From: Neptunitalea lumnitzerae
GTDB taxonomy: Bacteria > Bacteroidota > Bacteroidia > Flavobacteriales > Flavobacteriaceae
Length of the DNA stretch: 64,000 nucleotides
Direction: 5' to 3'
Assembly (NCBI RefSeq): GCF_027924185.1
Contig: NZ_BRVO01000001.1
Location: forward strand, 1,612,001-1,676,000
Made by a program: the position numbers and the translations under genes. Each line of letters starts with the position of its first letter. Positions within the stretch are counted from its first letter, which is position 1. This document shows positions 1 to 64,000 of this stretch, piece after piece. The notes beneath the pieces are model-generated. The model searched no databases. It saw nothing but the letters and a program-made list of their open reading frames with translations, and had not been told where the DNA came from.

Positions 1-644
1 TTCTGGTAGGAGATTATTTACTATCTAAAGGGTTGTTATTATCTATTGACCATAACGATTTTGACTTACTTAAAATCATTTCTGTGGCTGTACGCGAAAT
101 GAGTGAGGGGGAGTTGCTACAAATTGAAAAAGCTAGAAAGCTAGATATTACTGAAGAAGTTTACTACGAGATTATAAGGCAAAAAACGGCTACTCTTATT
201 GCAGCTTGTTGTAGTTTAGGTGCTTGTTCTGTAGCTCCAGACTCTGAACATGTTGAGAAGATGCGAAAGTTTGGGGAGCTTATTGGTATGGCTTTTCAAA
301 TAAAAGATGACCTTTTTGATTATACCGATGGCCCTATTGGAAAACCTACAGGTATTGATATCAAAGAGCAGAAAATGACGCTTCCTTTAATTTATACGTT
401 GAATACTTGTGATAAAAAAGAGCATGATTGGTTAATTAACTCTATTAAACGCCATAATAAAAACAGTAAGCGTGTAAAAGAGGTTATTGATTTTGTGAAG
501 CAAAAGGGCGGTTTAGAGTATGCTACATCTAAAATGATAGATTTTCAGCAGGAAGCACTTCAAATTCTTTCCGATTATAAAGATTCTCCTTATAAAGATT
601 CGCTAGAGTTAATGGTGAATTATGTTATAGAACGAAAAAAATAA
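1..644 (+). CDS. Polyprenyl diphosphate synthase, C-terminal part (5' end outside window)
   Basis: The reading frame is open from the first bases (LVGDYLLSKG, a motif found before the central helices of trans-prenyl synthases), so the gene begins upstream of the window. The second aspartate-rich motif DDLFD, followed by GKPTGIDIKEQKMTLPLI, binds the Mg-isopentenyl diphosphate in this family. Such enzymes build the polyprenyl tail of menaquinone; this is a family-level inference and chain length cannot be read here. The first DDxxD motif is missing only because of the window edge. An ATG at 33 is internal, not the start. Confidence 0.93.
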   Translation, partial: LVGDYLLSKGLLLSIDHNDFDLLKIISVAVREMSEGELLQIEKARKLDITEEVYYEIIRQKTATLIAACCSLGACSVAPDSEHVEKMRKFGELIGMAFQIKDDLFDYTDGPIGKPTGIDIKEQKMTLPLIYTLNTCDKKEHDWLINSIKRHNKNSKRVKEVIDFVKQKGGLEYATSKMIDFQQEALQILSDYKDSPYKDSLELMVNYVIERKK

Positions 645-727
645 AAAAAAAGTAATTTTTTAAATAGTTGTTTATTAATTGTTTGTGGTTGTTTGCTAAG
701 GGTTTAATTTATTTTTTTATACCTTCA

Positions 728-755
728 GGCAACCTTTTTTTATTTAAAAACGTCT
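728..755 (+). promoter_or_regulatory. ECF-type promoter (GGCAACC / 16 nt / CGTCT) of the sigma factor operon
   Basis: GGCAACC at 728-734 and CGTCT at 751-755 are separated by exactly 16 nt, 18 bp before the ATG of the ECF sigma gene. An AAC-containing -35 with a CGTC-type -10 at this spacing is the usual ECF promoter form and differs from the TAnnTTTG -7 boxes elsewhere in the window. This suggests the sigma factor drives its own operon. Confidence 0.6.
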
Positions 756-773
756 TTATATTTAGAAACCAGT

Positions 774-1343
774 ATGAAACGTGTTTTGAAAGTAATTCAA
801 TTACATAATAGCGAAGAAAAGCTAATTAAAAAAGCCCAGAAGAATGATAGGGTTGCACAACAGGCTTTGTATACTACCCATGCTCCTAAAATGTTGAGTG
901 TGTGCAGGTATTATGTAAAAGATATTCATTACGCAGAAGATGTTATGATTACCGGTTTTGCTAAAGTGTTTAAAAATTTAAATCACTTTAGATTTGATGG
1001 TAGTTTTGAAGGCTGGGTGCGAAAGATTATGGTAAGGGAGGCTATTTCGTTTTTAAGAACGCATAAGCAAATGGAGTTTTCGGAGGATAATTTGGTTGTT
1101 TCGGAAGGTGTAAGTTATGAGTCTGAAATGAGCACCGAAATGCTTCAGTTGTTAATAGATGGCTTGCCAGGTGGATATAAAGCAGTTTTTGTAATGTATG
1201 CAGTAGAAGGCTATTCGCATAAAGAAATAGCAACACTGTTACAAATTTCTGAGGGTACTTCTAAATCGCAGTTATCAAAAGCCAGAAAATTATTAAAGCA
1301 ACAATTAGAACTTTTAAAGAAAAGAGAGAATGGGACTGTCTGA
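774..1343 (+). CDS. ECF-family RNA polymerase sigma factor
   Basis: A 189-residue sigma-70 family protein of the ECF size class. Region 2 spans about residues 15-95 (HYAEDVMITGFAKVFKNL, then FEGWVRKIMVREAISFLR), and region 4 about 125-180 has the helix-turn-helix YSHKEIATLLQISEGTSKSQLSKAR. There is no sigma region 1.1 or 3. The gene overlaps the next by 14 bp, so it is translationally coupled to a one-TM protein that looks like its anti-sigma factor. The ECF-like promoter just upstream suggests autoregulation. The regulon is unknown; the beta-barrel gene two positions downstream suggests an envelope role (inference). Confidence 0.92.
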   Translation: MKRVLKVIQLHNSEEKLIKKAQKNDRVAQQALYTTHAPKMLSVCRYYVKDIHYAEDVMITGFAKVFKNLNHFRFDGSFEGWVRKIMVREAISFLRTHKQMEFSEDNLVVSEGVSYESEMSTEMLQLLIDGLPGGYKAVFVMYAVEGYSHKEIATLLQISEGTSKSQLSKARKLLKQQLELLKKRENGTV

Positions 1344-2076
1344 GTTTGAAAATGAATTAAAACAAAGGTTAGAAGAGCGTACTATTACCCCTTCTGGTAA
1401 TGCCTGGGATAAAGTAGTGGGGCAGTTAGAAGAGGAAAAATCAACGTTTACTTTGGCTAAGTGGTATTGGGTTGCGGCTATTTTAATTATTGGAGGTTTT
1501 GTGTTAGGAGGTTTTTTAATAAGCCAGAAAACAGCACCGAAGCCCACTATTGTAGATGTAGATGTTAAAAAGGAAGCACCTGTAGAAAACAACATTCATA
1601 AAAGAGAAGTAGATGTGACTGAAGGCGTGGTTGAAGTAGCTGCAATAAAAAGAGTAAATGATAAGACCGAGAATAAGGTAGAAGAAGTTAACTCTAAAAC
1701 ATATCAAAAACCAGATAGTAAGTTGCATATAGTAGAGGTAGCTTCGGTGGTTCCGGTAAAATTGGAAAAAAGTGCGTCAGATGTTTTAGAAGATGCTAAA
1801 GTAGATAAGGTGTTATTAACACTAAATACCATGCAGGAGCATGGTACAGAAATAACGGATGCTACTATAGACTCTTTATTACTAAATGCACAAAATGAAT
1901 TAAGAGCTGAAAGAATACAACTTGCCTTAGCAAACAATAACAATGCTACAGAAAGTCTGGCAGCTTCATTGCTTTCTGAGGTAGAGTATGAGTTAGATAA
2001 ATCATTTAAAGATAAAGTGTTTAATGCCCTTCAAGATGGGTTTATAAAAATTAAAACAGCAGTAGCTGAAAAGTAA
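1330..2076 (+). CDS. Single-pass membrane protein, putative anti-sigma factor
   Basis: 248 residues. The N-terminal ~45 residues (SEFENELKQRLEERTITPSGNAWDKV) are cytoplasmic, followed by one TM helix about 46-66 (WYWVAAILIIGGFVLGGFLI) and a long charged periplasmic region. This topology, and the 14-bp overlap with the ECF sigma gene, fit a membrane anti-sigma factor of the type common in Flavobacteriaceae. No zinc-binding HxxxCxxC anti-sigma motif is present, so the sigma-binding surface would be of another kind. Function is inferred from position and topology only. Confidence 0.65.
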   Translation: MGLSEFENELKQRLEERTITPSGNAWDKVVGQLEEEKSTFTLAKWYWVAAILIIGGFVLGGFLISQKTAPKPTIVDVDVKKEAPVENNIHKREVDVTEGVVEVAAIKRVNDKTENKVEEVNSKTYQKPDSKLHIVEVASVVPVKLEKSASDVLEDAKVDKVLLTLNTMQEHGTEITDATIDSLLLNAQNELRAERIQLALANNNNATESLAASLLSEVEYELDKSFKDKVFNALQDGFIKIKTAVAEK

Positions 2077-2126
2077 CCAATAAATAGAGTTCATTCATCA
2101 ATCAAAATCAATTAAAGAAGAAAATT

Positions 2127-3242
2127 ATGATTAGAGTTATTACCTTCATGACTATGTTGGTACTAATGTTTAGTACCTATGTCTTAAGTGCGCAAGTAGA
2201 GCAAGATACCTTAAAATTAGAGGTAGATAAGAAAAAAGCAGGATTATCAGATGATAAACAAGAGCTTATTAAAAGCTTAAAATTAGAAAAAGAAGCTATT
2301 GTAGATATTGAAAAGAATAAGTTAAAGGAAGCTGTTAGGTTGATTTCGGAAAAACAAGCTAAAGGAGAAATCACAGAAGAAGAAGCTAAAAAACAAAAAG
2401 AAGCAGCCGCTAAGTTAGCAGCACAAAATATTGAGAATAAAACGGCTATTGTAGATAACAAAATAGCGTTAGCAGAAAGAGGAGAAGATGTTGAAAATGG
2501 AGAAGCAATTCAGAGTACCTTAATTTTTGATAAAGACGGACTTAGAATTGAGAATAGAAAGGTGTATGGAGATACGCTTAACAGAAGACACTATAAATAT
2601 GATAAAAGAACTACAGGAAGTTTAGTAGTAGCTTTAGGATTAAACAATAGTATTATTGATGGAGAAGGTATAGATGGTTCTCCGTATGAGATAGGTGGAA
2701 GTAGATTTTTTGAGATTGGGTATATGTGGAATACACGTTTGTTTTTAAATAGCAATGCTGTACGTTTTAGATATGGTATTACTTTTCAGAACAACGGTTT
2801 AAAGCCTACTGATAATATGTACTTTGTAGAAAATGGAGATCAGACCCTTTTACAAGAGCACCCTAATAGCTTGAAAAAAGTAAAACTACGTATGGATAAT
2901 ATTGTAGTGCCTGTATTTTTTGAGTTTGGACCTTCTAAAAAAATTGATAGAGGAGATTATTTTAGATATAGCAATGATGAAATGTTTAAGTTTGGTATTG
3001 GTGCATATGCAGGTTTAAACTATAGTACACGCCAAAAGTTAAAATATAAAAATGATGGTGACAGGGTAAAGGAGAAGATAAAAAGTGATTTTAATACCAA
3101 TAATTTTATTTACGGAGTAGCCGCTTATATTGGTATAGGAGATACCTCTTTATATGCTAAGTACGATTTAAACCCAATTTTTCATGATGCTGTAAAAGAA
3201 CAGAATAACGTATCGTTAGGAATACGATTTGATTTAGATTAA
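2127..3242 (+). CDS. Secreted coiled-coil / outer-membrane beta-barrel protein
   Basis: 371 residues. A signal peptide (MIRVITFMTMLVLMFSTYVLSAQ) is followed by a Lys/Glu-rich helical segment (~25-130, likely coiled coil), then a C-terminal half with alternating hydrophobic beta-strands ending LGIRFDLD, typical of small porin-family barrels. It is the third gene of the sigma / anti-sigma operon, 50 bp downstream. A periplasmic coiled coil joined to a barrel could sense envelope state or tether to the anti-sigma C-terminus (inference). The exact family is not recognised. Confidence 0.7.
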   Translation: MIRVITFMTMLVLMFSTYVLSAQVEQDTLKLEVDKKKAGLSDDKQELIKSLKLEKEAIVDIEKNKLKEAVRLISEKQAKGEITEEEAKKQKEAAAKLAAQNIENKTAIVDNKIALAERGEDVENGEAIQSTLIFDKDGLRIENRKVYGDTLNRRHYKYDKRTTGSLVVALGLNNSIIDGEGIDGSPYEIGGSRFFEIGYMWNTRLFLNSNAVRFRYGITFQNNGLKPTDNMYFVENGDQTLLQEHPNSLKKVKLRMDNIVVPVFFEFGPSKKIDRGDYFRYSNDEMFKFGIGAYAGLNYSTRQKLKYKNDGDRVKEKIKSDFNTNNFIYGVAAYIGIGDTSLYAKYDLNPIFHDAVKEQNNVSLGIRFDLD

Positions 3243-3272
3243 ATATTTTTGAATTAGAATAATACCTTTGAC

Positions 3273-3303
3273 AAACGGCGCCTAGTTAGGCGTCGTTTTT
3301 TTG
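3273..3303 (+). terminator. Rho-independent terminator after the ECF operon
   Basis: ACGGCGCCTA / GT / TAGGCGTCGT pairs at 9 of 10 positions and runs into seven T residues. It lies ~30 bp after the stop codon of the barrel gene. Confidence 0.85.
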
Positions 3304-3343
3304 TTATATTAGTAAATGGTACCAACCCTCACGAAAAATTAGT

Positions 3344-3351
3344 TAATTTTG
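3344..3351 (+). promoter_or_regulatory. -7 element TAATTTTG of dnaG
   Basis: Matches the Bacteroidota housekeeping -7 consensus TAnnTTTG, 22 bp before the TTG start of dnaG and after the upstream terminator. dnaG is therefore probably transcribed on its own. Confidence 0.5.
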
Positions 3352-3373
3352 CAGACCAAAAATTTATAGAGTA

Positions 3374-5338
3374 TTGATTGCTAAGGAAACCATAGATAAA
3401 GTTTTTGATGCTACGCGTGTAGAAGATGTTATTGGAGATTTTGTTCAATTGAAGAAATCGGGAACTAATTACAAGGGGTTAAGTCCGTTTACAGATGAAC
3501 GAACCCCAAGTTTTATGGTATCTCCTGTAAAGCAAATATGGAAAGATTTCAGTAGTGGTAAGGGGGGTAATGCAATAGCTTTTATAATGGAGCATGAGCA
3601 TTTTACATACCCAGAAGCTATTCGGTATTTGGCTAAAAAATACGGTATAGAAATAGAAGAAACAGAGCAAACAGACGAAGCAAAAGAGCAAGCTAATGAG
3701 CGAGAAAGTATGTTTGTGGTTTCAGAATTTGCCCAAGAAAACTTTGAGCATAACTTATGGGAAACCGGCGCTGGTAAAGCTATAGGGCTTTCTTATTTTA
3801 AAGAACGAGGTTTTTTAGATTCTACTATTAGAAAATTCAAACTAGGATATTCTTTAGATGAGTGGGATGCTTTTACAAAGACAGCTTTAGATAAAGGCTA
3901 TCAGTTAGAGTTTCTAGAAAAAACGGGACTTACTATTGTAAAAGAAGAAGGAAAGCATTTTGACCGTTTTAAGGGGCGTGTAATGTTTCCTATACATTCT
4001 ATGAGTGGTAGAGTACTTGGCTTTGGGGGTAGAATTTTAGATACACAGAAAAAAGCAGCTAAGTACCTAAACTCTCCTGAGAGTGATATATACCATAAGA
4101 GTAAAGTGTTGTATGGTATTTACCATGCAAAACAGGCTATCGCTAAAGAAGATAGTTGTTACTTAGTAGAAGGATATACAGATGTTATACAGTTTCACCA
4201 AAACGGAATAGAGAATGTAGTTGCTTCTAGTGGTACTGCACTAACACCAGAGCAAATTAGATTAGTTAATAGGTTAACTAAAAATATTACGGTGCTATTT
4301 GATGGTGATGCGGCAGGGTTGAGAGCTTCCTTACGTGGGGTAGATCTTATCTTAGAGCAGGGAATGAATGTTAGGGTGTGCACGTTTCCGGAAGGAGATG
4401 ACCCTGATAGCTTTGCAAGAAAAAATAGTTACGACGATATAAAGGCGTATTTAGCCGAGAATGCCCAAGACTTTATTCAGTTTAAAGCTTCCTTGTTAGT
4501 TAAAGAAGCTAAAAACGACCCGATTAAAAAGGCAGATACTATTAGGGATATTGTAGGAAGTATAGCCAAAATACCTGATAGAATTCAGCAAGAAGTGTAT
4601 TTGCAGGAATGTTCTAGAATTATGGATATTTCTGAAGATGTACTTTTTAATACCTTGGCACAACTTCATAATAAAGAGGTTAAAGAAGCTGATAAAAACT
4701 ACAAAAAAGCAAGACAGCAGCAAGCTTTTAACGTTGTTAAAAACGAGCCCTTGCAGCAAACTAAGGTAGACAGGCAATATCTATTAGAACGAAAAATTAT
4801 TGAGTTGTTGTTACTCTATGGAGAACGTTCTACTGTTTTTGAAGACATGGTGTTGAAAGAAACAGAGAAGGGCTTGGCAATGGAGCAACAGGAATTTGAA
4901 GCAAGAGTATTTGAAAAAATATATTTAGATCTTCAGGAGGATGAGGTAGAGCTTTCTAATGACATTTTTAGAAATATTTATGCGAGTTTAATGGAGGCGT
5001 TTACCTCAGAGAAGGCTTTTACAATTGAAACTTATTTGCAAGAATTAGAACCTACAATATCTGCAGAGGTAACCTCTATACTGATGGATGAAGAAAAATA
5101 TAGCTTAGATAATTGGGAGTCTAAAGATATTTTGGTGAAAGCTAAAGATCACGATTTAGGATTGCTAATTAACGAAACTATCTTAAGTCTACGATGCTAC
5201 CTAATAGAAAATAGAGTAGAGGATTTAAAAGCACAAACGTTACAAAATACAGAAGGTAATACAGAACTTCTAGAAGAAGCTATGCATTACCTTCAATTAA
5301 AAAAAGTATTGTCTGAAAAACTAAATAGAGTTCTCTAA
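3374..5338 (+). CDS. dnaG: DNA primase DnaG with a zinc-ligand-free N-terminal domain
   Basis: 654 residues; makes RNA primers at the replication fork. The N-terminal CHC2-type fold (1-100) is recognisable (SPFTDERTPSF, then KDFSSGKGGNAIAFIMEHE), but the four zinc ligands are replaced: Ser37, Thr40, Asp58 and Ser61 stand where CPFH...CFGC normally supplies Cys, His, Cys, Cys. The TOPRIM core is intact, with the acidic EGYTDV motif (~260) and FDGDAAG (~310) as metal-binding residues. The C-terminal ~200 residues are the helicase-interaction region. The start is TTG at 3374, placed by the conserved N-terminus (IAKETIDKVFDATRVEDVIGDFV). The stop abuts that of the convergent response regulator. 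Confidence 0.96.
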   Translation: MIAKETIDKVFDATRVEDVIGDFVQLKKSGTNYKGLSPFTDERTPSFMVSPVKQIWKDFSSGKGGNAIAFIMEHEHFTYPEAIRYLAKKYGIEIEETEQTDEAKEQANERESMFVVSEFAQENFEHNLWETGAGKAIGLSYFKERGFLDSTIRKFKLGYSLDEWDAFTKTALDKGYQLEFLEKTGLTIVKEEGKHFDRFKGRVMFPIHSMSGRVLGFGGRILDTQKKAAKYLNSPESDIYHKSKVLYGIYHAKQAIAKEDSCYLVEGYTDVIQFHQNGIENVVASSGTALTPEQIRLVNRLTKNITVLFDGDAAGLRASLRGVDLILEQGMNVRVCTFPEGDDPDSFARKNSYDDIKAYLAENAQDFIQFKASLLVKEAKNDPIKKADTIRDIVGSIAKIPDRIQQEVYLQECSRIMDISEDVLFNTLAQLHNKEVKEADKNYKKARQQQAFNVVKNEPLQQTKVDRQYLLERKIIELLLLYGERSTVFEDMVLKETEKGLAMEQQEFEARVFEKIYLDLQEDEVELSNDIFRNIYASLMEAFTSEKAFTIETYLQELEPTISAEVTSILMDEEKYSLDNWESKDILVKAKDHDLGLLINETILSLRCYLIENRVEDLKAQTLQNTEGNTELLEEAMHYLQLKKVLSEKLNRVL

Positions 5339-5968
5339 TTAAAACAACTCTAAAGCTTTTGCTTGTTGTAACATATCTACCATATTATCTACGTTTAGTT
5401 TACGCATTAATCTGGCTTTGTATGTACTTACAGTTTTTTCATTTAATCCAAGTTCTTCTGCAACTTGTTTGTTTCTCTTACCTGCAGATAATAGCTTAAG
5501 AACTTCTACTTCTCTAGTAGAAAGTCTTCTAAAATATTTTCTTGGTTTGTTTGTGCTTTCGTCAAAAGCTAATCTTTGTGCAAGCTCGTTAGTAATAAAC
5601 ATATTACCTCCGGCAACTTTAAGAATAGCTTCTTTTAAAAGCTCTAAACTAGCGGTTTTGGATATATAACCATGTGCTCCTGCTCTTAGGGTACTTACAG
5701 CGTAAACATCTTCTGGTTGGGCACTATACATAAGTACTCTAACCTCGGGGTATTCTTTTTTTAGTTTACGTAAAGCGGTAATTCCGTTAACCTCAGGAAT
5801 ATCCATCTCTAGAAGTATTAAGTCAGGGGTATGACTGGTTAAATACTCAAAAAGTTCATTGGTGGTAGATACTGAGTCTACTACATCTAACTCTGTAGAA
5901 GGCTTGAAGAAAGACTCCAATCCTTGCTGTACGATCGGGTGGCTGTCTGCCACTAAAACTTTAATCAT
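5339..5968 (-). CDS. NarL/FixJ-type response regulator with Glu in place of the phospho-acceptor Asp
   Basis: 209 residues: receiver domain 1-120 and LuxR-type HTH about 145-205 (LSTREVEVLKLLSAGKRNKQVAEELGLNEKTVSTYKARLMRKL). In the receiver, PDLILLEMDIPEVNG aligns with the usual PDVVLMDxxMPxxDG, so the acceptor is Glu54 (codon GAG). The acidic pocket is also reduced (D8-S9 rather than DD). Ser at LMYSAQ and Lys at YISKTA remain. Glu often mimics phospho-Asp, so the protein may be active without a kinase (inference). No kinase gene is adjacent. It converges on dnaG with abutting stop codons. Confidence 0.93.
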   Translation of the reverse strand: MIKVLVADSHPIVQQGLESFFKPSTELDVVDSVSTTNELFEYLTSHTPDLILLEMDIPEVNGITALRKLKKEYPEVRVLMYSAQPEDVYAVSTLRAGAHGYISKTASLELLKEAILKVAGGNMFITNELAQRLAFDESTNKPRKYFRRLSTREVEVLKLLSAGKRNKQVAEELGLNEKTVSTYKARLMRKLNVDNMVDMLQQAKALELF

Positions 5969-6134
5969 TTTTTAGGGTTTAAGGGTTCATAAAACAACAA
6001 ATGGGATTAACAAAACAATCCAATATTAATTTTGAAAATCCTCACTCTGTATTTGTGGGGTATGTAGGCTGTAAAAATAAGAAAATTATTCTTTTTGTCA
6101 AAAAAATATGATACTTACCTCTGAAATCCCTCAA

Positions 6135-6923
6135 TTATTTTAATTCGTTGGGTATCAAACAAACAGGTATCGGGTCCATCTTGTGTTTGTTTGCATTATT
6201 GAACCTTTTGTAGATGGCAAAAACTTGCTGTTTTCTACCACTAAAATCATCTATAGTTTTACCAGCTTCATCTTGCGCCATAGCCCATTCTAACTCAGGG
6301 TAAGATGCTCCTAATTGATCCTCGTCGGTTCGGTCGTCTCCCCATAAACCGTCAGTAGGTGCTGCTTCAATAATTTCTTGGTTTACTCCTAATGCTTTGG
6401 CAATTTCGTACACTTCTGTTTTTAATAAATCTGCAATAGGACTTAAATCTACACCACCATCACCATATTTAGTATAGAAACCAACTCCAAAATCTTCTAC
6501 TTTGTTACCAGTACCTGCTACTAATCTTTTTTCTAGTGCTGCAAAATAATAAAGGGTAGACATACGTAATCTAGCTCTTGTGTTGGCTAACGACATAAAT
6601 CTATCTTCTTCACTACTTACAGGTGGTAAGCTTTCAATTAAACTATCAAAAACCGGAGTTAAATTTACGGTAGTCATATGTACCTTTTCAAAATTGCTTT
6701 CTAACCACTTGATATGATTTAATGCGCGGCTCACCTGATTTTCAGATTGGTGAATTGGCATTTCTAAACACAGTACATCTAAACCAGTTTTTGCACATAA
6801 AGTAGACGTAACGGCCGAATCAATTCCGCCAGAAACTCCAATAACAAAACCATTCATTCCTGCGTTGGTAGCGTAGCTTTTTAACCAAGAGACAATATGC
6901 TCAATAATTTCATTTGTTTTCAT
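6135..6923 (-). CDS. nadE: NH3-dependent NAD+ synthetase
   Basis: 262 residues, the length of the ammonia-only form without a glutaminase domain. It adenylates deamido-NAD and amidates it to NAD+. The ATP-pyrophosphatase loop GVSGGIDSAV is at residues ~28-37, and GTGNKVEDFGVGFYTKYGDGGVDLSPIADLLK is the conserved substrate-binding segment. It is divergent from gldB, with ~117 bp between the two starts. The arrangement of nadE beside gldBC is known in flavobacteria. Confidence 0.95.
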   Translation of the reverse strand: MKTNEIIEHIVSWLKSYATNAGMNGFVIGVSGGIDSAVTSTLCAKTGLDVLCLEMPIHQSENQVSRALNHIKWLESNFEKVHMTTVNLTPVFDSLIESLPPVSSEEDRFMSLANTRARLRMSTLYYFAALEKRLVAGTGNKVEDFGVGFYTKYGDGGVDLSPIADLLKTEVYEIAKALGVNQEIIEAAPTDGLWGDDRTDEDQLGASYPELEWAMAQDEAGKTIDDFSGRKQQVFAIYKRFNNANKHKMDPIPVCLIPNELK

Positions 6924-6960
6924 ATATAGATAGTTTACTTTAAATAAAGTATAAATACAT

Positions 6961-6968
6961 TAAATTTG
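6961..6968 (+). promoter_or_regulatory. -7 element TAAATTTG upstream of gldB
   Basis: A perfect TAnnTTTG match in the nadE-gldB intergenic region, ~72 bp before the gldB start chosen here. Confidence 0.45.
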
Positions 6969-7040
6969 CAGCTAATTTACCTTTTTTTAATAATTAAAAA
7001 TAGCGTTTAGCGTTCTCATTTGAAACATTATATAAATTTT

Positions 7041-8000
7041 ATGAAAAAAATATCTCTACTAGTTGCGGTATTAGTTTTGTTTTTAGGCTGTGATAAATCC
7101 TCTCAAATTGAGAAGGAAATTAGCGAGATTCCTGTAGAGGTAAAAGTAAAGCGTTTTGATCTTGATTATAAGAAGGCAACACCTGCAGACTTGCCCCAGT
7201 TAAAGCAAGAGTATCCGTATATGTTTCCTCAGGAATATCCAGATTCTGTTTGGGTAACTAAAATGTACGATACACTACAGAGATCTTTGTTTAATGAGGT
7301 TTATAAAGCCTTTCCTGATTTTGAAGCACAGGAGAAAGAGCTAGCGTCTTTCTTTCAGCATGTGAAGTTTTATTATCCTAACGACCCTATTCCTACGGTT
7401 ATAACTGTAACTTCTGATGTAGATTACAAAAACCAGGTTATATATACAGGTAAATATTTGGTAATAGGCTTAGATACCTACTTAGGTGCTTCTCATGAGT
7501 TTTATTCAGGTATGGCACAATACATAACAGAATCTTTAGATAAAAAGTACATGATAGTAGATGTTGCTTCAGCGTATGCCGATGCTAAAGTAGCTTCACC
7601 AAGAATGAAAGATTTTCTTTCTGTAATTATTTATTATGGTAAAAAACAATATATAGAGCAGTTGCTAATACCTAATAAATCGGCTGCAGAGAGGTTGAAA
7701 TATAGCGAAGAACAGTATACTTGGGCAGAAGCTAATGAAGCTATGATATGGCAATACTTTGTGGAAAATGAGGTGTTGTATAGTACGGCTCCTAAATTAC
7801 TAGAGCGTTTTGTTATGCCTGCTCCGTTCTCTAAATTTTATTTACCAGTAGATAATGAATCACCTGGTAGATTGGGTATTTACATAGGAAGTAAAATTGT
7901 AGATGCTTATATGAAAAACAATGATGTATCTTTGCAACAAATGTTAAATACCTCTGCGCAGGAAATTTTTAAGAGTGCGCATTATAAACCAAAAAAATAA
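7041..8000 (+). CDS. gldB: Gliding motility lipoprotein GldB
   Basis: 319 residues from the ATG at 7041, which gives a lipoprotein signal MKKISLLVAVLVLFLGC with Cys17 as the lipidation site; an in-frame ATG at 7020 would place extra residues before it and is less likely. GldB is needed for flavobacterial gliding and works with the Gld/type IX secretion machinery at the envelope. The conserved segments FDLDYKKATPADLPQLKQEYPYMFP and YPNDPIPTVITVTSDVDY support the call. Its stop codon overlaps the gldC start (TAATG). Confidence 0.9.
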   Translation: MKKISLLVAVLVLFLGCDKSSQIEKEISEIPVEVKVKRFDLDYKKATPADLPQLKQEYPYMFPQEYPDSVWVTKMYDTLQRSLFNEVYKAFPDFEAQEKELASFFQHVKFYYPNDPIPTVITVTSDVDYKNQVIYTGKYLVIGLDTYLGASHEFYSGMAQYITESLDKKYMIVDVASAYADAKVASPRMKDFLSVIIYYGKKQYIEQLLIPNKSAAERLKYSEEQYTWAEANEAMIWQYFVENEVLYSTAPKLLERFVMPAPFSKFYLPVDNESPGRLGIYIGSKIVDAYMKNNDVSLQQMLNTSAQEIFKSAHYKPKK

Positions 8001-8335
8001 TGAGTAAAGGAAATACTTCAGATATTCAATTAAATATTGAGTTAGACGAAAATAAAGTACCAGAGAAATTAAGTTGGACGGCTAAAGATGGCGGAATAGA
8101 AAATGAAGAGGCAAAAGCAATGTTACTTTCTATTTGGGACCATGATAAAAAAGAAACATTAAGAATTGATTTGTGGACAAAGGATATGCCTTTAGATGAG
8201 ATGAAAATATTTTTTCACCAAACATTAACGGCTATGTCTGATACTTTTTACAGAGCTACTCAGGATGAAAAAATGACTGCAACCATGAAAGATTTTTGTG
8301 ATTATTTTGCAGAGAAGCTTGAGTTAAAAAAATAG
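8000..8335 (+). CDS. gldC: Gliding motility protein GldC
   Basis: 111 residues, no signal peptide, so cytoplasmic. The sequence pattern IQLNIELDENKVPEKLSWTAKDGG...AMLLSIWDHDKKETLRIDLWTKDMPLDEMKIFFHQTL is that of GldC, which accompanies GldB in gliding flavobacteria. It starts inside the gldB stop codon, so the two are translationally coupled. Its biochemical role in gliding is not established. Confidence 0.93.
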   Translation: MSKGNTSDIQLNIELDENKVPEKLSWTAKDGGIENEEAKAMLLSIWDHDKKETLRIDLWTKDMPLDEMKIFFHQTLTAMSDTFYRATQDEKMTATMKDFCDYFAEKLELKK

Positions 8336-8360
8336 AAAATATCTTTCCGAATATAAAAGT

Positions 8361-8393
8361 TAGGTGGTAGCAATTTGTTACCACCTATTTTTT
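8361..8393. terminator. Hairpin terminator between gldC and the histidine kinase gene
   Basis: TAGGTGGTA pairs perfectly with TACCACCTA over nine bp and is followed by a T run on the + strand. It serves gldC and overlaps the stop codon of the convergent kinase gene. Confidence 0.75.
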
Positions 8394-10256
8394 AAAATAT
8401 ACTTTAAAAGTAGTGCCTTTGTTTACGGTGCTTTCTACTTCTATTTTTCCTTCCATAGCCTCTATTTGATTTTTGGTAATAAATAATCCTATTCCTTTGG
8501 CTTCTGGGTGTTCGTGAAATGTTTTATACATTCCAAAAAGGTTTTTTTTGTGAATGTTTAGGTCTATACCTATTCCATTATCGGCTACTAATAGGACGAT
8601 GTAATTAGTACCCTCTTCAATAGATAGGTTTATTACCGGAGTTCTAGAAGGATGTTTGTATTTAATAGCATTGCTCAAAAGATTAATGAGAATGCTGTCT
8701 AAATAAGCTGGTACATAGTTAATATACACATCAGCTTTTATGTTGTTTTCTATGCTAACATTGTTTTCTAAAATATGAGCATTTAAGCCATTTAAGGTGT
8801 TTTCTATAAAATCTGTTAGGTTTAGTTGTTTTACATCTTCTCGTTTTTTGGTATGCACCAAAATAACATCGTTCAAATGTTTAATGGTAGCAGAAAGGTT
8901 ATCTACCGCCTGATTAATCATTTTAAAGTAGTCGTTATTGGTTTGTAAGGGCATTTCCATCTTCATTAAGTCTAGTAGCATAGCTAAATTGCCAGAGTGA
9001 GAGCGTAGGTTATGCGATACAATATGGGCAAAGTTTAATAATCGATGGTTTTGATTTTGCGTAATTTCTAATAACGATTGTATTTTTCTGTAAGCTGCTT
9101 TTTGTTCAGATAAATTGGTTATTTGAGATACGAAGTGTAGCGGATTTCCATTGTTATCTTTTATGATGGATACAGATAGCAATGCAAAAATAATATCTCC
9201 ATTTTTATGGAAATAACGCTTTTCTAATTGATAAGTTTCTGCTTTACCGTCAATAAGATCGTATACATTTTGTAAATCAATATCTAGATCTGCAGGGTGT
9301 GTGATGTCTTGAAATTTTATTTTATATAACTCATCTTTTTCATAGCCCAGCATTTCACATAAACTTTTGTTTACACGTAGCCAATCTCCTTCTAATCCAA
9401 CAATGGCCATTCCTATAGAAGAGCTTTCAAATGTATTTCTAAACAGTGCTTCTTGGTGGGCTAACTTTTCTCGTTTTTGTACTTCCTCTGTAATGTCTTG
9501 AATTAAACCATAAAGTTTTGTGCATTTTCCGTTTTTCATAACGGGTATGCCTATAGCTTTAACCCATTTATCATTTCCTTTTGCGGTAGTTATTATGGTT
9601 TCTACTTCATAGCGTATGCCTTTGGTAACGGCATCTTCATAGCTTTTCTGTACAATAGCTAAAGAATCTTCGTCTTTAGAAAAAACCAGCGCGTCTGCTA
9701 AGGTGCCTTCAAAGTTTTCAGGTACTTCATAAATTTCTTTGGTTACCTTGTTCCAGAAGAATTTTTCTGTTTCAGGGTATACTTCCCAGATACCAATGGT
9801 AGCAGCCTCGTTGATATGTTCAATTAAGGTTTTATGATTTTCTAGTGATTGAATGCGGTCTTTTTTTTCTGTAGTACCAACTACATATTGGGGTTCGTTA
9901 TATTTGTCAAGTACTACAAAACCAGTACATTTAATCCATATAACTTCGTTATCTATATCGTGGTATCTTTCTAACGAATGAAAATCTTTTTTAGTAGACT
10001 GAAGATAGTTTTGAAGTTGTTGATAGGAGTACTGTAAATCTCCTTTTAAAATGGCTTTTTGCCAAAAGAGATCATCATTTGTTTCAGTTGTATTGAGGTA
10101 ACCAAGAAGTTTCCAGAAGTCGCTAGTAAAGTATCTTTCTTCTGGTTTTTTGATATTCCATATCCATGCACCTTGCGCATTTTCTAGTTTAACGGGTATG
10201 TTACTTTCTGCATCGTCTTTTAATAGAACAGAAAGTTCTTGGGCTAAATAACTCAT
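8385..10256 (-). CDS. Multi-PAS sensor histidine kinase without TM segments
   Basis: 623 residues. Three PAS/PAC units occupy about 15-265 and 268-392 (the last begins LFRNTFESSSIGMAIVGLEGDW). The dimerisation/phospho-acceptor helix is about 405-470 with the H-box FAHIVSHNLRSHSGNL, and the HATPase domain has N (LLSNAIKYKHPS), G1 (DNGIGID) and G2 (KGIGLFITK) boxes. No signal peptide or TM helix is seen, so it should sense a cytoplasmic signal. No receiver domain is fused and no cognate regulator is adjacent. The start codon lies inside one arm of a long inverted repeat. Confidence 0.92.
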   Translation of the reverse strand: MSYLAQELSVLLKDDAESNIPVKLENAQGAWIWNIKKPEERYFTSDFWKLLGYLNTTETNDDLFWQKAILKGDLQYSYQQLQNYLQSTKKDFHSLERYHDIDNEVIWIKCTGFVVLDKYNEPQYVVGTTEKKDRIQSLENHKTLIEHINEAATIGIWEVYPETEKFFWNKVTKEIYEVPENFEGTLADALVFSKDEDSLAIVQKSYEDAVTKGIRYEVETIITTAKGNDKWVKAIGIPVMKNGKCTKLYGLIQDITEEVQKREKLAHQEALFRNTFESSSIGMAIVGLEGDWLRVNKSLCEMLGYEKDELYKIKFQDITHPADLDIDLQNVYDLIDGKAETYQLEKRYFHKNGDIIFALLSVSIIKDNNGNPLHFVSQITNLSEQKAAYRKIQSLLEITQNQNHRLLNFAHIVSHNLRSHSGNLAMLLDLMKMEMPLQTNNDYFKMINQAVDNLSATIKHLNDVILVHTKKREDVKQLNLTDFIENTLNGLNAHILENNVSIENNIKADVYINYVPAYLDSILINLLSNAIKYKHPSRTPVINLSIEEGTNYIVLLVADNGIGIDLNIHKKNLFGMYKTFHEHPEAKGIGLFITKNQIEAMEGKIEVESTVNKGTTFKVYFKK

Positions 10257-10326
10257 ATGTTCAGGATTGGGTACTCTATTAACAAAATTACTAAAATTTT
10301 GCCGGTACCATAATCCTGAACATATG
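10254..10326. repeat. 15-bp perfect inverted repeat flanking the histidine kinase promoter
   Basis: CATATGTTCAGGATT (10254-10268) and AATCCTGAACATATG (10312-10326) are exact reverse complements 43 bp apart. The left arm contains the kinase start codon on the minus strand. Between the arms the minus strand carries TAATTTTG (10283-10290 on +), a -7 element. The arms therefore bracket the promoter as an operator would. Confidence 0.75.
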
Positions 10327-10386
10327 AAGTTAAGAATTCTTAAGTTTTGTATTTATTTACTTAAGAAAATATGTAGAAAAGTATGT

Positions 10387-10902
10387 TTATTGTTTAATAA
10401 ACTGAAGATTTACTAGTAAGGATACTGTATCTGATACTACAACACTACCAGCTTCTGTCACAGCGCTCCAAGTAAGGCCGAAGTCTTTTCTGTTGATTTT
10501 TGCTACCGCTTCAAAACCAGATTTTGTTTGTCCGTAAGGGTCAACCGCAGTACCATTGTATTCAACTTCAAACACTACTGATTTAGTAACGTTTTTGATA
10601 GTTAGGTCTCCAGTTAATTTACCGCTTTCGTATGAAGTTGAAACAAATTTAATTTCTGGATACGTTTCAGCATCAAAGAAATCAGCAGATTTCAAGTGGT
10701 TGTCTCTATCGGTATTGTTAGTGCTAATTGAAGCTGTTTTTACAGAAGCTTCAAAAACTGCATCTTCAAAATTTTCTGAAGTAGTTTCTAATTTACCTTC
10801 AAATTCTCCAAAGTTACCTGTTACGGTAGAAATCATCATGTGTTTTACTTTAAACACCATTTCTGAATGCGTAGGGTCAATAATCCAAGTTGTCTTTTCC
10901 AT
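10387..10902 (-). CDS. YceI family lipid-binding-like protein
   Basis: 171 residues. WIIDPTHSEMVFKVKHMMISTVTGNFGEFEGKL at the N-terminus and TAVDPYGQTKSGFEAVAKINRKDFGLTW near the end are YceI lipocalin-like barrel signatures; members bind isoprenoid or amide lipids. Unlike many YceI proteins it has no signal peptide, so it is probably cytoplasmic. The pirin gene lies 25 bp upstream on the same strand and the two likely form a unit. Confidence 0.93.
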   Translation of the reverse strand: MEKTTWIIDPTHSEMVFKVKHMMISTVTGNFGEFEGKLETTSENFEDAVFEASVKTASISTNNTDRDNHLKSADFFDAETYPEIKFVSTSYESGKLTGDLTIKNVTKSVVFEVEYNGTAVDPYGQTKSGFEAVAKINRKDFGLTWSAVTEAGSVVVSDTVSLLVNLQFIKQ

Positions 10903-10927
10903 GTTTTTTAATTTTTAAAATTTTTAA

Positions 10928-11779
10928 TTATAATTTCATTGGGACTTCCATTAATAGAAGTCTTGTGTTGTTCTCTTTTGTGTTAATGGTAAAGCTATCG
11001 GTATCCCATATACCAAAACCATCTCTTTTTTCTAAGTTTTCACCGTTTATAGTTGCTGAACCTTCTAAAACAAAAACGTAAACTCCATTTTCTGGTTTTT
11101 TCAAATTGTATGTTTCAGAGATGTCCGTATCAAAAGTTCCTAGATGAAACCATGCGTTTTGATGTACCCAAACACCATCGTCTTCTTTGTTTGGAGATAG
11201 TATTTGAAATAATTGATTTTGGGTATCTGTATTCGATAGCGTTATTTGATCGTATCTAGGAGTTACATTTTTTTGATTTGGGAATACCCAAATTTGTAAA
11301 AATTTAACGGCTCTGTCTTTATTTTTATTATACTCACTGTGGAAAACTCCTGTACCTGCACTCATTACTTGTATGTCTCCCTCTTTAATAGTGGTAGTGT
11401 TGCCCATACTGTCTTTATGTTCTAGGTCTCCTTCTAACGGAATTGAAATAATTTCCATATTGTCGTGAGGGTGTGTTCCAAATCCCATACCAGCAGCAAC
11501 ATTGTCATCATTTAAAACACGTAATGCGCCAAAATTCATGCGTTCTGGGTTGTAATAATTTGCAAAACTAAAAGTATGATGGCTATCTAACCAACCATGG
11601 TTAGCATGTCCTCTGGTGTCTGCTTTGTGAATGATTGTTTTCATAGTATCACTTTCTTTTATAGTTAATGTTTTCACATCTGTTTCTTTAATCATAGCAT
11701 CATAATCAGATTTTTTTAGCTTCACTTTGGTAGCTCTAATCATTTTTTCTGATTGATGCGATGTTTCTTTGAAACTCAT
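10928..11779 (-). CDS. Pirin family cupin protein (possible N-terminal extension)
   Basis: 283 residues. From residue 46 (MKTIIHKADTRGHANHGW) the protein matches pirins, including the metal-binding H-x-H pattern in GTHPHDNMEI and the ligand in SAGTGVFHSEYN. Pirins are Fe-binding cupins, some with quercetinase activity. The first 45 residues precede the usual pirin start; the ATG at 11644 would give the standard form. I kept the longer start because a TACTTTG -7-like box lies ~25 bp upstream of it, but this is uncertain. The AraC regulator lies upstream on the same strand and YceI downstream. Confidence 0.85.
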   Translation of the reverse strand: MSFKETSHQSEKMIRATKVKLKKSDYDAMIKETDVKTLTIKESDTMKTIIHKADTRGHANHGWLDSHHTFSFANYYNPERMNFGALRVLNDDNVAAGMGFGTHPHDNMEIISIPLEGDLEHKDSMGNTTTIKEGDIQVMSAGTGVFHSEYNKNKDRAVKFLQIWVFPNQKNVTPRYDQITLSNTDTQNQLFQILSPNKEDDGVWVHQNAWFHLGTFDTDISETYNLKKPENGVYVFVLEGSATINGENLEKRDGFGIWDTDSFTINTKENNTRLLLMEVPMKL

Positions 11780-11866
11780 GTTGTTTTTATTTTACAATAC
11801 AAAGTACCGTAATAAAACAAGGCTAGAAAATATGAGAATGCGGGAAAGACTTATAAAAATCCGATG

Positions 11867-12733
11867 TTAGATACTTTTCTTGTAGCTAGAAGGAGAGTGT
11901 CCTGTACATTTCTTGAAAAAAGAGCTGAAATGAGAGGGTTCGCTAAAGCCTAATTCATAGCCGATTTCTTTGGTAGTTAGGTCAGAGAAATACAGCATTC
12001 GTTTTGCTTCTATGTCAAGACGCGATTGAATGTATTCTTTAGCCGTTTTACCAATTAAAGATTTTATAGTTCTGTTTAAATGGTCTGGTGTTATGTTTAA
12101 AGCTTCTGCATAGGTAGAGGTTGCATGCCATTTTTTATAATTGTGTTCAACCAAATTTTTAAACTCTTTTAAGGTGTGGTTGCCAGTTTCTATTTTTTGA
12201 AGGTTATCTTCTTTAAAAGAGCATAAATTGGTGCATTGAATCAAGAACAGCTTTAAATAAGATCCTATGGAAAAATCTTTTAAAGGAGTGTCTGATTTGT
12301 AAAGTTGTAGCATTTCCTCTGCAAAGAAAGTTAGTTTTTCTAGTTGATTATCTTGTAGTTTAAGAGGAGGGCTTTCTCCGTAATCGTAAAACAAGTTTAA
12401 GTCGTCAATAAAACTTAGAGGAATGTTATTTTCAATTAAAAATTGACTCGAAAAAACCATAGAGTATCCATAAGTAGCTTTTTCTTCTATTACTTGGTGT
12501 ACTTGTCCAGGGCTAAGAAAAAATACTTGATGGTCTTCAATTTTAAATTCTTTAAAGTCAATGGTATGTGTGCCTTTTCCTGTTTTTACTAACAAAACTG
12601 TGTAAAAGTCGTGTCTGTGTGGAGTGTCTGGTTTACCTTGGTGTTTAACGTAAATATCTTCTGTTCTAGAGATACCAAAACTCATTGCAGGGTTGGTTTT
12701 GTTTACGTTATTATATGTTTTAATTGATTCCAT
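11867..12733 (-). CDS. AraC family transcriptional regulator
   Basis: 288 residues. An N-terminal cupin-like sensing domain (HRHDFYTVLLVKTGKGTHTIDF...FFLSPGQVHQV, ~40-100) precedes a C-terminal double HTH (~190-287, ending GYELGFSEPSHFSSFFKKCTGHSPSSYKKS). The N-terminal barrel normally binds a small effector. It sits 88 bp upstream of the pirin-yceI pair in the same direction and is the likely regulator of those genes (inference from context). Confidence 0.9.
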   Translation of the reverse strand: MESIKTYNNVNKTNPAMSFGISRTEDIYVKHQGKPDTPHRHDFYTVLLVKTGKGTHTIDFKEFKIEDHQVFFLSPGQVHQVIEEKATYGYSMVFSSQFLIENNIPLSFIDDLNLFYDYGESPPLKLQDNQLEKLTFFAEEMLQLYKSDTPLKDFSIGSYLKLFLIQCTNLCSFKEDNLQKIETGNHTLKEFKNLVEHNYKKWHATSTYAEALNITPDHLNRTIKSLIGKTAKEYIQSRLDIEAKRMLYFSDLTTKEIGYELGFSEPSHFSSFFKKCTGHSPSSYKKSI

Positions 12734-12761
12734 AAAAAACCTTCGGTAGGGTAAAGGTACA

Positions 12762-13703
12762 TTATTCTTTGTTCATTTCAGAAGTGTCTTGCTCTTTAAG
12801 TTCTACTTCAATATTTTTTGTAAATACTGCATATGAAGCGGGGTTGATTTTTTTACCTGATGAATTTGCGTAGAATTTAGTAAACTCGGCGCCAAAATAT
12901 AATATAGCTGCTGTATAGTAAAGCCATACCAATAATACTATAACGGAGCCTGCTGCTCCGTAAGCAGAGCCTGCGCCACTTGTTTGTATGTATAACAGGA
13001 TAAAATATCTTCCAACCATAAATAGCAATGCGGTAAAAAAAGCACCTACCCTTACATCTTTCCAAGATATGGAAGCGTCTGGTAAAACCCTGAAGACAGT
13101 ACCAAATAATAAGGAAAGTACGCTAAAGGTTAAGGCTATATTGATACCGTTGAATAATAACACAGTGATATGAGGAAAATGTGATTTTAAATATTCGTTA
13201 AGAGCTACTAAAATACCGTTTAGTATAAGTGAAATAACCATTAAAAAACCAATGCCAATAATTAATGATGATGATAATAGTCGGTCTTTTAAAATTTTTA
13301 ACCATCCTTTTTTAGGCTTAGCTTTAATTTTCCAAATCATGTTAATGGAGTCTTGTATTTCGCTAAATACGGTGGTAGAGGTTATTAGTAAGGTGATAAT
13401 ACTAATGGTGATAGCAGTGGTTGTTTGTCCTGAAAGTTCAAGGTCTTTTAGTATATCTTGAATTTGCAATGCGGCATCAGAACCAATTAGATTATTTATT
13501 TCGTAAAAAATATGTCCTTTCACCGCATCCTTACCAAAGAAAAAACCAACAATAGACATTACCAAAATAAGTAAAGGGGCTAATGCTAGGGTAGTGTAGT
13601 ATGATAATGATGCGCTTAATTTTAAGCCTTTATCGTCAAAAAAAGCGATGGCGCTTTTCTTAAGAAGAGAGCCAAATAATTTTAGATGGTTGATAATTTT
13701 CAT
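12762..13703 (-). CDS. YihY/BrkB family integral membrane protein
   Basis: 313 residues with about six TM helices. KLSASLSYYTTLALAPLLILVMSIVGFFFG and GAGSAYGAAGSVIVLLVWLYYTAAILYFGAEFTKFYA are the characteristic family segments. The family was once annotated as ribonuclease BN; the members are inner-membrane proteins of unsettled function, perhaps transport. The C-terminus is a charged cytoplasmic tail. It lies 28 bp upstream of the AraC gene on the same strand, but a functional link is not evident. Confidence 0.9.
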   Translation of the reverse strand: MKIINHLKLFGSLLKKSAIAFFDDKGLKLSASLSYYTTLALAPLLILVMSIVGFFFGKDAVKGHIFYEINNLIGSDAALQIQDILKDLELSGQTTTAITISIITLLITSTTVFSEIQDSINMIWKIKAKPKKGWLKILKDRLLSSSLIIGIGFLMVISLILNGILVALNEYLKSHFPHITVLLFNGINIALTFSVLSLLFGTVFRVLPDASISWKDVRVGAFFTALLFMVGRYFILLYIQTSGAGSAYGAAGSVIVLLVWLYYTAAILYFGAEFTKFYANSSGKKINPASYAVFTKNIEVELKEQDTSEMNKE

Positions 13704-13852
13704 AAAGACTTCTTTTTAAATGAAAGTATAAAAAAGGAAGGATTTAAGTGTGGTTCTTAAGAAACCTTTAAGGGTGATTTGAAAAAAGTTTATGAGTTTG
13801 GTGTGACAAAAATGTAAGTAACTCGTCATAATAGAAACTAAAAATATCAACC

Positions 13853-14320
13853 ATGAAAAAAATATTCATTTTATTAGTAAGCTTAGTTGCTTTGGCTTCG
13901 TGCGGAACTAAAACGCCTTATGATACCTTTAGAGAGGAAAATAAAGAAGAAATTACATTTTCGTTAAACGCGTCTTCTACATTAGCAAATTTGTTTGTAA
14001 ATGAAGATGATATTGCGGGGTTAAAGAATGTGGTTTCTGGTATTAAAAACTACCGAATAATGGTTTCTGATAATAATGGTGGAGCGCTTGAGAAAAGGTT
14101 TAAAGAATTAGTGAACTCTAAAAAATATGAAGAATTATTTAGAGTAAGTAACAATGGTGATGATGTGCGTTTGTACTTTTATAAAAAAGGAAACAAGATA
14201 AAAGAAATCATCTGTAAGGTAAATAGTAAGGAAAACTTAGTGGTGCTTAGTGCGCAGGGGAATTTAAAAATAAAAGATTTGAATAAGCTGGTAGAAGAAA
14301 TGACGGTGGGGTCTAGATAA
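13853..14320 (+). CDS. DUF4252-type small lipoprotein
   Basis: 155 residues with a lipoprotein signal (MKKIFILLVSLVALASCG, Cys17). The rest shows the pattern of DUF4252 proteins: NEDDIAGLKNVVSGIKNYRIMVSD, then EELFRVSNNGDDVRLYFYKKGNKIKEIICKV. Function unknown; probably anchored in the envelope. The stop codon abuts the stop of the convergent engB gene. Confidence in the exact domain name is moderate. Confidence 0.8.
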   Translation: MKKIFILLVSLVALASCGTKTPYDTFREENKEEITFSLNASSTLANLFVNEDDIAGLKNVVSGIKNYRIMVSDNNGGALEKRFKELVNSKKYEELFRVSNNGDDVRLYFYKKGNKIKEIICKVNSKENLVVLSAQGNLKIKDLNKLVEEMTVGSR

Positions 14321-14932
14321 TTATTCCCCACTATTTACCACTTCGTTTAAACTATCTATATATGCTAGTACTTCATCTTTACCAAAACCAGAAGAAGAGG
14401 AAGTAACTAAATGATGCGGAGCTTCTTCCCAAACATCATTGGTAAGGGTGTCTAAATATTTAGCTACATTTTTTTCTAGTGCAGCAGGTTTTAGTTTATC
14501 AGCTTTTGTAAAAATAATAGAAAAAGGAATTTGGTTTTCGCCCAGCCACTGCATAAATTCCATATCAATAGGTTGTGGTTCGTGGCGAACATCTACCAAT
14601 ACAAAAGCAGAAATTAACTGTAAGCGTTTCTCAAAATAATTGGTAATAAACTTCTGAAAAACCTTCTTGGTGCTTTTAGAAACTCTAGCATACCCATAGC
14701 CTGGTAAATCTACCAAAAACCAATTATCATTTATTTTAAAATGATTGATAAGCTGCGTTTTTCCTGGTTTACCAGATGTTTTAGCTAAACTTTTTCTATT
14801 GGTAAGCATGTTTATTAATGATGATTTACCAACGTTTGAACGGCCAATAAAGGCATATTCAGGTAAACGCTCCTTTGGGCATTTAGAAACGTCAGTATTA
14901 CTCATTATAAAGTCAGCCTTCTTAACTTCCAT
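14321..14932 (-). CDS. engB: Ribosome biogenesis GTPase EngB/YsxC
   Basis: 203 residues, the usual length. G1 is GRSNVGKSSLIN, the G2 region follows in GKPGKTQLINHF, G3 is DLPGYG and G4 is FTKADK. EngB proteins assist 50S subunit assembly and are generally essential. The gene follows the alpha/beta hydrolase gene by 3 bp on the same strand, so they are co-transcribed. Confidence 0.96.
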   Translation of the reverse strand: MEVKKADFIMSNTDVSKCPKERLPEYAFIGRSNVGKSSLINMLTNRKSLAKTSGKPGKTQLINHFKINDNWFLVDLPGYGYARVSKSTKKVFQKFITNYFEKRLQLISAFVLVDVRHEPQPIDMEFMQWLGENQIPFSIIFTKADKLKPAALEKNVAKYLDTLTNDVWEEAPHHLVTSSSSGFGKDEVLAYIDSLNEVVNSGE

Positions 14933-14935
14933 ATA

Positions 14936-15721
14936 TTATAAACTTCTTTTAGTAAGCCAAGCATCTAAAATTTCGTTGAATGTGTTAGGGTGTTCCATCA
15001 TAGGGGCATGTCCACATTCATCAATCCAATACAGGTCAGAGTCTGGTAATAATTCATGAAACTCTTCAGCTACATTCGGAGGTGTTACAGAGTCGTTTTT
15101 ACCCCAGATAATACAAGTAGGAGTGTCCATGTTAGGAAGGTCTTTAGACATGTTGTGGCGAATAGCGCTTTTAGCAATGGCTAAAGTTTTAACCAGTTTA
15201 GAACGGTCGTTTACGGTTTCAAAAACTTCATCTACAATTTCTTTAGTAGCCACTTTTGGGTCGTAAAAAACGTCTTCACTTTTCTTTTTGATAAACTCAT
15301 AATCTCCACGCTTAGGATATCCATCTCCCATGGCGCTTTCATAAAGTCCAGAACTACCTGTAATTACAAGAGCCTTAACTTTTTGCGGGAAGAGTTTAGT
15401 GTGTAATAAACCAATATGACCTCCAAGAGAATTTCCTAATAAAATAGCCTTGTCAATCTTTTTATATTCAATAAACTGTTCTAAAAACTTAGCTAAGTTT
15501 TTAACGGTAGTTTTAATCAATGGCATTGAGTAGATAGGTAATTCTGGAATAAGGATTTTGTATCCCTTTTTTGAGAAAAATTGGGTTACTCCTTCAAAAT
15601 TACTTAGTCCTCCCATTAAACCATGTAAAATGATAATGGGTTGTCCTTCTCCAATCTCTAGGTAACTGAACTTACCTTCTTTTTTTACATTCTTAAGCAT
15701 CAACGATGTTAATTTTTCCAA
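14936..15721 (-). CDS. Alpha/beta hydrolase
   Basis: 261 residues of the single-domain alpha/beta-hydrolase fold. The oxyanion segment is ILHGLMGGLSNF (~30-41), the nucleophile elbow GNSLGGHIG (Ser ~97), the acid is probably Asp in IWGKNDSVTPP and the His is in DECGHAPMMEHP. All three catalytic residues are present, so the enzyme should be active; substrate unknown. No signal peptide. Its partner in the operon is engB, an association also seen in other Flavobacteriaceae, to my recollection. Confidence 0.9.
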   Translation of the reverse strand: MEKLTSLMLKNVKKEGKFSYLEIGEGQPIIILHGLMGGLSNFEGVTQFFSKKGYKILIPELPIYSMPLIKTTVKNLAKFLEQFIEYKKIDKAILLGNSLGGHIGLLHTKLFPQKVKALVITGSSGLYESAMGDGYPKRGDYEFIKKKSEDVFYDPKVATKEIVDEVFETVNDRSKLVKTLAIAKSAIRHNMSKDLPNMDTPTCIIWGKNDSVTPPNVAEEFHELLPDSDLYWIDECGHAPMMEHPNTFNEILDAWLTKRSL

Positions 15722-15890
15722 GAAACAAATATAAGTATTTACACAAAACTCCTACCTAAAAAAGGAAAAAGCTTTAAACAAATAGGTGAATTCACTTTTT
15801 AGAGGCTCTTTTTATGCAAGTAGAGGCTAAATGATTGAAGTCCTAAATGTTATCCTAAAAAAGTTAAAAAGATCAAAATTTATTAACAAT

Positions 15891-15934
15891 GTGGGTTTTA
15901 GTGGTAAAATGTGGGGAATTATTCCATATATTTG
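15891..15934 (+). promoter_or_regulatory. MraZ operator (three GTGG repeats, 10-bp period) and -7 box of the dcw operon
   Basis: GTGG occurs at 15891, 15901 and 15911, exactly 10 bp apart, the one-turn spacing of the MraZ boxes (TGGGN repeats with 5-nt spacers) known in Proteobacteria. TATATTTG at 15927-15934 fits TAnnTTTG. The repeats lie over the -33 region, so bound MraZ should block the promoter. Confidence 0.75.
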
Positions 15935-15962
15935 AAAAACTAACAGGTTAGGTGGATAATTA

Positions 15963-16421
15963 ATGACAAATTTTATCGGAACATATGAGTGTAAGGCAGA
16001 TACCAAAGGTAGGGTGCTGCTTCCGGTTGCGTTAAAAACGCAACTTGCGCCTATGTTAGAGCAAGGATTTGTTGTTAAAAGGGCAGTTTTTCAAAATTGT
16101 TTAGAGCTGTATCCTATGGAAGAGTGGAATGCAATGATGCAGAAAATAGGAAAGCTTAACAGGTTTAATAAAAAGAATAATGACTTTATAAGAAGATTTA
16201 CTGCTGGGGTGAAAATGGTGGAAGTAGATGCTAGTGGTAGATTTTTAATTCCGAAAGACTTGGTGAATTTTGCGGGCATTTCTAAAGAGATAGTATTGTC
16301 GTCTGCAATTAACATTATTGAAGTTTGGGATAAAGATACGTACGAAAAAGTAATTGATGATGCTACAGATGATTTTGCAGACTTGGCTGAAGAAGTAATG
16401 GGAGGTGATGATGATGAATAA
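15963..16421 (+). CDS. mraZ: Transcriptional regulator MraZ
   Basis: 152 residues with two SpoVT/AbrB-like MraZ half-domains, each with the D-x-x-GR-x-x-x-P motif (DTKGRVLLP at ~13 and DASGRFLIP at ~87). MraZ forms ring-shaped oligomers that bind repeated boxes upstream of its own gene and repress the dcw operon. The repeats just upstream fit autoregulation. The 3' end overlaps the start of rsmH and provides its ribosome binding site. Confidence 0.96.
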   Translation: MTNFIGTYECKADTKGRVLLPVALKTQLAPMLEQGFVVKRAVFQNCLELYPMEEWNAMMQKIGKLNRFNKKNNDFIRRFTAGVKMVEVDASGRFLIPKDLVNFAGISKEIVLSSAINIIEVWDKDTYEKVIDDATDDFADLAEEVMGGDDDE

Positions 16422-17325
16422 CGAAGGAAATACATATCATAATCCGGTACTCTTGAAAGAGACTGTGGATGGTTTGAATATAAAAGAGGATGGTGTTTAT
16501 GTGGATGTGACTTTTGGCGGAGGTGGTCATTCTCGAGAAATATTAAAGCGACTTGGTAAAAATGGTAGGTTGATTGGCTTTGATCAGGATGAGGATGCAT
16601 TAGCCAATGTGCCAGACGATGACCGATTTACTTTAGTAGAGCAAAATTTTAGACACATCAAGCGTTTTTTAAGATTTCATGGAATTAAACAGGTAGATGG
16701 TGTTTTAGGTGATTTTGGTGTGAGTTCGCATCAGTTTGATGTTCCGGAGAGAGGGTTTTCAATTCGTTTTGATGGAGATTTAGATATGCGAATGAATCAG
16801 CAGAGTGATGTTTCTGCTTCTACTGTGGTAAATGAATATGATGAAGCTGATTTAAGAATGGTGTTGTCTACGTATGGCGAATTAAAATCTGCTTACGGAA
16901 TGGCAAAAGCTATTGTTGCAGCAAGAAAAAATGAGTCTATTAAAACAAGTGAAGATTTAAAACGCGTGTTGGCTAAGTTTTTACCAAAGTTTAAAGATAA
17001 TAAGGTGTTAGCTCAAATTTACCAGGCAATACGAATAGAGGTGAACCAAGAGATGGATGTGTTAAAGGAGTTTTTAATGCAGATGCCAGAAGTGGTAAAG
17101 CCTGGAGGGAGAATAAGTTTGATTAGTTACCATTCTTTAGAGGATAGATTGGTAAAGCGCTTTATAAGAGAAGGGAAGTTTGAAGGGCAGGCTGAAAAAG
17201 ACTTTTATGGGAATATAGATGTTCCTTTTAAAAAGGTAGGCGGGTTGATAGTGCCAACGCAAGAAGAAATAGAAATTAATAATAGAGCGCGTAGCGCAAA
17301 ATTGAGAATAGCAGAGCGTATATGA
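16414..17325 (+). CDS. rsmH: 16S rRNA m4C1402 N-methyltransferase RsmH (MraW)
   Basis: 303 residues from the ATG at 16414. GTG and ATG codons at 16405, 16408 and 16411 are also in frame; I chose 16414 because the strong GGAGG at 16401-16405 is then ~8 nt upstream. The SAM-binding loop is DVTFGGGGHSREIL, and the C-terminal YHSLEDRLVKRFI motif is diagnostic. It methylates N4 of C1402 in the decoding centre. Second gene of the dcw operon, overlapping mraZ by 8 bp and ftsL by 4 bp. Confidence 0.95.
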   Translation: MNNEGNTYHNPVLLKETVDGLNIKEDGVYVDVTFGGGGHSREILKRLGKNGRLIGFDQDEDALANVPDDDRFTLVEQNFRHIKRFLRFHGIKQVDGVLGDFGVSSHQFDVPERGFSIRFDGDLDMRMNQQSDVSASTVVNEYDEADLRMVLSTYGELKSAYGMAKAIVAARKNESIKTSEDLKRVLAKFLPKFKDNKVLAQIYQAIRIEVNQEMDVLKEFLMQMPEVVKPGGRISLISYHSLEDRLVKRFIREGKFEGQAEKDFYGNIDVPFKKVGGLIVPTQEEIEINNRARSAKLRIAERI

Positions 17326-17639
17326 AAAACGGATTACTAGACTTTTTAAAAGGAGATTTTCTGGTAAGGCAGGAAGCTGGAGCGGCAAAAAGATGGCGCT
17401 TTCTGTTGTTTGTTTCTGTGTTAGCTGTAGTAATGATTAGTAGTTCGCATAGTGCAGACCAAAAAGTGCACTTGATAGCTCAAATGAGTGAAGAGGTGCA
17501 AGAGTTGCGTAGTGAGTTTGTAGAAACAAGGTCTCAATTACAACAATTAAAATTAGAATCAAAAATTAGACAAGAGGTGTTAGCAATGGGTTTGAAACCA
17601 TCTGTAAATCCACCAAAAAAAATAAGAATAGAGAAGTAA
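17322..17639 (+). CDS. ftsL: FtsL-like cell division protein
   Basis: 105 residues: short cytoplasmic N-terminus, one TM helix (~27-42, FLLFVSVLAVVMISS) and a periplasmic coiled coil (~50-88, heptad-like VQELRSEFVETRSQLQQLKLES). Topology, size and place between rsmH and ftsI identify it as the FtsL subunit of the FtsQLB-type divisome complex, since sequence is poorly conserved in this family. ATGA overlap with rsmH. Confidence 0.85.
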   Translation: MKNGLLDFLKGDFLVRQEAGAAKRWRFLLFVSVLAVVMISSSHSADQKVHLIAQMSEEVQELRSEFVETRSQLQQLKLESKIRQEVLAMGLKPSVNPPKKIRIEK

Positions 17640-17643
17640 ACTG

Positions 17644-19653
17644 ATGGCAGTTACCGAGAAAAAAATATTAGTCAGATTATATATTGTGTCAGCATGCATG
17701 TTTTTGCTGGCATTGGCTGTATTTGTAAAATTGGTGACCATTCAGATAGTAGACGGAGAAGGGTATAGAACAGCTGTAAAAGAGGCTAACATAAAAAGTG
17801 TGGTGGTGCCTGCTAATAAAGGTAGTTTGTATTCTGATGATGGAAGTTTATTAGCAACTTCAGTAACTCGTTACGATGTGCATTTTGACGCGGTTACTGC
17901 TACTGATAAAAACTTTGATGAAAACATTAAGCCTTTGTGTGATTCTTTAGGGAAACTGCTGGGTAAGAGTAGTGCTGGCTTGCAAAGTAGATTAAAAAGA
18001 GCAAGAGCGCATAAGAATAGATATTACTTGATAGCTAAAAACCTAGGGTACGGTGATTATGTACGCTTAAAAAATTTTCCGCTTTTTAAACTAGGAGCTT
18101 ATAAAGGTGGAATTATTACAGAGCGTAAAACCGTTAGAGAATATCCGTTAGGGTCTATAGCTAAAAGAAGTATCGGTTACTACCGAGTTACTAGAGGTGG
18201 AGAAGTAAAACCAGTTGGGTTAGAGCAAGCGTGTGAGCAGTATTTGAATGGTAAAGATGGGGAAAGCTGGAAACAACGTATTGCTAAAAATTTATGGAAG
18301 CCTATTAATAGTACAAATGAGATAGAGCCTAAAGATGGGAGTGATGTGGTGTCTACTATTGATATTAATATACAAGATATAGCGCACCATGCTTTGTTAG
18401 AGCAGTTAGAAAAATATAAAGCAGATCATGGTAGTGTAGTAGTAATGGAAGTTGCTACTGGTGAGATTAAGGCTATTGCTAATTTAGGTAGAACTAGTAA
18501 CGGTAAGTATTACGAGCGTTTTAATTATGCCGTAGGTGAAGCCCATGAGCCTGGGTCTACATTTAAACTAATGGCGGTAACGGCTGCTTTAGAAGAGAAA
18601 GTGGTAGATACGAGTTATATGGTAGATACAGAAAATGGAGTGATAAAATATTATGGTAAATCTGTTAGAGATTCACATAGAGGAGGATACGGAGTGGTTT
18701 CTTTGGCGGAAGCATTTCAGTTTTCTTCTAATACCGGTATTGTAAAAACCATACATGAAAGTTTTAAAGATGATCCGAAACGATTTACAGATAGATTGGA
18801 TGAAATGAATGTGGCTCAGCTATTAGATTTATCTGTAAAAGGAGAGGCAGAACCTCATATGCCGCATCCGGGTGATAAAACTTGGAGTGGTATTGCTATG
18901 GAGTGGATGGCGTTTGGGTATGGAGTTTCTTTAACACCACTACAAACCTTAACGTTTTACAATGCTATTGCTAATAATGGTGAAATGGTAAAACCACGAT
19001 TGATTAAAGAAGTTAGAGAATGGGATAAGGTGGTTTATAAATTTGATAAAGAAGTTATCAATCCAAAAATATGCTCTCAGGAAACTGTAAATAAAGTAAA
19101 GCAGTTGTTGAAAGATGTAGTAGAGAAAGAGCATGGAACTGGGCATAAATTGTATTCGCCAGATTTTTCTATGGCAGGTAAAACAGGTACGTGTCAAAAG
19201 GACTATGCGCATACAGATAGAAGTAAATTAAACTATATCTCATCATTTGCGGGATTCTTTCCTGCTGAGAATCCTAAGTATTCTTGCATTGTGGTAATTC
19301 ATGAGCCAGATAAAAGTGTAGGGTATTATGGTGCAGATGTTTCTGGGCCTGTATTTAAAAAAGTAGCCCAAAAGATATATACCAGTTCTCCTTTAATAGA
19401 TACGGTAAAAGAAATAAGCAAGCCTGCTAATGAAGTGATTGTAGATTATGAGCGCTTTTTTGACAAGGCTAATGACAAAAGTGCCGTGAATGTACCTAAT
19501 GTAAAAGGTATGTCGGGCATGGATGCAGTTGCTTTACTAGAGAACTTGGGGATTAGAGTAGAAGTGAATGGAGTAGGAGATGTAGCATCACAATCTATTC
19601 AAGCAGGACAAAGAATAACAAAGAACTTAAAAATTGTATTAACACTGTCATGA
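17644..19653 (+). CDS. ftsI: Penicillin-binding protein 3 (FtsI), septal transpeptidase
   Basis: 669 residues, class B PBP. One N-terminal TM helix (~10-30), a dimerisation domain, then the transpeptidase domain with SxxK in GSTFKLMAV (nucleophile Ser ~305), SxN in FSSNTG (~362) and KTG in AGKTGTCQ (~515). The last ~65 residues form a PASTA domain (VPNVKGMSGMDAVALLENLGI), common in Bacteroidota FtsI. It crosslinks septal peptidoglycan together with FtsW. It overlaps murE by 4 bp. Confidence 0.95.
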   Translation: MAVTEKKILVRLYIVSACMFLLALAVFVKLVTIQIVDGEGYRTAVKEANIKSVVVPANKGSLYSDDGSLLATSVTRYDVHFDAVTATDKNFDENIKPLCDSLGKLLGKSSAGLQSRLKRARAHKNRYYLIAKNLGYGDYVRLKNFPLFKLGAYKGGIITERKTVREYPLGSIAKRSIGYYRVTRGGEVKPVGLEQACEQYLNGKDGESWKQRIAKNLWKPINSTNEIEPKDGSDVVSTIDINIQDIAHHALLEQLEKYKADHGSVVVMEVATGEIKAIANLGRTSNGKYYERFNYAVGEAHEPGSTFKLMAVTAALEEKVVDTSYMVDTENGVIKYYGKSVRDSHRGGYGVVSLAEAFQFSSNTGIVKTIHESFKDDPKRFTDRLDEMNVAQLLDLSVKGEAEPHMPHPGDKTWSGIAMEWMAFGYGVSLTPLQTLTFYNAIANNGEMVKPRLIKEVREWDKVVYKFDKEVINPKICSQETVNKVKQLLKDVVEKEHGTGHKLYSPDFSMAGKTGTCQKDYAHTDRSKLNYISSFAGFFPAENPKYSCIVVIHEPDKSVGYYGADVSGPVFKKVAQKIYTSSPLIDTVKEISKPANEVIVDYERFFDKANDKSAVNVPNVKGMSGMDAVALLENLGIRVEVNGVGDVASQSIQAGQRITKNLKIVLTLS

Positions 19654-21113
19654 TGTTGTTGAAAGACATATTGTATAAAGTTAGTATTGAAGCAGTTTCT
19701 GGTACTACGGCTGTAGCAGTTAATGCAGTGCACTTTGATTCTAGAAAAGTGGCATTGAATGATGTGTTTGTTGCAATTAGAGGAACTGTGTCTGATGGTC
19801 ATGACTATATAGAAAAGGCAGTTAATCAAGGTGCTTTGGCTATTGTGTGTGAGGAGTTTCCTGAAGTAATGGTAAATGGAGTTACCTACATACAGGTGGC
19901 AGATACGCATAGTGCTTTAGCTTTTATGGCTGCTAATTATTATGAAAATCCTTCTTTTAACTTAAAGCTTGTTGGTGTAACAGGTACCAATGGTAAAACA
20001 ACAGTAGCTACGTTGTTAGCTCAGATGTTTGAAAAAGCAGGTTATAAGGTAGGGCTTATTTCAACCGTTAAAATTTTAGTAGGAGATACAGTATATCCTG
20101 CAACACATACTACGCCAGATTCTTTAACCATCAATAAGTATTTACAGTTGATGAATGAAGAGGGGGTTGAGTATTGTTTTATGGAAGTTAGTTCTCATGG
20201 AATAGATCAAAAACGTACAGAAGGCTTAAAGTTTGCTGGAGGTATTTTTACGAATTTGTCTCATGATCATTTAGATTATCATAAAACTTTTGCGGCTTAC
20301 AGAGATGTGAAAAAATCCTTCTTTGATAATTTGCCAAAAGATGCATTTGCTTTGGTAAATGTAGATGATAAGAACGGGTTGGTAATGTTGCAAAATACCA
20401 AAGCAACTAAAAAAACATACGCCCTAAAGTCGTATGCAGATTATACAGCAAAAATACTAGAGAATCAGTTTTCAGGCTTATTACTAAAGATTGATGATCA
20501 AGAAGTATGGACGCGATTAATAGGTGATTTTAATGCATATAATCTATTGGCTATTTATGCAACGGCTGAATTACTAGGGTTAGAAACATTAGAGTCTTTA
20601 CAGTTGTTAAGTCAGTTAGAGAGTGTAAGTGGTCGTTTTCAATATGTAATATCAGATACTAAAGTTACGGTAGTGGTAGACTATGCTCACACTCCAGATG
20701 CGCTTTTAAATGTATTGGAGACTATCAATAGTATTAGAACCAAAAATGAAAATTTAATTACTGTTGTTGGGTGTGGTGGAAATAGAGATGCGGCAAAAAG
20801 ACCAGTAATGGCATCTATAGCTGCTGAAAAAAGTGATACTGTAATATTTACATCTGATAACCCTAGAGATGAAGATCCGCAATTAATTATAGATCAAATG
20901 GAAGAAGGGGTAGATGCTGTGAATTTTAAAAAAACAGTATCTGTGTTAGATAGAAAACAAGCTATAAAAACGGCTTGCCAAATGGCTATGCCTAATGATA
21001 TTATTTTAATTGCTGGTAAAGGGCATGAAACCTATCAGGAAATAAAAGGAGTAAGAACCGATTTTGACGATTATAAAATAGTGCAAGAACTTTTAAAAAA
21101 ACTGGAAAAATAA
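19650..21113 (+). CDS. murE: UDP-MurNAc-L-Ala-D-Glu:meso-diaminopimelate ligase
   Basis: 487 residues. Mur-ligase P-loop GVTGTNGKTT (~112), and the substrate-choice motif DNPRDEDP (~405): the DNPR form selects meso-diaminopimelate rather than lysine. The peptidoglycan is therefore predicted to be of the mDAP type, as expected for this phylum. Starts in the ftsI stop region (ATGA). Confidence 0.95.
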   Translation: MMLLKDILYKVSIEAVSGTTAVAVNAVHFDSRKVALNDVFVAIRGTVSDGHDYIEKAVNQGALAIVCEEFPEVMVNGVTYIQVADTHSALAFMAANYYENPSFNLKLVGVTGTNGKTTVATLLAQMFEKAGYKVGLISTVKILVGDTVYPATHTTPDSLTINKYLQLMNEEGVEYCFMEVSSHGIDQKRTEGLKFAGGIFTNLSHDHLDYHKTFAAYRDVKKSFFDNLPKDAFALVNVDDKNGLVMLQNTKATKKTYALKSYADYTAKILENQFSGLLLKIDDQEVWTRLIGDFNAYNLLAIYATAELLGLETLESLQLLSQLESVSGRFQYVISDTKVTVVVDYAHTPDALLNVLETINSIRTKNENLITVVGCGGNRDAAKRPVMASIAAEKSDTVIFTSDNPRDEDPQLIIDQMEEGVDAVNFKKTVSVLDRKQAIKTACQMAMPNDIILIAGKGHETYQEIKGVRTDFDDYKIVQELLKKLEK

Positions 21114-21119
21114 CAACCT

Positions 21120-22364
21120 ATGCTATACTATTTATTTGACTATTTAGATAAAAACTATGACTTCTTTGGAGCGGGAGTATTTCAGTACATCTCCTTTAGA
21201 GCGGCGTTGGCGGTTATTTTTTCGTTGTTGCTTTCTACTATTTATGGTAAAAGGGTAATTACCTTTTTAAGAAAACAACAGATAGGAGAAACCGTGCGTG
21301 ACTTAGGGTTGAAAGGGCAAAATGAAAAGGCGGGTACACCTACCATGGGAGGTCTTATTATTATTGGAGCAACTTTAATTCCGGTGCTGTTATTTTCAAG
21401 ATTAGATAACATTTATACACTGTTACTAATTGTTACTACGGTATGGATGGGAGTAATAGGGTTTGTAGATGACTATATTAAAGTATTTAAAAAAGATAAA
21501 GAAGGGCTACAAGGTAAATTTAAAATTGTAGGCCAGATAGGTATAGGTGTTATCGTTGGTGTTACGCTATACCTACACCCAGGTGTAACCGTAAGAGAAA
21601 AATTAAAGGATGGAGCAGAAACTGAAGTTGTGAGTAGTACCACTGCTCAAGTAGATGAAGTAGTAGCGTTTGATACTGCTCAGAAATCTACCAAAACTAC
21701 GGTTCCTTTCTTAAAGAATAATGAGTTTGATTATGCATCTATTCTTACTTGGGTAAGTGAAGATTTAAAAGATTATGCTTGGTTAATATTTATACCAATA
21801 GTAGTATTTATTGTAACAGCTGTGTCTAACGGAGCCAACCTTACAGATGGTATTGATGGTTTGGCTGCGGGAACATCTGCTATTATGGTAGTTACTTTGG
21901 GGATTTTTGCATGGGTATCTGGTAACATTATTTTCTCAGATTATTTAAATATTATGTACATACCAAATGCGGGGGAGATTACCGTGTTTATTGCTGCTTT
22001 TGCTGGTGGTTTGGTAGGGTTCTTATGGTACAATACATATCCGGCTCAGGTATTTATGGGAGATACGGGTAGTTTAACCATAGGCGGTATTATAGCGGTT
22101 ATTGCTATTGCAATTCGTAAAGAATTATTAATACCTGTTTTGTGTGCAATCTTTTTTGCAGAGAACCTTTCAGTAATGATTCAAGTAAGTTATTTCAAGT
22201 ATACTAAAAAGAAATACGGAGAAGGAAAACGTGTGTTCTTAATGGCGCCTTTACATCACCATTACCAGAAAAAAGGATACCACGAAAGTAAGATTGTAAC
22301 GCGCTTTTGGATTATTGGGATTTTAATGGCGGTATTAACTTTTGTAACACTGAAACTAAGATAA
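21120..22364 (+). CDS. mraY: Phospho-MurNAc-pentapeptide translocase MraY
   Basis: 414 residues, about 50 longer than proteobacterial MraY. About ten TM helices; catalytic motifs [27 protein letters not shown] and the HHHYQKKGY loop are present. The extra length is a hydrophilic loop (~157-205, [21 protein letters not shown] onward) between TM helices, predicted periplasmic; a similar insert is common in Bacteroidota. It makes lipid I on the inner membrane. Confidence 0.95.
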
Positions 22365-22365
22365 C

Positions 22366-23700
22366 ATGAAACGGTTAGTGGTACTTGGTGGAGGTGAAAG
22401 TGGTGTGGGAACTGCCATCTTAGGAAAACAAAAAGGATATGATGTCTTTGTATCAGACAAAGGCTTGATTAAAGAAAAATATAAAGAAGTTCTTTCAAAA
22501 TTTGAAATTGATTGGGAGGAAGGGCAACACACAGAGCCAAAAATAGTGAATGCTGATTTGGTGATGAAAAGCCCGGGAATTCCTGAAAAAGTAGCCTTAG
22601 TGCAAAAGCTAAGAAGTCTAAAAGTGCCCGTGGTATCTGAGATTGAGTTTGCTGCAAATTATACCAATGCAACATTGGTGGGTATTACCGGTAGTAACGG
22701 TAAAACAACCACTACAATGCTAACAAATCATTTGCTACAGAGTGGTGGTTTAAATGTGGGTATGGCAGGGAATATTGGAGATAGTTTTGCGCAGATGGTT
22801 GCTCAGGAACAGCACGATGTATATGTGTTAGAAATAAGTAGTTTTCAGTTAGATGATATTGAAAACTTTAAACCACATATAGCGGTGTTAACCAATATCA
22901 CACCCGATCATTTAGATAGGTATAATTATGAGTTTGAAAACTATATAGCAGCCAAATTCAGAATTACAGAAAACCAAACTGAAGAAGATTATTTGATTTA
23001 TGACGCAGATGATTTGGTGATTGAAGAATGGTTAAAGAATAATAAAGTAAGAGCAAAATTGCTTCCTTTTTCTACCGAGAAGGTGCTAGAAGAAGGGGCG
23101 TATTTAGAAGATAATAAGATTATAACAAATATTGACAATTCAATTTTTACTATGTCAGCAGATACATTAAAGTTAGAGGGAAAGCACAACGTTAAAAATG
23201 CTATGGCAGCATCTACAGTTGCGCAGTTGTTGAAGATTAGAAAACAAACCGTAAGAGAAAGTTTTGAGACCTTCCAGGGGGTTGAGCATAGACTTGAAAA
23301 GGTACTTAAGATTCAGAATGTACAGTACATTAACGATTCTAAAGCTACCAATGTCAATTCTACCTTTTATGCTTTAGATAGCGTAAGTACACCAATTGTT
23401 TGGATTGTAGGTGGTGTAGATAAAGGAAATGATTATGATGCCTTGTTACCATTGGTAAGAGAAAAAGTAAAAGCTATTATATGTTTAGGGCTTGATAATA
23501 GAAAAATAGTTGATGTTTTTGGATCTATTGCAGATGAGCTTGTAGAAACAGGTTCTATGGCAGAGGCTGTAAAAGAAGCTTACAGAGTATCTGAAAAAGG
23601 AGATACTGTTTTGTTATCGCCTGCATGTGCAAGTTTTGATCTGTTTGAAAATTACGAAGACAGAGGAAGACAGTTTAAAGAAGCAGTAAGACAGTTGTAA
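22366..23700 (+). CDS. murD: UDP-MurNAc-L-Ala:D-Glu ligase
   Basis: 444 residues. N-terminal nucleotide-like domain with VLGGGESGVGTAILGKQKGY, central ATPase loop GITGSNGKTTTTML (~107), and the C-terminal domain with YINDSKATNVNSTFYAL and LLSPACASFDLFENYEDRG, typical of MurD. It adds D-glutamate during peptidoglycan precursor synthesis. It follows mraY by 1 bp. Confidence 0.95.
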   Translation: MKRLVVLGGGESGVGTAILGKQKGYDVFVSDKGLIKEKYKEVLSKFEIDWEEGQHTEPKIVNADLVMKSPGIPEKVALVQKLRSLKVPVVSEIEFAANYTNATLVGITGSNGKTTTTMLTNHLLQSGGLNVGMAGNIGDSFAQMVAQEQHDVYVLEISSFQLDDIENFKPHIAVLTNITPDHLDRYNYEFENYIAAKFRITENQTEEDYLIYDADDLVIEEWLKNNKVRAKLLPFSTEKVLEEGAYLEDNKIITNIDNSIFTMSADTLKLEGKHNVKNAMAASTVAQLLKIRKQTVRESFETFQGVEHRLEKVLKIQNVQYINDSKATNVNSTFYALDSVSTPIVWIVGGVDKGNDYDALLPLVREKVKAIICLGLDNRKIVDVFGSIADELVETGSMAEAVKEAYRVSEKGDTVLLSPACASFDLFENYEDRGRQFKEAVRQL

Positions 23701-23709
23701 ACACATATT

Positions 23710-24927
23710 ATGTTACAGATTTTTAAAAGTTTAAAGGGAGATAAAGCTATTTGGGCAGTGGTTGCATTGCTTGGGTTGTTCTCGTTTTTACCTGTGTACA
23801 GCGCCAGTACCAATTTGGTGTATGTAGTGGGTAGCGGAACTTCTATTGGCTATTTGCTTAGACATGTCTTCTTACTCATTTTTGGATTTGTAATTATGTA
23901 CGCTGTTCATAAAATTCCGTTTAGGTATTTTAAAGGAATATCTATTTTATTTATGCCTTTAGTAGTGGTGTTATTAGGTATTACCCTAATGCAAGGTACC
24001 ACTATAGGTGGGGCTAATGCTAGTAGATGGATAACTTTACCCTTTGTAGGGATGTCGTTTCAAACGTCTACGTTGGCGTTTGTGGTTATTATGATGTATG
24101 TAGCAGGGTATCTTTCTAAAATTAAGGATAAAAAAATATCTTTTAAAGAAAGTATAATACCGCTATGGGCGCCGGTGGCAGTAATTCTGGCGCTTATTTT
24201 ACCTGCCAACTTCTCTACTACGGCAATCATGTTTTTTATGGTTTGTGTGCTATGCTTTTTAGGTGGTTATCCTGTAAAATACTTAATGGGTATTATTGGT
24301 GTGGGTATTGTTTGTTTGGCAATGTTTGTGCTAACCGCTAAAGCTTTTCCGGGGCTGTTTCCTAACAGGGTAGATACTTGGATTAGTCGTATAGAGAATT
24401 TTACCAGTGATGAAGATAACCCAGTAGAAGATTATCAGATTGAGAATGCTAAAAAGGCTATTGCTCTAGGAAGTATTACTGGTGTAGGAGCAGGTAAAAG
24501 TGTTATGAAAAACTTTTTACCACAGTCAACCTCAGATTTCATATTTGCTATTATTGTAGAAGAGTATGGGTTGGTTGGGGCAGGTATCTTAATCTTATCG
24601 TATATGTTTTTGCTTTTCAGAATTATTATTGTGGCGCAGAAATGCGACTCGGTTTTTGGGAAGCTGTTGGTTATAGGGGTGGGCTTGCCTATTATATTCC
24701 AAGCCATGATTAATATGGCGGTTGCTGTAGAGTTGTTTCCTGTAACCGGACAAACCTTACCGCTTATTAGTAGTGGGGGAACCTCTATTTGGATGACTTG
24801 TATGGCGCTTGGGGCAATTTTAAGTGTAAGTGCAAAAAGAGAGCAAGTAAAAGAGAAAGAAGAAATTATAGAAACTGAAAAAGAAGACGAATTAAATCCG
24901 TTAGAAGTTTTAAGTGAGCAATTATAA
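23710..24927 (+). CDS. ftsW: SEDS-family glycosyltransferase FtsW
   Basis: 405 residues with about ten TM helices. SEDS hallmarks are [13 protein letters not shown] and the late segment [18 protein letters not shown]. It polymerises lipid II at the septum with FtsI as partner. The C-terminus is a charged cytoplasmic tail (~35 residues). Its 3' end overlaps murG by 14 bp, which starts with GTG. Confidence 0.94.
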
Positions 24928-26005
24928 ATTTATCATATCAGGTGGTGGAACTGGCGGACATATTTATCCGGCAATTGCTATTGCAGATGCTTTAAAGCAA
25001 GCGTATCCTAATGCCGAATTTTTGTTTGTTGGGGCAAAGGATAAGATGGAAATGGAAAAGGTTCCGCAGGCAGGGTATGAAATAGAAGGTTTGTGGATAG
25101 CAGGTTTACAGCGTAAGCTTACGTTGAAAAACTTAATGTTTCCTATAAAGCTTATCAGTAGTCTTTTAAAGGCTAGAAAAATTGTAAAGAAATTTAAGCC
25201 AGATGTAGCTGTAGGTACTGGTGGCTTTGCAAGCGGACCTTTGTTGCAAATGGCAGAAGCTGCTGGCGTACCATGTGTGTTGCAAGAGCAAAACTCTTTT
25301 CCGGGTATTACCAATAAGTTGTTGTCTAAAAAAGCAAAAACTATTTGTGTAGCGTATGATGGTTTAGAGCGCTTTTTTCCCAAAGATAAAATTGTAAAAA
25401 CAGGGAACCCTGTTCGTCAAGATTTATTGTCTATAGAGGGTAAAAGAAAAGAGGCTATTGAGTTTTTCGGTTTAGCGGAAAGTAAAAAAACAGTATTGAT
25501 TTTAGGAGGTAGTTTAGGTGCAGCCAGAATCAATAAATTAATAGAAAAAGAGTTGTCTTTTTTTGAAGATAACGATGTGCAAGTGCTTTGGCAATGTGGT
25601 AAGCTGTACGAAGATAAATATGTGAAGTATAGCAACGGTACTACGGTGAAAGTGATGCCATTTATAAAAGAAATGCAATTGGCATATGCTGCGGCAGATG
25701 TTATTATTTCTAGAGCGGGAGCAAGCTCGGTTAGTGAATTGTGTATTGTTGGTAAACCGGTATTATTTATACCGTCACCTAATGTAGCGGAAGATCACCA
25801 AACTAAAAATGCGTTAGCAGTGACAAGTAAAAATGCTGCAATAATGATTAAAGAACAGGTGCTAGATGATGAGTTTGAAACTCAGTTTAAAAAACTGATT
25901 TCAGATGCTATGTATCAGCAGCAGCTTTCAGATAATATAAAAATGTTGGCGTTGCCTAATGCAACCCAATCAATAGTGTTAGAAATTAAAAAATTATTAG
26001 CTTGA
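24914..26005 (+). CDS. murG: UDP-GlcNAc:lipid I N-acetylglucosaminyltransferase MurG
   Basis: 363 residues; GTG start inside ftsW. The N-terminal glycine-rich loop [17 protein letters not shown] binds the diphosphate, and the C-terminal domain has the UDP-GlcNAc site ([11 protein letters not shown], then [14 protein letters not shown]). It makes lipid II at the cytoplasmic membrane face. The stop overlaps the murC start. Confidence 0.95.
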
Positions 26006-27348
26006 ATTTAGCAGGTATACATAATGTTTACTTTGTAGGTATTGGCGGTATAGGTATGTCTAACCTAGCACGTTATTTTTTCTTGAATGGAAAAAATGTA
26101 GCAGGGTACGATAAAACACCTTCTGATATTACCGATGCGTTGCAAGAGCTTGGGGTTACTATTTGTTTTAGTGATGCCATGACAGAGGTGTCTGCCGAAT
26201 TTTTAGATGCGGCAACTACCTTGGTGGTGTATACCCCGGCTGTGCCACAATCGCACGAGCAGTTGCAGTATTTTTTAAAGCATAATTTTGAAGTTAAAAA
26301 GCGCGCTGCGGTATTAGGGGCTATTACTAAAGATACCTTTTGTTTTGCAGTAGCAGGTACACACGGTAAAACTACTACTACGGCTATTCTTGGGCATTTA
26401 CTTAAAGAAAGTGGTGTGCCAATGACAGCATTTTTAGGGGGTATATCTGAAAACTATAACACTAATTTTATTTCTACCGGAACAGAAATGTCAGTAGTAG
26501 AAGCAGATGAATACGATCGTTCATTTTTGAATTTGCATCCAGATGTAGCTTGTATTACTTCTATGGAAGCAGATCATTTAGATATTTATGAAAATGAGGA
26601 AGGGATAGTAACATCCTTTAAAGATTTTGTGGCTCAATTAAAGCCCAACGGTAAGTTATATATTAAAAATGGGGTGCCGTTACAAGGTATAACATACGGT
26701 ATAGAAGACGATTCTGATTACTGTATTAAAAACATCACAATAGAAAACGGAACCTACTGTTTCGATGTGGCAACACCTACCAATACCATTGAAGGTGTAC
26801 AGTTTAACAAACCTGGGAAACACAACTTGTTAAACGCCTTGGCAGCATTTACGATGGCGATTAATTCCGGCACCCCAACCGATCGCCTCGTAAGTGCCCT
26901 GTCAACATTTAAAGGTGTACGTAGAAGGTTCTCGTATCATATACAAACGGAAGAGTTAGTATTTGTAGATGATTATGCACATCATCCAACAGAAATAGAT
27001 GCATTGCACCAAGCGGTGAGAGAAATGTATCCTGACAAAAAAGTGACTGCTGTTTTTCAGCCTCACTTATATAGTAGAACTCGTGATTTTGCGAAAGCGT
27101 TTGGTAGCGCCTTAGCGCAGTTTGATGAAATTATACTGTTAGATATTTATCCGGCAAGAGAATTACCTATTGAGGGAGTAACTTCTGAATGGTTGCTAAG
27201 CTTAATAGATAATACCGCTAAAAAACTAATGAGTAAGGAAGCTTTGTTAGCTTATTTGAAAGTTAACAAGCCTGAAGTTTTAATAACGGTAGGTGCCGGA
27301 GATATAGGGAATGAAGTTGCAAAAATTAAAGAGGTATTGTTAGCATGA
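26002..27348 (+). CDS. murC: UDP-MurNAc:L-alanine ligase
   Basis: 448 residues; TTG start overlapping the murG stop (TTGA). N-terminal [18 protein letters not shown], ATPase loop [17 protein letters not shown] (~117) and [16 protein letters not shown] in the C-terminal part are MurC signatures. First amino-acid ligase of the peptidoglycan stem, although encoded after MurE and MurD here. The stop overlaps the ftsQ start (ATGA). Confidence 0.95.
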
Positions 27349-28061
27349 AAAAGGTGATGCCATACATACAAGTTTTAAGTTGTTTTGTAATATTTTACTT
27401 GCTTTTTTCGTTCGCGTCAACAAGAAATGATCATCGTAAAATAAAAGCAGCAACTATAGATTTTACAGGCGATTCATCACTTTTTATTACGCAAGAAGAG
27501 GTTAATAAATTGTTGATACAAAATCACGCTTCTGTTACGAATATAACAAAAGATGCATTAGATTTGAATAAGATGGAAGATGTGTTGTTACACAACCAGA
27601 TGATAAAAGAAGCAGAAGTGTATGTTACTATAGATGGGGAACTTAAGGTACATGTGGCACAGCGCAAGCCTTTGGCACGTGTTACAGGTTCAGAATCTTT
27701 TTACATTGATGATGAAGGAAAAAAAATGCCGTTGTCTAAAAATTTTACGGCTAGAGTACCCTTAATTAAAGGAAATATTACACAAGAAAACCAAAAAGAA
27801 GTTTTTAAAATACTTCAAAAAATTAGCTCAGACGAGTTTTTGAGAGAAAGTGTTGTAGGAATTTTGGTAAATAATAATGACTTTGTGCTACGCCTAAGAG
27901 CCAACAATTTTAAGGTGCAATTAGGGTCGGCAACAGAGTTAGATTTGAAAATAAAAAAATTGAAAGCCTTTTATCAAAAAGCTTTAAAAGATAATAGTCT
28001 TGATGCTTATAGCTGGGTAAATTTAAAGTTTAGTAATCAGGTTGTGTGCACTAAAAAATAG
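27345..28061 (+). CDS. ftsQ: FtsQ-like cell division protein
   Basis: 238 residues: short cytoplasmic tail, one TM helix (~8-24), then a periplasmic part with a POTRA-like segment (ITQEEVNKLLIQNH, ~48-62) and the beta domain (AEVYVTIDGELKVHVAQRKPLARV). Sequence is divergent as usual for FtsQ, and place between murC and ftsA fixes the call. It recruits downstream divisome proteins. Confidence 0.9.
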   Translation: MKKVMPYIQVLSCFVIFYLLFSFASTRNDHRKIKAATIDFTGDSSLFITQEEVNKLLIQNHASVTNITKDALDLNKMEDVLLHNQMIKEAEVYVTIDGELKVHVAQRKPLARVTGSESFYIDDEGKKMPLSKNFTARVPLIKGNITQENQKEVFKILQKISSDEFLRESVVGILVNNNDFVLRLRANNFKVQLGSATELDLKIKKLKAFYQKALKDNSLDAYSWVNLKFSNQVVCTKK

Positions 28062-28064
28062 AAT

Positions 28065-29426
28065 ATGGATCAGAACAATTATGCAGTAGGATTAGACATA
28101 GGAACCACCAAGATTGTAGCTATGGTGGGGAGAGAAAATGAATTTGGTAAGATTGAAATTATTGGTGTAGGAAAGTCTAAGAGTTTGGGCGTTCACAGAG
28201 GGGTAGTTAATAATATTACCCAAACCATTCAATCTATTCAAAAAGCTGTTCAGGATGCTGAAAGTGTTGCAGGTGTTTCTATTTCAGAAGTTGTAGTAGG
28301 TATAGCCGGGCAACATATTCGTAGTTTACAACACAGTGATTATATAACCAGACCAAGTTTTGACGAAGTTATAGGAAACAAAGATGTAGAAGATCTTTGT
28401 AACCAAGTATATAAACTGGTAATGTTACCAGGAGAAGAAATTATTCATGTATTACCACAGGAATACAAAGTAGACGGACAAGCTGAAATTAAGGAACCAA
28501 TAGGAATGTATGGTGGACGTTTAGAGGCTAATTTCCATGTAGTGGTAGGGCAAGTTTCTTCTATTAGAAATATAGGTAGATGTATTAAAAGTGCAGGCTT
28601 AGAATTAGGGGGTATTAATTTAGAACCTTTAGCTTCTGCCAATGCAGTTTTAAGTCAGGAAGAAAAAGAAGCAGGGGTAGCTCTTATTGATATAGGAGGA
28701 GGTACTACCGACCTAGCTATTTTTAAAGATGGTATTATTAGACATACCGCAGTTATACCTTTTGGTGGTAACGTAATTACAGAAGATATTAAAGAGGGTT
28801 GCTCAATTATAGAAAAGCAAGCCGAATTATTAAAAGTAAAATTTGGGTCGGCATGGCCAGGGGAAAATAAAGACAATGAGATTGTTTCTATACCTGGATT
28901 ACGTGGTAGAGAGCCTAAAGAAATTACTCTGAAAAACTTGTCTAAAATAATTCATGCCCGTGTGGTAGAAATTATTGAGCAAGTGTTTATGGAAATTAAA
29001 AATTACGGACACGAAGAACAAAAACGTAAACTTATTGCTGGTATTGTTTTAACAGGGGGAGGAAGCCAGTTAAAACACTTAAAGCAATTAGTAGAATATA
29101 TTACCGGAATGGATACCCGTATAGGGTACCCTAACGAGCATTTAGCCGGAGATTCTGATTCTGATATTGCAAGCCCTGTATATGCAACAGCAGTAGGGTT
29201 GGTAATGAAGGCTTTAGAATACCAAAAAATGCGCCCCGAACCGGAAGAAATTATAGAAGAAGAACCAATTGTAGAACAACACATAGCACCAACTATTAAC
29301 CCAGAGGAAACACCAGAAGAACCGGAGGCAACACCTGAAAAAGCACCGGAGTCTAAAGTGCAACGAAAGTCGTTTTTAGACAAGTTTACCGATAGGTTAA
29401 AGGATTTTTTAGATAACGCAGAATAA
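28065..29426 (+). CDS. ftsA: Cell division protein FtsA
   Basis: 453 residues, actin/Hsp70-fold ATPase. GLDIGTTKIVAMVG (phosphate 1) and ALIDIGGGTTDLAIF (phosphate 2) and LTGGGSQLKHLKQL (adenosine) are present. After a Pro/Glu-rich linker (~395-430) the last ~18 residues (FLDKFTDRLKDFLDNAE) form the amphipathic membrane-targeting helix that ties FtsZ to the membrane. Confidence 0.95.
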   Translation: MDQNNYAVGLDIGTTKIVAMVGRENEFGKIEIIGVGKSKSLGVHRGVVNNITQTIQSIQKAVQDAESVAGVSISEVVVGIAGQHIRSLQHSDYITRPSFDEVIGNKDVEDLCNQVYKLVMLPGEEIIHVLPQEYKVDGQAEIKEPIGMYGGRLEANFHVVVGQVSSIRNIGRCIKSAGLELGGINLEPLASANAVLSQEEKEAGVALIDIGGGTTDLAIFKDGIIRHTAVIPFGGNVITEDIKEGCSIIEKQAELLKVKFGSAWPGENKDNEIVSIPGLRGREPKEITLKNLSKIIHARVVEIIEQVFMEIKNYGHEEQKRKLIAGIVLTGGGSQLKHLKQLVEYITGMDTRIGYPNEHLAGDSDSDIASPVYATAVGLVMKALEYQKMRPEPEEIIEEEPIVEQHIAPTINPEETPEEPEATPEKAPESKVQRKSFLDKFTDRLKDFLDNAE

Positions 29427-29444
29427 AACCAGAAAAAGAAAAGT

Positions 29445-31556
29445 ATGACCAGTAACACAGAATTTGGAAACATTTCATTTGATTTACCTAAAAACCAAAG
29501 TAATGTTATAAAAGTGATTGGTGTTGGAGGAGGCGGTAGCAACGCTATTAATCACATGTTTCAGCAAGGGATTAATGGAGTTGACTTTGTTATTTGTAAC
29601 ACAGATTCACAGGCTTTACAGAACAGCTCAGTTCCTAATAAAATTCAGTTAGGAGTATCATTAACAGAAGGATTGGGAGCAGGTGCAAACCCCGATGTAG
29701 GAGAACAAGCAGCTATTGAAAGTTTAGAAGATATTAAAGGAATGCTAGATACTAGCACCAAGATGGCGTTTATTACTGCCGGAATGGGTGGTGGTACCGG
29801 TACCGGAGCAGCTCCTGTAATTGCTAAGCTTGCAAAAGATATGGATATTCTTACTGTTGGTATTGTTACTATGCCATTTCAGTTTGAAGGAAAAATGCGT
29901 AACGAACAGGCGCAAAAAGGTATTGAAAATCTACGTAAACATGTAGATTCTTTAATCGTTATCAATAATAATAAGTTACGTGAAGTTTACGGTAATCTTG
30001 GTTTTAAAGCTGGTTTTTCCAAGGCCGATGAAGTTTTAGCAACTGCCTCTAGAGGTATAGCAGAAGTAATTACGCATCACTATACGCAGAATATTGACTT
30101 GCGCGATGCAAAAACAGTATTATCTAACAGTGGTACTGCTATAATGGGGTCGGCAACAGCATCTGGTACACACCGTGCAGCAGAGGCTATTGCACAAGCG
30201 TTAGACTCTCCATTATTAAACGATAATAAAATTACTGGAGCACAAAATGTGTTGTTACTTATTGTGTCTGGTACTGAAGAAATTACTCTTGATGAAATTG
30301 GTGAAATCAACGACCATATTCAAGGAGAGGCTGGCCATAGCGCTAACATTATTATGGGTGTTGGTGAAGATGAAGAATTAGGAGACGCTATTGCAGTTAC
30401 CATTATAGCTACTGGTTTTAACCAAGATCAGCAGCATGAAATTGTAAATGTAGAAGCTAAAAAAATTATACATACACTAGAAGATGAACAACGTGCCACT
30501 CAGGATCTTTCTCCTAAGTCTACGGGTTCAAATTTTAGTAACGTAGTTGCAAAAAGCACCTCTGTAACTACCAAGGTTACTCAAGAGAGAATAGAAGTTG
30601 AGCAGGCGCCAGTGATTAAACACTCATTGGAAGAAGAGGTGGTAGAAGAAAAAGTAATTTTAGAGGCTACACCTGTAGCACCAGAAGCTCCTGTAGTAAA
30701 CCAGACTCCTGAAGTTACTGAAGCACCGATGGCACGCCCAGAAGGTTATGTTAAAACTACCGAGGTAATTAAGAATATTGACGTAGATGCAGAAGAGGTA
30801 ACTATAACCCCTATTGCAGCACCTATACAAGAAGAGGTAGTGTTAGAAGATGATTTTGAAATTATTGATACTACCGAGCATATTAACCAGATTGAGGTAA
30901 ACAACTTTGAAGAGGTAGAAGAAACTTCTAAAGAGCAGTTTAGCTTAAGTTTTGATATGCCGTTGTTTAAAGAAGAAGTAGAAGAGGAAGCACCACAAGC
31001 AGCTGTAAAGCACGAAGATGAAGAAGAGAAAGTGGTTATGTTTGAGCTTACCGATACTACTAAAGAAATAGAAGTAAACGATGCTTTAGAAATTACACCA
31101 CCAGAGGTAAACGATGGGGAAGTGAAGCGTTACAGCCTAGAAGATTACATGGAAATGGAATCGGCACTAGAAAATGCACGCCCACAAGAGCAACCAAAGA
31201 AAAAACCAGAGGTAGACCGTAGTGTAGTATTTGAGAAAAAGGTAGTGGTAGAAGAGGTAGAAGAAGTGGCTCCGGCAACGGAAAACACCGACCCTTTTAA
31301 TAACCCTATTAAAGATTTGTTACAAAGTAGAGCAGACGAGCGTAGAAGAAAGCTAAAAGACTTTAATTATAAGTTTAATAGCAACATCAAAAAAATTGAT
31401 GAGATAGAAAAGGAGCCTGCATATAAGCGTATGGGGGTAGACCTAAATGCACAGCCTACTATTAGTAATTCTTCTAGACTTTCTTTAAACAGAGATAGTA
31501 ACGATGAGTTACAATTAAGAAGCAATAACAGCTTCTTACATGACAATGTAGATTAA
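29445..31556 (+). CDS. ftsZ: Cell division GTPase FtsZ with very long acidic C-terminal linker
   Basis: 703 residues, against ~380-400 in most bacteria. The GTPase core (1-330) has GVGGGGSNAINHM, the tubulin signature GMGGGTGTGAAPVI and the catalytic T7-loop NDHIQGEAG. Residues ~350-640 are a Glu/Val/Pro-rich, probably disordered linker. The conserved terminal part is EIEKEPAYKRMGVDL, followed by ~35 more residues, where FtsZ-binding partners such as FtsA normally dock. Long FtsZ tails occur in Bacteroidota. Last gene of the dcw operon. Confidence 0.95.
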   Translation: MTSNTEFGNISFDLPKNQSNVIKVIGVGGGGSNAINHMFQQGINGVDFVICNTDSQALQNSSVPNKIQLGVSLTEGLGAGANPDVGEQAAIESLEDIKGMLDTSTKMAFITAGMGGGTGTGAAPVIAKLAKDMDILTVGIVTMPFQFEGKMRNEQAQKGIENLRKHVDSLIVINNNKLREVYGNLGFKAGFSKADEVLATASRGIAEVITHHYTQNIDLRDAKTVLSNSGTAIMGSATASGTHRAAEAIAQALDSPLLNDNKITGAQNVLLLIVSGTEEITLDEIGEINDHIQGEAGHSANIIMGVGEDEELGDAIAVTIIATGFNQDQQHEIVNVEAKKIIHTLEDEQRATQDLSPKSTGSNFSNVVAKSTSVTTKVTQERIEVEQAPVIKHSLEEEVVEEKVILEATPVAPEAPVVNQTPEVTEAPMARPEGYVKTTEVIKNIDVDAEEVTITPIAAPIQEEVVLEDDFEIIDTTEHINQIEVNNFEEVEETSKEQFSLSFDMPLFKEEVEEEAPQAAVKHEDEEEKVVMFELTDTTKEIEVNDALEITPPEVNDGEVKRYSLEDYMEMESALENARPQEQPKKKPEVDRSVVFEKKVVVEEVEEVAPATENTDPFNNPIKDLLQSRADERRRKLKDFNYKFNSNIKKIDEIEKEPAYKRMGVDLNAQPTISNSSRLSLNRDSNDELQLRSNNSFLHDNVD

Positions 31557-31580
31557 GTTATATATTATATATTGTATGAG

Positions 31581-31607
31581 AGCCCGGAAGTAATTTTTCG
31601 GGCTTTT
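31581..31607 (+). terminator. Rho-independent terminator of the dcw operon
   Basis: AGCCCG / loop / CGGGCT followed by TTTT, 25 bp after the ftsZ stop codon. Confidence 0.85.
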
Positions 31608-31669
31608 GTATTTCTGGTAATTACCAAATAGCGGTGCGTTTTTGTAACCGCTAAATAAATTAAAATTAA

Positions 31670-31677
31670 TACCTTTG
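31670..31677 (+). promoter_or_regulatory. -7 element TACCTTTG of the YqeY-family gene
   Basis: Exact TAnnTTTG match, 23 bp before the ATG at 31701 and after the ftsZ terminator, so the gene has its own promoter. Confidence 0.6.
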
Positions 31678-31700
31678 CACCTTACTAAATTGTACGTATT

Positions 31701-32150
31701 ATGAGTTTACAAGCCGATATAATGACTGCCATGAAAACCGCTATGAAAGCAAAAGATAGCGTATCTTTAGAGGCATTAAGAGCCATCAAATCTGCTATAT
31801 TATTAGCACAAACTGAAACAGGTTCTAAAGAAGAATTAACTGAAGACGATGAAATAAAAATACTTCAGAAGTTGGTAAAACAACGTAAAGATAGCGCTGC
31901 TATTTATACCGAACAGGGAAGAGCCGATTTAGCAGAGCCTGAAATAGCACAAGCTGCCGTAATAGAGCAATTTTTACCAGAACAATTATCGGAAGAAGAA
32001 GTAGAAAAAGTAGTAAAAGATATTATTGCTAAAACCGGAGCTGAAAGCATGAAAGACATGGGGAAAGTAATGGGTATGGCATCTAAAGAATTAGCCGGTA
32101 AGGCAGATGGTAAAACCATTTCTACCATCGTAAAAAAATCGTTATCGTAA
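31701..32150 (+). CDS. GatB/YqeY domain protein
   Basis: 149 residues, the standard size for stand-alone YqeY proteins. SLQADIMTAMKTAMKAKDSVSLEALRAIKSAI opens the helical domain shared with the tRNA-binding tail of GatB, and IEQFLPEQLSEEEVEKVVK is equally typical. It may bind tRNA, but no enzymatic activity is established. tRNA-Arg follows 13 bp later and may be read from the same promoter. Confidence 0.93.
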   Translation: MSLQADIMTAMKTAMKAKDSVSLEALRAIKSAILLAQTETGSKEELTEDDEIKILQKLVKQRKDSAAIYTEQGRADLAEPEIAQAAVIEQFLPEQLSEEEVEKVVKDIIAKTGAESMKDMGKVMGMASKELAGKADGKTISTIVKKSLS

Positions 32151-32163
32151 TTACGATAGTGTT

Positions 32164-32237
32164 GGCTCCGTAGTTCAACTGGATAGAATATCAGATTTCG
32201 GCTCTGAGGGTTGGGGGTTCGAATCCCTCCGGGGTCA
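32164..32237 (+). tRNA. tRNA-Arg (anticodon UCG)
   Basis: A full cloverleaf can be drawn: acceptor GGCTCCG / CGGGGTC (with two G-U pairs), anticodon stem TCAGA / TCTGA with loop TTTCGGC giving anticodon TCG (reads CGN codons), and T-arm with TTCGAAT loop. The discriminator is A and CCA is not encoded, as is common in this phylum. It marks the left edge of the accessory island. Confidence 0.93.
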
Positions 32238-32270
32238 CAAAAGAGGCATCAATTTGATGCCTCTTTTGTG
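32238..32270 (+). terminator. Strong hairpin terminator after tRNA-Arg
   Basis: AAAGAGGCATC pairs perfectly with GATGCCTCTTT around a 5-nt loop AATTT, with flanking bases extending the stem to about 15 bp and reaching the tRNA 3' end. It is partly symmetrical and can stop transcription both ways. Confidence 0.85.
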
Positions 32271-32510
32271 TATTATAAATCCAACTAATTCTATATTTTC
32301 ACCTCTTTTTATTTGAATTTTTTACATATTTTCCGGAATTCATGGGAAAATTGAAATGAATTTGTTTTTTGATAACCTGGTTAAACCTATTAAAATCGTT
32401 GAGGTGATAAGATTCGAACCTTATTGTTCACAGATAGTACTAGGCTAATCAGGAAAGAACACACTTTCAAATGCGATAACATTTTACCAAATGCTTAATC
32501 TAATTTCTTA

Positions 32511-32528
32511 TTTTGCCAAATGACAAAT
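32511..32528. promoter_or_regulatory. Crp-family operator, copy 1 (upstream of the Crp gene)
   Basis: TTTTGCCAAATGACAAAT, an imperfect copy of the palindrome found again before the next gene. Its centre is 36.5 bp upstream of the last base of the -7 box TAAATTTG (32549-32556). That -7 box ends 4 bp before the ATG, so the transcript may be nearly leaderless. Confidence 0.6.
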
Positions 32529-32560
32529 AGATAACTAACCATGATTATTAAATTTGTAAA

Positions 32561-33121
32561 ATGGAAAAACTCATAGAATATATTTTACAATTTGGCAACC
32601 TCAATAAGCAGCAAATTGAACTGATTTCAAAAAATGCAGCGGAAACTCAACTTCATAAGGACCAATATTTTGCAGAAGCAGGCAAAACGTTTAATCGGGT
32701 AGCTTTTGTTTTGGAAGGCGTTCTGCGTATTTGCTATTACAACAACAAAGGCGAAGAAATAACAAAGTATTTTATAGAAGAAAACAACTTCGTAGCAAAT
32801 CCATACCAAAACGAACCGTTCACAGAATACATTCAGGCAGCTACAGATTGTAAATTGATTGTATTTTACCCACAACAGTGGAGCCAACTTTCCAATACAA
32901 TTTTAGAATGGGATACTATTATAAATAAGATATTTCATCATGCTTTAATGAAGAAAATGGATAGGAGAAGTTCCTTGGTTTCTGAAGATGCCACAACACG
33001 TTATCTCAAATTTATAGAAAAATTCCCAAGCCTTACCAATCGGGTCCCACTTTCTTATATCGCTTCCTATCTTGGCATTACACAATCTTCCTTGAGCAGG
33101 ATCAGAAAAAATATAGCATAA
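32561..33121 (+). CDS. Crp/Fnr family transcriptional regulator
   Basis: 186 residues: N-terminal cyclic-nucleotide-binding-like barrel (~20-115, AGKTFNRVAFVLEGVLRICYYNNKGEEITKYFIEENNF) and a C-terminal HTH (~150-185, PLSYIASYLGITQSSLSRIRK). No Cys cluster for an iron-sulfur centre. The barrel lacks the RxS cAMP motif, so the ligand is unknown. Operators before this gene and before the downstream aldo/keto reductase suggest it controls both. Confidence 0.92.
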   Translation: MEKLIEYILQFGNLNKQQIELISKNAAETQLHKDQYFAEAGKTFNRVAFVLEGVLRICYYNNKGEEITKYFIEENNFVANPYQNEPFTEYIQAATDCKLIVFYPQQWSQLSNTILEWDTIINKIFHHALMKKMDRRSSLVSEDATTRYLKFIEKFPSLTNRVPLSYIASYLGITQSSLSRIRKNIA

Positions 33122-33127
33122 ATCCTT

Positions 33128-33145
33128 TTTTGCCAAATGGCAAAA
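33128..33145. promoter_or_regulatory. Crp-family operator, copy 2 (upstream of the aldo/keto reductase gene)
   Basis: Perfect palindrome TTTTGCCAAATGGCAAAA just after the Crp gene. Its centre is again 36.5 bp upstream of the last base of the -7-like box CACCTTTG (33166-33173), the same geometry as copy 1 and close to the -41.5 position of class II Crp activation. Confidence 0.7.
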
Positions 33146-33198
33146 GACTTTTAGTAGGGTTGCTGCACCTTTGCTTTCATAATTGAAAAACAGAGAAA

Positions 33199-34080
33199 AT
33201 GAATATTAAAAAAACAATTACTATTGGTGCCAATACAGCAAATCCTCTAACAGTAAAACGATTGGGTTATGGGACAATGCGTCTTCCTGGTGAACAAGTT
33301 TGGGGCGAACCAGAAAACAGGGAAGAAGCATTGCAGATATTAAAAGCAACTTCTGAAGGTGGTATTAATTTTCTGGACACAGCCGATTATTACGGAGAAG
33401 ATGTAACCAACCGACTCATTGAAGAAGCCCTGTATCCTTATAAAAAAGACTTGGTCATTTGCACTAAAGTGGGTGCCAAGAGAGGTGCCGATAAAAGCTG
33501 GGGTGTTTACGACGAACCTGAAAATTTGCGAGCGAGTATTGACAATAATTTAAAGACCTTAAAAATTGAGAAAATTCCACTGGTACATTTTCGTGTTATG
33601 CCCGGAACTTCCACACCCTTTGAAGAATCGTTAAATGCCATGTTCGACATGCAAAAAGAGGGGAAAATTTTGAACGTTGGTGTAAGTAATGTAACCCCAG
33701 AAGAATTAACAACAGCATTATCTTTGGGGAATGTGGCAAGTGTTGAAAATGCATTTGGATACGGACAACGAACGAGTTTTTCAGTATTTGGTCAAGAAGT
33801 TAGGGGTATGCAAGAAGTAATGGGTATTTGTGTAGAAAATGATATTCCGATGATTCCTTTCTTTTCTTTGCAAAATTCTTTACCTAAAAACGAAAACAAA
33901 ATTGCTGAAATTGCAGAAAAATACAATGCCACACCTGCACAAATAAATTTAGCGTGGTTGTTACACTATAATGATTTGATTTTGCCTATTCCCGGAACTT
34001 CCAAGTTAGCTCATTTTAAGGAAAATATTCAAGCTTTTGATATTCAACTTTCAGAAGATGATATGAAGTTTTTGGGATAA
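33199..34080 (+). CDS. Aldo/keto reductase
   Basis: 293 residues, (beta/alpha)8 NADPH-dependent oxidoreductase. The catalytic tetrad is visible: Asp and Tyr in FLDTADYYGE, Lys in ICTKVG and His in LVHFRV. The C-terminal cofactor segment is ILPIPGTSKLAHFKENI. It probably reduces an aldehyde or ketone; the substrate is unknown. Regulated by the upstream Crp-type protein according to the shared operator. Confidence 0.92.
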   Translation: MNIKKTITIGANTANPLTVKRLGYGTMRLPGEQVWGEPENREEALQILKATSEGGINFLDTADYYGEDVTNRLIEEALYPYKKDLVICTKVGAKRGADKSWGVYDEPENLRASIDNNLKTLKIEKIPLVHFRVMPGTSTPFEESLNAMFDMQKEGKILNVGVSNVTPEELTTALSLGNVASVENAFGYGQRTSFSVFGQEVRGMQEVMGICVENDIPMIPFFSLQNSLPKNENKIAEIAEKYNATPAQINLAWLLHYNDLILPIPGTSKLAHFKENIQAFDIQLSEDDMKFLG

Positions 34081-34225
34081 TCCAATATATGGAAAAAGAG
34101 GGCTGTATAAAAGGAAATAATTTTAAGCATTTCTTTTTTACTCCTTTGGGGATACATTGAAAAAATTTTAATGCCTACCCGCAAAGATTTAGTTTTCTAT
34201 TATTTATTTCAAAAACCAAAACCTA

Positions 34226-34505
34226 TTATTTAAAACTTGTACGAAATTCCTGTGGGGTTTGATTTGTTTTAGACTTAAATAGCTTATTAAAGGATTGTGA
34301 ATGTTCAAACTCCAATTCAAAAGCATTTTTGCTAACGGAAAGCTGGTTAGTAGAAAGGTGTTCCTTAGCCCTTTCGATAAGTTTGAAATGAATGTATTGC
34401 AGAGCGCTTTACCCAATTATCCAATTATGGAGTGGAACATCGCTTAAATATCCAGCAGAAATATTGAGTTGATATGTCAGTCAGGAACTGTAGTGTTGGC
34501 TTCCT
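34226..34505 (-). pseudogene. AraC family regulator, C-terminal remnant (frameshifted)
   Basis: On the minus strand, YIHFKLIERAKEHLSTNQLS onward through FEHSQSFNKLFKSKTNQTPQEF, ending at the stop 34226-34228, is the second HTH of an AraC protein. Upstream, in other frames, fragments such as YLSDV and LNISAGYL continue the first HTH, so frameshifts have broken it; the N-terminal domain is gone. It resembles the end of the intact AraC gene at 36283-37194 (KLIEKAKEKLSTTDLTVTEVAYELGFEHSQAFSKLFKSKT), so the two are likely paralogues. Confidence 0.75.
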
Positions 34506-34582
34506 TTGTTGTAATGTTTGTTACTGAAATAAGTATCTAAAATAGCTTCAGCAGTAAAGGGGCAAAACGCATCTAAAGAGGA

Positions 34583-34713
34583 AATAAAGATGCAATTACC
34601 CCAAAACGATCTGATAAATAAGTGATTTGAATTTTTTCAAGCAGCCAATATATCAGCTAAAAGCTTTAAATCCTCTATTAATTGGTTCGAGTTTTGTACC
34701 ATATCGTTCACAG
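34583..34713 (-). repeat. Repeat element A: conserved gene tail plus 30-bp non-coding block
   Basis: 131 bp, near-identical to 45045-45186. On the minus strand it starts CTGTGAACGATATGG, reads VNDMVQNSNQLIEDLKLL...ADILAA and stops at TGA. Past the stop is a spacer and then 30 bp (34583-34612) identical to copy B. All codon differences from copy B are synonymous, and the stop codon differs (TGA against TAA). It reads as the last 24 codons of an unrecognised protein, or as a 21-residue peptide starting at the ATG. GGGG (34559-34562) can pair with CCCC near 34600, with GCATCT / AGATGC nested inside. Confidence 0.8.
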
Positions 34714-34717
34714 GAAT

Positions 34718-34757
34718 ATAAAAAGCCTTCAAAGTCATTGATTTTGGAGGCTTTTTT
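34718..34757 (+). terminator. Hairpin terminator next to repeat element A
   Basis: AAAAAGCCTTCAAA pairs with TTTTGGAGGCTTTTTT across an 8-nt loop. It lies right after the conserved end of repeat A. Copy B has a hairpin of different sequence at the same place. Confidence 0.75.
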
Positions 34758-34907
34758 GGTTCAATTTTTACCCCAAAAAAATTATTTTATCTTAAATTAC
34801 TGATTATCAGTGATTTTATGATTCGAATCCCAAAAGGTTAATTGGAAATGATCCAATCTATCTTATGAATGATACAATTTAATATGAATTCATGATACTT
34901 AAACTTG

Positions 34908-35717
34908 TTATCCTTTGCTAAATTTTAATTCATCAAAATACATTTTTTTAATTTCTTTTCTGGATGCTTCCGCACCGATTTCCATGCGTCTGTTATAAAT
35001 GGCTTGAGCACTTTTACCCGCAAAATAACGCAGTTTATCTTTGTTGTCTGTGGTAGCATCATAAATCACCTCTGCAATTTCTTCAGGCGTAGAAGATGGC
35101 TTCACCATACCTAACATTTTATCTTCAACAGCTTCGTAATATGGAAGCGGTTTTACATCGGAATTATGACTGAATAAATCCGTATTCGTAGCACTCGGCG
35201 AAACAGTTTTTACCCCCACACCAAACATTGATAATTCAATAGATAAACATTCGCTCCAACCTTCCACTGCCCATTTTGTGCCATTGTAAATACTTGTAAA
35301 CGGGAAGCCTGTATGTCCTCCAATGGAAGTTACATTAAGAAATAATCCTTTTTTGCTTTCCCTGAAATAAGGAATAAACGCTTGTGTCACCCGTACTGTT
35401 CCTAAAAAATTAGTATCTACTTGTCTCACGATGTTTTCATCGGTAAAGGCTTCAAGGGAACTCATTAAACCATAACCGGCATTGTTTAGGACTACATCAA
35501 TATCGGTTAATGAAATTGCCTTTTCTACTGTTTTTTTAATTTGTGAAAGGTTCGTTACATCCAAAGGCAAAAGGGTTACATTTTCTAGTTTCGTAAGTTC
35601 TGTTTCTTTCTCAGGGTTTCGCATGGTAGCAATTACGCTCCAACCTTTGGATTGAAATAATTTTGCCGTTGCTTTTCCGATGCCGGATGAAGCCCCTGTA
35701 ATGAATATTGTTTTCAT
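34908..35717 (-). CDS. Short-chain dehydrogenase/reductase
   Basis: 269 residues, classical SDR. Cofactor loop TGASSGIGKA (~6-15), NNAGYG (~87), Ser in NVTSIGG and the catalytic YNGTK (YxxxK, ~152). No signal peptide. Transcribed away from an HxlR-type regulator with 83 bp between the starts, where repeated operator-like motifs lie, so it is likely the target of that regulator. Substrate unknown. Confidence 0.93.
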   Translation of the reverse strand: MKTIFITGASSGIGKATAKLFQSKGWSVIATMRNPEKETELTKLENVTLLPLDVTNLSQIKKTVEKAISLTDIDVVLNNAGYGLMSSLEAFTDENIVRQVDTNFLGTVRVTQAFIPYFRESKKGLFLNVTSIGGHTGFPFTSIYNGTKWAVEGWSECLSIELSMFGVGVKTVSPSATNTDLFSHNSDVKPLPYYEAVEDKMLGMVKPSSTPEEIAEVIYDATTDNKDKLRYFAGKSAQAIYNRRMEIGAEASRKEIKKMYFDELKFSKG

Positions 35718-35758
35718 TTTACTTTATTTTTTGATTACAATGTAAAAGTAAAAGCAAA

Positions 35759-35795
35759 AAGTATATATTTGATACTTGTATACAAAAGGATACTT
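35759..35795. promoter_or_regulatory. Candidate HxlR operator between divergent SDR and HxlR genes
   Basis: AAGTAT (35759-35764) and ATACTT (35772-35777) form a perfect inverted repeat. GATACTT occurs twice as a direct repeat, at 35771 and 35789, 18 bp apart, with the palindrome GTATAC between them. The regulator -7 box TATATTTG (35764-35771) is inside the motif, as expected for repression. Confidence 0.6.
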
Positions 35796-35800
35796 AATTA

Positions 35801-36142
35801 ATGACAAAGGAAGAAAAACGGTTTCAGGAAAAAATAAAGTCCATACAAGACACTATGTTTGTTATTGGCGGAAAATGGAAAATACCCATTATCCTGTCTG
35901 TTTACAGCGGTAACAAGCGGTTTAACGAGATTTCAAATTCCATTCCGAAAATCACCAACCGTGTTTTGTCCAAAGAATTAAAGCATTTGGAAGAAAACCT
36001 ATTGATTACAAGGAATGTAATTGAAGATTATCCTGTTAGGATTGAGTATGCTGTAACAGATTATGGCCTCGGGTTGGAAGAAATCGCGAAACCTCTGGAA
36101 AGTTGGGGCAAAAAACACAAGAAAAAAATCATCGGAAAATAG
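35801..36142 (+). CDS. HxlR family transcriptional regulator
   Basis: 113 residues, MarR-like winged helix. The family pattern VIGGKWKIPIILSVYSGNKRFNEISNSIPKITNRVLSKELKHLEENLLI is complete, followed by the wing VRIEYAVTDYGLGL. Unlike redox/aldehyde-sensing HxlR members it contains no cysteine, so it is not thiol-based. Divergent from the SDR gene. Confidence 0.92.
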   Translation: MTKEEKRFQEKIKSIQDTMFVIGGKWKIPIILSVYSGNKRFNEISNSIPKITNRVLSKELKHLEENLLITRNVIEDYPVRIEYAVTDYGLGLEEIAKPLESWGKKHKKKIIGK

Positions 36143-36282
36143 CTGTTGCTACTACAGCCCTTATGAATGGCGTTTGTTTTTTAATTATTGGGTGAATTAA
36201 ACTCTGTAACCCAATACTATTCTTATATCGGTCATCACTAAGATTTAGTATGCATATTACTTTTGGAGATAGGTTTTTACAA

Positions 36283-37194
36283 TCAGTTAAAAGAATTCCT
36301 AAACTCTAATGGGGTTAATTTGGTTTTTGATTTAAACAATTTACTGAAGGCCTGAGAATGTTCAAACCCTAATTCATAAGCAACCTCAGTAACTGTTAAA
36401 TCGGTTGTAGAAAGTTTTTCTTTAGCTTTTTCAATGAGTTTTTTATGAATGATTTGTTGGGTGGTTTGTCCGGTCAGTGATTTTAGCAGGTTGCTCAAAT
36501 ATCCTGGTGACACATGTAAGCTGTCTGCTACAAATTGTACACTAGGTAACCCCTTCCTAATTAAGCTATCGGACGAAAAATAATCAGCGAGCAGTATCTC
36601 CATTTGTTCAAAAAGGTGATGATTCCCTTTTTTACGGGTAATGAACATGCGGTTATAGAAACGTTCCGAGTAATTCAGCAAAGTTTCTAACTGCGAAACA
36701 ATAATATTTTGGCTAAAAGGGTCAATTCGTTCATTGTATTCTTTTTCTATGGTTTTTACGATTTGCTCCAATTCCTGTTCCTCGTCTTCAGATAAAAACA
36801 AGGCTTCGTTGGTGGTATAATTCCAAAAATCATACTGATTGATTTTTGTTGCTAAAGGAGTACTCCATAGAAAATCCGGATGAACAAGTAACATCCATCC
36901 GGAAGGGGTATGATTATTTTCTTCAATGTGAAGCCCGAATACCTGATTCGGGGCTACAAAAAATAGTATTCCCTCATCAAAATCATACTCCTTTTGTCCG
37001 TATCGGAACTTTGAATTCATATCGCGTTTCAGGGCAATCATGAAATAGCCGAATAAATAGCGGTGGTCGCCGGCTTCGGCCCCTTGAAATTGCTCATTAA
37101 ACCTGATTAAACTAATCATAGGGTGTTTGGGAGCTGGCAAGCCACGCAGCCGATGATATTCTGATATGGTTTTGATGTTTTTTGGAGTATTCAT
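36283..37194 (-). CDS. AraC family transcriptional regulator
   Basis: 303 residues: N-terminal cupin-like domain (~25-110) and C-terminal double HTH (~200-300, FVADSLHVSPGYLSNLLKSLTG and VTEVAYELGFEHSQAFSKLFKSKT). It starts 3 bp after the stop of the atypical SDR gene, so the two form one transcript and the regulator probably controls that enzyme. The pseudogene at 34226-34505 is a close relative. Confidence 0.92.
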   Translation of the reverse strand: MNTPKNIKTISEYHRLRGLPAPKHPMISLIRFNEQFQGAEAGDHRYLFGYFMIALKRDMNSKFRYGQKEYDFDEGILFFVAPNQVFGLHIEENNHTPSGWMLLVHPDFLWSTPLATKINQYDFWNYTTNEALFLSEDEEQELEQIVKTIEKEYNERIDPFSQNIIVSQLETLLNYSERFYNRMFITRKKGNHHLFEQMEILLADYFSSDSLIRKGLPSVQFVADSLHVSPGYLSNLLKSLTGQTTQQIIHKKLIEKAKEKLSTTDLTVTEVAYELGFEHSQAFSKLFKSKTKLTPLEFRNSFN

Positions 37195-37197
37195 ACT

Positions 37198-38088
37198 TTA
37201 AAAATACACATTATTCTCAATGTCCTTAAAAAGAGTAGGGTGAATTGGTTGCCAGCCCAGACTTTTTTGTGTTTGTTTGCTGTCAATAGGAATATTAAGG
37301 GAGGCGAAATGGAAAAAGCCCCCAAAATAATCAGTAGCTTCTTCTTTCGTTAGGGAAACTAAAGGAAGGTTCATTTTTTTACTTAGAAGACCTGTGAGGT
37401 CTTTTAAAAAGATTTGAGATTCTGCAACAGCATGATATCTTGTTCCGGGAGCATCCTTTTTTTGCATGGCTAATCGGTAAACGGGGGCTGCATCTAGTCG
37501 ATTTACGGCCGCCCAGGCATTCATACCGTCTTCTATGTAAGCCAATTTACCTTTAGATTTTGCTAGGTTTACTAGGGTAGGAACAAATCCATGTGTATCT
37601 CCGTAGCCATGAACCGATGGAGGTAAACGGACTACAGAAATATTAAGGTTTTGTGCAGTAAGCTCATCCGCTACTTGTTCCGAAACATAACGTGGAATTT
37701 GCTTGTTTTTACCCCTGTCATTTTCGTTTACCAAGTTTCCGGTAGCTATAGCCCCGGCTGCTCCAGTGATTACTAACGGCCGGTTACTGCCTTTTAAAAC
37801 GTTGCCCATTGCCAAAACGGCTGCACGTTCCTCTTCACATGATTTCTGAAAACGTGTAAAGTCATGATTAAAAGCAGTGTGAATGACTCCATCTGAGTTT
37901 TCTACTGCCGCTTCTAAACTTGCTACATCCGTAATGTCGCCCAGATGTACTTCAGCTCCCATTTCCAGGATTTTTTTTGCAGAAGACTCAGAGCGGGCCA
38001 ATCCCAATACTTCATACCCATTTTCTAAAAGGTCTTTTACGACTGCTGAACCAACAAATCCGCTAGCTCCGGTTACAAATATTTTCAT
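37198..38088 (-). CDS. NAD-dependent epimerase/dehydratase-like atypical SDR
   Basis: 296 residues, extended-type Rossmann fold with TGASGFVGSAVVKDLL at the N-terminus. In place of YxxxK there is YVSEQ, so the catalytic Lys is absent; related proteins commonly have an SE motif there, so this looks like a family trait rather than damage. VVRLPPSVHGYGDTHGF and AAVNRLDAAPVYRLAM are typical of this group. Reaction unknown. First gene of a two-gene operon with the AraC regulator. Confidence 0.88.
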   Translation of the reverse strand: MKIFVTGASGFVGSAVVKDLLENGYEVLGLARSESSAKKILEMGAEVHLGDITDVASLEAAVENSDGVIHTAFNHDFTRFQKSCEEERAAVLAMGNVLKGSNRPLVITGAAGAIATGNLVNENDRGKNKQIPRYVSEQVADELTAQNLNISVVRLPPSVHGYGDTHGFVPTLVNLAKSKGKLAYIEDGMNAWAAVNRLDAAPVYRLAMQKKDAPGTRYHAVAESQIFLKDLTGLLSKKMNLPLVSLTKEEATDYFGGFFHFASLNIPIDSKQTQKSLGWQPIHPTLFKDIENNVYF

Positions 38089-38196
38089 TTTAAATAATTT
38101 TTAGTAAAGTTCTTAGATTCAAAATTCAATAAAATAAAGCGTTTCATTGTATCCAAAACCTATGTTATTGTATCCAAAAATTGTTACAGCAATATA

Positions 38197-39000
38197 TTAT
38201 TGGGAACCGTTCTTTTTGTTTTTTTTCGCCAGTTCGGTGGGCGTCGTATCAAATAGTTTTTTAAAAGCAAATGAAAAATGTTGTAAGGTTTCAAACCCCA
38301 GTTCCAGATAAATATCAGAGGGTTTTTGATGTTTTTTTTCAATCAGGAAATGTGCTTCCTGAAGTCTTTTTTTTACCAACCAGCGGCTGGGTGTGTCGTT
38401 AAATGTTTCTTTGAAGTCACGTTTAAATGCTGATAAGCTCCTTCCTGTCAGGTAAGCAAAACGCTCAACACTTACATTGAATTTGAAATTTCGGTTCATA
38501 AATTCCTCAATGTTGATTTTTTCGGGAATTCCATAATCAAAGAGCAATCCTGACAATTGAGGTTGTGATTGTAATAAAATCAATAACAATTCCTCTCGCT
38601 TTAAATCAGTAAAAGGTTCTGCGATGATCAGGCGATGATAGTGAGGGAGTAAGGATTGAATAAAGGCTGGCAGCAAATCATTTTTAGCAATGCGATTGAG
38701 GGTTTCTGTTGAGTTGTATTCGCTTATCTCAGGTTTATATTTTTCCTGAAAGCGCTTCAGAAAGGCTTCGTCAAAGAACACAAAAACTTTTTCCAGTTCA
38801 CCATCTACTTTTTCCTTATTGTAGCGCGCCAACCTGTTCTTTCGGGCAATGAGTGCATCGCCGGACTTTAGCACATCATGTCTACTTCCATCATACGTGT
38901 GCATCAATCCTTTGATAATGTAAACAAAGGTATGCTCCGCAATAAATTGCTGTGGGGAAATCTCTTTGCCTACATGGTGCATGTGTGAGGTGTCCTTCAT
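38197..39000 (-). CDS. AraC family transcriptional regulator
   Basis: 267 residues: N-terminal sensing domain (AEHTFVYIIKGLMHTYDGSRHDVLKSGDALIARKN) and C-terminal HTHs (FAYLTGRSLSAFKRDFKETFNDTPSRW, LELGFETLQHFSFAFKKLFDTTPTELAKK). The start overlaps the stop of the lipoprotein gene by 4 bp (ATGA), so it is translationally coupled to it. Likely controls the SDR-lipoprotein-araC operon. Confidence 0.92.
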   Translation of the reverse strand: MKDTSHMHHVGKEISPQQFIAEHTFVYIIKGLMHTYDGSRHDVLKSGDALIARKNRLARYNKEKVDGELEKVFVFFDEAFLKRFQEKYKPEISEYNSTETLNRIAKNDLLPAFIQSLLPHYHRLIIAEPFTDLKREELLLILLQSQPQLSGLLFDYGIPEKINIEEFMNRNFKFNVSVERFAYLTGRSLSAFKRDFKETFNDTPSRWLVKKRLQEAHFLIEKKHQKPSDIYLELGFETLQHFSFAFKKLFDTTPTELAKKNKKNGSQ

Positions 39001-39398
39001 AGTTTATTCAGTTCATTTATTTTTACGATAAGTTCAGGAATTAAAATTCCACGACCAATTGGCATGTTTTGAGGCAAGCTAAAAATCTCAGCGCTTCCAT
39101 CCTTCTTCACTTGCATATTTTCTAAAACCATTTTTAAGTTTTCTTCATCGTTTTTATTCCACCTACCTGTACCAAAAGTAATGGTAATATACCCTGGTTC
39201 GATGCGTTTTCCGTTGAGCGAATCGAGAAATGCACCCTGCATGGTTCCTTCTTTAATCTTGAAGGTACTGTTAATCTTTAATGTAATAGTCTGCTCAGTT
39301 TTATTGCTAATGTAAATCCTTTTATTCATGGTGCAAGAGGTTATTAATAGAGTAATTATACCAATGAAAATTTTCTGAAATGTTTGTCTCAAAGTCAT
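38997..39398 (-). CDS. Small lipoprotein of unknown family
   Basis: 133 residues. A lipoprotein signal with lipobox LLITSC (Cys ~22) precedes a small beta-rich domain with NKTEQTITLKINSTFKIKEG and PGYITITFGTGRWN. I do not recognise the family. It sits in the middle of an SDR-lipoprotein-AraC operon, 11 bp after the SDR gene and with an ATGA overlap to the regulator. An envelope protein between a cytosolic enzyme and a regulator is unusual. Confidence 0.75.
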   Translation of the reverse strand: MTLRQTFQKIFIGIITLLITSCTMNKRIYISNKTEQTITLKINSTFKIKEGTMQGAFLDSLNGKRIEPGYITITFGTGRWNKNDEENLKMVLENMQVKKDGSAEIFSLPQNMPIGRGILIPELIVKINELNKL

Positions 39399-39409
39399 TA
39401 TTCAAATTT

Positions 39410-40183
39410 TTAAAGGGCTTTTGTTTTTGCTTTTTCAATATTTTTATTAATTAACTTAGTAAAGAAGTTTGGTGCAATCCTGCTCATCCACTTCATTAGA
39501 TTTGATAATCCGGGCCTGATTTCATACTGATCTTTTAAAATTCCCTTGATGGAAACCCGAACCATATCGCTCATTTTCATCATTCCCCTTTTACTGGTTT
39601 CGGGAATAGCCGTTTGCAAAGGCTTGTCCGTTTTAGGGGGAGCAACCTCAAATACCTTTACCGAGGTGTTTTTAAGTTGAAGCCGTAGTCCCTGAGAGTA
39701 AATGTGAACGCCTGCTTTAGTACCGCAATAGATGGGGGAGGTGGTAAAAGGAATAAAACCTAAACCGGAAGTTATATTCACAATAGCGGAAGATTTCTTT
39801 GTTATCAGATGTGGTAGAAATTGTTGAATCATACGCACAGTTCCTGAGAAGTTGGTTTCAATTTCATCGGTGATATTCTCTAAATCGGTGGATGGATCAA
39901 GTAATGCTACACTCCGCATAACTCCTGCATTATTGACAATGATATTCAATTCAGGAAATTGCTCCGTTACTTTTTTGTAAAGTGCTTCTATATCTTTGGG
40001 CTTATTGATATCACTTTGAAAAGTGACAATTTCGGGGAATTGTTCCTTGGTGCGATCCAATTTATTCTGATCTCTTCCGGTCACCATTACTTTGGCACCC
40101 TGCTTCAAAAACTGTTTGGCAAACTCTAACCCGATGCCATTGCTTCCACCAGTGATTAAAATAGTACTCTCTTTTATATTCAT
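39410..40183 (-). CDS. Short-chain dehydrogenase/reductase
   Basis: 257 residues, DltE-like classical SDR. TGGSNGIGLEFA (~12-23), NNAGVMRS (~87), Ser in VNITSGLGF and the catalytic YCGTK (~152). The C-terminal MKWMSRIAPNFFTKLINKNIEKAK is basic and may associate with membrane lipids. First gene of the three-gene operon ending in an AraC regulator. Confidence 0.92.
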   Translation of the reverse strand: MNIKESTILITGGSNGIGLEFAKQFLKQGAKVMVTGRDQNKLDRTKEQFPEIVTFQSDINKPKDIEALYKKVTEQFPELNIIVNNAGVMRSVALLDPSTDLENITDEIETNFSGTVRMIQQFLPHLITKKSSAIVNITSGLGFIPFTTSPIYCGTKAGVHIYSQGLRLQLKNTSVKVFEVAPPKTDKPLQTAIPETSKRGMMKMSDMVRVSIKGILKDQYEIRPGLSNLMKWMSRIAPNFFTKLINKNIEKAKTKAL

Positions 40184-40301
40184 TTTTTATTTTTTATTCG
40201 GGACAACTAATTTTATAATAATACCCCAATATTTTTTAAGTGCCGTGGCTATTATGGCAACAACTATAACTATCATACTCAAAAGTTTTCTTCATTTTTA
40301 A

Positions 40302-42740
40302 TTACAATTCTATCCTTACTCCAAAAGTTGGGAAAATACCAAAACCTATATTGTATACTTTACCAGTATTAGGTAAAAAAACCTCTGTGTTTATATTAAA
40401 TCTATCAGCCACATTGACTATATCTACAAAGGCAGAAAGGATCCCCCAATTGGTGAGCATATTATAATCAGCTCTAAGATCTATACTTACAAAATTAGGA
40501 AAGCGCTCTCCATTTATACTTGTTATTTCTTGTGCAAATCTTAATTCATCAGAATCATTAAGTACATTGGAATGTACTACGTATTGATCTGTTGGTCTAC
40601 CTGTACTATAGCGAAACTTTCCTGAAAAAATCCATTTATCATTAGGTTTATAACTTCCCATAAGGCTAATAGTATGTGGAATATTAAAATTATCGTCATA
40701 CCTCCCCAACCCATAATGATCATTACGTTTACTTTGCATGTAGGAATAACTTATCTGACCATAATAATTTTTAGAGAGTCTTTTGGTCATACTAATATCT
40801 GATCCATAAGCATAACCACCTCCGTTGTTTGTGAAATAACTTTGAAATTGATTGGGTTGTACGACCAAATCATTAAAATGCTTATACCAACCCTCTATTA
40901 CCAATTTTAAATCGTTTGATAACTGTAATTTATATCCTAAAATGGATTGTATAGACTTCTCATTTTTCAATTTTCCATTTAAGGATTGTCCTGCGAGATT
41001 CGCATAAGCCACATCTTGATAATATACACCTGTAGCAAAATTTATACTGTTTTTTTGACTTAGTTGGATACTCCCGCTTAATCTTGGAGAAATGCTATGT
41101 TGGTTTGTAAAACCAGTATAATCATATCGAATTCCAGGATTTAGTGTTAGTAATTTAAAAGTATTCCAAGACAGTGTAATATAACCTGAACTATTAAACC
41201 CGGTTTTGTTAAAATGAGCATTGTAATTTATTGGATTTAATACTTGAAAATACTGAGATGGATTCTCTAACTCACCAGAACGGAAAGTATACAACGTATC
41301 GATACTCTTTAAATTTCTTTTATAATCAAGATGAATTGTTGAAGCATCTATACCGGCTGTTAGAGACAACCTATTAAAACGTTTGGTATAGATTGCCCGA
41401 TATCCTATTTCATTCTGATCATTTTTAATTGATCTCAAATCTTTATCATATCTCCCAGCATTCACATTAATAATAACCCCATGGTCATCTAAAGCCGGAG
41501 TAAACCGACCAAAGTGATTATCTACTTTAGAAGACCTATAGTACAGTACATTTTTTAAATAGCTATCAGAATTAAGTAAGGTTCTTAAATTAATCCCCAA
41601 GAGCAACTTATTACCACGATGATCGTATAAAGTAGTACCTCCACTATTATCATCGTTAATATTAGTTCCTATTTCAACGTCATCAATAGTTCTCACAGGA
41701 CGCTCCGGATTATACATGGCGACTAAGGAGAGTTTATTTTTAGGATTCAATTGAGTAGTTGTTTTTACAATATAATCTCCGTATGAAATAGAAGCCTTTT
41801 GTTCTCCTAATAGATTAATAAGGAGTCCGAAATTTTGATATCTTCCGGAAGCAAACATACTAGTTTTAGAAGAAACAGGACCATCTGCAATTACGGTAGC
41901 TCCTAACAAATCAAATTGACCACTAAAAGACCAACTCTCTCTATTCCCTTCCTTTATATTCAACCCTAAATATGAAGAAGATCTTCTTCCGTATAAAGCA
42001 CTAAATCCTCCGTTTTGAAACTGTACATTATCTATCACTCTTGGTGCAAAAATACTGAACCTTCCCCCATTAGGATCATTAAAACCAGAATTAAAACCTT
42101 CCGCTTCCAGATGAGAAAGTTCCAGCATTGGGATATCATCAACCATATAAACATTATCTCGTGTACCTTGTCCTCTTGCAGCAATAGCTGAAAACTGAGA
42201 ACCACTACTTACTACTCCCGGTAAAGTAGCGAGTGCACGCATAATATCGCCCTGTGCACCAGGACTTCGATAAATTTCTTCTCTTGCATAAGAAAAAGAG
42301 GATACTGGAGTGGCAGGATTATTTTCATTTCTATATGCACGAATTGTCACCTCATTTAAAGAAGATGTTTCCTCTAGCAGTTCTATTTCTGCATAATATG
42401 TTTTATTTACTGAGATCAACACATCATTTATTTTCTTAGTTTGAAAACCTAAGTACGAGAGGCTTATGGTATACATTCCAGCAGGAATATTATTTATTAC
42501 ACCATAACCCAAAGTATCGGAGACCGTTCCTAGAGTAGTATTTTCAAGATGTATATTTACTCCTAGGAGCGGTTGTTTGGTAGTCTCATCAACAACCTTA
42601 ATTTTACAGCTACCGACTGTTTGCGCCACTCCCAAAAAACTTAACATACCACACAAGGCTGTTGCTATTAGTTTTTTAAAATTGTAATATCTTGTAGTAC
42701 AATTTTTTGCTGTAATTAAAACTTTTCCCTTTTTTTCCAT
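40302..42740 (-). CDS. TonB-dependent receptor with carboxypeptidase-regulatory-like domain
   Basis: About 812 residues from the ATG at 42740; an ATG at 42770 would add ten residues. After a signal region (KKLIATALCGMLSFLGVAQT) comes a carboxypeptidase-D-like fold (VVDETTKQPLLGVNIHLENT, ~55-135), a plug domain (RALATLPGVVSSGSQFSAIAARGQGTRDNVYMVDDIPM) and a long beta-barrel ending FPTFGVRIEL. No SusD partner is next to it, so it is not a classical polysaccharide locus; substrate unknown. Within the accessory island. Confidence 0.9.
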   Translation of the reverse strand: MEKKGKVLITAKNCTTRYYNFKKLIATALCGMLSFLGVAQTVGSCKIKVVDETTKQPLLGVNIHLENTTLGTVSDTLGYGVINNIPAGMYTISLSYLGFQTKKINDVLISVNKTYYAEIELLEETSSLNEVTIRAYRNENNPATPVSSFSYAREEIYRSPGAQGDIMRALATLPGVVSSGSQFSAIAARGQGTRDNVYMVDDIPMLELSHLEAEGFNSGFNDPNGGRFSIFAPRVIDNVQFQNGGFSALYGRRSSSYLGLNIKEGNRESWSFSGQFDLLGATVIADGPVSSKTSMFASGRYQNFGLLINLLGEQKASISYGDYIVKTTTQLNPKNKLSLVAMYNPERPVRTIDDVEIGTNINDDNSGGTTLYDHRGNKLLLGINLRTLLNSDSYLKNVLYYRSSKVDNHFGRFTPALDDHGVIINVNAGRYDKDLRSIKNDQNEIGYRAIYTKRFNRLSLTAGIDASTIHLDYKRNLKSIDTLYTFRSGELENPSQYFQVLNPINYNAHFNKTGFNSSGYITLSWNTFKLLTLNPGIRYDYTGFTNQHSISPRLSGSIQLSQKNSINFATGVYYQDVAYANLAGQSLNGKLKNEKSIQSILGYKLQLSNDLKLVIEGWYKHFNDLVVQPNQFQSYFTNNGGGYAYGSDISMTKRLSKNYYGQISYSYMQSKRNDHYGLGRYDDNFNIPHTISLMGSYKPNDKWIFSGKFRYSTGRPTDQYVVHSNVLNDSDELRFAQEITSINGERFPNFVSIDLRADYNMLTNWGILSAFVDIVNVADRFNINTEVFLPNTGKVYNIGFGIFPTFGVRIEL

Positions 42741-43170
42741 GCACCAAAATTTTATAAAGCAAAACTGCAAAAAGAAATTACATGCTATTTACCTGTAAAG
42801 GTCAAGTTTATTTATCTCAAAAGTTCAGCATAACTACTATTACTGAAACCTGAGGAAGAAACATAATTATACAATTACATCATATTTTGTATTTTAAGGC
42901 AGAGCTCTTATAGTTAAGATATTTTTTAACAACTACATATTCATTTATTTTAAAGGAATTTAAAGTTGGCAATATGGCTCACAACGGGATCATGAATTTA
43001 GTGATAATGCATATGTTTATTAAGAGATAACACCTCTCACTTCAATAAATATTTTGCTAAATAAGCAGTTCTAGTTAGGGGAAGTTTATACGATCAAATT
43101 ATTAATGGACTAAATGAACACGGCTTCGACTGTCAAGAATTCCTCAATCGAAAAAGAAAATAATGAAACT
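42741..43170. other. Non-coding stretch with remnants of gene 3' ends
   Basis: Two short open tails on the + strand look like former gene ends: WQYGSQRDHEFSDNAYVY ending at a TAA at about 43023, and SLYDQIINGLNEHGFDCQEF... ending at a TAA at about 43164. Neither has a start or RBS. The rest is AT-rich without recognisable structure. Confidence 0.45.
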
Positions 43171-43531
43171 TTATAAGTAAAATTCAATTCTAATATTGCT
43201 TGGATCGTTGAGCCAGATTTTTTCCTTTTTTACTTGAATCATCGATATGAATACCACTATTTTTTATTCCTTTTTCTTTTAAGATTTTTTCTATTCCTTC
43301 CAATTCCGATAGATTTTTAAGTCCAAATGCAATGGGGTCAAGACCAATAGTTGAAGAGTCAAATTTAGAATGCGATATTTTTTCTTTTTCTATAAAAATC
43401 AACATCGTTTGCCCTACTTGATATATTGCTGTATTTGAATTGGTATAAAGCGCTTGACCAAATATTTTGGTGTAAAACTTTTCTGTTTCGGCTACATCTA
43501 AAATCGTAAAAACAATATGGTGGATGGTCAT
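43171..43531 (-). pseudogene. VOC (glyoxalase/bleomycin-resistance) family protein, frameshifted near the 3' end
   Basis: From the ATG at 43531, MTIHHIVFTILDVAETEKFYTKIFG begins a VOC half-barrel with the metal-binding His at HHIVF. Near 43220 an A-rich run throws the frame: the present frame ends at 43190 as KGKNLAQRSKQY, whereas the +1 frame reads EKIWLNDPSNIRIEFYL and stops at 43171-43173, matching the normal VOC ending with its metal-binding Glu. One added or lost base explains it. Could also be a sequencing error in a homopolymer. Confidence 0.75.
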
Positions 43532-43603
43532 ATTTACTTTAATAGCTTCAGGTATCATTTTATGCATTAAATAAACTTATTGGGGAGAATCATTATAGTG
43601 TGA

Positions 43604-44563
43604 TTATTGCACACCAGCTAATAAATCGTGAGGATAACCTAATGATATATTGCTTAAATTATCTAATCTAGTAATCTGCTCTTTGGTTAATTGAAGGGTT
43701 GTCGTATGAAAAGAATCTTCAAAATGAGAAAGTTTACGGGCACCCATTAAAGGAAAGACGTTTTTTGATAATACCCAGGCAAACGCAACTTGTCCGGCAG
43801 TAGCATTTATTTCTTTTGCTATAACAACAAGTTCATCAATGATTGTTTTTGTTCTGTCATCTTCTGTATATTCAGAATCACTTCCTAAATTTAAACGCCC
43901 GGACGCTCCATTTCTGTATTTTCCGGTTAACAGTCCACCAGCTAATGGAGAATAAGTCATCGTTCCCAAACCAAATTCTTCTGCCATAGGAAGAAACTCT
44001 CGGTCTGCCGTTCGCTGCAATAAATTGTATTCTATTTGCAATGCGGTTACATTTGTCAGGCTTGCAATGGATGCAACTTTCCAAGCAGGAAAATTAGTTA
44101 AACCGGTATATAGAACTTTCCCTTCTTTTACCAAATCTTCTAAACCCCTTATAATTTCTTCCATAGGAGTTGCGCCATCATCAAAATGAGGCATATAAAT
44201 ATCAATATAATTGGTTTTTAATCGCTTTAAACTTGCTTCCACAGCCTGTTTCATCGATTTACGGTGATTTCCATAATTGCTTTTGGCAGGATTAATTTCA
44301 CTACTTTTTGTATACTTTATACAGATAATAAAATTATTTCGTTGGTTTTTCAGAAAGTCACCAACTATTTCTTCCGCTTCCCCAAATTGATACAAATCAG
44401 ATATATCAATAAAATTTCCTCCTGCATCTGCATAAGCAGAAAGTATTTTTTTAGATTCCTTTGGTGTAGCACCGTACCCTTTTCTGGTTCCAAAGTTCGC
44501 AGCCTCTAATATAACTTCGCTTGCATATAAGCCTGTATTAGAGCCAAATAATTTATACTTCAT
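43604..44563 (-). CDS. Aldo/keto reductase
   Basis: 319 residues. Catalytic residues: Asp and Tyr in FIDISDLYQFGEAEE, Lys in ICIKYT and His in YMPHFDD; the cofactor segment FPLMGARKLSHFEDSF is near the end. The sequence resembles the AKR group with potassium-channel beta subunits. Divergent from an HxlR regulator with a clear palindrome between them, so probably controlled by it. Only distantly similar to the other aldo/keto reductase of the island. Confidence 0.92.
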   Translation of the reverse strand: MKYKLFGSNTGLYASEVILEAANFGTRKGYGATPKESKKILSAYADAGGNFIDISDLYQFGEAEEIVGDFLKNQRNNFIICIKYTKSSEINPAKSNYGNHRKSMKQAVEASLKRLKTNYIDIYMPHFDDGATPMEEIIRGLEDLVKEGKVLYTGLTNFPAWKVASIASLTNVTALQIEYNLLQRTADREFLPMAEEFGLGTMTYSPLAGGLLTGKYRNGASGRLNLGSDSEYTEDDRTKTIIDELVVIAKEINATAGQVAFAWVLSKNVFPLMGARKLSHFEDSFHTTTLQLTKEQITRLDNLSNISLGYPHDLLAGVQ

Positions 44564-44614
44564 AGTGATTGTTTTATTGTCACAAAATTACAATCCTTAA
44601 ACACGAGGGTCAAG

Positions 44615-44634
44615 TACGGATAAATTTGTCCGTA
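44615..44634. promoter_or_regulatory. Candidate HxlR operator between the aldo/keto reductase and HxlR genes
   Basis: TACGGATAAATTTGTCCGTA: six-bp perfect outer arms (TACGGA / TCCGTA) with further pairing inside. It is 37 bp before the regulator start and 52 bp before the divergent reductase start. TTATATTTG, a -7 candidate for the regulator, follows at about 44644. Confidence 0.7.
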
Positions 44635-44670
44635 TTATAATTGTTATATTTGATTGTTAATTGATTTGAT

Positions 44671-45018
44671 ATGTACGAAAGAAAAACACCTGTAACCATA
44701 GATTGCGGCCTTCATTTATTTATGGAAGTAATGAACGGTAAATGGAAGATAAATTTAGTTTGGTGTGTGTATAATGAAATAAAAAGACCAGGTGAATTAC
44801 GAAGAAAAATACCAAATGCTACAAGGCGGGTACTGGAGGGACAGTTAAAACAATTAGTTAATCACGGTATCCTTTCAAATAAATCTTATGATGTAAAACC
44901 TCCTAAAGTTGAATATAGTTTGACTGAATTGGGAGAATCATTAATTCCAATCATTAGGTCAACAGCAAAATGGGGAGAAGAAAATAGAGAAAAATTGGAA
45001 AAATTAATATTGGAATAA
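44671..45018 (+). CDS. HxlR family transcriptional regulator
   Basis: 115 residues, winged-helix. LFMEVMNGKWKINLVWCVYNEIKRPGELRRKIPNATRRVLEGQLKQLVNHGIL is the family core; VKPPKVEYSLTELGESLIPII is the wing. It has Cys residues at ~12 and ~31 (DCGLHL, WCVY), so a thiol-based response to electrophiles or quinones, as known for some relatives (YodB/HypR type), is possible but unproven. Divergent from the aldo/keto reductase. Confidence 0.92.
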   Translation: MYERKTPVTIDCGLHLFMEVMNGKWKINLVWCVYNEIKRPGELRRKIPNATRRVLEGQLKQLVNHGILSNKSYDVKPPKVEYSLTELGESLIPIIRSTAKWGEENREKLEKLILE

Positions 45019-45044
45019 AAAATGCCGATGTCTGCTATTGGGGC

Positions 45045-45186
45045 AATAAAGATGCAATTACCCCAAAACGATCTATTTAACCATTGGTAAATAAGTGATT
45101 TGATTTTTTTTAAGCAGCCAGTATATCAGCCAAAAGCTTTAAATCTTCGATTAATTGGTTGGAGTTTTGTACCATATCGTTCACAG
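45045..45186 (-). repeat. Repeat element B: conserved gene tail plus 30-bp non-coding block
   Basis: 142 bp, the second copy of the element at 34583-34713, same orientation. The minus strand encodes the same 24-residue tail (VNDMVQNSNQLIEDLKLL...) but with five synonymous codon changes and stop TAA. The 30 bp at 45045-45074 are identical to copy A; the adjoining spacer is 11 bp longer. The conserved part begins in both copies at CTGTGAAC, beside a terminator hairpin. GGGGCAAT / ATTACCCC can form a small hairpin at 45041-45065. Confidence 0.8.
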
Positions 45187-45221
45187 AAAAGCATCTAATT
45201 TTTATAGTTAGGTGCTTTTTT
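45187..45221 (+). terminator. Hairpin terminator next to repeat element B
   Basis: AAAAGCATCTAA pairs with TTAGGTGCTTTT (one G-U pair), followed by T residues. It would end the HxlR transcript, leaving repeat B in the 3' untranslated region. Confidence 0.75.
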
Positions 45222-45318
45222 ATTTGAAATAATATCTTCTTACATTTACTATTCATGTTTTGGAATACTTTGGTTATTTCAAAGATGCTATTGGTTTGGC
45301 TATTTAATTTATTAAAAC

Positions 45319-46995
45319 ATGAAGTACACTTTTTCCTTTATATTCTTGTTGTTGGTTTTACCGCTTTCAAGTAAAACATTGTCGCTAAATGCAATATCTG
45401 ATAGCAATATACTTACCTATAAAAAAGCTGGCCTAATCTGGGGGTTTCTAAAATACAATCATCCTACTATTAGTTCTGGGAAATATAATTGGGATGATGA
45501 ATTTGTTAGATTGTTTGCCACCCTAAAGGGAGCTGATAATGATACTGATGCAGAAACTGTACTATTAAATTTTGTTAATCAATTTGATAATAAAAATATA
45601 CCAGATGGAGAGGATGTGATAAACTCTAATTATCAATGGATGAGTTCTTATTTTACTAATAGTAATTTAAAGAATACTATTTATAGAATTAGTCAAAGTA
45701 AGCGAAAGAATGATTATTATGCTAAAATTGATAACCTAAACTATCTTAGTTTTTCTAATGAAGAACCATTTAAGAATTTTGATGTAACAGAAGCTTCACA
45801 TCGTCTGCTATTGTTTTTTAAGTTTTGGAATGCCATTCAGTACTGGGATGTAAATAAGGAGTTTGTTAAGCATGATTGGTTAAGTATTTTAGATACTTAT
45901 ATCTTAGATTTTTTAATGGCTAATACGAGTTATGAATTTGAACTAGTTAAAAGCAGATTGATAGCTGAATTAAATGATTCTCATTCCAGTTATTTTTCAA
46001 AACAAGTGTTTGACAAGGATTTTAAATTTAAACCTAGTTTTGGAGTTGTATACGTAAATGATTCCTTAGTAGTGAATTATATCTATGACAAAGCTAGTTG
46101 TATTAATAATAACGTTAAAATTGGTGATATTATAACCAAAATAAACGGGGAGTCTATTAAGGATGGTTTGCAAAAAAGATTAGCTCATCTTATTTCTGCA
46201 TCCAATTTCAATTTTTTAACTCGGTTTTCTTATTATTTGTTATGTCAAGAAACTAATAAGGTTAGTGTAACTATTGTTAGAAATGGTTTAGTGGTAGTAC
46301 AGGAAATAAATTTATTAGAGGATATAAGTTATAATGATTCTTATACAATAGAAGGTAAACATGCTACTATAGAAAAATTGGGAGTGAATGATTTTTATGT
46401 TGATTTGTCTAAATTATCAAGTAAAGGATGTGATTCTTTTTTTAAAGCACAGAAAAAATTAGGTATTGGAAATTTAATCTTAGACTTAAGGAGGAACAAC
46501 AACCTTCATTTGAATACAAATAAACTTTGTAATTATCTAATTACAGAAGAAAGAGAGTTTGTGAAAGTAATTGGTCCAGTGAAGAACAATCCTTTAGAGT
46601 CAGATTTTGTTAGTGGAGGTGGTATAGCTAGTTTGGTAGTATCTCCCTTCGTTGTTGGAAAAAAATCTAATTCACAGTTAGTGTCGGGTAAAATTGTTCT
46701 GTTAATAAATAGAAATACCCAAAGTAGAGGTGAGTATTTAGCATTAGCTTTGCAACAAGCTAATAATTGTATTACAGTAGGTAATCAAACAGCAGGTTCA
46801 CCTATGAATATAACCACTTTAGTGCTTCCTGATGGATCTAGTTTTAATTTTACTTCATTTAAAGCGTTATATCCTGTTTCAAATAAAAGTGTTCAACAAC
46901 ATGGAGTTAAAGTAGATGTTGTGGTAGATGTGAAGGCTAGAAACTACTCACCCGATCAGTATTTAGAAGTAGCTAAGGAGGTTATAAACCAATAA
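45319..46995 (+). CDS. Secreted S41 family peptidase (tail-specific-protease-like)
   Basis: 558 residues with a signal peptide (MKYTFSFIFLLLVLPLSS). A helical N-terminal domain (KAGLIWGFLKYNHPTISSGKYNWDDEFV) is typical of flavobacterial S41 proteins. A PDZ-like segment is near 250-280 (NNVKIGDIITKINGESI) and the protease core near 380-530: INRNTQSRGEYLALALQQ places Ser and Glu in the S-x-x-E arrangement, with GNQTAGSP following. Probably a periplasmic or surface serine protease; target unknown. First gene right of the island. Confidence 0.88.
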   Translation: MKYTFSFIFLLLVLPLSSKTLSLNAISDSNILTYKKAGLIWGFLKYNHPTISSGKYNWDDEFVRLFATLKGADNDTDAETVLLNFVNQFDNKNIPDGEDVINSNYQWMSSYFTNSNLKNTIYRISQSKRKNDYYAKIDNLNYLSFSNEEPFKNFDVTEASHRLLLFFKFWNAIQYWDVNKEFVKHDWLSILDTYILDFLMANTSYEFELVKSRLIAELNDSHSSYFSKQVFDKDFKFKPSFGVVYVNDSLVVNYIYDKASCINNNVKIGDIITKINGESIKDGLQKRLAHLISASNFNFLTRFSYYLLCQETNKVSVTIVRNGLVVVQEINLLEDISYNDSYTIEGKHATIEKLGVNDFYVDLSKLSSKGCDSFFKAQKKLGIGNLILDLRRNNNLHLNTNKLCNYLITEEREFVKVIGPVKNNPLESDFVSGGGIASLVVSPFVVGKKSNSQLVSGKIVLLINRNTQSRGEYLALALQQANNCITVGNQTAGSPMNITTLVLPDGSSFNFTSFKALYPVSNKSVQQHGVKVDVVVDVKARNYSPDQYLEVAKEVINQ

Positions 46996-47038
46996 ATAGT
47001 TCAACTATTTCAGTATTATACTATCGTAATCTAGCATA

Positions 47039-48079
47039 TCAAAATGTACTCACCAATTTTTCAATTTCATCAATAGAAGGGTTAATAGATAAGATGGTTC
47101 CGTTTTCATCTAAAACGTAGGTATAAGGAATGCCTATAGCGCCTAGTTGATTATATATGGTTTTTTGGGAGTCAAGTAAATTGGTCCAAGTTAATTTGTC
47201 TTTTTTAATGGCTTCTTTCCAAAGTTTTGTGTCTTCATCTATAGAGATACTTACAATGTCAAAATTCGGGTTTTGTACGCGTTCTTTAAGAGCTACATAT
47301 TTAGGGTTAGCTTTTCTGCAAGGCACACAGTAAGACGCCCAAAAGTCTACCAGTGTTATTTTACCATGATTATAGGTTATGGCAATAGTATCGTTTTGGG
47401 TATTGGGTAAAGCAAATTCTAAAAAAGATTTTCCTCTAGAGAATTTATCTAAGTTAGCAATGCCTCTTTTAAATACATATAAATCGTTATTACTTTGTTT
47501 GGTAGTATCTAGTTTAGCATAAAGTTTTAGTAATTGTTGCTTAGTTAGCACCGGATTTAAAAAAGAGCAACTTGCCAAAATAGCACCAGAAAATGGGTGT
47601 GTGGGATGTGTCGTTGTTAGGGTATCTAGTTTTTTGTAAAGTAAATCAGGAAAGTTTTGGTTGCTTTCATGTTTTTTGTAAAAGGCATAAAAGTCTTGCT
47701 CTATAGTATAAGATTTAGAACCTTCTATATTGGTAATTGTTATAAACGGGTATGAACCCTCTTTATAGTCTTTGTGATCATAATCAGTGGTAAGGGTTAA
47801 GTGGCTATTTTCTACGTAGAAGAACGCCTGCTCACTCCCAGATTTTAAACTTAAATGTCCGTCCTTAGTATAGGGTACTTTCCCTGTAAAGTGAAATGTA
47901 TTCTCTTTAACCAAAACACTATCAACTGTATCTGCATAGGTTAGGTAAATATAACCTTCAAATGGAGTAGCTAAAGTCCCAGTAATTTCAAATTGGTTGT
48001 TGGTAACCTCTTCTTTTTTAGTATTTTGATTACAAGCACACAACATGCCTGCAAAAATTATAGCAAATATTTTTTTCAT
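47039..48079 (-). CDS. TlpA-like thioredoxin lipoprotein with DUF4369 domain
   Basis: 346 residues. Lipoprotein signal MKKIFAIIFAGMLCAC; DUF4369-type beta domain (~28-130, FEITGTLATPFEGYIYLTYADTVDSVLV), a helical linker and a C-terminal thioredoxin fold with the redox motif CVPC in DFWASYCVPCRKANP and the cis-Pro in IGIPYTYVLDENG. Such proteins reduce disulfides or assist cytochrome c maturation in the Bacteroidota envelope. Not in an obvious operon. Confidence 0.92.
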   Translation of the reverse strand: MKKIFAIIFAGMLCACNQNTKKEEVTNNQFEITGTLATPFEGYIYLTYADTVDSVLVKENTFHFTGKVPYTKDGHLSLKSGSEQAFFYVENSHLTLTTDYDHKDYKEGSYPFITITNIEGSKSYTIEQDFYAFYKKHESNQNFPDLLYKKLDTLTTTHPTHPFSGAILASCSFLNPVLTKQQLLKLYAKLDTTKQSNNDLYVFKRGIANLDKFSRGKSFLEFALPNTQNDTIAITYNHGKITLVDFWASYCVPCRKANPKYVALKERVQNPNFDIVSISIDEDTKLWKEAIKKDKLTWTNLLDSQKTIYNQLGAIGIPYTYVLDENGTILSINPSIDEIEKLVSTF

Positions 48080-48169
48080 TTCTACCAGCTTATAAGTTTC
48101 TACAATGTAAGTAAAATATTTAACAGTGTCGTAAGATAATATATCTGTTTAAAGGCTTAGTGCTTTAGT

Positions 48170-48298
48170 TACAATACCCAAACTTCAACATCCGTAAAAT
48201 GGAGGTTTATTTGCTGTAGTAAATCAAAGTTTTTATTAGAGTTGATACCTGCCTCTAAAACAATATTTGAAGTAAAGGGTTTTAAGCCAACGGTTAAT
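48170..48298 (-). pseudogene. Possible 3' remnant of a lost gene
   Basis: The minus strand has an open frame of ~42 codons without a start, reading LKPFTSNIVLEAGINSNKNFDLLQQINLHF and ending VEVWVL before a TAA at about 48170. Codon use looks coding. It begins immediately after the stop of the deacylase-family gene upstream. It may be a degraded gene end; I do not recognise the protein. Confidence 0.35.
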
Positions 48299-48305
48299 TT
48301 TGAAT

Positions 48306-49343
48306 TTATTTTTGAATGCCTATGCAAAAAACAGTTTCATCTTTATTAACGGGTGGTGTTCCAATTTTATAAAGTATAGTTCCTGTTTCTGGTGCTATCA
48401 TTTGGCTAAGCTCATTTCCAAAAATATCTTTAATAGTGCCTATGATGGTTCCTTTTTTAACCACATCGCCAGCTCGGTAACTGCTATTTAGTATTCCTTG
48501 TGCTGATGCATATATGTATTTTTGGTTCGTAAAATAGTTTCTTTTTATAAAGTTATGGGATTCTGGTTGTTTGTACATTTGTAGCTTTGCTAGTATGTTT
48601 AATACGCTTTTTTCAATAGTATTTACTTCTGTTGGGCTTACTAATCCTAGTTTACCCATTTCTATGCTTATACCGGTAATACCTTGCTGAACCGCTTGTT
48701 TGAATGCATATTCAGCAGGTTCATTGGCGCCTAAGGTATAAGGGTATGAAACTATATTTGTAAAGCCACTACTATCACACAATGTAGCAGCAAGTTTAGT
48801 TTGTTCTTTATAAGAAGTGTTGTTGTAGTAACATATAAATGGTAATAAATCTTCATTAACATCGCCGGCATGAATATCTAAAACAACAGTGGATATGGCA
48901 AACAATTCCTGTGTTATAAAATGAGCAATAACCTGTGTTATGCTACCATTTTTGTTTCCTGGAAATACTCTATTTAGGTTTTTGTTATCTATTGGGTTAG
49001 TGAATGGAGTTCGTTTATAAAATGCATTTATGTTAGCTAATGGTACTATAATTACGTTTCCTTTTAAGCTGTTTGGTTTTATGCTATTGCGAAGATTAGA
49101 AGCCGCTAAAATAGGAGGGTATTCCATTCCGTGAATACCAGCTATAAGGGTAAATGTAGGTCCTGTTTTTGCTCCTTTAATTATAGTTAATGGAAAGTCT
49201 ACAGATGTACCTTGGTAGGTGTGTAATTTTATTATGGTATCTAATTTGCTTGGTTTAGCATTGGCTAAATGGTTTGCTATAAAGCCTTGCGCTGTTAAAA
49301 TGTTGCAAATTAAAAAGAAGCAAACTGTGCTATATATTTTCAT
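48306..49343 (-). CDS. Secreted succinylglutamate desuccinylase/aspartoacylase family protein
   Basis: 345 residues; signal peptide MKIYSTVCFFLICNILTAQG. Zinc ligands in the M14-like fold: H-x-x-E in AGIHGMEYPP (~70) and the third His in LDIHAGDVNEDL (~155); catalytic-type Glu in ISIEMGKLG. The C-terminal ~80 residues (YRAGDVVKKGTIIGTIKDIFGNE) form a biotinyl-like barrel. Likely a zinc-dependent deacylase or carboxypeptidase-like enzyme in the periplasm; substrate unknown. Confidence 0.9.
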   Translation of the reverse strand: MKIYSTVCFFLICNILTAQGFIANHLANAKPSKLDTIIKLHTYQGTSVDFPLTIIKGAKTGPTFTLIAGIHGMEYPPILAASNLRNSIKPNSLKGNVIIVPLANINAFYKRTPFTNPIDNKNLNRVFPGNKNGSITQVIAHFITQELFAISTVVLDIHAGDVNEDLLPFICYYNNTSYKEQTKLAATLCDSSGFTNIVSYPYTLGANEPAEYAFKQAVQQGITGISIEMGKLGLVSPTEVNTIEKSVLNILAKLQMYKQPESHNFIKRNYFTNQKYIYASAQGILNSSYRAGDVVKKGTIIGTIKDIFGNELSQMIAPETGTILYKIGTPPVNKDETVFCIGIQK

Positions 49344-49467
49344 TTTCTTTTATTTTTTATGAGATATTTACTCGATACTGTAAATTAAGTGTTTTGTTGA
49401 CTTACCTCTAAGACAACTGCTTTTATAGTTAGTGTATCTGTCATGGAAGTTGTTTTTGAGCTTACTG

Positions 49468-49499
49468 AAAAAAGCAGCTACTCTTATTGAGTAGCTGCT
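49468..49499 (-). terminator. Terminator of the TonB receptor / DUF4625 operon
   Basis: AGCAGCTACTC and GAGTAGCTGCT are perfect 11-bp arms around TTATT. On the minus strand the stem is followed by a run of six T, ~70 bp after the last DUF4625 gene. Confidence 0.85.
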
Positions 49500-49568
49500 C
49501 TTAATAAAACATGAAATATTAAAACAGACCAATAATATTTGTTGTTATAAGATGTATTGAGTAGGGTA

Positions 49569-50072
49569 TTACTCAATAATCTTAATATCTACCGAAGTTC
49601 TACTTTGCCACCCTGTAATGTCGGTAACAGAATACGCGCAATGATAATCGCCCGTATCTATAGCTTCTGGTATGGTAAGCGTAATTTCAATTTCATAAGA
49701 TGAAAGTCCGCTTTCAATGGTAAAGTTTTCCATATATATGAACGGATTTACAGCCGATTTAACAGCATCTAAATCACATTGCACGCCCTGATCATCATGT
49801 GTATGATGGTCAAAGTTGTTGTGAATGTCTAAACTATAGGAAGCCAATTCATCATTATCTGAAACCATAGCTTTAAAAGTATAGGTTTCTCCTCTTTGTA
49901 ATTGTGCACAGGACTGTGGAAAACCATTATTATAGTCTAAACTTATAGTGGGTCTCGTAAGGTCATTGTCCTCGCTACTATCATTTGAGCAAGAGCTGAT
50001 GCTACCCACTACCAGAATAGCTGTACAACATACAGTTAATGAAGCTTTTTGAAATAGTTTATTCAGTAACAT
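49569..50072 (-). CDS. DUF4625-type lipoprotein
   Basis: 167 residues from the ATG at 50072 (MLLNKLFQKASLTVCC...). This start gives a lipoprotein signal ending GSISSC and overlaps the upstream gene by 14 bp; the longer frame to 50153 would put the signal inside. One DUF4625-like Ig-fold domain with a His cluster (DIHNNFDHHTHDDQG) and the family pattern DTGDYHCAYSVTDITGW. Last gene of a probable metal-uptake operon; may capture metal at the cell surface (inference). Confidence 0.8.
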   Translation of the reverse strand: MLLNKLFQKASLTVCCTAILVVGSISSCSNDSSEDNDLTRPTISLDYNNGFPQSCAQLQRGETYTFKAMVSDNDELASYSLDIHNNFDHHTHDDQGVQCDLDAVKSAVNPFIYMENFTIESGLSSYEIEITLTIPEAIDTGDYHCAYSVTDITGWQSRTSVDIKIIE

Positions 50073-50835
50073 CAATATGGGTTTCAAATTCGTGGGTATT
50101 TCCATCTTCATCTTCAATAGTAAAGGTAATGTGGTATTCTCCAGCAGGTGCATTTGCAGGCACGTCTATATGCTCATGAAATTCTACTTCTGTTTCACCG
50201 TGGTACCCTGTTGTAAATTCATTTTCATAATCCCATTCTACTTCCCCAGCACCAGGAACAATATCATGTGCATGAATATCTACATCAATACCATGAATAC
50301 CATTTACCGCATCAATCATAAATTCCGCATGAAAGTCTGAGCCTCTTGCTACAGAGCTGTCAATATTTAGGTCGCTTACAGATATATAGTCTAAAATATC
50401 AATATGACCTTCTACTTCAGTACTATTACCAAGTTCATCAATTACAGTTAAAGTCATGTGGTATTCTCCAGCAGGAATATTTGCAGGAACATCTATGTGC
50501 TCATGAAAAGTTGGGTTAATTACTTGGTAATCGGCATCTGTATAAACGTTTTCATAATCCCATTCTACTTCACCTTCTGCTGGGGTAAGGTCGTGTGCAT
50601 GGATATCAATAGTAATGCTACTAACTATATTTTCTGCGGTAATATCAGCTTCTAAATGAATATCTGCTCCCTTATAAGCAACAGGATCTGTAGAGTGAGT
50701 ACTTCCCTCTCCATATTCAAAATTATTTATTACCGGTGCGGCACCTACTGGTGTTCCGTCATCATCATTGTTACATGAAAAAAGTGTTGTTGCAATTAGT
50801 GCAATAACAGATACATTCTTAAGGATTGTTTTCAT
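50059..50835 (-). CDS. His-rich DUF4625 lipoprotein with two tandem domains
   Basis: 258 residues. Lipoprotein signal MKTILKNVSVIALIATTLFSC. Two tandem ~110-residue domains, each with DIHAHD, EVEWDYEN, FHEHIDVPAN and PAGEYH, so the protein arose by internal duplication. The HxH and HEH motifs (two per repeat) are suited to binding zinc or copper. Directly downstream (29 bp) of the TonB receptor, it probably acts as an outer-membrane-anchored metal-binding partner (inference from context). Confidence 0.85.
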   Translation of the reverse strand: MKTILKNVSVIALIATTLFSCNNDDDGTPVGAAPVINNFEYGEGSTHSTDPVAYKGADIHLEADITAENIVSSITIDIHAHDLTPAEGEVEWDYENVYTDADYQVINPTFHEHIDVPANIPAGEYHMTLTVIDELGNSTEVEGHIDILDYISVSDLNIDSSVARGSDFHAEFMIDAVNGIHGIDVDIHAHDIVPGAGEVEWDYENEFTTGYHGETEVEFHEHIDVPANAPAGEYHITFTIEDEDGNTHEFETHIDVTE

Positions 50836-50864
50836 AACTAGTATTTAAAAATTAAAAAATTGAT

Positions 50865-53228
50865 TTACATGGGTATGGTAACCGAAGCTGAAATGTTTCT
50901 ACCAGGTTCGGGTACATCTATAAGTCTATAAAAGCTTGTGTGATTAAAATATTTAGTGTTGAATAGGTTATTTACTTTTACTCTTAATTGAGTTTGTTTT
51001 TTAGAATTGAATAGCTTTAAATTTCCTAATATAGATAGGTTAACTAATTCATAACCAGGTGTTGTTTCTTCAGGAGGAACAATTTCTGTTTGTTTTGCGG
51101 TTACTCTAAGGTCTGCTGTAATTTGTACATTGTTAAATAGCCATATTTCTTTAGGGGCTTTGAATGCTAAAGAGAAAAAGCTAGAAAGTGGAGGAGAAAA
51201 AGGAAGCGTAAATCCTTCTTTTGGACCACTTTTTTGGATAGACTGTACATATTCTAATGAAGCATTTGCACTCCAAGCATTTGAAATCTCATATCCTGCA
51301 AATACTTCTCCGCCATAGCGTAGAACTTTACTTTGTGTGTATTCGTAAATTTGTAAAGTTTCGTAATAATTTGGAGTAGGGTTAAGGTATATAAAGTTGT
51401 TAAAGTAATTTACAAACGGACTTATTCCTATTTCTAGTTTGTTTTTTTTATACGTAGCTTCAATGTCTATTTGGTATGATTCTTCAGGGGAAAGGTCAAG
51501 GTTTCCTCGTTCATATCTATACATATGATAGTTTACACCGTCAGAAGCTAATTCGTTGGCAAGTGGCATTCTAAAACTTTTTCCTAGGTGTAATTTGTAC
51601 GTTGTATTTTTACCTTGATAACTTACCCCTAACGAACCACTTATATTATTGTATGATACATTTTCTCCCGTAGCTCTTTGTTGATATATATAAGAGGTTG
51701 TTCCGTTGTTGTTAGAAACTGTAGACGGAAACCAATCGGAGTAGGCTTGCGTATTGTAATACCCGTAGTCATATCTTAATCCAGCTTGTAATTGAATCTT
51801 TTCTGTGAGTTTAAACAGATAGTAACCAAATGCTCCTGCAGAGAATCTTGTATATGCCGGAATTAAGTAACCCCAGCCACCAATATTATTGTTTTGATAT
51901 TCTGTATTAATACCTGCTACAATTTTATGGTTTTTATTAGGCTTGTATACATCTCTTATGTTGAAAGAATATGTGTTTTTATTAAAAATTCTTTCGGTAC
52001 TATGAGTTGGTTTGGGCATATAGCCGTGGGGTACAGGCTCTGAATGTTCTTCTCTAAGATTATTCTGAAATCCTGTTTCGGTATGTATGGTGTGTTTCTT
52101 TAGGTAAAAACTTGTGTTGTTTAATATCTTAAAATGATTTACAGTGTGATATGGTAAATCTACATCTCTGTTAGACGCATCATAATCAATAGTAGAGGTG
52201 CGTACTTCAAGACCATGTGCATTAGCAAAAAAACCATTTTTAGCATTTACGTTGGTTAAAAAAGTTTCTGTTTTAAATCTATCCCCAATATATCCAAAGC
52301 TAAATGCTGCATTGGCTTCTGTACCTGCAGTGTTTCTTAAGTTATTATTATCTAATTCAAAAATATAACTATCGTATTGTACTCTATCTGTTGGTACTTT
52401 GTAATCTGCATAATCTCTAAAGGTAACTCTTCCTCTGTAATACCAATTTTCATTTCTAAACTGAATACCAGATGATATGCCTAATAAATTATTGTTACTT
52501 TCACCTAAAAGATTAACTTCTCCTTTAAATGTATGTGGTAATGGAGCATTAGGAGGTGTAATGGCAACCACCCCAGCAATAGCATCTGAGCCATATAATA
52601 AAGAAGCTGGGCCTTTAATAATGTTTATGTTCTCAATACCATACTGATCTATTTCTAATCCGTGGTCTGCGCCCCATTGTTGTGCTTCGTGCTTTATACC
52701 ATTTTCAACCACACTTACACGGTTAAAACCTAAGCCTCTAATAACAGGTTTAGATTGTCCCGAGCCAATAGTAATAGTACTTACACCAGGTATTTTACTT
52801 AAGGTTTGCATTAAACTGTTTTCTCTGTTTTCTTGCAAAAACGCTTCATTGACATTGGTGGAAATCAATGGAGCTATCTGCTGATTGTTCTTTCCGTTAA
52901 CTGAAATTTCTACAGCGGAGAGCGCATTGTTTTTTGGAGTTAGTTTTATAGTTAAATTCGATATTGTTGCGTTAGTATTTACAGTAATGTGTTTGGTTTT
53001 AAAACTAATATGTGATATATGTAGTTGTACACTATCCTTTGGTTGAATCCTTAATTCAAAGGTTCCATTGGAATTACTAACAGCATAGGAGTTCTTGTAA
53101 ATAATGGTTGCATTTTCTACAGGAGTTTGATTGGTTTCATCAATAATTTTTCCAGAAATGAGTATAGCATTTTGAGCATGCGTGAGCTGGGAAACAACTG
53201 TAAAAACAATTGTTAGCAATAAGTATTT
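50865..53228 (-). CDS. TonB-dependent receptor, ZnuD-like (probable zinc uptake)
   Basis: 787 residues from the ATG at 53228, which opens a signal peptide (MKYLLLTIVFTVVSQLTHAQ); the frame starts 33 bp earlier. Carboxypeptidase-like N-domain (~22-105), plug (MQTLSKIPGVSTITIGSGQSKPVIRGLGFNRVSVVENG, QQWGADHGLEI), barrel ending GRNISASVTIPM. The WGADH segment and the His-containing loop EEHSEPVPHGYMPKPTHS recall ZnuD-type zinc receptors. Downstream are two His-rich lipoproteins and upstream a His/Cys protein and a Fur-family regulator, all pointing to zinc. Substrate not proven. Confidence 0.85.
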   Translation of the reverse strand, partial: KYLLLTIVFTVVSQLTHAQNAILISGKIIDETNQTPVENATIIYKNSYAVSNSNGTFELRIQPKDSVQLHISHISFKTKHITVNTNATISNLTIKLTPKNNALSAVEISVNGKNNQQIAPLISTNVNEAFLQENRENSLMQTLSKIPGVSTITIGSGQSKPVIRGLGFNRVSVVENGIKHEAQQWGADHGLEIDQYGIENINIIKGPASLLYGSDAIAGVVAITPPNAPLPHTFKGEVNLLGESNNNLLGISSGIQFRNENWYYRGRVTFRDYADYKVPTDRVQYDSYIFELDNNNLRNTAGTEANAAFSFGYIGDRFKTETFLTNVNAKNGFFANAHGLEVRTSTIDYDASNRDVDLPYHTVNHFKILNNTSFYLKKHTIHTETGFQNNLREEHSEPVPHGYMPKPTHSTERIFNKNTYSFNIRDVYKPNKNHKIVAGINTEYQNNNIGGWGYLIPAYTRFSAGAFGYYLFKLTEKIQLQAGLRYDYGYYNTQAYSDWFPSTVSNNNGTTSYIYQQRATGENVSYNNISGSLGVSYQGKNTTYKLHLGKSFRMPLANELASDGVNYHMYRYERGNLDLSPEESYQIDIEATYKKNKLEIGISPFVNYFNNFIYLNPTPNYYETLQIYEYTQSKVLRYGGEVFAGYEISNAWSANASLEYVQSIQKSGPKEGFTLPFSPPLSSFFSLAFKAPKEIWLFNNVQITADLRVTAKQTEIVPPEETTPGYELVNLSILGNLKLFNSKKQTQLRVKVNNLFNTKYFNHTSFYRLIDVPEPGRNISASVTIPM

Positions 53229-53345
53229 CATAAAAGAAATTAAAATATTGGAGTCATACATGTTAGCAAATACCTGATGCTATGAGGTATTAGAAAAAGT
53301 ATGAACCTACTTTAAATTACACGAAAATTAACTTGTAGTATAATA

Positions 53346-53365
53346 CACTGTTTATATAAACAGTG
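53346..53365. promoter_or_regulatory. 20-bp perfect palindrome upstream of the TonB receptor gene
   Basis: CACTGTTTATATAAACAGTG is fully self-complementary. It is nested in a wider dyad: AATACACT (53342) and AGTGTATT (53373). It lies 27 bp from the stop of the small His/Cys gene and ~120 bp before the receptor start. It may be an operator, or part of an attenuating hairpin between the two genes. Confidence 0.5.
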
Positions 53366-53391
53366 GTTTGCAAGTGTATTATTTACTTGAG

Positions 53392-53709
53392 TTAAGCCGT
53401 GTGAGGAGGAGGGAGACTAAAATAATGTAGTTTAAAAAACTTTGTAACTAAAGTTGATTGATAATTGGTTTGGGGAGATTTCTTCACCCAAGTAGGAACC
53501 GCTTTGTTAGTATGCACTACGGCATTACTGATATTTAAAACAGGAGCCTTTTGATCTTGCAAAACAAAGTCACAAAGTGCACATTCAATATCATCCGTAT
53601 CATCATTTGTTTCGTAGATGTGCTCTAAAGCATGCAGACCAGAAAGTTTAATGCTAAGAAGTAATAGCAAGAATACTTGACTTATGATATGCTTTAGTTT
53701 TGGGTTCAA
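53392..53709 (-). CDS. Small His/Cys-containing exported protein
   Basis: 105 residues: N-terminal hydrophobic segment (IISQVFLLLLLSIKL), then HALEH and a CALC motif (IECALCDFVLQ), giving a potential metal site of two His and two Cys. I recognise no named family for certain; it is like short metal-related proteins that precede TonB receptors in flavobacteria. First gene of the minus-strand operon, divergent from the Fur-family regulator. Confidence 0.7.
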   Translation of the reverse strand: MNPKLKHIISQVFLLLLLSIKLSGLHALEHIYETNDDTDDIECALCDFVLQDQKAPVLNISNAVVHTNKAVPTWVKKSPQTNYQSTLVTKFFKLHYFSLPPPHTA

Positions 53710-53762
53710 TAAAATGCGTTTATATGTTTCAAGAGCAAATGTAGCGGTTTTTTTTAATAACG

Positions 53763-53794
53763 CAAATAAGTTGCAATATAATATTAGTTATTTG
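53763..53794. promoter_or_regulatory. Candidate Fur/Zur operator in the divergent intergenic region
   Basis: CAAATAA (53763-53769) and TTATTTG (53788-53794) are perfect arms; between them GCAATAT / ATATTAG pairs at 5 of 7 positions. It is between the starts of the small His/Cys gene and the Fur-family gene, where an autoregulatory site is expected. Confidence 0.45.
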
Positions 53795-53896
53795 ATTAGG
53801 GGTTGATGCTTTTAATGAACGAAGAAAATTCACGTATTGGTATTTATGATGGGGGGTATATTTTGTAAATTTGCTAATTCATAGAATTTTAGGGTT

Positions 53897-54280
53897 ATGG
53901 CCATCACAAGAAATACAAAAGCACAAGAGGAGGTGTTAAAGCTTATGGAGCTAAGTAAGCATACGCTTACAGTAGATGAAATTTGTGAACTTGTTCCTCT
54001 TAAAGTGAATAAAACAACAGTGTATCGAATGCTAGAACGATTTGTTGCTGCGGGTAAAGTTCATTTTATTACAGATATTGATGGCAAAGCGCACTATGCT
54101 TTATGCAATTCTTGTAAAGAACATCATACGCTACATAATCATATTCATTTTCAGTGTACTGAATGTAATCATGTAGAATGCTTACCAACAAAAGTAGAAA
54201 TACCTGTATTACCCGGATACCAAATGGATGAAACACAGTTTTTAATTGTAGGGGTTTGTAAAGAGTGTAATGGAAAGTAG
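53897..54280 (+). CDS. Fur family metal-responsive regulator (probably Zur)
   Basis: 127 residues, short for the family but complete. Winged helix (~10-75, LTVDEICELVPLKVNKTTVYRMLERF), then the metal region HHTLHNHIHFQCTECNHVECL with the CxxC pair, and a second pair in CKECN at the end, which together form the structural zinc site. Context with a ZnuD-like receptor and His-rich lipoproteins favours Zur over Fur or PerR, but metal choice cannot be read from sequence. Confidence 0.85.
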   Translation: MAITRNTKAQEEVLKLMELSKHTLTVDEICELVPLKVNKTTVYRMLERFVAAGKVHFITDIDGKAHYALCNSCKEHHTLHNHIHFQCTECNHVECLPTKVEIPVLPGYQMDETQFLIVGVCKECNGK

Positions 54281-54293
54281 CTTTTATGTTTTT

Positions 54294-54770
54294 CTAAGAC
54301 TCTAATTTATCCAATTCTATTTGGTAGTCGTACTGTAAATCTTCATGTAACTTGGCTAGCGTATTTTTAATCATGCGTAGCTGTGTTTGATAGGTGTTTC
54401 TCAATACCGAGTTGCGGGTAAAGCTTGGCTTCATGGTGCGTAATTTTCTGCAAAAATAAAGCAGCAATACTACTTCAGTCTCTTTGTTTTGCGAATACCT
54501 AATGTACTTTTTAACTGCAGTTAAGATTTTTCTAACCCCTTTTTTAATAAGGTAATAATTCTTGGTGTTTAAGCCGTCAAATGCTTCATCTATAAATTCT
54601 TTTACGCTATCGATGTACCCCTGTTCGTTTTCGGCTTCAAAAAGTAAATAGGTAAGTAATTCTTTATTCTCTTTTTTAAACTTAGCCAGTCGCAAACAAA
54701 CTTGTAAAAGTTCGTCTTGCGAGTAGTAATTCAGTTCTTTTTTAATAGCAGCTACAGTAGCAGTATCCAT
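54294..54770 (-). CDS. Conserved helical protein of unknown function
   Basis: 158 residues, all-helical and basic, without signal peptide or TM helix. It begins MDTATVAAIKKELNYYSQDELLQVCLRLAKFKKENKELL. No family recognised with certainty; similar small cytoplasmic proteins are found next to Fur-type genes and FUSC genes in flavobacteria, to my recollection. Codon use and the RBS-free AT-rich leader are normal for the window. Converges on the Fur-family gene (13 bp between ends). Confidence 0.7.
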   Translation of the reverse strand: MDTATVAAIKKELNYYSQDELLQVCLRLAKFKKENKELLTYLLFEAENEQGYIDSVKEFIDEAFDGLNTKNYYLIKKGVRKILTAVKKYIRYSQNKETEVVLLLYFCRKLRTMKPSFTRNSVLRNTYQTQLRMIKNTLAKLHEDLQYDYQIELDKLES

Positions 54771-54937
54771 ATATGAAAATTTGAATTGCTAAAATACGTA
54801 TTTTGTTCAGAAGGTTTTAAAAGGGTCTGACCATAGGGTTGGTGGCTATAACTAAAATTAAGATTTCAATAACTGATATAAATACATGTTTATTCATTAA
54901 AAAGCTTCTTAACTTTGTGTCTTAAAAGTATACCTCG

Positions 54938-57052
54938 TTGAATCTGAATTTGAAAAAAATACATCAGCAACTTCGTGCATTATGGATTCAGAAGTTCTGG
55001 ACAAAACCTAATAACCTTTGGGCTTTAAAGGTGTTGGTAAGTATAGCATGTTTATTAATACCTTGTATTATAGCGGGCGAATCTTCTATAGGGGCTACCC
55101 TGTCTTTAGGGGTAGTGGCTATGGCACTTTCTGAAACCGATGTACACCCACGTGCAAAGCTAAAAGCGGTATTGGTAACCTACATAGTATTTGTGTTTGT
55201 AACCGCTATGGTAGAGTTGTTAAGGTTAAACCCATTAATATTTGGTATTTGGTTGGCTGTGTTTACCTTCAGTTTTACGTTGCTAGGTGGGTTAAGTGCT
55301 CGTTATCAAGGTATCACTTATGGTGCTATTTTAATTTCGGTATATACCATGTTGGGGGCAGGTTATGGCCATCCGTGGTACTTTCAGCCTATAGTAATGC
55401 CGTTGGGCGGTTTAATTTATGCCATTGTTTCTTTAGGTATTGCCTATGCACATCCGTGGCGTTTGTTAGAGGAACAAATATCTTTTGGATTTACCAAAAT
55501 GGCAGAATATGTGGCTTTAAAAGCCACATTGTTTCCAAGTACAAAGGATAATCAAGAAGAAATTAGAAATGAGTTAGCGCTTAAAAATATTGAAGTTTCT
55601 CAAAAAATAAATCAAATTAAGGCCGACTTGCACAGTTTTGCAGCAGCGTCTTCAGATAAGTCGTTACCACGAATTACCATATTTTTTGACCGATGGTATA
55701 AGTTGCAAGAAATACAACGTAGAGCAACTTCTAGCCATGAGGAGTATTATGTGTTAAGTGAACATGCCGAGAATGAGGAGCTGATTACGGGACTAGGACA
55801 AATGATGAAGGAAATAGCGAAGGCTATTCAACTATACGGAGATAGTATTCTTACAGAAACTACTTATGAGCACCCGGTAAGTTTAACATGGACCAAAAAG
55901 GCATTAACAGAATTGTTTCAGCGTAATAAAGAGAATCCGCAGTATAAGGCGATGTCTTTATTATTTAGTAATATATCTGAGTTAGAGCGTATCCTACAAA
56001 CCATAGATGATGAAACCTTGGTAACGGAAGCAGATGCTGCTAGTTTTAAAAAGAAACCTGCTTTAGTACCTTTAAAAAAGTTAGCCAATCCTAAGCATTT
56101 ACGCTTTAAGCATGCCATTCGCTTAATGCTATGTTTGGTAATTGGCTATGTGTTGAAATACTATTTTCAATTTGAGAAAGGAGACTGGATATTGCTTACT
56201 TCTATGTTGGTATTACAACAAACTTATTCGGCTACCAGACAACGTATTTTGTACCGTATTTTTGGTACCATTATAGGGGTGGTATTGGGTATTTCAATTG
56301 CGCATATAATATCTAATGTGCAGGGACAAATTATTGTATTGCTTATATCTGCGTATTTGTTTTTTAAATATGTTAGAACGGTATATACCATTGCAGTTAT
56401 TTTTATAACCACCTTTGTATTAGAGATTTTTGATATATTGGGTAATATAGGTGTGTTGGTTATGCAGCCAAGGTTAATAGATACCCTTATAGGTACGGCA
56501 CTTGCCTATATTTCTATAAGATTGTTATGGCCTAATTGGACGTACAAACAATTACCTGTACTTATAGAAACTGCCATAGGAAAAAATAAACGTTACTTTG
56601 ATGGTGTGTTTAAACAAGAGGTAGACTATGCTACGTATTTACATTACCAACGTACCGCTAATAATGCCGATAATCAATTAACAGAGGCGTGGCGTGGTAT
56701 GCGTTTTGAACCTAAGGGAAAACAGAAGTTGTTAGAGTCGGCACGTAACTTTACGTATTTTAATCACTCGTTATTATCTTATATTTCTGCTTTTGGTGCA
56801 CACCATTACAAGAATCCACTCTCTAAAGAAGAATATAATTATTGTAAGCAGATTTCGGCTTTGTTAGATGTAATACACGAAAACAAGAATTTGTTGTTGT
56901 CTAATTTTGAAGCACTCGATGCGCAATCTGCAAACCTTGTGGAAGAACTGAATAGTTTAAAAGAAACTTCAGAGTTAAAGAGTATTGTTATTTTGCATAA
57001 CATAGCAAAAATAACGCATGAGCTACTTTGGGAAACTAAAAGATTGAATTAA
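54938..57052 (+). CDS. FUSC family inner-membrane protein (YccS/YhfK-like)
   Basis: 704 residues with two membrane blocks of about five to six TM helices each (~28-170 and ~395-520) and two cytoplasmic parts. This doubled layout is typical of FUSC/aromatic-acid exporter-like proteins. The second block has KHAIRLMLCLVIGYVLKYYFQFEKGDWILLTSMLVLQQ and QRILYRIFGTIIGVVLG, the best-conserved segments. Probably exports organic acids or aromatics. The TTG start is the first in frame; the true start may differ by a few codons. Confidence 0.88.
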   Translation: MNLNLKKIHQQLRALWIQKFWTKPNNLWALKVLVSIACLLIPCIIAGESSIGATLSLGVVAMALSETDVHPRAKLKAVLVTYIVFVFVTAMVELLRLNPLIFGIWLAVFTFSFTLLGGLSARYQGITYGAILISVYTMLGAGYGHPWYFQPIVMPLGGLIYAIVSLGIAYAHPWRLLEEQISFGFTKMAEYVALKATLFPSTKDNQEEIRNELALKNIEVSQKINQIKADLHSFAAASSDKSLPRITIFFDRWYKLQEIQRRATSSHEEYYVLSEHAENEELITGLGQMMKEIAKAIQLYGDSILTETTYEHPVSLTWTKKALTELFQRNKENPQYKAMSLLFSNISELERILQTIDDETLVTEADAASFKKKPALVPLKKLANPKHLRFKHAIRLMLCLVIGYVLKYYFQFEKGDWILLTSMLVLQQTYSATRQRILYRIFGTIIGVVLGISIAHIISNVQGQIIVLLISAYLFFKYVRTVYTIAVIFITTFVLEIFDILGNIGVLVMQPRLIDTLIGTALAYISIRLLWPNWTYKQLPVLIETAIGKNKRYFDGVFKQEVDYATYLHYQRTANNADNQLTEAWRGMRFEPKGKQKLLESARNFTYFNHSLLSYISAFGAHHYKNPLSKEEYNYCKQISALLDVIHENKNLLLSNFEALDAQSANLVEELNSLKETSELKSIVILHNIAKITHELLWETKRLN

Positions 57053-57129
57053 CTAGAGGAGTTTACCTGCTTTTTATCATTTATACAGCTCATTTTATAT
57101 GTTATTTTTGAATATGTAAAAAGATAATT

Positions 57130-57618
57130 ATGGAGACTAATCACATACAAAACGAAATAGATTTACCAGAAAAAACAGAAATACGATATTCTACCTCTAC
57201 TAATAATTTGTTGTTAGCTGTTTCTTTAGGCTTTATGGTTGCAGGGGTGTACTTGCTTAAATCATATACAGATAAAGTGTATATGTTTTTCGGGTTCTTT
57301 TTAGTATTTCTAGGAGCGCATAGAACTTTTAAAAATTGGAAACGTATGCGCGATAAATCTCCAAAAATTGTTATTGATGATAAAGGGATAGCAACTTTTA
57401 ACAGCGGTTTTAACTCGTGGGAAAACATTAGTAATGAAGAGGTAGTAATGGAAATGGTGGGCAGGTCTAGTAAAGCTTGTTTAAAGTATAATTTTGGAGC
57501 AGCTGCAACTTGTGAAAAAATACTTATAGATGAGTTAGATGTTAGCTTTAAAGATTTAGAAGCTATGTTGCAAGAATACAGAATACGCAACAAAAACTTA
57601 ACAAAAAGTGAAAATTAA
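57130..57618 (+). CDS. Small membrane protein with PH-like cytoplasmic domain
   Basis: 162 residues. Two TM helices (~28-46 and ~52-68, LLLAVSLGFMVAGVYLL and VYMFFGFFLVFLGAH) and a C-terminal domain with PKIVIDDKGIATFNSGFNSWENISNEEV, a pattern seen in small bacterial PH-like/STM3941-type proteins. Function unknown. Begins a run of three small genes on the + strand. Confidence 0.7.
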   Translation: METNHIQNEIDLPEKTEIRYSTSTNNLLLAVSLGFMVAGVYLLKSYTDKVYMFFGFFLVFLGAHRTFKNWKRMRDKSPKIVIDDKGIATFNSGFNSWENISNEEVVMEMVGRSSKACLKYNFGAAATCEKILIDELDVSFKDLEAMLQEYRIRNKNLTKSEN

Positions 57619-57666
57619 CCAGATGGTTTAGCAGAGCAAAAATTTTTTACGATTTTTGTTTGTGTT

Positions 57667-58149
57667 ATGAGTAAAGCAACAAATAATAAAGTTAAGGTAC
57701 TGTTTAGGTATTTCAGTACTATTTTAGATAAAGACGTAGTGGAAACTATGTGGGCAGATATAGTAGACCCAAAGAAAAATGTGTTTAAATTAGATAATAT
57801 TCCTTTCTATGGGCCACCCATAGCACGTGACGATATTTTTATTGCAAAATATAGTGAGGAGGAAAAAAAGTTAATTTATCATAGAACTATAGAGTCTTCG
57901 GGTAATTCTATTGTTTTGGTAGTTGTGCTAAAAAAAGGGTTAGATAAAGAATTACTTAGAAATACGTTTAAAGATTTAAACTGTGAGTCTGAAGGTGTAG
58001 GCGATAATTATTTTTCTATGGAAATAAAAGAAAATGTAGATTATACCAAAATTAAAGATATACTACATAAGTTAGAACAAGGTGGGGTAATTAGCTACGC
58101 AGAGCCTTGTTTGTCTACAAAGCATAAAAAGGATATTTCAGACGAATAG
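57667..58149 (+). CDS. Hypothetical cytoplasmic protein
   Basis: 160 residues with no signal peptide or TM helix. KVLFRYFSTILDKDVVETMWADIVDPKKNVFKLDNIPFYGPPIARDDIFIAKYSEEEKKL suggests a DUF4265-like protein, an uncertain match. A tautomerase gene follows 18 bp later and may be co-transcribed. Confidence 0.65.
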   Translation: MSKATNNKVKVLFRYFSTILDKDVVETMWADIVDPKKNVFKLDNIPFYGPPIARDDIFIAKYSEEEKKLIYHRTIESSGNSIVLVVVLKKGLDKELLRNTFKDLNCESEGVGDNYFSMEIKENVDYTKIKDILHKLEQGGVISYAEPCLSTKHKKDISDE

Positions 58150-58167
58150 ATATTTAAAAATTAGCAC

Positions 58168-58395
58168 ATGCCGCATATACAAGTAAAGTTGATAGAAGGA
58201 AAATCGGAAGCATTAAAAAAGGAACTAGCAGAAGAGTTGGTAAAAACAGCAGAAAGAGTTTTGGGCAACAGAAATGAAGCCTTCTCTTTAAGCATTGAAG
58301 ATTTTTCTTCAGATGATTGGAAAACCAAGGTGTATCCTAAAGATATTATGGAACATAAAGATATTCTGTATAAAGAACCAGGGTATACTATGTAA
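58168..58395 (+). CDS. 4-oxalocrotonate tautomerase family protein
   Basis: 75 residues. MPHIQVKLIEGKS exposes Pro as the N-terminal catalytic base after Met removal, as the family requires, and the fold pattern EELVKTAERVLGNRNEAFSLSIEDFSSDDW fits. It should act as a small cytosolic hexamer or dimer; substrate unknown, and no meta-cleavage pathway genes are nearby. Confidence 0.9.
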   Translation: MPHIQVKLIEGKSEALKKELAEELVKTAERVLGNRNEAFSLSIEDFSSDDWKTKVYPKDIMEHKDILYKEPGYTM

Positions 58396-58403
58396 ATTTA
58401 TAT

Positions 58404-58436
58404 AATAGGGGTTGAGTTTTCAATCCCTATTTTTTT
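58404..58436. terminator. Bidirectional terminator between the tautomerase and esterase-like genes
   Basis: ATAGGGGTTGA and TCAATCCCTAT pair (one G-U) around GTTT, with T-rich sequence after it. It overlaps the stop of the convergent minus-strand gene. Confidence 0.75.
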
Positions 58437-59593
58437 ATGGAGTGTGTTGGGGTGCTATTTCTTATAAATATAAAGGCATCAAAATCTGTTGTTGTTTCTA
58501 TACCATACGGGTATTTCTCAGTAAAACCTCCACCAGCAAAATGAACTCTTTTTTTACTTTTCGGAATTTCATTAGTGGTAATAAAATAAATATCACTTGG
58601 TAAGGTTGCTAAATACCCTGATAAGTTTGATTTGTGAGCCTTTTCTATTTCAAATTTATGCAAAACATAGGTTTTCTTTTCATTACTATATTGAGTATCT
58701 ATAAAACTTCCTTTTTCAAATTCGGTACCTATGGCGTAATAGGCATTATTAAAAATATCTTTTAAGAATTTGCCTGATCTTGTATATCCTTTAGTAGTGT
58801 AAAATGAAACATGCCCATTGTGTGCTAAAAACAAACCTTTCGTTTGTGAATTTAAGGCATAGTAAGTTTCAATATTTTTGGCTAAAAATTGATCTCTTGC
58901 TTGTGCGTTTTCTTCTATTTTGTTTTGATTTTTTAAATCTAACTCAAGGTTTTGTAGCACGGCATCACATAATAGTTTTATGGTAGTGTTCTTAGAGTTT
59001 GCTTGTATGGAGGTTACTATGGGGGTTAGTGTTGTTCTATCTTCATATAAATTGTAACTTGATAAAAAAGGGGTTAGGTTTTTCTTTACAGTAGCATCTT
59101 TTATAAGTGCATAAAGTGTATTTATATTTTTGTGTGCTGTCTGCATGTCTACCCCTACAATAGAGATTTGTTGAGTGCTATGAGAAAGGTTATAATTTCT
59201 AATCCATTCAATAAAAGCACTCATCTCGGTAGTGGTAAACATAAATTGCCTGAGCTCTTTGGTTACAACACTAAGGGTATCGTTAGCACCTTTTACGTAT
59301 GCGTCTGCTCTTACGCAAGATCCAGGGTCAGTTTCTAAAAATAGCGTATTAAAATTATGTTCATTAACCAAGTAAGCAAACAAACGATGTCTCATTTTTA
59401 AAAATTCAGAAGTGCCATGGGTAGCTTCTCCAAAACCAATCAATTTTTTGTCTTTTATAAAACGGTCTAGTTGGTGAAGGTCCTTATTGTTTTCGTGAGT
59501 ATAGAGGTAACTGTTAATGGTAATGTACGATGAATTTTGACACCAGATTTTGGTAGTGATCAGTAGTGAAAAACAGATAAATAGAAGTCTCAT
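58427..59593 (-). CDS. Secreted erythromycin esterase family protein
   Basis: 388 residues with a signal peptide (MRLLFICFSLLITTKIWCQ). The family motif IGFGEATHGTSEFLKMRHRLFAYLVNEHNFNTLFLE contains the catalytic His and Glu, and a second His is in GLFLAHNGHVSF. Chromosomal members in this phylum are mostly of unknown natural role, so this need not confer macrolide resistance. Monocistronic. Confidence 0.9.
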   Translation of the reverse strand: MRLLFICFSLLITTKIWCQNSSYITINSYLYTHENNKDLHQLDRFIKDKKLIGFGEATHGTSEFLKMRHRLFAYLVNEHNFNTLFLETDPGSCVRADAYVKGANDTLSVVTKELRQFMFTTTEMSAFIEWIRNYNLSHSTQQISIVGVDMQTAHKNINTLYALIKDATVKKNLTPFLSSYNLYEDRTTLTPIVTSIQANSKNTTIKLLCDAVLQNLELDLKNQNKIEENAQARDQFLAKNIETYYALNSQTKGLFLAHNGHVSFYTTKGYTRSGKFLKDIFNNAYYAIGTEFEKGSFIDTQYSNEKKTYVLHKFEIEKAHKSNLSGYLATLPSDIYFITTNEIPKSKKRVHFAGGGFTEKYPYGIETTTDFDAFIFIRNSTPTHSIKK

Positions 59594-59684
59594 ATTTGTA
59601 AACTAAATAGTATTTAAATATAACGTAAAATTATACAAAATTATTAGAGAGCGAGACTTTGGGTATTTACCTAGGTTTAGCCTA

Positions 59685-60458
59685 CTATTCTAATAATCCC
59701 ATATCATCTTTTAAGTGAACACCTGATATTTTTTTAGTAAGCGAAGCATTCACTAAGTAAAATAATTTTTCAGACGCTTGAATAGGAGGGAGCCCCTTTA
59801 TTCTAATGTTACTAATGCAATTTCTAGATTCATCGGTAAGCCCTACTTCTGGGGCATAAGTAAAATAAGCGCTCATGCTATCAGGAGATGAAAGTCCTGG
59901 GCGTTCTCCAACTAGTATAATACTTAGTTTGGTTTCTAATAAAGCACCAATTTCATCTGAAAGGGCTACTCGTGCATTAGAAGCAAAAATAATAGGAGTA
60001 ATGGAGATATTGCCTTCCAGTAACTGGGGTATAAAATGATTTAAAAATTGTGCTGCATTTTCATTGACTGCAGCCGCTGAAAGTCCGTTACTTATTATAA
60101 TAGCAACATCTTTTTGTTTAGAAGTACATTCTTTTAGTTTTGTTTTACTAGGCTCATCTAAAAGTTTGCCAAGATCAGGACGTTTTAAGTAAACTTCCTT
60201 TGAAGTAGCTTGCGATGAGGTTTCAATGGTGTCTTTACATACTGGTTGTATGTTATCTTTTATTTTTTGTATTTCAAATGGGGTGAAGATAGCATCTCTA
60301 GCAGCAGCGTGGTCTGCCCTAAAGGCAAGTACTTCAGATAGCCTAATAGCAAATCCTGAGGTGGGCAGGTTTACTCTAGCAAACGTATAATCGTTTAGTT
60401 GGTCTTTTTTAAGAAGTCCAGATTCGGTTTGTATTTTCGGATGATTTTCAGAATTCAT
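59685..60458 (-). CDS. eutC: Ethanolamine ammonia-lyase small subunit EutC
   Basis: 257 residues from the ATG at 60458, 10 bp after the eutB stop; the frame is open further upstream inside eutB, but those residues lack EutC similarity. FARVNLPTSGFAIRLSEVLAFRADHAAARDAIF and VGERPGLSSPDSMSAYFTYAPEVG are EutC signatures; the second region binds adenosylcobalamin. With EutB it cleaves ethanolamine to acetaldehyde and ammonia. Confidence 0.93.
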   Translation of the reverse strand: MNSENHPKIQTESGLLKKDQLNDYTFARVNLPTSGFAIRLSEVLAFRADHAAARDAIFTPFEIQKIKDNIQPVCKDTIETSSQATSKEVYLKRPDLGKLLDEPSKTKLKECTSKQKDVAIIISNGLSAAAVNENAAQFLNHFIPQLLEGNISITPIIFASNARVALSDEIGALLETKLSIILVGERPGLSSPDSMSAYFTYAPEVGLTDESRNCISNIRIKGLPPIQASEKLFYLVNASLTKKISGVHLKDDMGLLE

Positions 60459-60468
60459 AGCAAGTGGG

Positions 60469-61785
60469 TTAAGAAGGTAAACGTTCATAAAGCCATTTTT
60501 CAAACTCGGGAGCCATGCGTAAATTGAGCAATTTTCTAATATAAGCTGCATCATGATACGAAGTAGATTGATAATTCAACATGATGTCATCTGCTCCGGG
60601 AACTCCAATTATATAATTACAGCCTGCGGTTGCTAAAAGCGTTAATAAATTGTCCATGTCGTCTTGGTCTGCTTCCGCATGGTTGGTATAACATATATCA
60701 ACTCCCATAGGTAGGCCCATTAGTTTTCCACAAAAATGATCTTCTAAACCGGCACGTGTTATTTGTTTACCATCATATAAATATTCAGGACCAATAAAAC
60801 CTACCACGGTATTTACCAATAAGGGTTTAAATTTTCTTGCCAAGGCATAAGAGCGTACTTCACATGTTTGCTGGTCTACCCCATGATGTGCATTGGCAGA
60901 TAACGAACTTCCCTGACCGGTTTCAAAATACATTACGTTGTTACTCACGGTACCACGCTTTAAAGAAAGTGCCATATGGTATGCTTCTTCTAAGATGCTT
61001 ATGTTTACACCAAAACTTTTATTAGTAGCTTCTGTACCTCCAATAGATTGAAAAACCAAATCAACTGGCGCACCTTTTTTCATAAGTGGCATCATGGTGG
61101 TAACATGACTTAATACGCAAGATTGAGTAGGTATTTCATTTTGTTGAATAATACCATCTAACATATGTAGTAATGCTTCAGTGGTTTTCAAATTGTCGGT
61201 AGCCGGATTGATGCCAATAACAGCATCTCCATTTCCTAAAAGGAGTCCGTCTAAAATTGCTGCGGCAATACCAGTGGCATTATCAGTTGGATGATTTGGC
61301 TGTAATCGGGTAGAGAACTGACCTTTTGCACCTAACGAGTTTCTAAAGGCTGTTGGTACTTCACATTTAGAAGCTACATAAATAAGGTCTTGGTTACGCA
61401 TAAGCTTACAAGTAGCAGCTACCATTTCGGGTGTTAGTCCTAAACTTATATTTTTTAATATTTGGGTAGTTGCAGCATCTGAAAGTAGCCAATCTCTAAA
61501 ATCGCCAACTGTTAGATGGCTTATAGGGTGAAAAGCACTTTCATTGAAATCATCTATAATTAGTCGTGATATTTCATCGGTTTCATAAGGTATCACTAGA
61601 TGGCTCAAAAAATGTTTTAGAGGTAATGATGCCAATGCGTATTGAGCAGCTACACGCTCTTTGTTATTAGAAGCTGCTATACCTGCTAGTACATCACCCG
61701 ACCTGTATGGAGTGGCTTTTGCTAAAAGCTCTTTTAGGTTATCAAATGAATAGGTTGTGTTACCAATGGTTTCTTTAAATGCCAT
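60469..61785 (-). CDS. eutB: Ethanolamine ammonia-lyase large subunit EutB
   Basis: 438 residues, close to the usual ~450. GLTPEMVAATCKLMRNQDLIYVASKCEV, GTVSNNVMYFETGQGSSLSANAHHGVDQQTCE and MDNLLTLLATAGCNYIIGVPGADDIMLNYQSTSYHDAAY are the family signatures, forming the barrel that holds substrate and the B12 radical. No microcompartment shell, transporter or acetaldehyde dehydrogenase gene adjoins, so this is a minimal cytosolic form that needs cobalamin from elsewhere. Confidence 0.95.
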   Translation of the reverse strand: MAFKETIGNTTYSFDNLKELLAKATPYRSGDVLAGIAASNNKERVAAQYALASLPLKHFLSHLVIPYETDEISRLIIDDFNESAFHPISHLTVGDFRDWLLSDAATTQILKNISLGLTPEMVAATCKLMRNQDLIYVASKCEVPTAFRNSLGAKGQFSTRLQPNHPTDNATGIAAAILDGLLLGNGDAVIGINPATDNLKTTEALLHMLDGIIQQNEIPTQSCVLSHVTTMMPLMKKGAPVDLVFQSIGGTEATNKSFGVNISILEEAYHMALSLKRGTVSNNVMYFETGQGSSLSANAHHGVDQQTCEVRSYALARKFKPLLVNTVVGFIGPEYLYDGKQITRAGLEDHFCGKLMGLPMGVDICYTNHAEADQDDMDNLLTLLATAGCNYIIGVPGADDIMLNYQSTSYHDAAYIRKLLNLRMAPEFEKWLYERLPS

Positions 61786-61938
61786 AAATTATTTAATGAT
61801 ACTCTAAAGCTAAGAAAAATAGTTAGTTATCTATTAGATTAATACATGTAAAAAGAATGATATCTCTAGGAGAGCTGTTTTATGTACAATAATTAGGGAT
61901 ATTTGTTTACATTAGGAATTTTATTACAATCAAATTTT

Positions 61939-62784
61939 ATGCAGGAAGATCAATCTAGCAACATATATATAATTTCTATCATACTTTATTTTTTAATTGC
62001 ATTTGTAATATTGTTAAACGCTTATAAACTGTTAGATTTTATTGCGTTTTATTTTTATAAAAAACCGTTTTTAATCCATTTTCCAGTTTTTTTAAAAGAA
62101 TTCAAGAACAATGTAAATAAAACGGTGATAGAAGGTAATTTTCCTGTATATAGATACCTGTCTCCTATAAAACAGAAAATATTTAATCACAGAGTAGTAA
62201 AGTTTATAGAGTGGAAGGAGTTTGTAGGAATGGATGGTATGGAAGTAACGGAAGAAATGAAAGTGCAAGTAGCTTCATGTGCTGTATTTTTATCGTTTGG
62301 AATGCGTTATTATGATATTCCTGCTATAGATACTATTATTATATATCCTGATGTATATTATAGTAACTTAAGTGATGCTTACCATAAAGGAGAGTTCAAT
62401 CCTATGCAAAGGGCTATTGTTTTATCATGGAAACATTTTTTAATAGGTTTTGAAGATAGTGATGATGGTATAAATTTAGGGTTGCATGAATTTAGTCATG
62501 CGTTGTTCTTTTCTAATTTTAGAGAGTCGAATACCAGCGCTGATATTTTTCAGGATGGATTAGAAAGTTTACAACAGATTTATATGAATGAGAGTAAACT
62601 TGAAGATCTTAAAAATATTGGTTTCTTAAGACCATATGGGTATAACAATTTTATGGAGTTTTTTTCTGTTTGTGTAGAAATGTTGGTAGAAAAGCCAATT
62701 GCTTTTAAGCAATATCATAATGAGTTGTATATGGTTATTATTAGAATGCTAAATTTTTCATTTATCGAGAAAAAAGGTAGATAA
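61939..62784 (+). CDS. MtfA-type (M90) zinc metallopeptidase with N-terminal membrane helix
   Basis: 281 residues from the ATG at 61939 (the frame opens at a TTG 36 bp earlier). One TM helix (~10-30, IISIILYFLIAFVILLNAY) then the MtfA domain: the zinc motif HEFSH in NLGLHEFSHALFF and DIPAIDTIIIYPDVYY. In enterobacteria MtfA binds the repressor Mlc and has aminopeptidase activity; no Mlc is expected here, so the role is unknown. Divergent from eutBC. Confidence 0.88.
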   Translation: MQEDQSSNIYIISIILYFLIAFVILLNAYKLLDFIAFYFYKKPFLIHFPVFLKEFKNNVNKTVIEGNFPVYRYLSPIKQKIFNHRVVKFIEWKEFVGMDGMEVTEEMKVQVASCAVFLSFGMRYYDIPAIDTIIIYPDVYYSNLSDAYHKGEFNPMQRAIVLSWKHFLIGFEDSDDGINLGLHEFSHALFFSNFRESNTSADIFQDGLESLQQIYMNESKLEDLKNIGFLRPYGYNNFMEFFSVCVEMLVEKPIAFKQYHNELYMVIIRMLNFSFIEKKGR

Positions 62785-62897
62785 TCTTTTTTTATTCTTA
62801 CAATTTGTAAATAACTATGCTACTTTTAGCTGATGTTGTGTTAAATTTCTTAATTTAGCGGCAATACACTTTTTTAAATTATAACTAACAATTCAAC

Positions 62898-64000
62898 ATG
62901 AAAAAGACTACTCTATTGATTTTAATGTTGTTCATTAGTGCGCTTGGGTTTTCCCAAGTGTTAAATGATGCAGCCAACTGGCCTAACGTAGCATGGAACA
63001 TCACAGGTTCTTATGGTTCTACGGCAGGTCTTTTTGAAGCGGATCCTACTGTTGATAGTAACTTCGCGTTTGACGATAATCAAGCGGGTTCAGGAGTTGC
63101 TAATAGTATTGCGGCAGAGTCTTCGTATATGGATTTAACAGGAGCTTCGGTTTCTGGAGAAATTTATGTTTACGTTGATTTTTCCTATATATATAATCAT
63201 CAGAACTCAGAAACGCTAGCGTTACAGTATTGGGATTTTGATTCTTCTACATGGGTTACATGGGATAACCTTGCAGATACGGGGTCAACTTTAGGAGACG
63301 GAGGTGCCTCTACCACAAATGGTAATGTATATTGTGGGGATGTAGCACATCAAGTAGATTATACATCTGTTGCTTTAGATATTTCTGGATTTAGTGCTAC
63401 GCAGTTAGCCGGGTTTAGATATCGTTTCTATTTTAACGATAACAATATTTGGGCAAGAGGTTTTTGTATAAGTAGCCCTACTATTTATTCTCAATCTTGT
63501 CCGCCGGTATCTAATATTACCTTAAGTGGTATAACAGACACTGCTGTACAAGCTTCTTGGACTCCAGGAGGTAACGAGACAGAATGGGAAGTGGTTGTGC
63601 AACCAGCAGGTACTGGTGTGCCATCTGGTAGTGGTACAGTAGCAAATACTAATATTAACTTTCCAACAGCTGGTTTAACAGCTTTAACTAGTTATGAAGT
63701 TTATGTGAGAGCTAGCTGTGGTGGTGGAGAGTATAGTATGTGGGAAGGTCCTGTGACTTTTACTACGTACGCAGTTCCTCCAGCAACACCAACAGGTGTT
63801 ACGTGTGCAACAGGAACCGGTTCTTATATTTTTACAGAAGATTTTGATTCTAATATTGCAGGTTGGACAGGTAATATTAACACAGGTGGTGGTTCTTGGG
63901 AAATACCTGACGGAGCTACTTCTGCTGGTACGGGTCCTTCAACTGCTTATAGTGGTAGTAATTTTATGAATTTTGAGGCTTCAGGTGCTAATCCTGCAAA
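62898..64000 (+). CDS. Large secreted protein with fibronectin-III-like domain (3' end outside window)
   Basis: The frame is open from ATG 62898 to the window end (367 residues so far). Signal peptide MKKTTLLILMLFISALGFSQ; an N-terminal beta-rich region (~21-200); a fibronectin type III-like domain (~205-295, PVSNITLSGITDTAVQASWTPGGNETEWEVVVQPAG and LTALTSYEVYVRASCGGGEYSMW); then a MAM/jelly-roll-like start (YIFTEDFDSNIAGWTGN). Such proteins in gliding flavobacteria are usually type IX secretion cargo; the C-terminal sorting domain is not in view. Confidence 0.85.
   Translation, partial: MKKTTLLILMLFISALGFSQVLNDAANWPNVAWNITGSYGSTAGLFEADPTVDSNFAFDDNQAGSGVANSIAAESSYMDLTGASVSGEIYVYVDFSYIYNHQNSETLALQYWDFDSSTWVTWDNLADTGSTLGDGGASTTNGNVYCGDVAHQVDYTSVALDISGFSATQLAGFRYRFYFNDNNIWARGFCISSPTIYSQSCPPVSNITLSGITDTAVQASWTPGGNETEWEVVVQPAGTGVPSGSGTVANTNINFPTAGLTALTSYEVYVRASCGGGEYSMWEGPVTFTTYAVPPATPTGVTCATGTGSYIFTEDFDSNIAGWTGNINTGGGSWEIPDGATSAGTGPSTAYSGSNFMNFEASGANPA

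Follow-up and report, generated by a model that had tools for sequence, protein, structure and literature searches.

The accretion of CIMEs, ICEs and IMEs at the 3′ ends of tRNA genes produces tandem stacks of integrase-less cargo with att-like ends, partly beside the tRNA genes themselves (PMC7563491). Chromosomal integrons and CALINs hold many unrelated, one-orientation cargo units that are split by a repeated recombination site; complete integrons are reported to be very rare in Bacteroidetes (PMC9024848). Islands that encode a tyrosine integrase are joined to a tRNA 3′ end and can carry a tRNA-end-like repeat and a terminator at their far end (Islander, PMC4383910). The locus described here is alike to all of these systems in the respects just named. 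Few integrons are recognised in Bacteroidia, and yet cargo is shuffled there between genera at one exact base.

The window, the whole 64,000-nucleotide stretch of Neptunitalea lumnitzerae DNA that was analysed, contains two repeats of 131 and 142 bp (34583-34713 and 45045-45186), for which the original prediction had suggested the right end of a mobile element or a cassette recombination site. The repeats are real: they lie on the same strand, are 86% identical (E 1e-44) and are the only two of their kind, with no further good match in their own genome. BLAST extends the homology by 3 bp on each side, and in functional terms the elements end with the final C of ..GTTCAC (34711/45184), without the extra CT. 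As predicted, both contain a minus-strand frame of 24 codons, which differs between them by five synonymous changes (TCG/TCC, ATA/ATC, GAG/GAA, TTA/TTG and TTG/CTG) plus the TGA/TAA stops, both contain an identical 30-bp block, and in both the homology starts at CTGTGAAC, beyond which unrelated hairpins follow. The frames open with GTG at 34711 and 45184; an ATG at codon 4, which yields the 21-mer here, is absent from most relatives. The repeats, designated RE1 and RE2, are probably right ends of units in a head-to-tail stack of small non-autonomous integrative cassettes that lies downstream of tRNA-Arg (Table 1).

Table 1. Coordinates of features in the window (RE, right-end element; LE, left end)
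Feature	Coordinates	Strand	Remarks
tRNA-Arg(tcg), end ..CCTCCGGGGTCAC	32164..32238	+	variable region begins here
Variable region downstream of tRNA-Arg	32239..54294		22 kb
Block: aldo-keto reductase end, AraC remnant, RE1	33964..34703	+	97% identical in Zunongwangia atlantica
Right-end element RE1	34583..34711	+	R1 66.4 bits at 34648-34711; + order: cargo, RE, ..GTTCAC, junction, next left end
30-bp identical outer block of RE1	34583..34612	+	
24-codon selected frame in RE1	34637..34711	-	VNDMVQNSNQLIEDLKLLADILAA plus TGA
LE of unit after RE1	34712..34760	+	intrinsic terminator directly past junction
Cargo between RE1 and RE2	34908..45018		SDRs, AraC and HxlR regulators, epimerase-like, TonB-type receptor, aldo-keto reductase
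Block: aldo-keto reductase (-), HxlR regulator (+), RE2	43584..45183	+	also in G322, another genus, 92% identity
Right-end element RE2	45045..45184	+	R1 61.0 bits at 45121-45184
30-bp identical outer block of RE2	45045..45074	+	
24-codon selected frame in RE2	45110..45184	-	plus TAA
LE/terminator after RE2	45185..45225	+	unrelated to LE after RE1

Searches placed RE1 and RE2 in a family of right-end elements (RE) present across Flavobacteriaceae and other Bacteroidia. DNA searches recovered copies in two genomes of one other genus (G322 and G119) and in Zunongwangia atlantica, which also holds the one exact match to the 30-bp block outside the own genome. A seed alignment (A2) and a DNA model (R1) found strong matches in further genera, and a peptide profile (A4) matched in several families of the class. 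Weak single R1 matches, seen in roughly 90 genomes at E about 0.001-0.01, are for the most part probably due to chance and were left out of all counts. With the window copy as query, no RE was detectable in plasmid (tblastn, blastn) or phage (tblastn) collections. The repeats are not a transposase fragment: the peptide has no Pfam or NCBIfam match, and in the PDB it matched designed helices only, and those weakly. Rfam recognised tRNA-Arg alone in the window at gathering threshold, leaving the repeats unmatched. A structured RNA or 3′UTR motif was considered and rejected: the hairpin CAAATC..GATTTG, spotted by eye, has no consensus support, and RNAalifold on 21 RE returned 0 pairs and no consensus fold. 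No description of the family was found in the open-access literature that was searched, and it is apparently undescribed.

In the + orientation, the reverse complement of the tail as originally read, 56 of 62 RE end in ..[C/T]AC, a count taken after snapping each junction to CAC or TAC within 5 nt, so that the junction bases are partly set by this step. A hairpin plus T-run follows 56/62 RE, as against 30% in shuffles. These left ends (LE) form families that recur after different RE, and nearly all of their pairwise homologies begin no more than a few bases from the ..AC end. For example, the LE after RE1 is 92% alike over 36 nt to that behind an RE of G466, from a different family. In G152 (L139), a single unit start is found after two RE types (5781; 6692/7604), and two different unit starts are found after one RE type. 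Because LE families are shared and their homology begins at the junction, the terminator belongs to the next unit, and the hairpins beside the two window repeats are therefore unrelated in sequence. Thus, the fixed breakpoint proposed from the window alone is recurrent, with related terminator-bearing LE joined at the same base, just past ..[C/T]AC.

Arrays of such junctions follow a strict polarity. Neighbouring RE within 40 kb have the same orientation in 27/27 cases, spread over 10 genomes (13 best genomes and class sample), and the largest array (G342:C12) spans 96 kb and comprises 12 RE, all in one orientation. The cargo between array RE is unrelated, ranging from HxlR/SDR/quinone-reductase sets and an efflux operon to patatin and metallo-beta-lactamase-type genes and Crp/AhpD-type pairs (functions judged by eye unless Pfam is named). 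Other loci carry AbiEi/AbiEii-type pairs or a RES-domain module, and a three-gene defence-like block that is 96% identical in two genera terminates at an RE. This block (L065 3538-6694 / L141 9580-6425), one gene of which has a RES/HEPN-type domain, lies in both genera between an RE and the 3′ end of a different rteC gene. Pairs of RE about 155 bp apart (L140 8612-8828, L139 5627-5839, L131 11438-11623, L129 16101-16305) consist of a junction plus an RE without cargo and resemble empty minimal units. At L139 5781-7664, a 912-bp unit occurs as a tandem duplication with 97% identity across 1045 bp, and each copy is bounded by RE.

Family, arrays and recurrent junction together support the predicted conserved right end or cassette-type recombination site. 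A transposing MITE or REP-like element that lands preferentially just upstream of intrinsic terminators would account for the dispersed single copies, for several decayed copies and for the fact that most copies adjoin terminators. Such an element is nonetheless highly unlikely: neither the uniform array orientation nor the one-base sharing of LE among RE types is expected of it, and the window unit has a TIR identity of 0.50, compared with a shuffle mean of 0.46, and no obvious target duplication.

The array layout is also what would be seen if the RE were the attC analogue of a dedicated IntI/XerA-type integrase, the arrays themselves being integrase-less (CALIN-like). In L235 (G426:C22), an XerA/integron-type integrase indeed lies 180 bp from an RE (NF040815 220.3 bits; TIGR02249 206 bits, below the cut-off of 265; IntI4 among the best solved relatives), and a broken relative shares a contig with an RE in G322. 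However, these are only two of about 50 loci, and the closest intact relatives of the integrase (G419, Chryseobacterium plasmids) have no RE nearby. Furthermore, the RYYYAAC..GTTRRRY pair occurs in 0/62 RE, and the RE set that was folded has no consensus structure; GTTRRRY alone lies within 12 nt of the junction in 5/62. We regard an integron-like system as clearly unlikely. No intI was seen in the window or in the array loci read, and none of the five integrase matches in the own genome is near the window. As a candidate RE enzyme, the IntI/XerA integrase was downgraded, being linked at two loci only, and the L235 protein is treated as a lead because its relatives occur without RE. On the Chryseobacterium plasmids (L255 9161-9331, 16706-16864; L256), palindromic repeats GGCCAGCTCGGCTT..AAGCCGAGCTGGCCGTTATACGA and cargo lie behind an IntI/XerA-like integrase, an arrangement that may represent another integron-like cassette system.

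The original prediction that the tail is selected as protein is borne out family-wide, and purifying selection on the frame is well supported. None of the 37 elements analysed has a stop in the tail frame, whose third positions are higher in entropy; its BLOSUM z-score against column permutation is 4.2, and the best of the other frames reaches 2.5. In five groups, pooled pN/pS amounts to 0.08-0.33. The elements G083 and G466, which come from G119 and a genome in another family, retain L-N-Q-L-K, with two Leu codons each changed at two positions. The antisense was rejected as the coding frame: its pN/pS is nearly as low in four of five groups, but it contains stops in two groups and fails in G342. 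Strong as the coding signal is, the repeat is extremely improbable as the mere tail of duplicated protein genes or as a free-standing 21-residue gene. The full-length homologous genes from which the tails had been proposed to come did not materialise in any of 13 + 395 genomes searched with the peptide profile, and the open frame around every confident match spans at most 83 aa (408 genome searches). Moreover, many copies have no start codon, because the frame opens with GTA or directly follows an in-frame TGA. The first codons of the frame vary along with the tRNA-like end. The RteC C-terminus, considered as a source of the tail since one mobile block has rteC genes at its flanks in two genera, gave a negative profile score. 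The selected frame is apparently unexpressed. It is conceivable, if rather improbable, that the RE belong to a cassette-capture system analogous to integrons yet distinct from them, in which the right site lies inside a coding frame. Recombination at ..AC would then link the conserved peptide end to the sequence across the junction and so complete or break a protein, which might for example be whole only while the unit is circular or within an autonomous parent element.

Further evidence comes from tRNA genes. In G205, the 66 nt that follow tRNA-Arg(acg) match those after an RE of the same array at 92% identity, from base 1 on, and in G031 a tRNA-Leu bears an LE type found after RE in G426/G427; both are tRNA junctions with an LE of the family. 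In L079, tRNA-Arg(cct) and an RE 1.6 kb downstream share the eight-base end GAGGCTAC and enclose an AbiEii-type nucleotidyltransferase gene pair. In the window, the variable region starts directly behind tRNA-Arg(tcg), and a control genome (G008) has on the orthologous tRNA-Arg(tcg) a tyrosine-integrase island whose far end, 16 kb off, bears a terminator and a 13-bp repeat CTCCCGCGGTCAC. Because of these cases, few as they are, tRNA 3′ ends and RE appear to be interchangeable as junctions. Since related LE join both different RE types and tRNA 3′ ends, the unit is read as LE-cargo-RE, stacked through RE/LE junctions. The G008 island (L212 76-16332; G008:C6) contains ribonucleotide-reductase-like genes. 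Across the family, about 4/45 RE loci lie at most 12 kb downstream of a same-orientation tRNA, a proportion that does not clearly exceed chance. In the window, the RE end GTTCAC agrees with the local tRNA-Arg end GGGGTCAC in TCAC only, and there is no further copy of that tRNA end and no second CCTCCGGGGTCAC-type copy. A displaced fragment of the tRNA 3′ end is present in G008 and partly present in L079 (8 nt). A tRNA with a ..TTCAC end was rejected as the target of the window RE, the pattern search of the own genome being not above its reversed control.

In a congener (G001), about 6 kb of unrelated DNA take the place of the variable region between conserved flanks, and the 34.7-45.1 kb segment is thus missing there, as the original prediction had proposed to check in other strains. 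The sequence behind tRNA-Arg(tcg) is different in all four genomes compared. Two direct RE flank the cargo, and a Pfam scan of the cargo found no integrase and no conjugation gene in the window units. Homology to Z. atlantica and to G322 ends at, or a few bases from, the same repeat end. The G322 counterpart of the RE2 block (L022 7219-5621) stops at the RE junction, and its left limit is not an RE/LE junction; the Z. atlantica block is limited on the left by the end of that genome's contig and on the right at a position inside the RE. The ten kb bracketed by the repeats need not form one mobile unit, as only 43584-45183 is shared as a block with another genome. The AraC-family regulator remnant (34204-34560), common to Z. 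atlantica, is a C-terminal half with in-frame stops; an intact relative adjoins an RE in L024 5678-6598. Further along the window, tandem related DUF4625 genes (49569-50835) include a DNA repeat that is 70% identical (50068-50280 / 50395-50607).

The lack of an integrase in the arrays examined, an ordinary island at the orthologous tRNA in G008 and the commonness of CIMEs in other phyla (PMC7563491) would suit true CIMEs, that is, inactive remnants of tRNA-targeted ICEs/IMEs whose likeness is kept only by homologous exchange. We consider this possible but rather unlikely, as the RE are conserved across families with a frame under selection, the units are short with clean LE and RE, and near-identical units occur in different genera.

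For the stacked non-autonomous cassettes that we favour instead, the following mechanism is proposed. Each unit would start with a terminator-bearing LE and finish with an RE whose last bases, ..[C/T]AC, resemble the 3′ end of a tRNA gene. A putative circular intermediate would insert by site-specific recombination at the ..AC base behind a tRNA or a pre-existing RE, which would create RE/LE junctions and same-orientation arrays. Insertion may depend on a tyrosine recombinase working in trans, with the tRNA 3′ end as the presumed primary target, and the LE terminator could provide transcriptional insulation. No recombinase was seen in the arrays read, and none is tied to the RE family.

The cargo that is shuffled between genera includes type-IV toxin-antitoxin pairs, RES-domain modules, efflux operons and oxidoreductase/regulator pairs. 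With the R1 (DNA) and A4 (protein) profiles, arrays can be found in any genome, which would delimit accessory and defence cargo. A selected, apparently unexpressed frame within a recombination site poses a testable puzzle.

Tycheposons, too, are cargo elements associated with tRNA genes, and the RE units are like them in this respect. Overall, the system is best filed as a variant of the tandem accretion of integrase-less islands (CIMEs, PMC7563491). Unlike the CIME/ICE/IME accretions described, RE arrays reach 12 RE per contig and have a conserved right end with a protein-selected frame, and no parental ICE or IME was identified. In contrast to integrons and CALINs, the RE are not attC-like in sequence or fold, the units are often larger (0.9-35 kb) and the integrase is not linked. 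Whereas Islander-type islands encode their integrase, RE units carry none; the RE merely resembles a tRNA end, and it accepts further units. New here, relative to these systems, are the RE family itself, the role of the RE in receiving additional units and the frame under selection inside it.
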